DNA of 40,713 bases, from positions 1-40,713 of the forward strand of contig JAEKKW010000058.1 of NCBI GenBank assembly GCA_019510195.1, read 5' to 3'. Origin of the DNA: Lysobacterales bacterium. Its GTDB lineage: Bacteria > Pseudomonadota > Gammaproteobacteria > Xanthomonadales > Xanthomonadaceae. A program made the translations under genes and the position numbers. The first letter of the stretch is position 1. Every line of letters starts with the position of its first letter. The notes beneath the pieces were generated by a model. That model did no database searches and was not told the DNA's origin. It saw only the letters and a list, made by a program, of their open reading frames with translations. Shown in pieces: positions 1-40,713 of the stretch.

Positions 1-1675
1 TCCTTGCAGCTGTCGATCTTCGTCCAGGTCGCCGTGCCACCCCGCGGCTTGGTGCAAACGGTTCGTCCATGGAACGTGCCGCATACCGACGGACTTGTGT
101 ACGTCGCTGTCATGCTCTCTTCGGGGCCACTGAGCGTGTACGTGCCTGCAGAATCGGCAACGCCTCCGCCACTCGAGAAATGGAAGGAATAGGAACCGCC
201 CTTGTCGCTGCCGGGCGTGTGACTCATGGTGACCCTGCCGTTGCAGACCTTGGCGCTGAATGGTTTGCTGATGTCACAGGAAGTGATGACGAAGTCGGGG
301 CAAAAAGCCTGGCTATCCGCTTTGCTTGTGATGCGATAGCCGCCCTTCTTCGTATCAAACTGCAAACTCGCCTTGCCGACGCCGCGCTTGCTGCGCGCCT
401 CGAAGTCGATGGTCGCGGATTGATCCTTCTCTCCCGGATTCTCGTAATTGAATTGCGCATCGGCCTTGACCTTGTCCTGCGGACTCAGCGAGTGAGCGCC
501 CTTGAGCGTGCCCTTGACGGTACCGCTCGCTGGAGCGCCATCTTTCTTCGCGCGCGGCTCCGCGAACACGGTGTAGGTGGTCTTCGGTTCCGCGCCGGTG
601 CGCTTGGCGGGATCGCTGCGCAGCTTCAGATCCACGCAACGGCCGTTTTCCCATGGTGGCGTGGCGCCGGCGAACCCGCCGTTCAACATCACCTCGGCCA
701 TGGCCCGCATCACGTTGATGGTGCCGTTGAGCAATTCCTCGGTGTGTTTTGCCTCGCCCGGGCGAAAGATGCTGTGGCCGTGTTCGTCGATCTTGGCGGT
801 GGTGTAATCCGAGTCGCCGCGCGAGAAACCGCGCGTCATGTTCACCGACAGGTTGTTGCCCTTTTCGCCGGTGCCGCTCATCTCGACCTGCGCCATCTCG
901 TCGTAACCGTTGTCCGTGGGGCTGATGAGATGGGCGTCGTCGTCCAGCCAGCGTTCGTACTTGAACTTCGCCTTGACCGCGCCACTCTTGCCACCCGCGC
1001 CCATCTGCGATTCGGTCTCGATGGTGACCACCACCTTGCCGCTGGCATCCGCGGGCAGGCATCCACGTGCACTTTCGTCTTCACCTTGCCGGTGACGCCA
1101 TTTTCGTTGACTGTCTGCTCCAGCGCGGTATCCATGCCGTCCTGGGCGATGTCCACTTGCGCCGAACCATCCGTGTCGCTGAACTTGATCGGCCCGTTCC
1201 TTGCGGCTTCCGCGATCTGCTCGTTTGACAGCCCGCCGCTCAGCATGCCGCCGGTGATCGCGCCGCCGATCAGGCCGTAGCCCACACCGAGCACGCCTGC
1301 GTCCATGCCGGTGCCGTCGAAGCCGAGCTTTGCCGCACGCGGCACATTGGTCTGCGCGACGATCGCCGATTGCTCGAACTTCGCACTCACGGCCTTCAGC
1401 GCGGCGATAGCCTTGTCCTCGCCGCCCAGTGCCTGCGTCATGCCGGTGGCCTGCATCAGTTTGTAGTGCAGCCAGAATTCCAGCGCCGATGCCCTGCGCG
1501 CCGCGGGCAATGGACCCTCGGCTTTCAGCTTGACCAGCTCGCCCTGCATCGGTGCCTGCGGAAACTTCATGGCCGATGCCGACTCCCCGTCATCCTTGCT
1601 GCCGCAACCGGCAAGCGCCAGCGCAACGGGCAACAGGGCGGAAGCCGCCAACGACAATGGGCGCGAAATTTTCAT
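1..1675 (-). pseudogene. Frameshifted, partial lipoprotein of unknown function
   Basis: I do not recognise the family. The gene starts at 1675 with a lipoprotein signal peptide (lipobox LAGC, Cys24), so the product should be a membrane-anchored periplasmic lipoprotein. The first frame is protein-like to about residue 208 (KVHVDACP) and then turns into Arg/Trp-rich nonsense that stops at 878. From about 1053 down to base 1 another frame continues without a stop and reads like a secreted protein (for example YERWLDDDAHLIS, SCDISKPFSAKVCNGR, GTYTLSGPEESMTATY). Inserting one base in the CCCGCGG stretch near 1049-1056 joins the two into one frame of at least about 558 residues that runs off the left edge. 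There is no slippery heptamer, so programmed frameshifting is unlikely. It lies 18 bp after the secreted-protein gene ending at 1694 and is probably co-transcribed with it. Whether the lesion is real or an assembly error is open. Confidence 0.75.
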
Positions 1676-1693
1676 GGCGTCGTCCTCACCGGC

Positions 1694-2923
1694 TCAGAAC
1701 TTGCGGAACAGACCCTTCAACAATTTCTTGCCGGTGCTTTCCTGTTCCGGCGGCTTGCCGTCCTGGCGTTGCGCATCGCTGCCGGAGATGTTCATGCCCA
1801 GCATCGCGGTGGCGGTGGACTTGGTGCGCACGCGCACGTTCCATTCCGGATTCCACGGCTGCTTGGGATTGGCCGGTCGCGGCGGGTAGGCGATATTGGT
1901 TTCCGGTCCGTAGGCGATCATGTTGAGCGCACCCATGGCCTGCTTGCCGCCTTCGCCGGCGAAGATGCCCTTGGGAATCGCGCAACGATCGCTGGTGTTC
2001 GGCAGCAACACCTTCTGCTTCACCCACTTGTCCACGCTGGACATCGGCAGGTAGTTGAGCAACTCGGGGCCGGCGCCCGCCACTTCCGAACTGCTCCACA
2101 TCACGAAGTGATGCTCGTCCTGCATCGCCATCGCGCTGAGGAGATAGCCTCGCGCACGCGCCACCGGCTGCCACGACGCCTCGATGCTGTCGCTCATCGC
2201 GCCCTGGGTGGTGAGCGCGATCTTCGGCATGAAATCGGCCTCCTGGCCGAGATCGAACTTCAGCGATTCCGGCACGCCATCGCCACTGATGCGATGCGTC
2301 CCCACCATCGATGAATCATCGGACACGCGCTTGTCGTTCTTCTGGTTCGGCCACAACGCGTACCTCGGCTCGGCATCGATATCGCGATCGGGCACGAACA
2401 CGCCCCGCGCCAGTCCACCTTCCATGCTCTGCTTGCCGCCCTTCACGCGCACCGTCAGCACCTTGGGCTGGCCGGGACGCACGCTGGCGCCACAGCCCCA
2501 GTACTGGCGAACGGTGACTTCCACGTCCCCCGGCTCCGTGGGCCCGCGCGATTCCGAGCGCCCGACCGGCGGCGGCGGCAGCAACGGCAGCGACTTGCCG
2601 ACATCCAGCCCCGCCGGCACCCAGTCTTCCGCCGGGACGCCGGGCTTCAGGCTGTTGTACATCGCGATGTCCAGCAATTTGCCCGGCATGCCCGGCACCC
2701 TGCGGGATTGCGGATACCCCTGCGGCCCCTGGCCACCGGCCATCTTCCGCATCATGAAGCCGCCGAGTCCGCCCATCTCCGGCATGCCGGCCATGTTGTG
2801 GGTGGCGACGTCGATCCACACCTGTGTTTTCGGACCTTGCGGCGCGTTGCCCGCGGCAGAGACGGTGGAAATGGCGACGACGGCCAGCGCCATCGTCAAT
2901 GCGTTGCGATTCGATTGCTTCAT
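1694..2923 (-). CDS. Secreted protein of unknown function
   Basis: The family is not recognised. The 409-residue product starts at 2923, where a GGGGAG Shine-Dalgarno lies just upstream; the frame stays open further up to 3022 but without such a site. The N-terminus (MKQSNRNALTMALAVVAIS, then AAGNA) is a typical signal peptide, so it is exported, and no lipobox Cys follows. The mature N-terminal part is rich in Met and Gly (MAGMPEMGGLGGFMMRKMAGG), then comes a Pro-rich stretch (LPLLPPPPVG) and a segment with WGCG near the middle. No catalytic motif is visible. It is the first gene of a likely two-gene unit with the lipoprotein that follows after 18 bp, and is divergent from the patatin-like gene at 3061. 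The pair suggests an envelope function, but nothing more can be supported. Confidence 0.8.
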   Translation of the reverse strand: MKQSNRNALTMALAVVAISTVSAAGNAPQGPKTQVWIDVATHNMAGMPEMGGLGGFMMRKMAGGQGPQGYPQSRRVPGMPGKLLDIAMYNSLKPGVPAEDWVPAGLDVGKSLPLLPPPPVGRSESRGPTEPGDVEVTVRQYWGCGASVRPGQPKVLTVRVKGGKQSMEGGLARGVFVPDRDIDAEPRYALWPNQKNDKRVSDDSSMVGTHRISGDGVPESLKFDLGQEADFMPKIALTTQGAMSDSIEASWQPVARARGYLLSAMAMQDEHHFVMWSSSEVAGAGPELLNYLPMSSVDKWVKQKVLLPNTSDRCAIPKGIFAGEGGKQAMGALNMIAYGPETNIAYPPRPANPKQPWNPEWNVRVRTKSTATAMLGMNISGSDAQRQDGKPPEQESTGKKLLKGLFRKF

Positions 2924-3060
2924 GGTGGTTCTCCCCGATTGCGGCGGCACGCCGGATTCAGGCGCGCGGGCGGATCGATCCGCTTGCATGGGTATGCGGA
3001 TTCCCGGGCCGGAAACGGACACGGCCCGCCAGCGGCAATTCAGAGCCGTCGCATTAAGCT

Positions 3061-4089
3061 ATGCACCCCGCCAGATGCCCGATGCCGATGCGCGCCCCTT
3101 TCGCCGCCGCCCTGTTCGCTACCCTGCTGAGCGCCTGCGCCAGTACGCCAAAGACCGATGCCCGTGCGCACGCGGCACCTGTCGTAGTGCCTCCGGTGAA
3201 AGTGGGCATCGCACTGGGTGGCGGTGCGGCCAAGGGCTTCGCCCACATCGGCGTGATCAAGATGCTGGAAGCCAACGGCATCACTCCACTGGTGGTCTCG
3301 GGCACCAGTGCCGGCAGCGTCGTGGGCGCGTTGTACGCCAGCGGCATGGATGCCTATGCGATGCAGGAAAAAGCCTTCGCGCTCGACGAATCGCGCATCC
3401 GCGACGTCAGCCTGTTTTCCGGCGGCGTGGTGAAGGGCCAGAAATTGCAGGACTACGTCAACGAACTGGTGGGCGGGCGCAGCATCGAGAAATTGCGCAA
3501 GCCGTTCGCCGCCGTGGCGACCAATCTCGCCACCGGCGAACGCACCGTGTTCGTGCGCGGCAACACCGGGCAGGCGGTGCGCGCATCCAGCTCGATCCCC
3601 GGCGTGTTCGAAGCCGTGACCATCGGCAAGGCGCACTACGTCGATGGCGGCGTGGTCAGCCCGGTGCCGGTCGACGCCGCGCGCCAGCTCGGCGCCGACT
3701 TCGTGATCGCGGTCGACATCAGCAGCAAGGCCGGCGACGCCGCGCCCTCCGGCAGCATGGTCGGCAACATCAACCAGAGCATCAAGATCATGGGCCAGAA
3801 ACTCGGAGCGCAGGAACTCGCACGCGCCGATATCGTGATCCGCCCGAAGGTGAGCGACATCGGCGCCGCAGATTTCGAACTGAAGAATCGCGCCATCCTC
3901 GAGGGCGAACGCGCCGCGCAAGCTGCGTTGCCACAGATCAGGGCCAGGCTGGCGGCGATGCAGAACGCACGGCAGGCCAAGGCGCAACAGGCCGCCGATG
4001 CCCGCGCCGAAGAAGCGCGCAAGGTGCGTTGCGCGCAGCAGGGCTGGATGGACAAGTTGCGACGTGATCCGGAGTGCCGTGCCGATTGA
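3061..4089 (+). CDS. Patatin-like phospholipase family lipoprotein
   Basis: Predicted serine acyl hydrolase of the bacterial patatin/RssA type, acting on lipids or acyl esters from a membrane anchor. The 342-residue product has a short signal with lipobox LLSAC (Cys26), the oxyanion-hole motif GGGAAKG at 53-59, the nucleophile elbow GTSAG at 81-85 (Ser83) and the partner Asp in DGG at 195-197, so the Ser-Asp dyad is complete. The C-terminal 50 residues are Ala/Arg/Gln-rich and probably helical. Starts at Met8 (3082) or Met10 (3088) would give a more normal signal-peptide length and are equally possible. It is divergent from the secreted-protein gene (137 bp between starts) and convergent with mnmG, 25 bp apart. 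Substrate cannot be told from sequence. Confidence 0.88.
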   Translation: MHPARCPMPMRAPFAAALFATLLSACASTPKTDARAHAAPVVVPPVKVGIALGGGAAKGFAHIGVIKMLEANGITPLVVSGTSAGSVVGALYASGMDAYAMQEKAFALDESRIRDVSLFSGGVVKGQKLQDYVNELVGGRSIEKLRKPFAAVATNLATGERTVFVRGNTGQAVRASSSIPGVFEAVTIGKAHYVDGGVVSPVPVDAARQLGADFVIAVDISSKAGDAAPSGSMVGNINQSIKIMGQKLGAQELARADIVIRPKVSDIGAADFELKNRAILEGERAAQAALPQIRARLAAMQNARQAKAQQAADARAEEARKVRCAQQGWMDKLRRDPECRAD

Positions 4090-4099
4090 TATCGGCACG
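4078..4099. terminator. Candidate hairpin between convergent patatin and mnmG genes
   Basis: A perfect 9-bp stem (4078-4086 with 4091-4099) has a 4-base loop TGAT that contains the patatin stop codon. It sits in the 25-bp gap between two convergent genes and could act on both strands. No T-run follows on either side, so classical intrinsic termination is not assured. Confidence 0.4.
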
Positions 4100-4114
4100 C
4101 GATCGCGCTGCGGG

Positions 4115-6004
4115 TTACGCCGCGCGTTCCCGCCGCGCCCGCGTCAGGTGCACCAGCAGCAATGAAATCGCCGCCGGGGTAATGCCGGGAATGCGCGCCG
4201 CCTGGCCGATGCTCTCCGGCTGCACGCGCTTGAGTTTCTGCAGCACCTCCGCAGAGAGCCCGCGCACCGCGTCGTAATCGAAGCCGTGCGGGATCGCGGT
4301 GTCCTCGTTGCGGCGCGCGCGCGCAATTTCCTCGCGCTGGCGGTCGAGGTAACCGGAATACTTGGTTTCGATCTCCACCTGCTCGGCGACCTTGGCATCG
4401 GCCACGGCGGGCCCGAGCTCCGGCACCTGCATCAGCCTGGCGTAATCGAGTTCGGGACGACGCAGCAGATCAATCGCACTGGTTTCGCGCGAGACTTCGA
4501 CGCCGATATGGCGCTTGACCGCATCGCCCAGGGCATTGTTCGGCGCCGCCCAGATCGTCTTGAGGCGCGCGGTTTCCCGGTCGACCATGTCGCGCTTGGC
4601 GTTGAACGCAGTCCAGCGCGCATCGTCGACCAGGCCCATGTCCCGCCCGGCCGGCGTCAGTCGCGCATCGGCATTGTCCTCGCGCAATTGCAGGCGGTAT
4701 TCCGCGCGCGAGGTGAACATGCGATACGGCTCACTGGTGCCCTGGGTGATCAGATCGTCGACCAGCACGCCGAGGTAGGCCTCGTCGCGGCGCGGCGACC
4801 ATGCATCCTTCTGCTGGACGAAACGCGCGGCGTTGACGCCGGCGAGCAGGCCCTGCGCCGCGGCTTCCTCGTAACCGGTGGTGCCATTGATCTGACCGGC
4901 GAAGAACAGCCCGGCCACCGCCTTGGTTTCCAGCGATGCCTTCAGCCCACGCGGGTCGAAGAAGTCGTATTCGATTGCGTAGCCGGGGCGGGTGATGTGT
5001 GCGTGCTCGAACCCGGTGATGCTGCGCACGAGATCGAGCTGCACGTCGAACGGCAGTGAGGTGCTGATGCCGTTGGGGTAGATTTCGACGACACCGAGGC
5101 CTTCCGGCTCGACGAAGATCTGGTGCGAGGCCTTTTCGGCGAAGCGCACCACCTTGTCCTCGATCGACGGGCAATAGCGCGGGCCGATGCCTTCGATCTG
5201 GCCGGAGTACAGCGGCGAACGATGCAGCGCATCGCGGATGATCTGGTGCGTGCGCTCGCTGGTGTGGGTGATCCAGCAACTCACCTGCGGCGGATGGTCG
5301 GCGTCGCTGCCCATGAACGAGAACACCGGGCGTGGCGTGTCGCCCGGCTGTTCTTCCATCTTCGAATAATCGAGGCTGCGGCCGTCGATGCGCGGCGGCG
5401 TGCCGGTCTTGAGGCGATCGACCACGAACGCGCCTTCGCGCAAGCGCTGTGCAAGCGCTGCAGCCGGCGGATCGCCCATGCGCCCGGCGGCGTACTGGGT
5501 TTCTCCGATATGGATCTTGCCGGCGAGGAAGGTCCCTGCAGTCAGCACCACTGCCGGTGCGTCGAAACGGATGCCCGTATTGGTGATCGCGCCACGCACG
5601 CGTCCGCCTGCGATGACAACGTCGTCAACCGCGGCCTGGAACACGGTCAGGTTCGCTTGCGATTCCACCGCATGACGGATGAACTGGCGATAGCGCGCGC
5701 GATCGGCCTGGCAACGCGTCGCCCGCACCGCCGGCCCCTTCGATGCATTGAGCGTGCGCCACTGGATGCCGGCGGCATCGGCGGCGCGCGCCATCACGCC
5801 GCCGAGCGCATCGATTTCCTTGACCAGATGGCCTTTGCCGATCCCGCCGATCGCGGGATTGCAGCTCATCGCGCCGACCGTTTCGATGTTGTGGGTGAGC
5901 AGCAGCGTGCGCGCGCCGGCGCGTGCGGATGCGAGCGCGGCTTCGGTGCCGGAATGCCCGCCGCCGATCACGATCACGTCGAAGTTGTGGAAGTCGCTGT
6001 TCAT
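4115..6004 (-). CDS. mnmG: tRNA uridine-5-carboxymethylaminomethyl modification enzyme MnmG (GidA)
   Basis: FAD-dependent subunit of the MnmE-MnmG complex, which installs the (carboxymethyl)aminomethyl group on U34 of tRNAs that read two-codon boxes; cytoplasmic. The 629-residue length equals that of the E. coli enzyme. The N-terminal dinucleotide-binding motif [11 protein letters not shown] (about 13-23) follows a short leader, [13 protein letters not shown] and the [17 protein letters not shown] segment are typical, and the C-terminal helical region with the [13 protein letters not shown]-like block and RIPGITPAA is present. Start 6004 ([16 protein letters not shown]) fits the family. It is a single gene here, convergent with the patatin gene, with a 632-bp non-coding stretch upstream; mnmE is not in the window. 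Confidence 0.97.
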
Positions 6005-6636
6005 CTCGTTTCAATCAAACGTTTCGCCCCGCATGCGAATTGTGCGCCGATTCGCAAAACATCGCAGCTTCATCCGCATGAACGTCGTCATGCACGGCCA
6101 ATGCTGCCGGATGATGTTGCACTTCCGACGCGGCGTGTCACTTCCCGTGCAGCGCAATCATCCGTCCACCCGGCGTCATTTCAAACTGCGAACCCGTTGT
6201 GCGTGCGGCGTGAAATCGCGGCCCGCATGGTGTCTCGTCATCGTCTCCGAAGTTGCGCGCCATCACGCTGCGACCACCGGCGGTCACGCCAAAGTATGAA
6301 CTGGCGTGCAAAAACGAAAGGCTGCGCGCCGGCGTGCTTGCGACTGGCACGCCGCCTGCTTCGAATACGTTTGCACCCGGGTCGGCAACGCGCCACGCGC
6401 GGATCGGATTGGAACAGGGCCGATCGGCACGACCGGGGAAGCAAGAGGGGCTGGATGTCGGGGGACATCCAGCCCCTCACCTTTTCCGGCACTGCGGATA
6501 AAGGTGCCGGCACCCGACCGAACCCGGAACAGGGGGGATCCGGAGCGGTTTGGCCGGATGCCGGCATGGCCGATGACAACGTTGGCGCAGAGAGTGCATG
6601 GAAGCCCCCACCAACGCAAGCCCCATCTGTGGGCCG
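6005..6636. other. Non-coding stretch between mnmG and a small lipoprotein gene
   Basis: No convincing gene is present. It holds the mnmG promoter region near 6005-6060, a short inverted repeat at 6035-6040/6050-6055, a 15-bp perfect hairpin at 6445-6478, a 12-bp palindrome GGTGCCGGCACC at 6503-6514, and the word CACTGCGGATAA at 6490-6501, which recurs at 9916-9927. A 70-codon frame on the minus strand (6138-6350) has mixed third positions and no good ribosome-binding site; it may be a gene remnant or chance. Confidence 0.5.
6445..6478. terminator. Strong 15-bp hairpin, terminator or dispersed repeat
   Basis: Bases 6445-6459 and 6464-6478 are perfect inverted copies around a GGGG loop. It lies about 160 bp downstream of the stop of the minus-strand lipoprotein gene and may end its transcript, but no clear U-run follows on that strand (TTGCTTCC). 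A mobile palindromic repeat is an equal alternative. Confidence 0.45.
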
Positions 6637-7020
6637 TCAGCGTTTGGCGCCGGGGAAGAGATCGCGGAAGGTCTTCGGCGAATTGTTCGGTGCCTTGCCC
6701 TGTCCATTCGACGGCGGCGGCCGATGGTGATGGCGTGGCGGCGGGACATACATCGGGCCTGGCATGTCGTAGCCGTACCAGGGCGCGCCATAGCCATACC
6801 ACCGCGGGCCGAAGCCGCTGCCGAAGTAGCCGCCGGGATATCCGTACATTCCATAAGGAACCAGGATCACCGGCCGGTCGGACTCCATCTCGGCGTCGCG
6901 GATGCGCGCATCGGGATCGTAGGTGCCACCCGGTCGCAGGCTCGTTCGCGGCGCATCGGTCACGCACCCGGACAACAGCATTGCAGCGCAGGTGCAGGCA
7001 ATCAGAATGGATGTTTTCAT
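6637..7020 (-). CDS. Small Gly/Tyr/Pro-rich lipoprotein
   Basis: A 127-residue predicted lipoprotein of unknown function. The signal peptide ends in lipobox LLSGC (Cys19). The mature part has a short charged segment (DPDARIRDAEMESDRP) and then a low-complexity region rich in Gly, Tyr and Trp (MYGYPGGYFGSGFGPRWYGY), followed by a Pro/His tract (PPPRHHHRPPP) and a basic tail. No catalytic domain is visible, and the composition resembles small envelope lipoproteins rather than an enzyme. It is a single gene, divergent from the PLP enzyme at 7162 with 141 bp between the starts. Confidence 0.8.
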   Translation of the reverse strand: MKTSILIACTCAAMLLSGCVTDAPRTSLRPGGTYDPDARIRDAEMESDRPVILVPYGMYGYPGGYFGSGFGPRWYGYGAPWYGYDMPGPMYVPPPRHHHRPPPSNGQGKAPNNSPKTFRDLFPGAKR

Positions 7021-7161
7021 CGGCGTTCCCCTGTCATACCGGCGACAGCATGCGCGCCACGGGCTGATTGCAACGTGGATGCCGCGACCGCCGATGGCGA
7101 CGATTCAGCTTGCGGGCAACGACGACGTGCAGTTGAAGCGCCCAAGCCTTAGGCTGGCGCG

Positions 7162-8118
7162 ATGCCCGATTCGTCCCCGCGCCTTCCCACCATCGCCGAT
7201 GTCCGCCTGGCCGCTGCGCGCATCGCCGGCCATGCCCATGTGACCCCGGTCCTGCGTTCGCGCGAACTCGATGCCCTCGCCGGCTGCGAACTCCTGTTCA
7301 AATGCGAGAACCTGCAGCGCGCCGGCGCGTTCAAATTCCGCGGCGCCTGCAACGCGGTGTTGGCGCTGGATGATGAAGCCGCCCGCGCCGGCGTGGTCAC
7401 CCAGAGTTCCGGCAATCACGGCGCGGCGATCGCGCTGGCCTGCAAGCTGCGCGGGATTCCGGCGACGGTGGTGGTGCCCGAAGGCGCGCCGCAGTCGAAG
7501 CTCGACGCCATCGTCGCCTATGGCGCGCGGCTGGTGCGTTGCGCGCCCGGCATGGCCGCGCGCGATGCTGCTGTCGCCGGCATCCTGGCGCACGGCGGCG
7601 GCACCCTGATCCATCCCTTCGACAATGCCGACGTGATCGCCGGCCAGGGCACGGCGGCGCTGGAATTGTTCGGGCACGCCGGTGCGTTGGATGTATTGAT
7701 GACACCGGTCGGCGGCGGCGGCCTGCTGTCGGGCTCGGCGCTGGTGGCGCGGTCGCAGGCCGCTCGCGTCGAAGTCCTCGGCGCGGAACCGCAAGGCGCA
7801 CGCGATGCCCATGATGCGCTGGAAGTCGGCCATCCGATCACCGATCGCAGCGCCGATACCGTTTGCGACGGCCTGCGCGGCCACCTCGCCCAACGCACGT
7901 ATGACCTGCTCGAACGCAACATCGACGGCATTCTGTTGGCCGGCGACGACGCCATACTCGCCGCGATGCGCCTGGTGTGGACGCGGATGAAACTGCTGAT
8001 CGAGCCGTCCTCCGCGGTGCCGCTGGCTTGCGTGCTGGCGCAACCGGAACGATTCCGCGGGCGGCGCGTCGGCGTCATCCTGAGTGGCGGCAATGTCGAT
8101 CCGGCGATGGCCGCATGA
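7162..8118 (+). CDS. PLP-dependent serine/threonine dehydratase or serine racemase-type enzyme
   Basis: Fold-type II PLP enzyme of the threonine dehydratase/serine racemase group: it would remove water and ammonia from L-threonine or L-serine, or racemise serine. In 318 residues all hallmarks are present: the PLP lysine in AFKFRGA (Lys58), the substrate loop SSGNHG (82-87), the phosphate-binding glycine loop GGGGLLSG (184-191) and the ring-nitrogen partner in SGGN near 308. There is no C-terminal ACT domain, so it is the short catabolic or racemase form rather than the feedback-inhibited IlvA. Its stop overlaps the start of the glycosyltransferase gene (ATGA, 8115-8118), so the two are translationally coupled. 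The choice between dehydratase and racemase cannot be made from sequence. Confidence 0.9.
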   Translation: MPDSSPRLPTIADVRLAAARIAGHAHVTPVLRSRELDALAGCELLFKCENLQRAGAFKFRGACNAVLALDDEAARAGVVTQSSGNHGAAIALACKLRGIPATVVVPEGAPQSKLDAIVAYGARLVRCAPGMAARDAAVAGILAHGGGTLIHPFDNADVIAGQGTAALELFGHAGALDVLMTPVGGGGLLSGSALVARSQAARVEVLGAEPQGARDAHDALEVGHPITDRSADTVCDGLRGHLAQRTYDLLERNIDGILLAGDDAILAAMRLVWTRMKLLIEPSSAVPLACVLAQPERFRGRRVGVILSGGNVDPAMAA

Positions 8119-9653
8119 ACGCGATTCCGAAACCCTTCCAGTGGCGCGCGTGGCACGTCCTGCTCGCGGCGTCGCTGCTCGCGCTGTTGTTCCTCGGCAT
8201 GCGCGGGCTCTGGGACCCCGATGAAGGCCGCTACACCAATGTCGCGCTCAACATGCTCGACACCGGCAACTGGCTGATCCCGCAACGCACCGATGGCGTC
8301 GGTCACTGGACCAAACCGCCGTTCACCTATTGGGCGATTGCCGCCAGCATCGCCACCTTCGGCGCCAACGCCTGGGCCGCGCGCCTGCCCTCGGCATTGG
8401 CCTACCTGATGTGCGTGTTGCTGGTGCGGCAGATTTCCTCGCGCCTGATTCCCGATCGCCGCAACGAAACGGCATTGCTGTTCGCGACGATGTTCATGCC
8501 CGCGGGCGCATCGCAACTCATCACCACCGATTTCGTGCTCGCCACCTGCGAAACCCTGGCGATCTGCGGTTTCGTCTGCGCCCGTTTCGGCGATCCTCCG
8601 GCATTGCAACGACGCGCGTGGTGGCTGGTGATGTGGCTGGGCTTCGGCCTCGCCTTCCTCGTCAAGGGGCCGCCGGGACTGTTGCCGGCGCTGTCGCTGG
8701 TCGCGTTCTCGCTGTGGGTACGCGAACCGGATCGTCCGCGCGATCCGCTGGTGCATGTCGGCGGATTCGTGCTGTTCGCGCTGGTGGCCCTGCCCTGGTA
8801 CCTGGTGGTGACGCAACGCACGCCGGGATTGCTGCAGTACTTCACCGGCAGCGAAGTGGTCGATCGCGTCGCCAGCAACGCACATAACCGCAATGGCGAG
8901 TGGTACGGCTGGCTGCTGGTGTACGGCCCGACTTTGTTGATCGGTGCGTTGCCGTGGACCTGGTTCGTGCTGCGCTGGTTCGGATCGCTGCCGGCGTCGT
9001 TCAAGCGCTGGTGGCGCAATTCGGCGATTCGTCGCGCCGAGGCCGGCGATGTGCTGATCGCATTGTGGATCCTGTTGCCGCTGCTGGTGTTCTGCGTCTC
9101 GCGTTCGCGCCTGCCGCTGTACGTGCTGCCGCTGTTCCCGGCGCTGGCGATCGCGGCGATGCGCATGCGCCGTGGCGCGGCGCTGCCGAATTGGTGGTGG
9201 ATGGTGGTGCTGGTCGTGGTGATGAAGGTCGGTTCGCTGCTGATCCCGGCCACGCTCGATGTCCGCACGTTCGTTGCCGAGATCCGCAAGCGCAGCGGCG
9301 ACGTGCCGGTGAAGCGCGTGGTGTTCATCGACGACACCCAGCGTTATGCACTGCACCTCTATCTCGGCTTGCCGGCGCGCATCGAACGCGTCGGCATGGA
9401 TGTCGGCATGCAGGCGCGCTTCAATCCCGATTTCGATCGTTCCGCCGCTGATGAACTCGCGCGTTTTCGCGGCGATCCCGGCGTGTTGTGGGTGACGAAA
9501 CTGCGCCACTGGCCGCAGGTGCGGCAATGGATGGCGGATCGCGGTGCCCGTGCGGTCCAGCTCGGCGATGCGTTCGCGGAATATCCGCAGGACATCGGCA
9601 AGGACGGCCAGCCGAAGCCGGACGATGCGCGGGTGATGTTCCGGGTGGAGTGA
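8115..9653 (+). CDS. ArnT/GT39-like membrane glycosyltransferase
   Basis: Polytopic GT-C fold glycosyltransferase of the dolichyl/undecaprenyl-phosphate-mannose (ArnT-like, PMT_2) group, transferring a sugar from a polyprenyl-phosphate carrier to lipid A, protein or another envelope acceptor. The 512-residue protein begins with a membrane segment (WHVLLAASLLALLFLGM), followed directly by the acidic motif WDPDEGRY (Asp34, Asp36, Glu37), the catalytic first-loop signature of this fold. The HWTKPPFTYW segment is also typical. About ten further hydrophobic segments follow, then a soluble C-terminal domain of roughly 130 residues. The ATG at 8115 is chosen because it overlaps the preceding stop; the frame is open further upstream but inside the PLP gene. 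Substrate is not predictable. Confidence 0.88.
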   Translation: MNAIPKPFQWRAWHVLLAASLLALLFLGMRGLWDPDEGRYTNVALNMLDTGNWLIPQRTDGVGHWTKPPFTYWAIAASIATFGANAWAARLPSALAYLMCVLLVRQISSRLIPDRRNETALLFATMFMPAGASQLITTDFVLATCETLAICGFVCARFGDPPALQRRAWWLVMWLGFGLAFLVKGPPGLLPALSLVAFSLWVREPDRPRDPLVHVGGFVLFALVALPWYLVVTQRTPGLLQYFTGSEVVDRVASNAHNRNGEWYGWLLVYGPTLLIGALPWTWFVLRWFGSLPASFKRWWRNSAIRRAEAGDVLIALWILLPLLVFCVSRSRLPLYVLPLFPALAIAAMRMRRGAALPNWWWMVVLVVVMKVGSLLIPATLDVRTFVAEIRKRSGDVPVKRVVFIDDTQRYALHLYLGLPARIERVGMDVGMQARFNPDFDRSAADELARFRGDPGVLWVTKLRHWPQVRQWMADRGARAVQLGDAFAEYPQDIGKDGQPKPDDARVMFRVE

Positions 9654-9979
9654 GTGCACGCAACTCGCACGCGCTGGCTTGGCGGGAGGCCAGTTCCGGT
9701 GCGCGCGTGTTGTGGCTTCTTGGAGGCTTGAAAGTATCCACCGGCGACGCCGTGCGGTTCGTCCGCAGTGGCCGACCATACGAGGCATGGGTGAGGAAGC
9801 GCCGCTTACGCGGCATGCCGCGTGGCGATTCCGAACGCCACGAGCGCAAGCGAGTGGCCGGCCCCGCGCAGCGGGCCGAGTCGAGCCTCCATGGATGGAT
9901 TCACGGCGTGTCGGCCACTGCGGATAACCGCCAAAGGCGCACAGCCGGGCGATTGGCTTTCAGCCAGCGCGGGCGATGC
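9654..9979. other. Non-coding stretch with inverted repeats between convergent genes
   Basis: No gene is seen between the glycosyltransferase and bioC, which converge here. The stretch contains the inverted repeat listed at 9754-9931, a perfect 16-bp palindrome at 9808-9823 (ACGCGGCATGCCGCGT), a GC hairpin around 9860-9878, and a small hairpin TGGCT/AGCCA near 9955-9967 close to the bioC stop. The dense secondary structure suggests a palindromic dispersed repeat rather than simple terminators. Confidence 0.5.
9754..9931. repeat. Inverted-repeat-bounded element, about 178 bp
   Basis: Bases 9754-9776 and 9910-9931 are inverted copies differing only at a two-base/one-base spot (CG against A on the same strand). 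The right copy contains CACTGCGGATAA, which occurs again at 6490-6501. Inside lies a 16-bp palindrome at 9808-9823. No open frame is inside. It may be a MITE- or REP-like repeat; no target-site duplication was identified. Confidence 0.45.
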
Positions 9980-10876
9980 TTACCGCCGCCGGATCGGAAT
10001 GCGATCGAGCGGCACCGACGCGAGCTCGCCACCGGAAACACGGATCGGCGTACCGGGCTCGGGTCCCCACGCCTGGGCGTAGATCGCTTCCCACGTCAGC
10101 GGGAAACGACCTGCCCTGTCACGCGGATAGGCGGCATCGGCGGCAGCGAACCGCGCGCGCCCGCTCAGGCTGTGGCGACGCGCGTGCAGTGCATTGGTCG
10201 CGCCCATCGCCTTGAGTCCGCGCAACACGCTGGCGAAATCCGGCAGCGTTTCCACCAGCAGGTCACGATCGAGCACCGGCTCGCGGAATCCGGCGGCGAC
10301 CAGGGCATCGCCGAATCCGGCGATATCGACGAACGGACTGACGTGCGGCACTGCATCGGCCGACGCGAAGGCTTCGCGAAGTTCGTACAGGGTATCGATG
10401 CCGAAAGTCGTGCACAGCAGCAGGCCGCCCGGCTTCAACACACGGCGGAATCCGGCGAAGGCGGCGGGGAGATCGTCGATCCACTGCAAGGCGAGATTGC
10501 AGAACAGCACGTCGACGCTGGCATCGGCCAGCGGCAATCCGCGCAGGTCGGCGCAGACGCGATCGACCGACCTGCGACGCAACCACTGGCCACGCGTGTT
10601 GGCGGAGGCGATGCGCAGCATCGGCAAGGCGGCATCGATCGCGAACACGCGCGCATCGGGCAACTGCTTGCGGAACCACGCTGCCGCGTGCGCGGGACCG
10701 CAACCGAGATCGACCACGACCTGCGGCCTGTTGTCGCCATGGCGGATGGCGTAGTGCTCGAACGATTCCAGCAATCGCGATTCGATCTCGCGCTGCAGGG
10801 CCGATGCATCTTCGTAACCGCGGGCGGCACGGCCGAAGGCATGGCGCACCTGGCGCGCATCGAAAATCTCACTCAT
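9980..10876 (-). CDS. bioC: Malonyl-ACP O-methyltransferase BioC
   Basis: SAM-dependent methyltransferase that methylates malonyl-ACP to start pimeloyl-ACP synthesis for biotin; cytoplasmic. The 298-residue protein opens with FDARQVRHAFGRAARGYEDASALQ, typical of BioC (the RxFxRAAxxYE pattern), followed by SAM motif I VVVDLGCGP (53-61), the FCNLALQWIDD motif near 150-165 and the LKPGGLLLCTTFG post-motif. Its start overlaps the bioH stop by 4 bp (ATGA). It is the last gene of bioB-bioF-bioH-bioC, and its product, after two rounds of fatty acid elongation, is the ester that BioH cleaves. bioA and bioD are not in the window. Confidence 0.95.
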   Translation of the reverse strand: MSEIFDARQVRHAFGRAARGYEDASALQREIESRLLESFEHYAIRHGDNRPQVVVDLGCGPAHAAAWFRKQLPDARVFAIDAALPMLRIASANTRGQWLRRRSVDRVCADLRGLPLADASVDVLFCNLALQWIDDLPAAFAGFRRVLKPGGLLLCTTFGIDTLYELREAFASADAVPHVSPFVDIAGFGDALVAAGFREPVLDRDLLVETLPDFASVLRGLKAMGATNALHARRHSLSGRARFAAADAAYPRDRAGRFPLTWEAIYAQAWGPEPGTPIRVSGGELASVPLDRIPIRRR

Positions 10877-11637
10877 TGCAACAGTCGCCCGAGTGCAGCG
10901 GCAACGACTTCGGCGTGAGTGAGGAAGGGCGCGTGGCCGGCATGATCGACCACATCGATCACGGCATCGGGCGTCAGTTCGACTGCCACTTGCATCGCGC
11001 GCGGATCGACCAGGCGATCACGCCGTCCGCCGATCCACAGGCTCGGCAACGCAAGCGCCGGAAGACCCGGGCGCAGGTCGCTGGTTTCCAGCAGTTCCAA
11101 TCCATCGGCGAGCACCGAGGTCGCCGGTTCGCCGCGCACGAACAGTTCATCGCGGAGATGGCGCAGCTCTTCCTTCGCATGATCGGAGCCGAAGGCTTCC
11201 AGCGCGAGGAAACGATCGAGCGTGCCGCGCCAGTCGCTGCGCAGGCCTCCGGCGAAATCGCGGAAGGTCTCCGGGGCCATGCCCCAGCGCCAGTCGTCCT
11301 TGCGCACGAAGCACGGCGTCGCGCACAGCATCGCCAGCGCACGCATCGACCCCGCACCGTATTGCGCGGCATGCAAGGCGACCAGTCCGCCCAGCGACCA
11401 GCCGCACCACACCGCGCCTTGCGGCACCTGTGCGGCGATCGCGAGGGCGCAGGCATCGAGCCGCAACGGCACGCCGCTGTCGCGCGATCCGCCGTGCCCG
11501 GGCAGATCGACCACATGCAGCGTGCAGCGATCGCGCATGCATTCGACCAGTGGCGCGAACACGCCGCCGTGCATCGCCCAGCCGTGCAGCAGGACCAGGT
11601 CGGGTCCGCTGCCGATGCGTTCGATGTGCAGGCTCAT
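10873..11637 (-). CDS. bioH: Pimeloyl-ACP methyl ester carboxylesterase BioH
   Basis: Alpha/beta hydrolase that removes the methyl group from pimeloyl-ACP methyl ester and so ends the elongation phase of biotin-precursor synthesis. The 254-residue product starts at 11637 ([20 protein letters not shown]). The HGW oxyanion motif is at 18-20, the nucleophile elbow GWSLGG has Ser81, an Asp lies in GRRDRLVD and the His in DHAGHAPF near the C-terminus, completing the triad. The frame stays open upstream inside bioF, but the ATG at 11637 overlaps the bioF stop by 4 bp and fits the family length (E. coli 256). Coupled to bioF upstream and bioC downstream by ATGA overlaps. Confidence 0.95.
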
Positions 11638-12818
11638 CGCGCCGGCAGGTTGTCGCGCGCGCGCGCCAGTGCCTGCACCAATGCATTGACCTCGGCATTG
11701 CTGTGCAGCGCGGAGAGCGTGACGCGCAATCGCGACCCGCTGTCTGGGACCGTCGGTGGACGGATCGCCGCGACCCAAAAGCCTTCTTCTTCCAGCTCCG
11801 CCGACATCGCCAGTGCGCTTCGTTCGTCGCCGCACGGCACCGGCTGGATCGGCGTTGCGCTCTCGGGCAAATCGAAGCCCAGTTGCTGCATCTTTTCGCG
11901 GAAGCGCGCGATCAACGATTGCAGGCGCTCGCGGCGCCAGTGGTCGCTGCGCGCCATCTTCACCGCCTGCAGCGATGCCACCGCCAACGCCGGCGGCGGC
12001 GCAGTGGAATAGACGAACCCGCGCGCGGCCTGCACGAGATGTTCGATCAGGCCGGCATCGCCGACCACCACCGCGCCGTATCCACCCAGGGCCTTGCCGA
12101 GCGTGACCAGTTGCAGCGGCACTTCGGCCGGACCGAGTTTGGCGGCGGCAACACAACCGCGGCCTTCATCGCCAACCACGCCGATCCCGTGGGCATCATC
12201 GACATAAAAAGTGGCGTGCTGCACGCGCGAGACCAGTGCCAACTGTTTCAGCGGCGCGATGTCGCCATCCATGCTGAAGACACCATCGGTGGCGACCATC
12301 GCCGCGCCATCGACACTGGAACGCAGTTGCCGCAACGCGCCTTCGGCATCGCCATGCGGATAACGCCGCAGCATCGCCCCCGACAGGCGCGCGCCATCGA
12401 TCAGGCTGGCGTGGTCGAGGCGATCCTGCACGCAGAGATCGCCTTCGCCGAGGAAGGCCTGCAGCACCGCGAGATTCGCCACGTAACCACTGTCGAACAA
12501 CAGTGCACGCGGATAGTCCAGCCATTCGGCGATCGCGCGCTCCAGTGCCACGTGCGCGGCATGGCGCCCGCACACCAATGGCGAGCCGGTGCTGCCGTAG
12601 CCATTGCGCGCGGCGCCATCCTGCAATGCCGAGTTGATCGAGAAGTGCTGCGACAGCCCGAGATAATCGTTGCCGCAGAAATTCACCAGCCAGCGACCGT
12701 CGACTTCGCACGAACTGCCATTGCGCCCGGTCACCGTGCGCAGGCGACGAACGCGGTGCGCCGCTTCCTGTTGCGCACGCTGTTCGGCGGCGCGCGTGCG
12801 GATCGAGGGCCGCGCCAT
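11634..12818 (-). CDS. bioF: 8-amino-7-oxononanoate synthase BioF
   Basis: PLP-dependent enzyme that condenses pimeloyl-ACP with L-alanine to 8-amino-7-oxononanoate, releasing CO2. The 394-residue product starts at 12818 ([13 protein letters not shown]), one base after the bioB stop; the open frame upstream of that lies inside bioB and is not homologous. The conserved [29 protein letters not shown] and TLGKALGG motifs are present, with PLP lysine Lys242 in the last. Length matches the family (about 385-395). It is followed by bioH with a 4-bp overlap. Confidence 0.96.
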
Positions 12819-12819
12819 C

Positions 12820-13857
12820 TCAGGCCGCGTTCTGGATGGTGATGTCGGCGTGCACGGTGTCGCTGCACGAGGATGCTTCCGGCAACTGCATCGGACGCAG
12901 GCCGAGGCGCTCGAACAGCCTGGCGTCGTGATCGACATCGGGATTGCCGGTGGTCAGCAGTTTTTCGCCGTGGAAGATCGAATTGGCGCCGGCGAGGAAG
13001 CACAGTGCCTGCAACTCGTCGCCCATGGTTTCGCGACCGGCCGACAACCGCACCATCGACTTCGGCATGATGATGCGCGCGACAGCGATCGTGCGCACGA
13101 ATTCGAAGGAATCGAGTTCGGCCACGGTGTTCTTCTCGGCCAGCGGCGTGCCGGCGACCTGCACCAGGCGGTTGATGGGCACCGAATCCGGATGCGCCGG
13201 CAGGTTGGCCAGCGTGCGCAGCAGTCCGGCGCGTTGCGCGCGCGATTCGCCCATGCCGACGATGCCGCCGCAGCAGGTCTTCATGCCGGCGTCGCGCACA
13301 TGCGTCAGCGTGTCGAGGCGATCCTGGTAGTCACGCGTGGTGATGACATCGCCATAGAAATCCGGTGCGGTGTCGAGGTTGTGGTTGTAGTAGTCGAGGC
13401 CGGCGCCCTTGAGCGCGTCCGCCTGCGACGCACTCAACATGCCGAGGGTGGCGCAGGTCTCGAGACCGAGTGCTTTCACGCCACGGATCATCTCGGCAAC
13501 CTTGGGGATGTCGCGATCCTTGGGCGAACGCCAGGCGGCGCCCATGCAGAAGCGCGAGGCACCGGCCGCCTTGGCCGCGCGCGCGCGTTCCAGCACGTCG
13601 TCGGCATCCATCAGCTTGGTCGCCTCGACCCCGGTGTGGTAGCGCTGCGCCTGCGGGCAATAGCTGCAATCCTCGGGGCAGCCACCCGTCTTCACCGACA
13701 GCAGCGTGCTGATCTGGACTTCCGACGGATCGAAATGTTGGCGATGCACGGTGGCCGCGCGCTGGACCAGTTCGGTGAATGGCAGGGCGAACAGGGCCTC
13801 GACCTCGGACTGGCTCCAGTCGTGGCGCAAAACGGGGACAGGTCCGACATCAGGCAT
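12820..13857 (-). CDS. bioB: Biotin synthase BioB
   Basis: Radical SAM enzyme that inserts sulfur into dethiobiotin to make biotin, using a 4Fe-4S cluster and a sacrificial 2Fe-2S cluster. The 345-residue product starts at 13857 ([15 protein letters not shown]). The radical-SAM motif CPEDCSYC gives Cys60, Cys64 and Cys67; YYNHNLDT, the [11 protein letters not shown] block and the [20 protein letters not shown] region follow as in the family. It is the first gene of the bio operon and is divergent from comF with 49 bp between starts, where the promoter must lie; no clear BirA palindrome was seen. Confidence 0.97.
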
Positions 13858-13906
13858 GGGGGTTTTCCGAGGGTGCGGGTGTTCCGGGCCTGCCAGTCTG
13901 GAAACC

Positions 13907-14662
13907 ATGTCCAGTGCTGTCAACCTGAACCCCGTCACGGAAGTTGACTGGCCCGCCCGCCGGGGCGGCTGGCGACGCGCGGTGGATGCCGCCATCGATG
14001 CCCTCTATCCCCGCCGCTGCCTGGCCTGCGACGGCGATGGCCAGCCCGGACTCGACCTCTGCCGATTGTGCGAAGCCGAACTGCCGTGGCTGCCGCCGGC
14101 CTGCCCGCGCTGCGCCTTGCCCTCGATGTTCGGCCTGCCGTGCGAACGCTGCAGCGGCCGGGCCTCGCCGATCCAGCGCACCCGCGCCACCTTCCTTTAC
14201 AACGCGCCGATCGACCGCCTGCTGCCGCGGCTCAAATTCCACGAGGACCTGTGCGCCGGACAGCTGGCGTCATCACTGATGTTGCGCGTGCTGCAACACG
14301 CCGATCGCCCCGATGCCATCGTCGCGATCCCGTTGCATCGCAAGCGCCTGCGCAAGCGCGGCTACAACCAGGCGCTCGAACTCGCCAAGCCGATCGCGCA
14401 GGCATTCGACCTGCCCTTGCGCGCTGACTTGCTGCACCGGCGCCAGCACACCACCGCGCAGTCGAGCCTCGACAAGGACGCGCGCGCGGTGAACATGCAG
14501 GATGTTTTCGTCGGATTGCGCGGGAAACGTGAAGTGCCGCGCCATGTCGCACTGATCGATGACGTGATGACCACCGGCGCCACCCTGGAAGCCGCCGCGA
14601 TCGCGCTCAAGGCGATCGGCGTGCAGCGCGTCGATGCGTGGGTGTGCGCGCGGGTGCCCTAG
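13907..14662 (+). CDS. comF: ComF family phosphoribosyltransferase-like protein
   Basis: ComF family protein, associated with DNA uptake in competent bacteria; the biochemical role is not settled. The 251-residue protein has an N-terminal zinc-binding region with four CxxC pairs (Cys38/41, 52/55, 66/69, 79/82) and a C-terminal type I phosphoribosyltransferase fold with the PRPP loop [13 protein letters not shown] near 220 and [11 protein letters not shown], typical for ComF. The start at 13907 (MSSAVNLNP) is preferred because the frame upstream lies inside bioB. It converges on ubiA with the two stop codons sharing four bases (14659-14662). Confidence 0.92.
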
Positions 14663-15573
14663 CCGCGCCAGAAATCCAGCGCGATGCCGGCGAAGATCAC
14701 CAATCCCGCCCAATTGTTGTGGCGGAACGCGCGGAAGCAGCCATCGCGATCGCGATCCTTCGCCATCACGAATTCCCACGCCACCAGCAGCGCGGCGGCC
14801 AGCAACCCGCCCCAGTACCACGCACCGCGATGGGCGTCATGGCCAACCAGCCACAGCGTCGCGAACATGCAGGCATACAACACGCCCTGCGCGACCAGGT
14901 CGGCATCGCCGAACAGGATCGCGGTGGATTTCGCGCCCATGCGGATGTCGTCGTCGCGATCGACCATCGCGTACCAGGTGTCGTAGGCGGTCGACCACAG
15001 GATGTTGGCGATGTAGAGCAGCCACGCCAGCTTCGGCACGCCGCCGGTGATCGCCGCGAAGGCCATCGGGATGCCCCAGCCGAAGGCCATGCCCAGATAT
15101 ACCTGCGGGAAGTAGGTGTAGCGCTTGAGATAGGGATAGCTCGCGGCCAACAGTACGCCGACCACGCTCATCATGATGGTCAGCCGGTTCTGCGTCAGCA
15201 CCAGCGCGAACGCCGCCAGCATCAGCACCGCGAACAGCACCAGCGCCTCGCGGCCACTGACTTCACCCGTCGCCAATGGTCGGCCGCGCGTGCGCTCGAC
15301 CGATCCATCCAGCCAGCGGTCGGCGTAATCGTTGATCACGCAACCGGCGCCGCGGGTCAGCCACACGCCGAGAGTGAATACGATCAGTGGCTTCCACGCC
15401 GGCATGCCGCTGGCCGCGAACCACAGGCCCCACCACGTCGGCCACAACAGCAGCAGCCAGCCGATCGGCTTGTCGGCGCGCATCAACCGCAGGTAGAGAC
15501 GCAGCTTGCGCCGCCACTCCGGTTCGCTCGGTTGCGTCCAAGCCTCGGGAATCTGCGGGGATGACATCTGCAT
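14659..15573 (-). CDS. ubiA: 4-hydroxybenzoate polyprenyltransferase UbiA
   Basis: Integral membrane prenyltransferase that attaches the octaprenyl tail to 4-hydroxybenzoate in ubiquinone synthesis. The 304-residue product (start 15573, [12 protein letters not shown]; 15567 is an alternative) has both aspartate-rich motifs that bind the Mg-diphosphate: NDYADRWLD at 81-89 and [12 protein letters not shown] at 198-209. Eight or nine hydrophobic segments are visible, for example [17 protein letters not shown]. Length is slightly above E. coli UbiA (290) owing to the hydrophilic N-terminus. No ubiC lies beside it. It is divergent from the GH20 gene with 65 bp between starts. Confidence 0.95.
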
Positions 15574-15638
15574 AGCGTAGCAGCGCGGGTGACCCTTACA
15601 GTAGCGACTCACGCATCGCAGCCACGGGATCCCGCGAC

Positions 15639-17267
15639 ATGAGGTTCGACCGCCGCACGTTGTCCGCCGTCCTTCTTGCCGTCTGCGGCGCGGCGATCGC
15701 GATGCCTGTCTTCGCCGAAGAAGCATCGACCGCTCCGGCACCTGCGATCATCCCGCTGCCGGCGTCGCTGGAAATGGATGGCGGGTGTTTCCATCCCGGC
15801 AAGGTCGTGCATTTCGCGATCACCGGCAAGCTGACGGATCGTCGCGCCATCGCCAGCCTCGCCCATGAAGTCTTGCGTGATGCCTGGCATCACCCGGTCA
15901 CGATCGCATCCGCCAGGGAACGCGTCGATCTCCGTCTCGTGCTTGCCGCCGACGCCGGCGCCAATCCCGAGTCCTACACCTTGCGGATCGCGCGCGACGG
16001 CATCGTCATCCGCGCGGCCACCGAGACCGGCCTGTTCCATGGCCTGCAGACATTGCGCCAGATCGCCGCGCCCGGCAGCGACGCCGGCGCCGGCATCCCC
16101 GCGCTGCACATCAGTGACCAGCCGCGCTTCCGCTATCGCGGACTGATGCTGGATTCGGCCCGCCACATGCAACCGCTCGCGGCGATCAAGCAGCAGCTCG
16201 ACCTGATGGCGCGCTACAAGTTCAACACCTTCCACTGGCATCTCACCGACGATCAGGGTTGGCGCATCGAGATCAAGCGTTATCCGAAACTGGCGTCGAT
16301 CTCGTCGATGCGCAAGGAGACGGTGATCGGCAATCCCGACAACGGCGCAACCGCGCGCGACGGCATTCCCTATGGCGGTTACTACACGCAGGCGCAGGCA
16401 CGCGAGATCGTCGCCTACGCGCGGGCCCGCCATATCGACGTGATTCCGGAAATCGACATGCCGGGCCACATGGTCGCGGCGCTCGCGGCCTACCCGGAAC
16501 TCGCCTGCACGCCGGGCCCGTTCGATGTCTACACCACCTGGGGCGTGTCCGACGACATCCTGTGCCCAAGCCCCCAGACCTTCGCCTTCGTCGAAGGCGT
16601 GCTGGACGAAGTGATGGCGATCTTCCCCTCGCATTACATCCATGTAGGTGGCGACGAGGCGCCGACCACGCGCTGGATACAGAGCGCGCTGGCGCAGGAC
16701 ATCATCCGTCGCGAGGGATTGAAGGACGAACACGCCTTGCAAGGCTGGTTTTTGCGACGCGTCGAAGCCTTCGTGCGCGCGCATGGCCGCACGATCATCG
16801 GCTGGGATGAGATCCTCGAGGGCGGCGCATCGCCGACGGCGACGGTGATGTCGTGGCGCGGCATGCAGGGTGGCATCGATGCCGTACGGCTGGGCCACGA
16901 CGTGGTGATGTCGCCGACCAGCCACGCCTATCTCGACTACTGCCAGTCGAAAGCAAGGAGCGAACCGCCGTGCATCGGCAATGACCTGCCGCTGCGCAAG
17001 GTCTACGAATTCGAACCCGTTCCCGACGGACTCACGGCGGAACAATCCGCGCACATCCTCGGTGGCCAGGGCAATCTGTGGACCGAATACCTGAAGACGC
17101 CGCAGGACGTGCAATACATGCTGTTTCCGCGCAGCCTTGCCTTGGCGGAAGTGCTGTGGTCACCCAAGCAGGCGCGCGACTGGAATGGCTTCCTGCTGCG
17201 ATTGCCGGCGCAACTCGCGGAGCTCGATCGCCTGCATGTGAAGTATCGCCCGCTGGGCGCGCAGTGA
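15639..17267 (+). CDS. GH20 beta-N-acetylhexosaminidase
   Basis: Secreted or periplasmic exo-beta-N-acetylhexosaminidase, removing terminal GlcNAc or GalNAc from chitin oligomers or glycoconjugates by substrate-assisted catalysis. The 542-residue protein has a signal peptide (cleavage near AMPVFA/EE), a GH20b-type N-terminal domain (about 35-140), then the TIM barrel beginning with [12 protein letters not shown], and [27 protein letters not shown] and HVGGDEAP with the catalytic pair Asp339-Glu340; the GQGNLWTEY segment closes the active site. All key residues are present. It is monocistronic and lies 9 kb from the mannosidase locus, but the product could work with it on N-glycans by removing outer GlcNAc. 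Confidence 0.95.
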
Positions 17268-17276
17268 TGTTGCGGC

Positions 17277-17295
17277 GCCGGCGCTGCTCGCCGGC
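17277..17295 (+). terminator. Candidate hairpin downstream of the GH20 gene
   Basis: A perfect 7-bp GC stem (17277-17283 with 17289-17295, loop CTGCT) begins 10 bases after the GH20 stop codon. There is no T-run, so it may pause or end transcription only weakly. It is just upstream of the tRNA promoter. Confidence 0.35.
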
Positions 17296-17311
17296 CCGGC
17301 ACGCGACCGGC

Positions 17312-17317
17312 TACAAT
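17312..17317 (+). promoter_or_regulatory. Putative -10 box of the tRNA-Arg promoter
   Basis: TACAAT lies 28 bases before the tRNA 5' end and is followed by a GC-rich discriminator (GCCCGC), as is usual for growth-rate-controlled stable RNA promoters. No good -35 box is seen at 17 bp spacing. Confidence 0.45.
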
Positions 17318-17345
17318 GCCCGCTCCGCCGCGGCGGACACGGCAC

Positions 17346-17422
17346 GCGCCCGTAGCTCAGCCGGATAGAGTAGTGGCTTCCGAAGCCATTGGTCGGGGGT
17401 TCGAATCCCTCCGGGCGCGCCA
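17346..17422 (+). tRNA. tRNA-Arg, anticodon CCG
   Basis: The 77-base gene folds as a canonical cloverleaf. The acceptor stem GCGCCCG pairs with CGGGCGC, followed by discriminator G and an encoded CCA (17420-17422). The D arm is GCTC/GAGT. The anticodon stem GTGGC/GCCAT encloses the loop TTCCGAA with anticodon CCG, which reads CGG. The T arm is GGGGG/CCCTC with loop TTCGAAT. The 3' end abuts the kdpE stop codon at 17423 on the opposite strand, so the primary transcript must run antisense into kdpE or be trimmed there. Confidence 0.97.
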
Positions 17423-18130
17423 TCACCCTCGCCTGAAGCGCAATCCCACGCCCGGTTCGGTGACGATCCAGCGCGGCGATGCGGGATCGTCACCAAGCTT
17501 GTGACGCAACTTGGCCAGCAGGATCCGCAGGTAATGGGTGTCCTCTGCATGGGTCGGCCCCCAAACCTCGCGCAACAATTGCGGTTGGGTGACGACGCGA
17601 TCGACGTGTCGCACCAGCAACGCGAGCAATGCGTATTCCTTGCGCGTGAGCGCCAACGGTTGGCCATCGAGCGCGACTTCCCGCCGCGCCAGGTCGATGC
17701 GCAGCCGACCGTCGTCGTAGACCGGAGGTTCGGCTGTCGTCGACGGCACGATGGCGTCGCGCAACAACGCGCGCACGCGCGCCATCAGTTCGGGAACGCC
17801 GAACGGCTTGGTCACGTAATCATTGGCCCCGGCATCCAGCGCGCGGACCTTGCCGCCTTCGTCGGCCCGCACCGACAACATCAACACCGGCACGCTCGAC
17901 CATTCGCGCAATGCACGCAGCACGTCGTGGCCATCCATGTCGGGCAAGCCAAGATCGAGGATGACGAGATCGGCGCCACGGGTCGCAAGCGCATCGAGTC
18001 CGCTGCGCCCGTCTTCCGCCAGCAACACGGCGTATCCCTGTGCACGCAGGCTGATGTCGAGGAACTTGCGGATCTGCGGTTCATCATCGATGACGAGCAC
18101 GCGGATCGCCTGTCCGGTCACGGTGTTCAC
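17423..18130 (-). CDS. kdpE: KdpE response regulator
   Basis: OmpR/PhoB-type response regulator that activates the kdp potassium-transport operon after phosphorylation by KdpD. In 235 residues: receiver domain with acidic pocket Asp15-Asp16, phospho-acceptor Asp59 (VILDLGLPD), Thr/Ser switch and Lys108 (VTKPFG), then a winged-helix DNA-binding domain with LTRKEYALLALLVRH and the characteristic HYLRILLAKLRHKLGDDP. The start overlaps the kdpD stop by 4 bp (ATGA). It is the last gene of the operon; its stop abuts tRNA-Arg on the other strand, leaving no room for a terminator. Confidence 0.96.
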   Translation of the reverse strand: MNTVTGQAIRVLVIDDEPQIRKFLDISLRAQGYAVLLAEDGRSGLDALATRGADLVILDLGLPDMDGHDVLRALREWSSVPVLMLSVRADEGGKVRALDAGANDYVTKPFGVPELMARVRALLRDAIVPSTTAEPPVYDDGRLRIDLARREVALDGQPLALTRKEYALLALLVRHVDRVVTQPQLLREVWGPTHAEDTHYLRILLAKLRHKLGDDPASPRWIVTEPGVGLRFRRG

Positions 18131-20781
18131 TGGTGCGCGACGTCCGGCATGGTGCGTGGAAGTGTGATGCGGATGCAGGTGCCGCGTCCATCCCGTCCCG
18201 GCAATGCCGCGACCGATCCGCCATGCGCGCCGATCATGCCCTGGGCGATGGTGAGCCCGAGGCCGGTGCCGTGGCGTCCGCGATCGCCGCGCTCGACGCT
18301 GTAGAACATGTCGAAGATGCGGGCGCGATCGGCTTCGGGAATGCCCGGCCCTTCATCGATGACCTCGACCTGCAGCGCGCCATCCGGGGCATCGCCAGCG
18401 CGCACGTGCACGGGTTTTCCCGGCGGCGAAAACTTGGCCGCATTCTCGATGATGTTGAACAGTGCCTGTTCGACCAGTGCCGGATGCACCCACAGTGGTG
18501 CCAACCCGGGTTCGATGTCGACTTCGACCAATGCACCGGGAACGAACTTGCGGATGCGTTCAACCGCCGCGCCCACCACTTCGCCGACGCCGATCCAGTC
18601 GCGATTGAGCTTCAAGCCACCGTGACCGAGCCGCGTCATGTCGAGCAGGTTCTGGATGTAGCGATCGAGCCGTTGCCCTTCCAGCCGGATGGTATCGAGC
18701 AGTTCGTCGCGATCCTGCCCGTCCATCTGCGCGCCGTAATGCTGCAGGCTCGATGCCGAACCGATGATCGCCGCCAGCGGCGAACGCAAATCGTGCGAGA
18801 CCGACGACAGCAGCGCCGAGCGCAGGCGCTCGGTTTCGCCGGTCATGCGGGCATCCTGAAGATCGCCGACCAGTCGCGTGCGCAATGCCGCCTGCGCGAT
18901 GTCGTCGGCCATCGCCTCGGCCAGTCGCTGCTGTTCCGCCGCCAGTCGCGTCACCGAATCATCGGGACGCAAGCCGATCCAGCCGATGGTGCTGCCATTG
19001 CCGCGCAACGGCAGGAACCACCACGGGCAGGTCGACAAGGTCGCGGTGAAGCGCCCGGCCGGCTGGCCGTGCGCAATCACCCACTGTGCCGCCGCCCGCG
19101 CCTTGTCGTCGAACTCGTCGATGGTGGAGGCGTCTGCACCGAAATGGACAACGGCCTTGACGTCGAGCGCGCGCTTCAAGGCGTTGCGGCCGGCGCGTTC
19201 GACTTCCCCGGGATCGGCGGCGGCGGCGAGATCGCGCGACAGCGATTCCAGCGCGGTGGCGTGCGCGTTGGAAGCACGCAACGCCACCACCTGCATGCGC
19301 ATGCGCGCCGCCAGCCGCCCCGCCAGCAGGGCCGTCGCCAGGAACAGCAATGCGGTGGTGACGCCGCGTTGCGCCGAGATGTAGAGGGTGAAATACGGCG
19401 GGATGAAAAAGAAATCGTAGGCGAAGAAGCACAGGAGCGCTGCATATAGCGCAGCCGCGACGCGCGTGCGCGTGGCGACGACCAGCACGGCGACGATGAA
19501 GATCATCGACAGGTCGCTGATGTCGAGCCAGCGCTTGGCGATCGCGGCGATCCCGACGAACAATGCCGAAATCAGCGTCGCCTGCCCGAAATCACCCAAG
19601 CGCATGGGGCTTGTGTCGCCATCGGCCACGCGCTTGCGCGATTCCGCCCGCGCTTCCGGAGTGCTGACGATGACGATCTCGAAATGCGCGCCGCGCTCGA
19701 TCAGCTGCTGGGTGATGGTGCGATTGAACAGGCGCGCCAACGGGCGATCGCGGGTACGCCCGATCACGATGGAGGACGCGCCGAGGCGATTGGCGTAATC
19801 GAGCAGCGCATCGACCACGCTGTCGCCGTGCAGCACTTCGGTGGCGCCACCGAGGCGACGCGCCATCGCCAGTGCGCGGTCGATTTCCAGCTGCACGTCG
19901 TGCGGCCACGCCCTGCCTTCGACGCTGACCACCGTCCACGGCGCGTCGCGGCGCTCGGCAAGACGGCGCGCGACGCGCACCAGATATTCCGACTGGCCGC
20001 GGCCGTCGATGGCGACGATGACCTGCCGGCGCAATGGCACGGCGGCAATGCCACGCGCGGTCTGGGCCTCGCGCAGGTCGGAATCGACGCGATCGGCGGC
20101 GGTCTGCATCGCCAGCTCGCGCAGGGCCGCGAGATTCGACGGCACGAAGAACGATTGCAGCGCCTGCGCCGCCTGTTCCGGCAGGTAGACCTTGCCGTGG
20201 TGCAGGCGTTCGATCAGTTCGCCCGGCGGCAGGTCGACCAGCACGATGTCGCGCAGGCGGTCGAACACCGCATCGGGCACGGTCTCGGCGACGCGCACGC
20301 CGGTGATGCGATGGACGACGTCGTTGAGGCTTTCGAGATGCTGGATGTTGATCGTGCTGTAGACATCGATGCCGGCGTCCAGCAGTTCCATCACGTCCTG
20401 CCAGCGCCGTTCATGGCGGCTTCCGGGCGCATTGCGATGCGCAAGTTCGTCGACCAGCGCGACTTCCGGCTTGCGTGCGAGCAGGCGATCGAGGTCCATT
20501 TCCTCGACGAGATGGCCGCGATACGGAGTCGCGAGACGCGGCAGGACTTCGAGGCCATCGACCAGCAATGCGGTTTCGCTGCGACCGTGGGTTTCGACGA
20601 TCGCCACCACAACGTCGACGCCGCGCCGATGCAATTCCCGGGCGCGACCGAGCATGGCATAGGTCTTGCCGACGCCCGGCGCGGCGCCGAGGAACAGCGT
20701 CAGCCGTCCCTGGCGCTGGCGTTGTAGCTCGCCGATCAGTGCATCAGCCTGGGCAGTGCGCGCGCGTTCGGGCATGGCCAC
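18127..20781 (-). CDS. kdpD: KdpD sensor histidine kinase
   Basis: Membrane sensor kinase that responds to low external potassium and ionic stress and phosphorylates KdpE. The 884 residues contain, in order: the N-terminal KdpD domain with Walker A GAAPGVGKT (32-40) and VDELAHRNAPGSRH, a universal-stress-protein-like domain (about 250-370), four closely spaced membrane segments (about 400-500), a GAF-like domain, a HisKA domain with phospho-acceptor His663 (SVSHDLRSPLAAI) and a HATPase domain with NIIENAAKFSP, DEGPGIP and GTGLGL. Length is close to E. coli KdpD (894). It starts at 20781 (a second ATG is at 20775), 15 bases after kdpC, and overlaps kdpE by 4 bp. Confidence 0.96.
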   Translation of the reverse strand: MAMPERARTAQADALIGELQRQRQGRLTLFLGAAPGVGKTYAMLGRARELHRRGVDVVVAIVETHGRSETALLVDGLEVLPRLATPYRGHLVEEMDLDRLLARKPEVALVDELAHRNAPGSRHERRWQDVMELLDAGIDVYSTINIQHLESLNDVVHRITGVRVAETVPDAVFDRLRDIVLVDLPPGELIERLHHGKVYLPEQAAQALQSFFVPSNLAALRELAMQTAADRVDSDLREAQTARGIAAVPLRRQVIVAIDGRGQSEYLVRVARRLAERRDAPWTVVSVEGRAWPHDVQLEIDRALAMARRLGGATEVLHGDSVVDALLDYANRLGASSIVIGRTRDRPLARLFNRTITQQLIERGAHFEIVIVSTPEARAESRKRVADGDTSPMRLGDFGQATLISALFVGIAAIAKRWLDISDLSMIFIVAVLVVATRTRVAAALYAALLCFFAYDFFFIPPYFTLYISAQRGVTTALLFLATALLAGRLAARMRMQVVALRASNAHATALESLSRDLAAAADPGEVERAGRNALKRALDVKAVVHFGADASTIDEFDDKARAAAQWVIAHGQPAGRFTATLSTCPWWFLPLRGNGSTIGWIGLRPDDSVTRLAAEQQRLAEAMADDIAQAALRTRLVGDLQDARMTGETERLRSALLSSVSHDLRSPLAAIIGSASSLQHYGAQMDGQDRDELLDTIRLEGQRLDRYIQNLLDMTRLGHGGLKLNRDWIGVGEVVGAAVERIRKFVPGALVEVDIEPGLAPLWVHPALVEQALFNIIENAAKFSPPGKPVHVRAGDAPDGALQVEVIDEGPGIPEADRARIFDMFYSVERGDRGRHGTGLGLTIAQGMIGAHGGSVAALPGRDGRGTCIRITLPRTMPDVAHQ

Positions 20782-20796
20782 AGTATCCGCGCTCCA

Positions 20797-21396
20797 TCAT
20801 CGATGCGCATCCAGCGCGAGGTTGAGCCGCACCACGTTGACTCGCGCCGGTCCGAAAATCCCGAACTGCGGCGCACGAGTGTTGGCATCCACCAATCGAC
20901 GCACATCGGCATCGGGCACGTCGCGCGCGCGGGCGACGCGCACGACCTGCTGCATCGCCGCCTGCACGCTGATGTCGGGGTCGACGCCGCTGCCGGACTG
21001 CGTCAGCAGATCATCGGCAACCTGCGCCGGGGCGATGCCATCGCGGCGTGCGATTTCATCGCGCAATTGCGCAACCTGCTTGCGCAAGTCCGGGTTGGTG
21101 CGGGCGAGATTGCTGCCGGCGGCGTTCATCGGATCGTATTTCGCCGCCGATGGCCGTGGCTGGAAATAGCCGGGCGCGGCGAACGGCTGTGCGACCAGTT
21201 CCGATGCAACGGGCTTGCCATCGCGCAGGAGGATGCTGCCGTGCGCGTGGTAGGGGAACAGCACGCCGTCGATTCCGCTGGAAAGCAGCGAATAGGAAAA
21301 ACCGAACAGGCCGAGGGTGATCGCCATCAGCGCGACCGCGGCGCGCCACAGGGCGCCAGTTCCGATCGGCAGATCCTGTTGTTGTGCAATATCCAT
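20797..21396 (-). CDS. kdpC: Potassium-transporting ATPase subunit KdpC
   Basis: Single-span subunit that helps assemble or gate the KdpFABC complex. The 199-residue product has one N-terminal membrane segment (about 18-40, ALMAITLGLFGFSYSLL), then a periplasmic domain with FQPRPSAAKYDPMNAAGSNL, the KdpC signature, and the C-terminal TRAPQFGIFGPARVNVVRLNLAL block. It starts three bases after the kdpB stop. Confidence 0.95.
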   Translation of the reverse strand: MDIAQQQDLPIGTGALWRAAVALMAITLGLFGFSYSLLSSGIDGVLFPYHAHGSILLRDGKPVASELVAQPFAAPGYFQPRPSAAKYDPMNAAGSNLARTNPDLRKQVAQLRDEIARRDGIAPAQVADDLLTQSGSGVDPDISVQAAMQQVVRVARARDVPDADVRRLVDANTRAPQFGIFGPARVNVVRLNLALDAHR

Positions 21397-21399
21397 GAT

Positions 21400-23394
21400 T
21401 CAGACTCCGAAGACCGCGAGGGCCAGATCGATCAATTTGATGGCGACGAACGGCAACACCACACCGCCAAGGCCGTAAATCAGCATGTTCCGGCGCAACA
21501 GCGATACCGCACTGGCCGGCTTGAAGCGCACGCCACGCAGGGCCAGCGGGATCAGCGCGGGAATGATCAGCGCGTTGAAGATCAACGCCGACAGCACCGC
21601 CGAACGCGGACTGGAAAGATGCATGACGTTGAGCGCCGCCATCGACGGAATCGTCGCCGCGAACAGGGCCGGCAGGATCGCGAAATACTTGGAGACGTCG
21701 TTCGCCAGCGAGAACGTGGTCAGCGCGCCGCGGGTGATCAGCTGCTGTTTGCCGATCTCCACCACCGCCAGCAACTTGGCCGGATCGGAATCGAGATCGA
21801 CCATGTTGCCGGCTTCCTTGGCCGCCTGCGTGCCGGAGTTCATCGCCAGGCCGATGTCGGCCTGCGCCAGCGCCGGCGCGTCGTTGGTGCCGTCGCCGAC
21901 CATCGCGACCAGGCGTCCTTCGGCCTGTTCCTGGCGAATGCGCGCCAGCTTGTCCTCGGGCCGCGCCTCGGCGATGTAATCGTCCACGCCCGCTTCGGCG
22001 GCGATCGCCGCGGCGGTCAGCGGGTTGTCGCCGGTGATCATCACCGTGCGCACGCCCATCTCGCGCAGGCGGGCGAAGCGCTCCTTGACGCCGTGCTTGA
22101 CCACGTCGCCGAGTTCGACCACGCCGAGCACGTGGCGGCCTTCGGCGACCACCAGCGGCGTGGCGCCACCGCGCGCGACTTCGCTGACGCGCGCCTGCAG
22201 TTCGTGCGAAACCACGCCACCCAGCGTCTCGACATGTTTGGCGATGGCGTCGCCGGCGCCCTTGCGGATCAGGCGCTCGACGTCGCCCCGCGCATTCTTG
22301 AGGTCGACACCCGACATCCGCGTCTGCGCGGTGAACTGCACGAAGTGCGCATGCTGGGGATCGATGCGTTGCGCGCCCTGCTCGATCGCCAGTTGCACGA
22401 TCGACTTGCCTTCCGGCGTCGGATCGGCGAGCGACGACAGCATCGCGGCGTCGCGCAGTTGCGCCGGACTGACGCCGGCCATCGGCCAGAAGTGCGTCGC
22501 CTGGCGATCGCCGAAGGTGATCGTCCCGGTCTTGTCGAGCAGCAGCACGTCGACGTCGCCGGCGATCTCCACTGCCTTGCCGGATTTCGCCAGCACGTTG
22601 GCGGACAGCGCGCGATTCATCCCGGAAATGCCGATCGCCGGCAGCAGGCCACCGATGGTGGTGGGGATCAGGCAGACCAGCAACGCGATCAGCAGCAGCG
22701 GATCGAGTTTGGCGCCGACGAAGCCGGCAATGAACGGCAGCGACACCACCACCATCAGGAAAGTCAGCGTCATCGCCGCCAGCAACATGTTCAGCGCGAT
22801 CTCGTTCGGCGTCTTCTGGCGGTTGGCGCCCTCGACCAGTGCGATCATGCGATCGAGGAAACTGCCGCCCGGTTCGGCGCTGACCTCGACGATGATCTCG
22901 TCGCTCAGCACCCTGGTCCCACCGATCACGCCGGAATGGTCGGTGCCGGCCTCGCGCAACACCGGCGCCGATTCGCCGGTGACCGCCGCTTCGTTGATGC
23001 TGGCGAGACCGTGGATGATTTCACCGTCGGCGGGAATCAGTTCGCCTTCGGACACGACCACGCGATCGCCCTTGCGCAACTCCGTCGCCGCGATCCGCGT
23101 TTCGCTGCCGCCATCATCGAGTCGGCGCGCGACCAGATCCTTGCGCGCAGCGCGCAGGCTGGACGCCTGGCCACGCCCGCGCGCTTCCGCCACCGCATCG
23201 GCGAAATTGCCGAACAGCACGGTGACGAACAGGATCGCCGAAACCGCGAGCCCGTAACCGAGCGCTCCGGGAATCGCGACGCTGGTGACGATCGACAGCA
23301 GCGTGCCGAGCAGCACGATCGCCATCACCGGGTTGTGGATGATCTTGCCCGGTGCGAGCTTGAGGAAGGCATCGCGAATGGCTGGAGTGTTCAT
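21400..23394 (-). CDS. kdpB: Potassium-transporting P-type ATPase subunit KdpB
   Basis: ATP-hydrolysing subunit of the high-affinity K+ pump. The 664-residue protein has the P-type ATPase set: actuator TGES at 139-142, the phosphorylated Asp287 in DKTGTIT (287-293), a KGA nucleotide-binding segment and [14 protein letters not shown] hinge. [24 protein letters not shown] precedes the catalytic loop as in other KdpB. The frame is open much further upstream (to 24534), but that part overlaps kdpA out of frame, so the ATG at 23394, overlapping the kdpA stop by 4 bp, is the start. E. coli KdpB is 682 residues. Confidence 0.96.
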
Positions 23395-25112
23395 CGAATC
23401 GTTCCTTGCGCGACCAGTTGCAGATGGTCGGCGACCGGGCCGAGCACCAGTGCAGGCATGAATTGCAGGACGGTGAGGATCACCACCACCGACACCAATG
23501 TCAGCGCGAAGGTCGGCGTCTCGACGTGCAAGGTGCCGGCGCCTTCCGGTGCAACGCGTTTCTTCGCCATGCTCGCGGCGATCGCCAGCGGGAAGATCAG
23601 CGCCGGCAGGCGTCCGCACAGCAGCACGATGCTGCAGGTGACGTTCCACCACACGCTGTTGTCGCCCAATCCCTCGAAGCCCGAACCATTGTTGGCGAAG
23701 GCCGACGTGTATTCGTAGAGGACCTGGGAGATGCCGTGGTGCGCCGGGTTGGAGTTGGCGGCGAGCGATGGCACCGCCAGCGCGATCGCTGCGAAGCCGA
23801 GAATGACCAGCGGCTGGACCAGGATCAGTCCTGCAAGCAGGCGCACCTCGTGCGCTTCGATCTTGCGTCCGAACAGCTCCGGCGTGCGTCCCGTCATCAA
23901 TCCGGCGAGGAAGACCGCAAGCAACACGTAGACGAAGAACTGCAGCGCACCGCAACCGATGCCGCCCCAGATCCCGTTGATCAACATGTTCACCATCTCG
24001 ACGCCACCGGACAGCGGCGCGTAGGAATCGTGCATGCCGATCACCGAACCGTTCGATGTCTGGGTGGTGAGCGCGCCGTACACGGCCGAAGCATCGACGC
24101 CGAGGCGGACTTCCTTGCCTTCCATCACCAGTGTTCCGGCGCTGGCCGCGGTATGGCTTTCCAGCGCCAGCATCGCCGCGCTCGACGCCAGGGACATGCC
24201 GAGCATCGTCGCGAACACGAACGCGGAGAGACGCTTGCGCCTGGTGAAGGGGCCGATCATCGCCACGCAGCCGATCGGAATCAGGATCAGGAACACCGTG
24301 TTGAAGAAGCTGGAGAACGGCGTCGGGTTTTCCAGCGCCATCGCACCGTTCGGGCCGTACCAGCCACCGCCATTGGTGCCGAGTTGCTTGGCCGCGACCA
24401 TCGGCGCCACCGGGCCGACCGGAATATGTTGCGTCGCCATGCCGGCGCTGGCATCGATCGGCACGACATCGGCACCGCGCGTCAGCGTCGCCGGCACGCC
24501 CTGCCAGACCATCATCAGCGATGCGACCAGGCACAACGGCAACATCAGGCGCATGCTGGCGCGCACCACGTCCTGCCAGAAATTGCCGACGTCACGATCG
24601 CGCCCCTCGATGCCGGGCTCGCCGCGCTCGAGGACTTCGCGCCCGCCGAAGAAGGCGCGCAGCGTCGCCACCAGCATCGCCAACCCGAACATCGGCGTCA
24701 CCACCTGCAGGCCGACGATGGCGACCATCTGCGACAGCCACGACAGCTGCGACTGTCCGGAATAGTGTTGCTGGTTGGTGTTGGTGAGGAAGGACACCAT
24801 CGTGTGCAACGCCAGATGCCAGCTCATCCCCGGTGCGTTATCGGGATTGAGCGGCAAATGATCCTGGACCATGAACTGCAGCCAGCACGCCAGTCCCACC
24901 ACCAGATTGGCGGCAAGGAAGGACAGTGCATAGGTTTTCCAGCGCATGCGCACCGAAGCCGCGGGCCCGAGCAGCGCGTACAGCAGTTTTTCGATCGGGA
25001 GGAACACCCTGTCGAGCGGCGCCTTGCCGCCGCGCATCACCTTCGCCATGTACAGGCCGAGCGGCCAGCCGAGGACGATGGCGACGCCCATGACGAGAAC
25101 GAGATTGATCAT
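23391..25112 (-). CDS. kdpA: Potassium-transporting ATPase subunit KdpA
   Basis: Ion-selective membrane subunit of KdpFABC, related to superfamily-of-K-transporter channels. The 573-residue, strongly hydrophobic protein carries the four selectivity-filter-like regions around [34 protein letters not shown] and [10 protein letters not shown]. The start [25 protein letters not shown] is preceded by a TGAGG site that overlaps the kdpF stop codon. Length is close to E. coli (557). Confidence 0.96.
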
Positions 25113-25121
25113 GTCGATGCC

Positions 25122-25214
25122 TCAGAAGCGCTCGGGACGCAGGATCACGAGCACGAGATAGATCGCCGCGGCGAGCGCGGCGAGCAGGGAAACGATGGCG
25201 AGCCAGATGGGCAT
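25122..25214 (-). CDS. kdpF: KdpF small membrane subunit, 30 residues
   Basis: A 30-codon gene between the outer-membrane protein gene and kdpA. The product MPIWLAIVSLLAALAAAIYL continues to the C-terminus LRPERF, a single hydrophobic span ending in the LRPE[KR]F motif seen in KdpF peptides, which stabilise the KdpABC complex. A TGAGGAAAA ribosome-binding site overlaps the upstream stop, and the kdpF stop overlaps the kdpA ribosome-binding site. Position directly before kdpA is the standard one. Confidence 0.9.
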   Translation of the reverse strand: MPIWLAIVSLLAALAAAIYLVLVILRPERF

Positions 25215-25223
25215 GGGTTTTCC

Positions 25224-26072
25224 TCAGAAGCGGCGTGACAGGCCGACGTAGACCTGCGAGTCCGGTGTCGCGTTGTTGAGGCCGATGTTCGTGCCGGCGT
25301 CGAGTTGCAGCGTCGGCGTGACCAGCCAGGTGACGGCGATATCGGCGGAAGACTGCTTCACCGTGCCGGAAGGATCGTGGTTGGACATCGACCACAACTC
25401 GACGGCAAGCGATGCGCGGTTGCCCAACGGATGCGACAGATTGGCGAGATTCACGACGGCGGCGTGGCGGCCGTTGCCATCGGCATTGGCGAGCGCATCC
25501 ACTTCCGGCCCGAACGTCAGGGCGAAGCTGCCTGGCAACGCGATGGCGACCGGCAGCGCGACACCGCCCTCCCACGCGCCATTGCCGATGCCGGTGCGCG
25601 CCACAGGTGCTTTCACGAACGGAATGGCGGCGATGCTCACTCGAGCGTTTTCGTAAAAGCGGGTCTTCAGGCGCAGGGACACGTCGCCTCCGCCGGAAAG
25701 CGATTCGCGCGCGCCGGTTGCCCGGTCGGTGGTGCGGATGCGAATGTCCGGCGCCCAGTTCAATTGCACATCCGTGCGCTCGCCGATGCCGTACTTGAGC
25801 GTCGGATTGGTGTAGTACAGCGTTTCGATGCGCGTGCCGGACTGGCGGTCGACGGTGGCGTTGCCGAGATCAGCCTCGAGTTGCCACTGCCACTGCGGCA
25901 CCGTGCAAGTGGCATTGGCCTTGGTCGGGCGATCGGTGCAGATCGGCACCTGCCGGGTATCGGAATCCGCTGCGCGTGCCTGCGCGCTCAAAGTCATCAA
26001 ACCAGCCGTGGCCAGCAGTGTCGCAAGCAGGGGGGTCCAAGCTTCGCGCAACCGGAACAACTTCTGTTTCAT
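25224..26072 (-). CDS. Predicted outer-membrane beta-barrel protein heading the kdp operon
   Basis: A 282-residue exported protein; it resembles transporter-type barrels of the phenol-degradation MetA family (weak, from pattern only). The signal peptide ends near QARA/AD (cleavage after residue 34). The mature part has alternating beta-strand patterns (TLYYTNPTLKYGIGERTDVQLNW, GDVSLRLKTRFYE) and ends in VGLSRRF, with the terminal Phe typical of outer-membrane barrels. A Cys pair (ICTDRP, ATCTVP) lies just after the signal. Start 26072 gives a proper signal peptide; the open frame reaches a TTG at 26117. It is first in the operon, nine bases before kdpF, so it would be made under potassium limitation; a K+-permeable porin is a guess. 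Confidence 0.8.
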   Translation of the reverse strand: MKQKLFRLREAWTPLLATLLATAGLMTLSAQARAADSDTRQVPICTDRPTKANATCTVPQWQWQLEADLGNATVDRQSGTRIETLYYTNPTLKYGIGERTDVQLNWAPDIRIRTTDRATGARESLSGGGDVSLRLKTRFYENARVSIAAIPFVKAPVARTGIGNGAWEGGVALPVAIALPGSFALTFGPEVDALANADGNGRHAAVVNLANLSHPLGNRASLAVELWSMSNHDPSGTVKQSSADIAVTWLVTPTLQLDAGTNIGLNNATPDSQVYVGLSRRF

Positions 26073-26164
26073 GAACACACCCGGGAGGGGCAGCGAGGCC
26101 AATTGGCCACGCTGCAATTTTCCCGGGATCGTTCGTAAAACCTCTATTTACCGGCACGCGACCT

Positions 26165-26182
26165 GCGTAAATTTCGTGTAAA
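26165..26182 (-). promoter_or_regulatory. Candidate KdpE binding site (direct repeat)
   Basis: On the minus strand TTTACAC (26182-26176) and TTTACGC (26171-26165) form direct repeats 11 bp apart in an AT-rich patch that stands out from the GC-rich surroundings. The spacing and sequence resemble the TTTATA/TTTACA tandem at the E. coli kdpFABC promoter. It lies about 95 bp upstream of the start of the first operon gene and 4 bp past the GH92 stop codon. Confidence 0.55.
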
Positions 26183-26185
26183 TCT

Positions 26186-28633
26186 TCAGCGCACCGGGCA
26201 TGCCGGAGCCGGTGCATCCTGCAGTTTGGTGCCCCAGCCATTCGGATCGGGCTTGTCGCTCAACGCGAACTGCAGCGTGCCGCCCTTGCGCAGCGTGTCG
26301 ACATCCAGCCACACGTTGTTCACCGGCTTGCCATCGAACTTCACCGACGAGACATAACCCGCTGCGCCCGGTTTTGCCGCCGGCGCTTCGACGCGCAACG
26401 CGCGGCCTTCGCCGAGATCGAGGGTGATGCGCGGATAGCGCGGCGGCAACAGCAGCAACTCGCCGGTGCCCGACATCAGCGGCGAGAAGCCGAGCGTGCC
26501 GAACAGATACCAGGCCGACATGGTGCCGAGATCGTCGTTGCCGGTGACGCCATTCGGTGCATTGGTGAACAGCGTCTGCGCCGCGCGCAACACGCCCGCG
26601 GTCTTCCACGGCTGGCCGATCAGGCTGTACAGGCTCGGCACCAGCATGGTCGGTTCGTTGTTGGGATTGAAGCGGTACTGGCCGTAGTAATCGTAGGCGC
26701 CGCCGACCCAGGTCTTGCGCGCCGCCTGCGGATCGGCGCCGATGGCGTCATACGCGAAGAAGGCGTCGAGGCGCTTGCCCATCGCTTCGCGTCCGCCCAT
26801 TGCCTCCGCCAGTGCCGGGACGTCCTGCGGCACCATCCACTGGTACTGCCACGCGGTGCCTTCATGGAACCCGTAGTGCGAACGCGGGCTGTAGCGTCCG
26901 CTCGGTGGCGTGAACCAGCCGCCGCCTTCCAGCTTCGGATGCGGGAAGCCGATGAACGCGGATTCCGGCTCGCTCAATTGCGCATCCCACAGGTTGCGCC
27001 AGTTGCCCGCGCGCGACTGCAAGGCCTTGGCATCGTCGGTGTGCCCCAGCGCCTGCGCCATCTGCGCGAGGGAACAATCCGCCGCTGCATATTCGAACGT
27101 GGCGGATCCGCCATTGCCGGGGTCGACATCCATGCCCTTGGCCGGGAAGGTGCGATCGAACATCACGAAGCCGTGCGCCAGATAGTTGACGTTGCCGGCG
27201 CGGCCTTCGCTGCGCGACGCCAGCGGCGGCACGTCCCAGGCGTTCTTGCGCAAGGCGCTCCAGGCATCGCCTTCCATGCCTTTCAGCGCGCCGTAGCGCC
27301 AGAGGTCGACCAGGAAGGGCGTGACCGGATCGCCGGTCATGGTGTTGGTGTCGAAATCGGCATAGCCCCATTTCGGCAGCCAGCCGTTCTGCGCATCGAT
27401 CGCGATCAGCGTGCGTCCGATATCGCGCGCGCGTTTCGGTTGCAGCAACGCCAGCAACTGGTTCTGCGCGCGATAGGTGTCCCACAGCGAGAAGTATTCG
27501 TAATAGGTCCAGCCGTCGGCGCGATGGATCCGGTCGTCGTAACCGCGATAGCGGCCGTCGGCGTCGCTGCCGGTCATCGGTTGCAGGAAGGCGTGGTAGA
27601 GCGCGGTATAGAACACGCTGCGATCGTCGGCGGAGCCGCCATCGATCCGCGCTTTGGACAGCTCCTTTTCCCACAGCTGCTGCGACTGCGCACGCATCGC
27701 ATCGAAAGCGATCAGCTTGCCATCACGCATGCCTTCTGCGCGCAGGTTGTTGCGCGCGCCTTCGATGTCGACGTGGGAGATCGCGGTGGTCGCGGTGACG
27801 CTGCGATTCCCTTTCAACCCGAAACTCACCCAGGCGCCGTTCAACGGTTCGTACTCGCTCTCCATGCTGTAGCGCGCGCCGGGCGTCCCGCCAGCCTGGC
27901 CCCACACGCCAAAGGCGATGAACGGGCGATCGAATTCGATGCGGAACCAGGTCGAATACTGGTGGCCGCCACAGAAACTCAGCGTGGTGATCTTGCCTTC
28001 CACCGCGCGATCGCCGACCACGCGGACCTCGCTGCCGATCACCCGGTGCTTGGCGTTCGCCTGCGCGACGTTGACCAGCACATGGCCGGTATCGGCATTC
28101 GCGGCCCAGGTGTAGCGTTCGGCGGAAGCACGCGGCAGCGCAGTGGTTTCGACATCGATGCCGCCGTAATCGGTCAGTCGCGCCTTGAAGTAGCCGGCCT
28201 CGTGGGCGCCGCCCTCCAGCGTGTAACGCGCGCCATATTGTTTCTGGTCGAACGGCTTGCTGGTTTTGGTATCGAACGTTCCGCCCGGCGCAATCGTTCC
28301 GGTCACCGGCAGCACCGACACCTGGCCGCCCTGCTCCCAGCAGCCCGCGCCCGACAGGAAGGAGTGACCGATGCCGAGGATCTTCTCGTCGCCATGGCGC
28401 CAGCCCGCGTAGTGCGAACCGATCGGGCTGGCCTGGATCATCCCGAACGGCGCCGATGCGCCGGGGAAGGTGTTGCCTTCGTCCTGGCTGCCGATCAGCG
28501 TGTTGACCGTCGCGGCCAGCGACGTGCGCGCCTGTGCCGAAGCGGTCATGCTTGCAGGAATCGTCAACGCCAGGGCGGCGATGAACGTTGCAATCGGGCG
28601 TGCCTTGGCACGCAGGCGGGACAGGCTGTTCAT
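26186..28633 (-). CDS. GH92 alpha-mannosidase
   Basis: Secreted or periplasmic, calcium-dependent exo-alpha-mannosidase of family GH92, which removes terminal alpha-linked mannose from N-glycans or mannan. The 815-residue protein has a signal peptide (cleavage near TASAQA), then VNTLIGSQDEGNTFPGASAPFGM, typical of the family N-terminus, an N-terminal beta-sandwich and an (alpha/alpha)6 barrel with FSLWDTYRAQNQLL, GFVMFDRTF region, the acid Glu591 in HEGTAWQYQWMVPQD, NNEPTMLVPSLY and the acidic pair Asp700-Asp701 in GNDDLGTMSAWYLFG. All expected catalytic positions are filled. It is divergent from the lacI-type gene with an operator candidate between them. The linkage specificity (1,2 / 1,3 / 1,6) is not clear. 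Confidence 0.95.
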   Translation of the reverse strand: MNSLSRLRAKARPIATFIAALALTIPASMTASAQARTSLAATVNTLIGSQDEGNTFPGASAPFGMIQASPIGSHYAGWRHGDEKILGIGHSFLSGAGCWEQGGQVSVLPVTGTIAPGGTFDTKTSKPFDQKQYGARYTLEGGAHEAGYFKARLTDYGGIDVETTALPRASAERYTWAANADTGHVLVNVAQANAKHRVIGSEVRVVGDRAVEGKITTLSFCGGHQYSTWFRIEFDRPFIAFGVWGQAGGTPGARYSMESEYEPLNGAWVSFGLKGNRSVTATTAISHVDIEGARNNLRAEGMRDGKLIAFDAMRAQSQQLWEKELSKARIDGGSADDRSVFYTALYHAFLQPMTGSDADGRYRGYDDRIHRADGWTYYEYFSLWDTYRAQNQLLALLQPKRARDIGRTLIAIDAQNGWLPKWGYADFDTNTMTGDPVTPFLVDLWRYGALKGMEGDAWSALRKNAWDVPPLASRSEGRAGNVNYLAHGFVMFDRTFPAKGMDVDPGNGGSATFEYAAADCSLAQMAQALGHTDDAKALQSRAGNWRNLWDAQLSEPESAFIGFPHPKLEGGGWFTPPSGRYSPRSHYGFHEGTAWQYQWMVPQDVPALAEAMGGREAMGKRLDAFFAYDAIGADPQAARKTWVGGAYDYYGQYRFNPNNEPTMLVPSLYSLIGQPWKTAGVLRAAQTLFTNAPNGVTGNDDLGTMSAWYLFGTLGFSPLMSGTGELLLLPPRYPRITLDLGEGRALRVEAPAAKPGAAGYVSSVKFDGKPVNNVWLDVDTLRKGGTLQFALSDKPDPNGWGTKLQDAPAPACPVR

Positions 28634-28683
28634 GAATGCCTCGACGCTGGGCTGAACACGGGTCTTGGGGATGATATGCTCGA

Positions 28684-28699
28684 TTTGAATCGATTTAAA
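28684..28699. promoter_or_regulatory. Candidate LacI-family operator between GH92 and regulator genes
   Basis: TTTGAATCGATTTAAA is a 14/16 palindrome with the central CG usual for LacI-family operators. It lies 15 bp before the regulator start and 51 bp from the GH92 start, so a bound regulator could repress both, including itself. Two related sites precede the TonB receptor gene. Confidence 0.6.
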
Positions 28700-28713
28700 A
28701 GCCCAATCCCGCC

Positions 28714-29751
28714 ATGAGTGCCCGGCAACGCGTCACCGTCGAAGACATCGCCCGTGCCTGCGGGCTTTCGCGCGCCACGGTGTCGCTGGTCCTGCGCGGC
28801 AGCCCGCTGGTGCATCGCGATACCCGCCAGCGCGTCGAAGAGGAAATGAAGCGACAGGGCTACGTCTACAACCGCGCCGCGGCCAACCTGCGCCGGCGCG
28901 TGTCGAACAGCATCGCCCTGGTGATCAACGACCTTTCCAATCCGTTCTTCGCGGAATTCGCCACCGGCGTCGACGAGGCGCTGGGTGGAAAGGACTACGT
29001 GACCCTGCTCGGTTGCAGCAACGAATCGCCGCAACGCCAGCAGCAGGTCCTCAATTCGCTGATGGAACACCATCCCGCCGCGATCATCCTGTCGCCAGCC
29101 GAAAACACCGATGCCCGCGACATCGCCCGCGTGGTCGGCGCGACGCCGCTGGTGGTGTTCAACCGCATGCTCGACCACGAAGACGGCGGCTTCGACCATG
29201 ATTTCCTCGGCCTCGACAACCGTGGCGGCGCCATGCAGGCGACCGCGCACCTGATCGAACGCGGCCATCGCGACATCGCCTTCTTCGGCGGCCATGCCAA
29301 TTCCAGTTCGTGCCAGGAGCGCCGCCAGGGCTACCGTGATGCACTGAAGAAAGCAGGGTTGCGCGTGCACAACGAATGGATGGTCGAATCGGCGCCGACC
29401 CGCGTCGATGCCTGCGCCCGCAGCGAAGCGTTGTTCGCCGGCAAGGCGAAACCGACCGCAGCGGTCTGCTACAACGATGCCGTCGCCCTGGGCCTGATGC
29501 TCGGCCTTGCCCACCACGGCCTGCATCCCGGCATCGATTTCGCCGTGACGGGATTCGACGACATCCCGGAGGCAGCGATGAGCATGCCTGCGCTCACCAC
29601 CCTCGTTGCCGACCCGCGCGCCCGCGGACGCCAGGCCGCCGACATGGTGCTGCGGCGGGTCGAACAGGCCACCCCGGCATCGCCACCCAACATCGTGCCG
29701 GTGCAGTTGGTCGAACGCACCAGCAGCTCCCAACCAGGATCCATCCCTTGA
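28714..29751 (+). CDS. LacI-family transcriptional regulator
   Basis: Predicted repressor of the mannoside locus. The 345 residues begin with a helix-turn-helix (VTVEDIARACGLSRATVSLV, 8-27) and hinge helix (NRAAANLRRR), followed by a periplasmic-binding-protein-like sensor domain beginning SNSIALVINDLSNPFFAEF and containing GHRDIAFFGG and FAVTGFDDIPEA. The inducer is likely a mannose-derived sugar or phosphate, inferred only from neighbours. The stop overlaps the TTG start of the fructokinase, so both are on one mRNA. The three ATCGAT-centred palindromes at 28684, 30796 and 30903 are its likely operators. Confidence 0.93.
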   Translation: MSARQRVTVEDIARACGLSRATVSLVLRGSPLVHRDTRQRVEEEMKRQGYVYNRAAANLRRRVSNSIALVINDLSNPFFAEFATGVDEALGGKDYVTLLGCSNESPQRQQQVLNSLMEHHPAAIILSPAENTDARDIARVVGATPLVVFNRMLDHEDGGFDHDFLGLDNRGGAMQATAHLIERGHRDIAFFGGHANSSSCQERRQGYRDALKKAGLRVHNEWMVESAPTRVDACARSEALFAGKAKPTAAVCYNDAVALGLMLGLAHHGLHPGIDFAVTGFDDIPEAAMSMPALTTLVADPRARGRQAADMVLRRVEQATPASPPNIVPVQLVERTSSSQPGSIP

Positions 29752-30719
29752 GCACCATCGTCTGTTTCGGCGAAGCCCTGATCGACTTCCTCGCCGCGCC
29801 CGAAGGCGGGCAGGGCCGGGTGTTCCGCCAATTCGCCGGTGGCGCGCCGGCCAATGCCGCGGTCGCGATCGCACGACTCGGTGGTGCCCGCGAATTCGTC
29901 GGCATGCTCGGCCGCGACATGTTCGGAGACTTCCTGCTCGACAGCCTCCACGAATCCGGCGTCGGCACGCGGTTCGTGCGCCGCACCGATCGCGCCAACA
30001 CCGCGCTGGCCTTCGTCTCGCTCGATGCACGCGGCGAACGCAGCTTCAGCTTCTACCGACCGCCGGCCGCCGACCTGCTGTTCGCGCAAAGCGATTTCGC
30101 CGACGCCTGCTTCCGCGATCTCGGCATCTTCCACGTCTGCAGCAACAGCATGACCGATGCCCGCATCGCCGAGACCACGTTGTCCGGCCTGCAGCGCGCA
30201 CGCGCTGCCGGTGCGCTCACCAGCATCGACGTCAACCTGCGCCCGGCGCTATGGCCCGAAGGCAAGCCGGTGATCGAACGCCTGTGGCAAGCGCTCGCGC
30301 TCGCCGACATGGTCAAGCTCGCGCGCGAGGAGCTGGAATTCCTGCAACAAGGCAGCATATCGGCGGATAGCGTGATCGAACGCCTGCTGCGCGATGCGCG
30401 CCTGGTCCTCGTCACCGATGGCGGCGAACCCTTGCGCTGGAACACGCGCAACGGCTCCGGCGTCATCACGCCGCCGCAAGTTTCCGCGCTCGACACCACT
30501 GCCGCCGGCGATGCCTTCATCGGCGGGCTGTTGTGCGGGTTGCAGCGCGACGGCATCGACACCGCGCGTCTGGACGGCTTCCTCGCCGACACCGATGCAC
30601 TGCAGCGCGCGCTGCGTTATGCCGCGGCATGCGGTGCATTCGCGGTGACCCGCCACGGCTCGTTCGCGTCGTTGCCGACGCACGAGGAAGCACAGGCCCT
30701 GCTCGCGCTGCAGTCGTGA
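29748..30719 (+). CDS. PfkB-family fructokinase
   Basis: Ribokinase-fold sugar kinase, most likely phosphorylating fructose to fructose-6-phosphate. The 323-residue protein starts with STIVCFGEALIDFLAAPEG, has the substrate-binding FAGGAPANAAVAIARLGG block and the ATP/catalytic motif DTTAAGDAF (Asp249-Asp255, Asp255 being the base). The start is taken as TTG at 29748, which overlaps the regulator stop (TTGA) and has AGGA nine bases upstream; no ATG is available at the N-terminus. Next to an AGE-type mannose isomerase candidate it would complete a mannose-fructose-F6P route. Other hexose specificities are possible. Confidence 0.9.
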   Translation: MSTIVCFGEALIDFLAAPEGGQGRVFRQFAGGAPANAAVAIARLGGAREFVGMLGRDMFGDFLLDSLHESGVGTRFVRRTDRANTALAFVSLDARGERSFSFYRPPAADLLFAQSDFADACFRDLGIFHVCSNSMTDARIAETTLSGLQRARAAGALTSIDVNLRPALWPEGKPVIERLWQALALADMVKLAREELEFLQQGSISADSVIERLLRDARLVLVTDGGEPLRWNTRNGSGVITPPQVSALDTTAAGDAFIGGLLCGLQRDGIDTARLDGFLADTDALQRALRYAAACGAFAVTRHGSFASLPTHEEAQALLALQS

Positions 30720-30795
30720 GCCACGGCTGACAGCAGCCTGCTGCAGGGCAACATGCATCCGCCGCGCCTCCGTGTTATTAATCCGTTGCCATGGC

Positions 30796-30811
30796 ATTAG
30801 ATCGATCTAAA
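30796..30811. promoter_or_regulatory. Candidate LacI-family operator 1 upstream of the TonB receptor
   Basis: TTAGATCGATCTAA (30797-30810) is a perfect 14-bp palindrome inside ATTAGATCGATCTAAA, matching the pattern of the site at 28684 around a shared ATCGAT core. It is 154 bp before the receptor start and 107 bp from the second upstream site, a distance that would allow looping. Confidence 0.6.
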
Positions 30812-30902
30812 TCGATCGGCCATGGCTGCAGGGAAGGGTCGGGAGTCTGACGGCGGGCGGCTTGCAGCAAATCCAGGGCAGCTGAAGCGGTTTTCCTCGC
30901 TA

Positions 30903-30918
30903 TTTGGATCGATCCATA
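30903..30918. promoter_or_regulatory. Candidate LacI-family operator 2 upstream of the TonB receptor
   Basis: TTTGGATCGATCCATA contains a perfect 12-bp palindrome TGGATCGATCCA (30905-30916) and agrees at 14 of 16 positions with its own complement. It lies 47 bp before the receptor start, where it would overlap the promoter (possible boxes TTTTCC at about 30891 and CATATC at about 30915, weak). Confidence 0.6.
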
Positions 30919-30964
30919 TCTTTCCCGCGCTCGTCGCCGATCCAATCCCAGCAGAGAGAACGGA

Positions 30965-33900
30965 ATGAAACTGTCCCCCCGCTCGCAGCATCGGAACCCG
31001 CTGTCCGCCGCCATCGCCGTCATCCTCGCCACCGCCGCGGTGTCACCGGCCATTGCCTTCGCCCAGCAGGCGACCGCACCTGCCGACAGTGCAGCGACCA
31101 GCGCGCAGGCAGAACAGAAGAAACCCAACGAGCTCGACAAGGTGACGGTCACCGGCTACCGCTATTCGATCGAGAAGAGCCTCGACCAGAAGCGCGACGC
31201 CAACGCCATCGTCGAGGTGATCACCGCCGAAGACGTCGGCAAGTTCCCCGACAAGAATGTCGCCGATGCGCTGCAGCGCGTGCCGGGCGTGATCATTTCC
31301 CGCGATGGCGGCGAAGGCAAGAATGTCAGCGTCCGCGGCCTGGCTTCGGACCTGACCCTGACCGAGTTGAATGGCAATTACGTCGCCACCGCCGAATCCA
31401 ACGGTGATCCGACGCGTTCGTTCAACTACACGCTGATGCCGTCGAACATGCTGTCCAGCGCGGAACTGTTCAAGACCCCGGAAGCGCGCATCGACGAAGG
31501 CGGCGTTGGCGGCACGGTGATCCTGCACACGCGCCGCCCGCTGAGCGTCAAGTCCAACAGCGGTTTCGTCAACGTCGAAGGCGCGATGGCCGACAACCGT
31601 GTGCATGACAAGATCGATCCTTCGATCTCCGCGCAATATTCCTGGCATGACAAGGACAACCGCTTCGGTCTCCTGGTCGGCTATACCCGGCAAAAGCGCA
31701 ATGCGCGCACCATGGGCACCAGCACCGAAGACTGGCAGTGGTACGGCGACGATTACACCAACCACCCGGCAACCGATGTCAACGGCCGCCCCCAGAACCA
31801 GCAAGGCATCCATTACTGGTGGGGCGAATCCGGCTTCCATGACCAGAACGGCGGCTACTACACCAACTTCTTCATGCCGACCTCGGTCAACACCAGCGTC
31901 ACCAATGAACAGCGCGAACGCAAGGGCGGACAGCTGACCGCGCAGTTCAAGCCGACCAACGAGCTGACCCTGACGGCCAACTACTTCCGCTTCAACCTGT
32001 CGCAGAACTCGCAGACCAACACGCTGAAGATCCCGGAATGGAACCTCGCGCGTTATTCCGGCGACGGCAACTGGCCGGGCGGCCGCATGCTCGACGGGCT
32101 GACCCTGGACCCCAGCGGCACCATCGTCACCGGCGCGCAATACAGCGCGCACCCCGGAAAGACCTACTACTGCAGCGGCGACCAGGCCACGGCGGGCGGG
32201 ATGACGAACAACGGCGGCTTCGGTCCCGACGACTGCACGATCCCGACACCGCAGATCACCGGCAGCTACAACCTGCAAAAGGCGGTGTCGCAGACGTTCG
32301 ACCTCGAACTCGAATGGCACCACGGCCCGTTCGACGCCTCCATCAAGGGAGGTCGCACCTGGGCCAACGGTGGCCCCTCGCTGCAATACACGATTCCGAT
32401 CAAGCCGCGCGTCCAGAACGCCGATGGCAGCTGGACGCTCGGCAACTATGCCAGTGCATGGAACCTGAGCGGCACGCCGTCGATGACGTTTTCGCCGCAG
32501 CTGATGCAGAACCTGAGGAACGGCATTCTGGAAGCCGATCTCGGCTCGACCGCAGCACCGGCAACAACTACTGGGTCTGCCCGGGCACCGATCCGAACAA
32601 CTATGACAATCGCGTCGGACAAAGCAGCAATCCCTGCCCCGCGCTTGCCAGCCAGTTCCCGTCGTACCTGCTCTACCAGAATTCGCTGGCCAACACCGGC
32701 GGCGCATTCAACAACAGCGCATTCCCGGCGATCAATTATCCGGCCTACATCACCTACCTCAACAATACCTTCGGGCCGATGCGCGCCCGCAACGAGCCGA
32801 ATTTCGTCTACAACGTGGGCGAGAAGATCTCGTCGATGTATGCGCAGGCCAACTTCCGCACCGAACGCCTGCGCGGCAACATCGGTGTCCGCCTGGTCCG
32901 CACCCAGCAACATGCGGATTCAACGGACCAGGTCGATTACTACAACGCTTACTTCTACCGCGATACCTCCGGTGCCGTGGCGCCCTGCACCTCGGGTGGC
33001 ACGATTCCCGCTGCGGGCGCGCCATCGGGATCGGGCTGCCAGGGCGGTTACACCACGCTGCCGGACAGCCAGACCAACCCGGCCACCGGTCACGTTTCCT
33101 CATTCGTGATCAGCAAGCTCGATCGCACCTACAACGACGTCCTGCCCAGCTTCAACATCGCCTACGACATCACCAAGGACCTGGTGCTGCGTGGCGCGGC
33201 CTCCAAGGTCATCTCGCGTCCCGGCTACAACGACATCGCCGCGCCGGGCAACCTGAACTACGTCAGCCAGCAGTACGTGACCGACCATCAGCTGATTGGC
33301 GGCGGCGGCCAGATGGGCTGGACCGGCAGCGGCAGCAACAAGAACCTTGAACCCTACAAGGCCACCCAGTTCGATCTCGGCCTGGAGTGGTACTTCCATC
33401 CGGGTTCGATCGTGGGTGTCGGCCTGTTCCGCAAGAACGTCAGCAACTTCTCGGTGCCGGTGGTGCAGAACGTGTCGATGAGCATCGACACCAGCAACAT
33501 CAAGTTCAACGGCACGCCAGTGGCGACGCAGAACCCGGTGACGGTGCAGAACTACTCCACCACCGCCGGCGGTCGCAATGGCGTATCCGAAGGCGTCGAA
33601 CTCTACGCGCAGCACACGCTGGATTTCGGCCTCGGCTTCCAGGTCAACTACACCTACAACAAGACCAACGAAGCGGCCATCACCCTCGCGGACGGCACCT
33701 CCATCGGCAAGTCGCCGCTGGTCGGCAGCGCGAGGAACCAGGCCAACTTCACCGTGTTCTACGAAACGCAGAAGCTCATGTTGCGTGCTTCCTACAACCG
33801 TCGCGGTGAAGTGGTCGACGGGCTGGTCAATGGCTTCAACGTCTATGAGGAGCCGTACCAGCAGATCGACCTGAATGCTGCATACAACTTCACCGATGCC

Positions 33901-34038
33901 TTCAGCATCAGCGCTTCGGTACTGAACCTGACCAGGGAAGTCGGACGCTCGCACCTGGGCGATGACACCAGGGACCGTTTCTATTCCAACAGCTACTCCG
34001 GCCGCACCATGTATCTTGGCGCGACCTACAAGTTCTGA
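30965..34038 (+). pseudogene. TonB-dependent receptor (Xanthomonas/Caulobacter type), frameshifted
   Basis: Outer-membrane active importer, here probably for mannose-containing oligosaccharides. The signal peptide ends at IAFA/QQ (residue 33), a TonB-box-like DKVTVTGYRYS follows near 57, then the plug domain (DVGKFPDKNVADALQRVPGV, NVSVRGLASDLTLTELNG, EGGVGGTVILHTRRP) and a long barrel ending GATYKF with the terminal Phe. The first frame is good to about residue 528 (GILEADLGST) and then becomes nonsense that stops at 33109. The next frame continues with RSTGNNYWVCPGTDPNNYDN to 34038. One missing base near 32548-32555 explains this; the restored protein would be about 1,024 residues, normal for this class. 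No slippery heptamer is near. A ribosome-binding site (GAGAGAACGGA) precedes the ATG at 30965. If the lesion is real the import system is dead. Confidence 0.9.
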
Positions 34039-34051
34039 TGTCCTCCCCCGT

Positions 34052-34076
34052 CCCGCATCGCGCATGGCGATGCGGG
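34052..34076 (+). other. Hairpin after the TonB receptor gene
   Basis: A perfect 10-bp stem (34052-34061 with 34067-34076, loop GCATG) begins 14 bases after the receptor stop and is followed 10 bases later by the terminator-like hairpin. It could protect the receptor mRNA 3' end. Confidence 0.5.
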
Positions 34077-34086
34077 GCACTCCGGT

Positions 34087-34124
34087 GCCGGCAGCCTGCC
34101 TCCCCGGGCTGCCGGCTTTTCTTT
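34087..34124 (+). terminator. Intrinsic terminator between receptor and halogenase genes
   Basis: A perfect 10-bp GC stem (34087-34096 with 34107-34116) is followed by TTTTCTTT (34117-34124), the best intrinsic terminator in the window. The halogenase ribosome-binding site GAGAGGA starts directly after the T-run. Partial termination here would give high receptor and lower enzyme expression. Confidence 0.75.
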
Positions 34125-34138
34125 GAGAGGAATGCACG

Positions 34139-35659
34139 ATGACGCCCAGCGACAACCGGATCAGGAAGGTGGTCGTCGTCGGTGGCGGGAGTGCGGGATG
34201 GATGGCCGCCGCCGCGCTGGTCACATACCTCGACAAATCGGTGTCGGTGCGCCTGGTCGAATCCGAAGAGATCGGCATCGTCGGCGTCGGCGAATCGACC
34301 GTTCCCTTCATGAAGACCTTCAACGCCCAGATGCTGGGCATCGACGAAGCCGATTTCATCCGCGAGACCGAAGGCACGTTCAAGCTCGGCATCCAGTTCA
34401 ACGACTGGGCGCGCATCGGCGACAGCTACGTGCACGGCTTCGGCACCATCGGCCGCTCGCTGGGGCCGCTGCCGTTCCATCAATACTGGTTGAAACTGTT
34501 CCTCGCCGGCCGCGCGCCGGGGATCGGCGCGTATTCGCTGCCGACAGTCGCCGCGCCGCTGGACAAGTTCGCGACCAGTCCGCCCGATGCGCCGCCAGGC
34601 TCGCCGCTGGCGGATATCGCCTACGGTTACCAGTTCGACGCTGGCCTCTACGCGCGTTACCTGCGCGGTCTCGCCGAACGCCGTGGCGTGCAACGCAGCG
34701 AAGGCAGGGTCGTCGATGTCGTCCAGCGTGGCGAAGACGGTTTCATCGAGGCGATCGTCATGGAGAGCGGCGAGCGCATCGAAGGCGAGCTATTCATCGA
34801 TTGCTCGGGCTTCCGCGGCCTGCTGATCGAGCAGACACTGAAAACCGGCTACGAAGCATGGTCCCGATGGCTGCCCTGCGATCGCGCGATGGTCGTGCCG
34901 AGCGCAAGCGCCGGACCGTTGACGCCGTACACGCGCGTGAGTGCGCGTCCGGCGGGCTGGCAATGGCGGATCCCGACCCAGCGACGCGTTGGCAACGGCT
35001 ACGTCTATTCCAGCAATCACATCAGCGATGACGAAGCCGCGGCAACCCTGCTGGCGACGCTCGATGGTCCCGCACTGGCCGACCCGCGCCCGCTGCGTTT
35101 CACGCCGGGACGACGCAAGCAGTTCTGGAACCGCAATGTCGTCGCAGTGGGTCTTGCCGGCGGTTTCATGGAGCCACTGGAATCCACCGCGATCTATCTT
35201 GCGCAGTCCGCGGTCCAGCGCCTGCTCGGCCTGTTCCCGGACCGCGATTGCGACCCGTTGCTGCGCGATCGCTTCAATCGCGAATCCGCTTTCGAACACG
35301 AGCGCGTCCGCGATTTCCTCGTCCTCCACTACAACGCGACCGAGCGTGACGACACCGCATTCTGGAACCACTGCCGGACGATGGCGATTCCGGATCCGTT
35401 GCGAGAGACGATCGACCTGTTTCGCATCGACGGCCGCTATTTCCGCAACGCCGAGGATTTCTTCGCGTTGCCGAGCTGGGTGCAGGTGATGCTGGGCCAG
35501 CGCATCATTCCGCGTGGCCATCATCCGATCGTGGACAAGCTGCCCGCCGAACGGCTGGAACAATTCGTCACTCGCATCCAGCAGGAAGTCGCCCACGCCG
35601 TGAACGCGATGCCTGACCACCAGAGCTTCATCGATCACTATTGCAAGGCGATGCCATGA
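34139..35659 (+). CDS. Flavin-dependent tryptophan-halogenase family protein
   Basis: FAD/FADH2-dependent halogenase family (PF04820 type), cytoplasmic with no signal peptide. Known members add Cl or Br to tryptophan, indole or other electron-rich rings through hypohalous acid. The 506 residues contain the dinucleotide motif GGGSAGW (15-21), VGVGESTVPF (48-57), a Lys82 in TFKLGIQF that aligns by position with the catalytic lysine of PrnA/RebH, DCSGFRGLL (221-229), the WxWxIP motif WQWRIP (274-279) and EPLESTAIY with Glu345 (345-353). So the halogenase signatures look complete. It follows the TonB receptor after tandem hairpins and overlaps the beta-mannosidase start. No flavin reductase gene is in the window. 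What it halogenates, and why it sits with sugar genes, is unknown. Confidence 0.9.
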   Translation: MTPSDNRIRKVVVVGGGSAGWMAAAALVTYLDKSVSVRLVESEEIGIVGVGESTVPFMKTFNAQMLGIDEADFIRETEGTFKLGIQFNDWARIGDSYVHGFGTIGRSLGPLPFHQYWLKLFLAGRAPGIGAYSLPTVAAPLDKFATSPPDAPPGSPLADIAYGYQFDAGLYARYLRGLAERRGVQRSEGRVVDVVQRGEDGFIEAIVMESGERIEGELFIDCSGFRGLLIEQTLKTGYEAWSRWLPCDRAMVVPSASAGPLTPYTRVSARPAGWQWRIPTQRRVGNGYVYSSNHISDDEAAATLLATLDGPALADPRPLRFTPGRRKQFWNRNVVAVGLAGGFMEPLESTAIYLAQSAVQRLLGLFPDRDCDPLLRDRFNRESAFEHERVRDFLVLHYNATERDDTAFWNHCRTMAIPDPLRETIDLFRIDGRYFRNAEDFFALPSWVQVMLGQRIIPRGHHPIVDKLPAERLEQFVTRIQQEVAHAVNAMPDHQSFIDHYCKAMP

Positions 35660-38310
35660 TGACTCTGCGCAATTGGCTCGGGCTGGCGCTCGCGACGACG
35701 CTGTCCCTTTCCGCGCAGGCGAAGGGCGGCGCGAATGGCGTGTCGATGCAGCATCTCGACGGTGCATGGACTTTCCGCCTGCAACCGGATGATGCGCAGG
35801 CCGCCAGCCATCGGGCGATGACGACGTGGCGGCGCGCGACCGTTCCGGGCACGGTGCATACCGATCTGCTCGCCAACCACCGGATCCCCGATCCCTATGT
35901 TGGCGCGCCGGAAGCGGGACTGCAGTGGATCGGCCTGGCCGGCTGGGAATACCGCCGCGGTTTCGATGTCGATGCCACGGCGTTGCGCGCAAGCCGCAAC
36001 GAGCTGGTGTTCCAGGGCCTCGATACCCTCGCCGACGTCTGGCTCAACGGCGAACGCATCCTGTCCGCCGACAACAGCTTCCGCACCTGGCGGATCCCGG
36101 TGCACGGAAAATTGAAAGCGCATGGCAACATACTGCGCGTGGTCTTCCATTCGCCGATCGCCACAATGCTGCCGCAGGTGCAGGCGATGCCGCACAAGAT
36201 CGCCGGCAACTACACCTCGCCCTATGGCGACGAACCGAAGGATGCGATGACCGCGAACTTCGTGCGCAAGCCCGGCTACCACTATGGTTGGGACTGGGGT
36301 CCGCGCTACGTCACCGCCGGGATCTGGCAGCCGGTGTCGCTGCAGAGCTGGAGCGGTGCGCGCATCGACGACCTGCAGATCCGCCAGGACCATGTCGACG
36401 GCGATCGCGCGGAACTCACCGCGCGCGTGCGCATCGATCCCGCTGCGGCTGCACACTATCGCGTGCGTCTGTGGCAGGTCGCGCCGGATGGCAGGCGTAC
36501 CGCCGCCGGCGACCGCGAGGTGGATGCGGCGACGACAACGACTGTCGACATTCCCGTGCACATCGAACATCCGCAGCGCTGGTATCCCAACGGCTATGGC
36601 GCGCAACCGCTGTATCGCTTCGAAGCGGAGGTGCTGGCCAACGGTCGCGTGACCGATCGCTTCATCCGCCGCACCGGACTGCGCAGCGTCGAATTGCGCC
36701 GCGAAAAGGACGCCTCCGGTCGCAGTTTCGAATTCGTGGTCAACGGCATTCCGGTGTTCGCCAAGGGCGCGAATTCGATCCCCTTCGACATGTTCGCACC
36801 GCGCCCGGGCGATGCGCAGATCCGTCGCACCCTGCAGTCGGCGCGCGACGCCAACATGAACATGTTGCGCAGCTGGGGCGGCGGTTACTACGAACGCGAC
36901 GCCTTCTTCGATGCCGCCGACGAACTCGGCCTGATGGTGTGGCAGGACTTCATGTTCGGCGGCGGCATGCAGCCGGCCTGGGATCCCGCCTTCCGCGCCA
37001 ATGTCGTCGCCGAAGCGCGCGACCAGCTGCAGCGCCTGCGCAACCACCCCAGCATCGTCCTGTGGTGCGGCAACAACGAAGAAGAGATCGCCTGGAAATA
37101 CTGGGGTCACGGCAAGGAACTGGGTGCCGCTGATCCGGTGTTCGCGAAGAAGGTCTGGGACGGCTGGCAACAATTGTTCGACCATGACCTGCGCAACGTG
37201 GTGCAACAGGAAGGCGGCGGGATTGCCTATTGGCCAAGCAGTCCCAGCGCCGACGATCTCGCCGGCAAGGCCGACATCAACGAATCGGGCGATCGGCATT
37301 ACTGGGAAGTCTGGGGCGGCCCCGCCTACCCGTACGAGAAATATCTCGAGATCACGCCGCGCTTCATGTCCGAATACGGGCTGCAGGCCTGGCCGGAGAT
37401 GCGCACGATTCGCGCATTCGCGGGAAAAGGTCCGCTGGCGATCGACAGCCCGGTGATCACCGCGCACCAGAAGTTCATGGCCGGCAAGGGCAACGAACGC
37501 CTGATGCACTACATCGCCATGGAATACGGCACGCCGCGCGATTTCGCCGATTTCGTTTACCTGAGCCAGGTGATGCAGATGGACGGCATTTCGCTGGCGG
37601 CATTGCATCATCGCGCCAGTCGTCCGGTGACGATGGGTTCCCTGTATTGGCAGCTCAACGATGTCTGGCCGGGCGCGTCGTGGTCGGGCATCGACTGGTT
37701 CGGACGCTGGAAACCGCTGAACTACGCCGCGCGTCGTTTCTACGCGCCGGTCGCGGTGGCGGCATTGCGCCAGAACGGACGCACCACGGTGACGCTGCTC
37801 TCGGATCGCACCACGGAACATCAGGGCCAGCTGCGGACGCGCCTGTTCGATCTCGACGGCAAGCTGCTGCGCGATGAGACGACTGCGGTGAAATTGCCGC
37901 CATTGAGCGCTTCGGTGGCGATGACGCTCGACGACGCGCAGCTGCTACGCGGCATCGATGCGAAACGAACCGTTGCCGCCTTCGATCTTTACGTCGATGG
38001 CGAGCCCGCATCTCGCGGGGTGGTCTATTTCGCCCATGCCAAGGACATCGCCTGGCCCGATCCCGGCCTGCACCGCGCATGGTCGCGCGACGGCAAGACA
38101 CTGCGTTTGACCGCCACGCGTTTCGCGCGCGGTGTCTGGGTCGATTTCGGCGATCTCGATGCCACCCTATCCGACAACGCATTCACCCTGCTGCCGGGTG
38201 AAACGATCACGCTGCAGGTTCGCAGCGACGCATCGCCGAACCGCTTGCAGACCGCGCTGCAGGTCCGCAGCCTCGCCGATGCGCTTTCTTCAACCCCTCC
38301 ATCGAATTGA
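35656..38310 (+). CDS. GH2 beta-mannosidase
   Basis: Exo-beta-mannosidase of family GH2, hydrolysing terminal beta-1,4-mannose such as the Man-beta-1,4-GlcNAc core of N-glycans or manno-oligosaccharides. The 884-residue protein has a signal peptide (cleavage near LSAQA/KG), an N-terminal jelly-roll (WRRATVPGTVHTDLL, FQGLDTLADVWLNG), MTANFVRKPGYHYGWDWGPR typical of GH2 mannosidases, the barrel with the acid/base Glu475 in WCGNNEEE and nucleophile Glu573 in SEYGLQAWPE, and SLYWQLNDVWPGASWSGIDW. The start at 35656 overlaps the halogenase stop (ATGATG; the next ATG at 35659 is possible). It follows the halogenase as one transcription unit and is followed after 4 bp by the AGE gene. Confidence 0.95.
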   Translation: MMTLRNWLGLALATTLSLSAQAKGGANGVSMQHLDGAWTFRLQPDDAQAASHRAMTTWRRATVPGTVHTDLLANHRIPDPYVGAPEAGLQWIGLAGWEYRRGFDVDATALRASRNELVFQGLDTLADVWLNGERILSADNSFRTWRIPVHGKLKAHGNILRVVFHSPIATMLPQVQAMPHKIAGNYTSPYGDEPKDAMTANFVRKPGYHYGWDWGPRYVTAGIWQPVSLQSWSGARIDDLQIRQDHVDGDRAELTARVRIDPAAAAHYRVRLWQVAPDGRRTAAGDREVDAATTTTVDIPVHIEHPQRWYPNGYGAQPLYRFEAEVLANGRVTDRFIRRTGLRSVELRREKDASGRSFEFVVNGIPVFAKGANSIPFDMFAPRPGDAQIRRTLQSARDANMNMLRSWGGGYYERDAFFDAADELGLMVWQDFMFGGGMQPAWDPAFRANVVAEARDQLQRLRNHPSIVLWCGNNEEEIAWKYWGHGKELGAADPVFAKKVWDGWQQLFDHDLRNVVQQEGGGIAYWPSSPSADDLAGKADINESGDRHYWEVWGGPAYPYEKYLEITPRFMSEYGLQAWPEMRTIRAFAGKGPLAIDSPVITAHQKFMAGKGNERLMHYIAMEYGTPRDFADFVYLSQVMQMDGISLAALHHRASRPVTMGSLYWQLNDVWPGASWSGIDWFGRWKPLNYAARRFYAPVAVAALRQNGRTTVTLLSDRTTEHQGQLRTRLFDLDGKLLRDETTAVKLPPLSASVAMTLDDAQLLRGIDAKRTVAAFDLYVDGEPASRGVVYFAHAKDIAWPDPGLHRAWSRDGKTLRLTATRFARGVWVDFGDLDATLSDNAFTLLPGETITLQVRSDASPNRLQTALQVRSLADALSSTPPSN

Positions 38311-38314
38311 TGCC

Positions 38315-39476
38315 ATGAACACGCCAGCACAAGCCATTCCGCCCCTGCCCGACTTCCTCGATCCGGACGCGCTGCGTGCGCACATCCGCCAGACGATGGC
38401 CTTCTACCACCCGCATTGCATCGATCCCGACGGCGGCTTCTTCCACTACTACATGGACGACGGCACGATCCATGATCGCAGCCATCGCCATCTGGTGAGC
38501 AGCACGCGCTTCGTCTTCAACTACGCGATGGCCGCCAACGAGTTCCACGAAGATGCGGCGCTGCGCCGGCAATACCTCGATGCAGTCCACCACGGCCTGC
38601 GCTACCTGCGTGAAGTGCATTTCGATCCGCAGAGCGGCGGCTATGCCTGGACGATCCGCGACGGCAAGCCCGAAGACCTGAGCCAGCAATGCTATGGCGC
38701 GGCCTTCGTGCTGCTGGCCTACAGCTGCGGACTATCGCGGCCAGAACGCCAACATGCACATGTGCGAGGCGATGCTTGCGGCGTTTGAGGCCAGCGGTGA
38801 ACAGCGCTATCTCGATCGCGCCCTGCTGCTTGCCGACCACATGACGCGCCGCCAGGCCGACAAGGCCGATGGCCTGGTGTGGGAACACTACGACAAGGAC
38901 TGGAACGTCGATTGGGATTTCCATCGCGACGATCCCAGGCATCTGTTCAAGCCCTGGGGATTCCAGCCCGGTCACCAGACCGAATGGGCCAAGCTGCTGA
39001 TGATCCTGCATGCGCATTTGTCGAAGAAGGGGACTGCGCCGGAATGGCTGGTGCCGAAGGCCCGTTTCCTGTTCGACGAAGCGCTGCGCAAATCGTGGGA
39101 CGACGAGTTCGGTGGCATGGTCTACGGGTTCGCGCCGGACAGGTTGCGCGCGCCCGGCGTCGAAGGCCGCCTGCTCGCCGACGGTGAAACCTTCGTCTGC
39201 GACGAGGACAAGTATTTCTGGGTGCAGGCCGAATCGATCGCCACCGCGGCGCGTCTCGCCACCGTCACCGGCGACGAACGCTACTGGGAGTGGTATCGCA
39301 AATTGTGGCAATACGCCTGGCAGCACATGATCGACCATCGTTATGGCGCCTGGTATCGCATCCTCGATCGCCAGAATCGCAAGTACAGCGACGAGAAGAG
39401 CCCGGCCGGCAAGACCGATTACCACACCATGGGCGCCTGCCACGACGTGCTGTCGGTGCTGCGCGCACAAGGATAA
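38315..39476 (+). pseudogene. AGE-family epimerase/mannose isomerase, internally deleted and frameshifted
   Basis: N-acylglucosamine 2-epimerase (AGE) superfamily, probably a mannose isomerase or epimerase making fructose (or glucose) from mannose in the cytoplasm. The N-terminal half in the first frame reads TMAFYHPHCIDPDGGFFHYY, HLVSSTRFVFNYAMAANEF and CYGAAFVLLAYS and then ends in nonsense at 38788. The C-terminal half, in another frame from about 38730, reads DYRGQNANMHMCEAM, LVWEHYDKDWNVDWD, PWGFQPGHQTEWAKLL, DKYFWVQAE and KTDYHTMGACHDVL to 39476. Compared with the family, the helix pair between AFVLLAY and YRGQNANMH (about 45 residues) is missing, so this is a deletion of roughly 130-140 bp that also changes frame, not a one-base slip. 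It starts 4 bp after the GH2 stop. As given it cannot make an active (alpha/alpha)6 barrel. Confidence 0.85.
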
Positions 39477-39487
39477 GGACGAACGAC

Positions 39488-40713
39488 ATGACGATGCGCG
39501 CACGAACACTTTCCGTCTTCATCCTCGCCGCGCTCGCCGCCCATGCCGGTGCGCAATCGCGTCCGGCACCGGACTTCGCGAGTTCATTCGAAGCGAATGA
39601 GCCGCAGCCGCAGTTGAAGCCGGCGGATGGAAACATCGCGCTCGCCATCGGCGACGGCCCGGAATCGCCCTACAACGCCAAGGCCAAGGCCGGCTACAGC
39701 GGCCTGCGCGCATTGCGCTACGAGGGCCGTGACACGGGTGGCCGCGCGCGATTGTTCGCGATGGACATCCCCGTGGACGCCAACACCACGCTGTCGTGGC
39801 TGGTGCTGCCGGAAATCGTCGCCGGCGACACCATTGCATCCACCGGCGTCGGCATCGACCTGGTGTTCGATGACGGTCGTCGCCTGTCGCAACTCGACGC
39901 CCGCGACCAGCACGGTGCAGGGATCACGGCTGCGGAGCAAGCCGCATCGAAAATGCTGTATCCGCAGCAGTGGGCACGCAAGCAAGTGCATGTGGGCGGG
40001 ATCGCTGCGTTGCGCGGCCATCGCATCCGCGCGATCGAAGTGGAATTGCAGCCGGTCGCGGGCGCGAAGGCACAAGGATGGATCGACGACATCGCGATCA
40101 CGTCGCAACCGCGCATCGCCAACACGCATCCCTCCGACGATGTGCTGACCACGCGCGGCACCCAGTCGAATGGCACCTTCTCGCGTGGCAACAATTTCCC
40201 CGCGACCGCGCTTCCCCATGGCTTCAATTTCTGGACGCCGCTGACCGATGCCGGCACGCTCGGCTGGCTGTATCGCTGGAACGAAGGCAACGACGGCGAC
40301 AACCGTCCGCGCCTGCAGGCGCTGGCGCTGAGCCACGAACCGAGCCCGTGGATGGGTGATCGCCAGACCTTCCAGGTGATGCCGTCGCTGGCCACGCGCG
40401 AACCGGAAGCCGATCGCAAGAAGCGCGCATTGCCGTTCAGCCACGATAACGAGGTCGCGCGCCCATATCTCTACGGCGTGCATTTCGACAACGGCATCAC
40501 CGCGGAAATCGCGCCCACCGACCACGGCGCGCTGTTCCGCTTCCGTTTCCCGACCGACGATGGCAAGAGTGGCAGCACACTGTTGTTCGACAATGTCGAT
40601 GCCCGCGGCGGATTGACGCTCGATCCGGCGACGCAAACCCTCAGTGGCTACACCGATACCCGCAGCGGCCTGTCGAACGGCGCGGCGCGCATGTATGTCT
40701 ATGCGCGCTTCGA
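39488..40713 (+). CDS. GH92-type alpha-mannosidase, partial (runs off right edge)
   Basis: Second GH92-family enzyme of the locus; only the first 408 codons are present. The signal peptide is MTMRARTLSVFILAALAAHA followed by GAQ, so it is exported. Residues about 30-200 form an extra N-terminal beta-sandwich of the carbohydrate-binding type (SSFEANEPQPQLK, LSWLVLPEIVAGD), and from about 220 the GH92 N-terminal domain begins: RGTQSNGTFSRGNNFPATA, then LPHGFNFWTPLTDAGTLGWL and ALSHEPSPWMGDRQTFQVMP, a pattern known from large GH92 proteins. The catalytic barrel lies beyond the edge. The start at 39488 has AAGGAC upstream, overlapping the AGE stop region (39494 is an alternative). It differs from the first GH92 in having this N-terminal extension, so it may cleave another linkage. 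Confidence 0.9.
   Translation, partial: MTMRARTLSVFILAALAAHAGAQSRPAPDFASSFEANEPQPQLKPADGNIALAIGDGPESPYNAKAKAGYSGLRALRYEGRDTGGRARLFAMDIPVDANTTLSWLVLPEIVAGDTIASTGVGIDLVFDDGRRLSQLDARDQHGAGITAAEQAASKMLYPQQWARKQVHVGGIAALRGHRIRAIEVELQPVAGAKAQGWIDDIAITSQPRIANTHPSDDVLTTRGTQSNGTFSRGNNFPATALPHGFNFWTPLTDAGTLGWLYRWNEGNDGDNRPRLQALALSHEPSPWMGDRQTFQVMPSLATREPEADRKKRALPFSHDNEVARPYLYGVHFDNGITAEIAPTDHGALFRFRFPTDDGKSGSTLLFDNVDARGGLTLDPATQTLSGYTDTRSGLSNGAARMYVYARF

Follow-up and report, generated by a model that had tools for sequence, protein, structure and literature searches.

The described enzymes closest to the halogenase analyzed here are Xcc4156 from Xanthomonas campestris (structure 6y1w) and BrvH from Brevundimonas (6frl). 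According to the accessible part of the paper on Xcc4156, this enzyme has an open active site, does not halogenate free tryptophan, accepts indole and its derivatives, and might have peptides as substrates. BrvH, in the part of its description available to us, shows low activity in the bromination of indole and lacks residues to hold the amino and carboxy groups of tryptophan; its substrate in nature may be something other than indole. Loci for glycan uptake have been described in the same bacterial family: the nix N-glycan cluster and the CUT loci of X. campestris associate a TonB receptor with glycan hydrolases, and the CUT loci also carry a regulator, as far as the parts of these papers at hand describe them. 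Neither the paper on the nix cluster nor that on the CUT loci uses the word "halogenase" in its main text. Among the papers listed by a literature search, no title or opening of an abstract described receptor-linked halogenases, most subscription journals lying outside its scope; an earlier statement that the association with TonB receptors is known was thus not confirmed. Within the parts of the texts available, a study on oil and dispersant at the transcript level (PMC11337851) mentions TonB receptors and a tryptophan halogenase in separate places, and PMC10919026 nowhere mentions TonB.

We analyzed a stretch of 40,713 nucleotides from a Lysobacterales bacterium (contig JAEKKW010000058.1), hereafter called the window. 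A preliminary description had placed a flavin-dependent halogenase inside a mannoside-utilization locus, and this is where we found it: the gene lies between the receptor and GH2 genes in the order LacI-PfkB-TonB receptor-halogenase-GH2-epimerase-GH92 (Table 1). The stop codon of the halogenase (TGA, 35657-35659) overlaps the ATG of the GH2 gene at 35656 by 4 nt (ATGA), so that the translational coupling to the beta-mannosidase proposed earlier is right in structure. As in the nix cluster and the CUT loci, a TonB receptor stands with glycan hydrolases, and the window locus combines receptor, degradative enzymes and regulator as a CUT locus does. The window halogenase adds a member to an established group of enzymes, and its locus is of a type already described.

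Table 1. Features of the mannoside locus and positions in the window
Feature	Position	Strand or location	Evidence
GH92 alpha-mannosidase, first copy, divergent	26186..28633	-	PF07971 453 bits, PF17678 161.8 bits
Palindromic operator TTGAATCGATTTAA (candidate)	28685..28698	between GH92 and LacI	TTNRATCGATYNAA, place one of two
LacI-family regulator	28714..29751	+	PF13377 114.1, PF00532 112.9, PF00356 41.9 bits
PfkB sugar kinase, fructokinase-like	29748..30719	+	PF00294 185.9 bits; start from in-house gene caller
Palindromic operator TTAGATCGATCTAA (candidate)	30797..30810	between PfkB and receptor	TTNRATCGATYNAA, place two of two
TonB-dependent receptor TIGR01782	30965..34038	+	pieces of 344.3 and 344.2 bits, cut-off 310
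Terminator-like hairpin, receptor-halogenase gap	34087..34126 (12-pair hairpin 34087-34116)	+	10/12 pairs G-C, T-rich tail
Flavin-dependent halogenase PF04820	34139..35659	+	625 bits; fold matches 9luq, 6frl, 6y1w
GH2 beta-mannosidase-like	35656..38310	+	PF22666 180, PF17753 66.8, PF17786 60.8 bits
N-acylglucosamine 2-epimerase family	38315..39476	+	PF07221 84.7 and 255 bits, two pieces
Second GH92 alpha-mannosidase	39494..40713	+	PF17678 112.6 bits; cut by contig end at 40713

The families encoded in the locus suggest a short catabolic route, in which mannose freed by the GH92 and GH2 enzymes would be isomerized to fructose and phosphorylated by the PfkB kinase. The epimerase-family protein would be mannose isomerase-like, and the kinase scored 214.2 bits with a fructokinase model, below the cut-off of 450. 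None of the genes scanned in the locus was recognized as an inner-membrane sugar transporter; the contig ends inside the last GH92 gene. Elsewhere in the window, a GH20 hexosaminidase gene (15660-17264) adjoins a tRNA-Arg gene (17346-17422) about 9 kb from the locus, and Kdp potassium transport and sensor genes occupy 18127-24534 on the minus strand. The match to the KdpB model exceeds the cut-off with 972.8 bits, and that to the KdpD model reaches 638.9 bits of the 1123 required.

Two genes of the locus are broken in this assembly. The receptor frame is interrupted near 32550, where 127 bp are missing, and the epimerase frame near 38730, where 128 bp are missing, relative to three related loci (L035, L036 and L075, the last two from the same genome); both genes are intact in relatives. 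Since the two frame-breaking losses are nearly equal in length, they suggest an assembly fault. If the deletions are real, the locus may be inactive in this genome.

The halogenase ORF encodes 506 amino acids, and its PF04820 match (cut-off 21) covers residues 10-469 and positions 1-457 of the 458 in the profile. The tryptophan-halogenase signatures listed in the preliminary description, GGGSAGW, K82 in FKLG, WQWRIP and EPLEST, were each found in the ORF. Loss of the active-site Lys/Glu pair, which would have spoken against a halogenase, was not seen: in an alignment with 91 relatives, K82, E345, E348, W274, W276, I278 and P279 were invariant in all 92 proteins, the conservation of WQWRIP being partly built into this set by the search pattern and that of the Lys and Glu residues not. 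In three pairwise comparisons among the window, L035 and L036, dN/dS was 0.10 to 0.12 for the halogenase, 0.09 to 0.12 for LacI, 0.14 to 0.16 for GH2 and 0.15 to 0.23 for the receptor (C part). Judged from these ratios, purifying selection on the halogenase gene is strong.

The structure model of the halogenase had a pLDDT of 90.3, and its top fold match was 9luq, the halogenase of Pseudoalteromonas sp. L11 (Z 57.6, rmsd 1.6 over 487 residues); the fold comparisons marked VIA-align are re-examined Foldseek matches, not a full structure search. The nearest solved structures are the same by sequence and by fold: 6y1w (Xcc4156, 49% identity, Z 54.4), 9luq (45% identity) and 6frl (BrvH, 44% identity, Z 55.7). 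PrnA, RebH and PyrH share the fold (Z about 48 each) and the catalytic signatures at about 30-34% identity, but their lid for free tryptophan is missing in the window halogenase. Indeed, local alignments to PrnA and RebH stop at residues 429-431, and the region of the RebH-type substrate lid shows no insertion when aligned to Xcc4156 and BrvH. Xcc4156 has a short loop at the position of the RebH lid, according to the accessible part of its description, as does the window protein, which is 8 residues longer than Xcc4156 near the region-1 loop of the latter. By these alignments the halogenase is not of the PrnA/RebH free-tryptophan type, the substrate lid (region 2) being absent; judged by its closest sequences and folds and its short region-2 loop, it is a member of the BrvH/Xcc4156 indole-halogenase group. 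The partly available text on BrvH mentions a second halogenase upstream, whereas the window locus has one.

The genome assembly (2.19 Mb, 149 contigs, 90.39% complete) encodes one protein of the sort described here, the window halogenase. Three further PF04820 matches (58.3, 39 and 24.1 bits) are all on contig 2, where the first two fall within one protein of a different type. Xanthomonadins, the aryl polyene pigments of this bacterial family, are brominated, and the window halogenase could in principle brominate a pigment of this type. The separate PF04820/PF01494 protein on contig 2 speaks against it, as its gene directly precedes a chorismatase-like gene, which we take to be the expected pigment context, and no pigment genes were recognized among the genes scanned in the halogenase locus. 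We rejected pigment bromination by the window halogenase, given the separate PF04820 gene elsewhere in the genome, and regard it as extremely improbable. As an observation in its own right, the PF04820/PF01494 oxidoreductase gene (L002, 1111-3488 on contig 2) and the chorismatase-like gene after it probably belong to a xanthomonadin-type pigment cluster.

A flavin-dependent halogenase needs reduced flavin, and we searched the genome for reductases of the families PF01613 and PF00970. PF01613 gave 0 matches in this 90.39% complete genome, whereas 13 of 14 control genomes match, and PF00970 gave one. FADH2 must therefore be supplied by a general reductase, or by a reductase whose gene lies in the missing tenth of the genome; a dedicated flavin reductase was rejected as a candidate on the lack of a PF01613 match. 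The absence of PF01613 would also fit a flavin monooxygenase that derives from a halogenase and no longer halogenates, a role that the preliminary description had listed, and the solved relatives are without a known natural substrate in the parts of their descriptions at hand. These same relatives, however, brominate model substrates according to those parts, and all checked halogenation residues are invariant in the 92 proteins. We consider such a loss of halogenation highly improbable and the protein probably an active halogenase.

We then compared the surroundings of related halogenases in 80 named loci, which are the best 80 among the matches listed and hence biased to close relatives. Genes of these relatives were called and their clusters labeled with a simple in-house caller, with one representative per labeled cluster compared to Pfam (20 representatives); clusters 6, 7 and 15 (ABC permeases, ATPase) were labeled without Pfam, and clusters 3, 8, 10 and 11 were named after the window proteins that they resemble. 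In 60 of these best 80 loci, the gene directly upstream of the halogenase, in the same orientation, encodes a receptor. Another halogenase is the upstream neighbor in 4 loci; 9 have a different gene there and the receptor at another place in the locus, and 7 have a different gene and no receptor in view, some contigs being short. A receptor cluster occurred in 72/80 loci, LacI in 32/80 and a sugar-related cluster in 65/80, a count that includes LacI, ABC and binding-protein clusters and falls to 59/80 with enzymes and kinases alone.

In a tree of the 92 halogenases, the loci were labeled starch (25), mannoside (17), PF10091 type (13), GH30/GH3 (8), GH1/GH3 (4) or, when no marker cluster lay within the available stretch, other (25). 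These labels required 18 changes on the tree, against 54.5 in shuffles. A random neighborhood, which would have counted against the linkage to receptor and sugar genes, was not seen: the tree follows glycan type, and the receptor is kept next to the gene at the frequency given above. The halogenase thus follows receptor type and glycan type, and what the types have in common is the sugar receptor and not mannosides.

The mannoside halogenases form one clade of 22 rows (17 mannoside, 5 other) from Lysobacteraceae, Oxalobacteraceae and one record labeled Bacillus, and all 21 non-window members have an ortholog of the window receptor in their locus. The same receptor-halogenase-GH2 core is present in Lysobacter silvestris AM20-91, L. 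chinensis TLK-CK17 and Massilia phyllostachyos, and the receptors of L. silvestris AM20-91 and of a genome from the window's genus (G046) are 100% identical. The record labeled Bacillus sp. 2B10 (L083), which carries a TonB receptor, a halogenase and mannosidases, is probably a mislabeled or contaminated assembly.

The sister clade of Xanthomonas adjoins another receptor type (OMP_b-brl_4; L103), unlike the window halogenase. Its member L021 is 63% identical to the window protein and has the motifs ATVPHI and HGFGT of Xcc-b100-4345, as given in the accessible part of the report on that enzyme; the shared motifs suggest one type of protein for both. In genus g7, taken as Xanthomonas, the ortholog of the window halogenase is absent from 7/7 receptor-positive genomes, and all 7 have the sister-clade type.

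Cupin_8 genes occur near related halogenases in 6 of the best 80 loci listed (L099, L111, L113, L136, L138 and L150), as do DUF6445 genes (L099, L118, L125, L142, L148 and L150). Cupin_8 proteins, and perhaps DUF6445 proteins too, may be iron oxygenases. These neighbors hint at a wider oxidative-modification set.

Next, we evaluated how regularly the halogenase accompanies the receptor. An ortholog of the window receptor (E 1e-100) was scored in 40 of 198 genomes of the family, a number that could miss some as up to four candidates per genome were considered. A halogenase ortholog (69% identity or more) was present in 15 of these 40 genomes and missing from 25, and 0/198 genomes had it without the receptor ortholog (hypergeometric 3e-12, ignoring kinship and linkage). 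A more distant halogenase is encoded elsewhere in 20 of the 25 ortholog-less genomes, where it is a possible stand-in; the other 5 (G029, G030, G062, G124 and G179) had no halogenase match at E 1e-30. In 20 of the 25 ortholog-less loci, some of them cut by contig ends, tblastn detected no halogenase. GH92 or GH2 was found in 14 of these 20, so that the remaining 6 cannot be counted as mannoside loci. The halogenase is probably dispensable for the locus, for which the 5 genomes without any match at E 1e-30 are the firm basis.

These distributions bear on the ligands that the preliminary description had considered. An aromatic aglycone or ligand imported with the mannoside would suit a halogenase within the operon, probably under one regulator. 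Since the halogenase tree groups by several glycan types, a mannoside aglycone is disfavored: the same subfamily occurs in starch, beta-glucan and GH1/GH3 loci, and the ortholog is missing from the majority of the genomes with the same receptor ortholog (25/40). We hold this reading to be very unlikely. A siderophore-like ligand found no support, as the receptor passes TIGR01782 and the surrounding genes are sugar genes. The frequent absence of the halogenase and its exchange between receptor subgroups would also fit a passenger gene without functional tie to sugar uptake. This is hard to reconcile with the immediate receptor linkage in most of the best 80 loci listed, with a clade that covers Lysobacteraceae and Oxalobacteraceae, and with strong purifying selection, and we judge a mere passenger decidedly unlikely.

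Given that an ortholog of the same receptor is present in the locus of all 21 non-window halogenases of the mannoside clade, the halogenase might modify a Trp or Tyr of the neighboring receptor before export and so tune uptake. Relatives that halogenate Trp in peptides or proteins exist, such as MibH (fold Z 40.4), and the model of QhpG, whose substrate is a protein, matches the window halogenase at 2.4e-07, yet with 30 bits against a cut-off of 240. We compared 21 receptors with and 19 without halogenase; 19 of the 20 halogenase-less receptors retrieved entered the tree, which was built without the frame-broken receptors of L074 and of the window. Trp makes up 80% or more of the rows in 15 columns, and no Trp column differed by more than 35 percentage points between the two sets in either direction. 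One Tyr column was commoner in receptors with halogenase (14/21 versus 2/19), and a D/E position, an N column and two A columns differed by more than 60 points; kinship alone would give such non-Trp differences. On the receptor tree, presence of the halogenase changes at least 5 times. Moreover, the halogenase data reject a tree that splits the halogenases by the two deep receptor groups (p-AU 1e-4), the groups being taken from the receptor tree and a first halogenase tree having been seen before the test. With no discriminating Trp column and incongruent trees, Trp modification specific to the receptor was rejected, a Tyr target aside, and receptor modification as a whole appears distinctly unlikely. 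Together, the repeated changes of presence, the lack of a Trp column and the rejected co-split tree argue for a halogenase that is optional and probably not tightly tuned to the receptor sequence.

The locus contains candidate regulatory sites. Just two sites in the 2.19-Mb genome assembly carry the palindrome TTNRATCGATYNAA, both of them in the halogenase locus, and so the halogenase is probably part of a dedicated LacI regulon. We assign this putative operator to LacI on its position and palindromy. A weaker third operator-like site lies at 30903-30918, and a looser form of the palindrome has three sites in the window versus 0.06 expected. A search of the + strand over 28600-40713 gave no promoter-like site.

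The tail of the hairpin in the receptor-halogenase gap ends about 12 nt before the halogenase ATG. As this leaves no room for a promoter, halogenase expression probably depends on read-through past the hairpin. Among the matches listed, 59 receptor-halogenase gaps have a length of 40 nt or more; similar hairpins were present in 29 of these, versus 2.5 expected from mononucleotide, not dinucleotide, shuffles. The region 28600-40713 as a whole is not enriched in terminator-like sites (7 versus 8.1 in shuffles). In L. silvestris (L075) the gap measures 20 nt, below the length for the hairpin test, and a peptide gene in the gap was rejected as a general feature on this ground; no linked peptide substrate was found.

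We propose that the window encodes a BrvH/Xcc4156-type halogenase in an N-glycan/mannoside regulon, probably controlled by the LacI repressor. The enzyme would be cytosolic, its FAD motif beginning at about residue 12. Arrival of mannosides would lift repression at the two palindromes, and receptor mRNA would be made; transcription would stop partly at the hairpin, and read-through would yield less of the halogenase, the beta-mannosidase, the epimerase and the GH92 enzyme. A general reductase would reduce the flavin, and the halogenase would form hypohalite, bromide probably being preferred, at the site of Lys82 and Glu345/348. The halogen would be placed on an electron-rich ring of a bulky substrate, for which peptide-linked Trp or Tyr would be likelier than free tryptophan. 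Halogenation would be accessory, and sugar use probably independent of it.

Taken as a whole, this account, in which an FADH2-dependent halogenase is induced, has an accessory role and acts on a bulky, possibly peptidyl substrate with an indole or phenol group, appears somewhat probable from the sequence data. That the substrate is a peptide or protein we regard as possible, on the doubtful side. A broader and more tentative idea, rather unlikely in our view, is feeding-coupled halogenation, of which the same literature search found no description: glycan-class-specific halogenases in sugar-uptake regulons would halogenate a peptide or protein, a signal or a deterrent only during glycan import. 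For the question of what BrvH- and Xcc4156-type enzymes act on in nature, the window locus offers a candidate regulator, a candidate operator and a candidate class of inducer, and the loci that have the same receptor without the halogenase gene provide a natural comparison.
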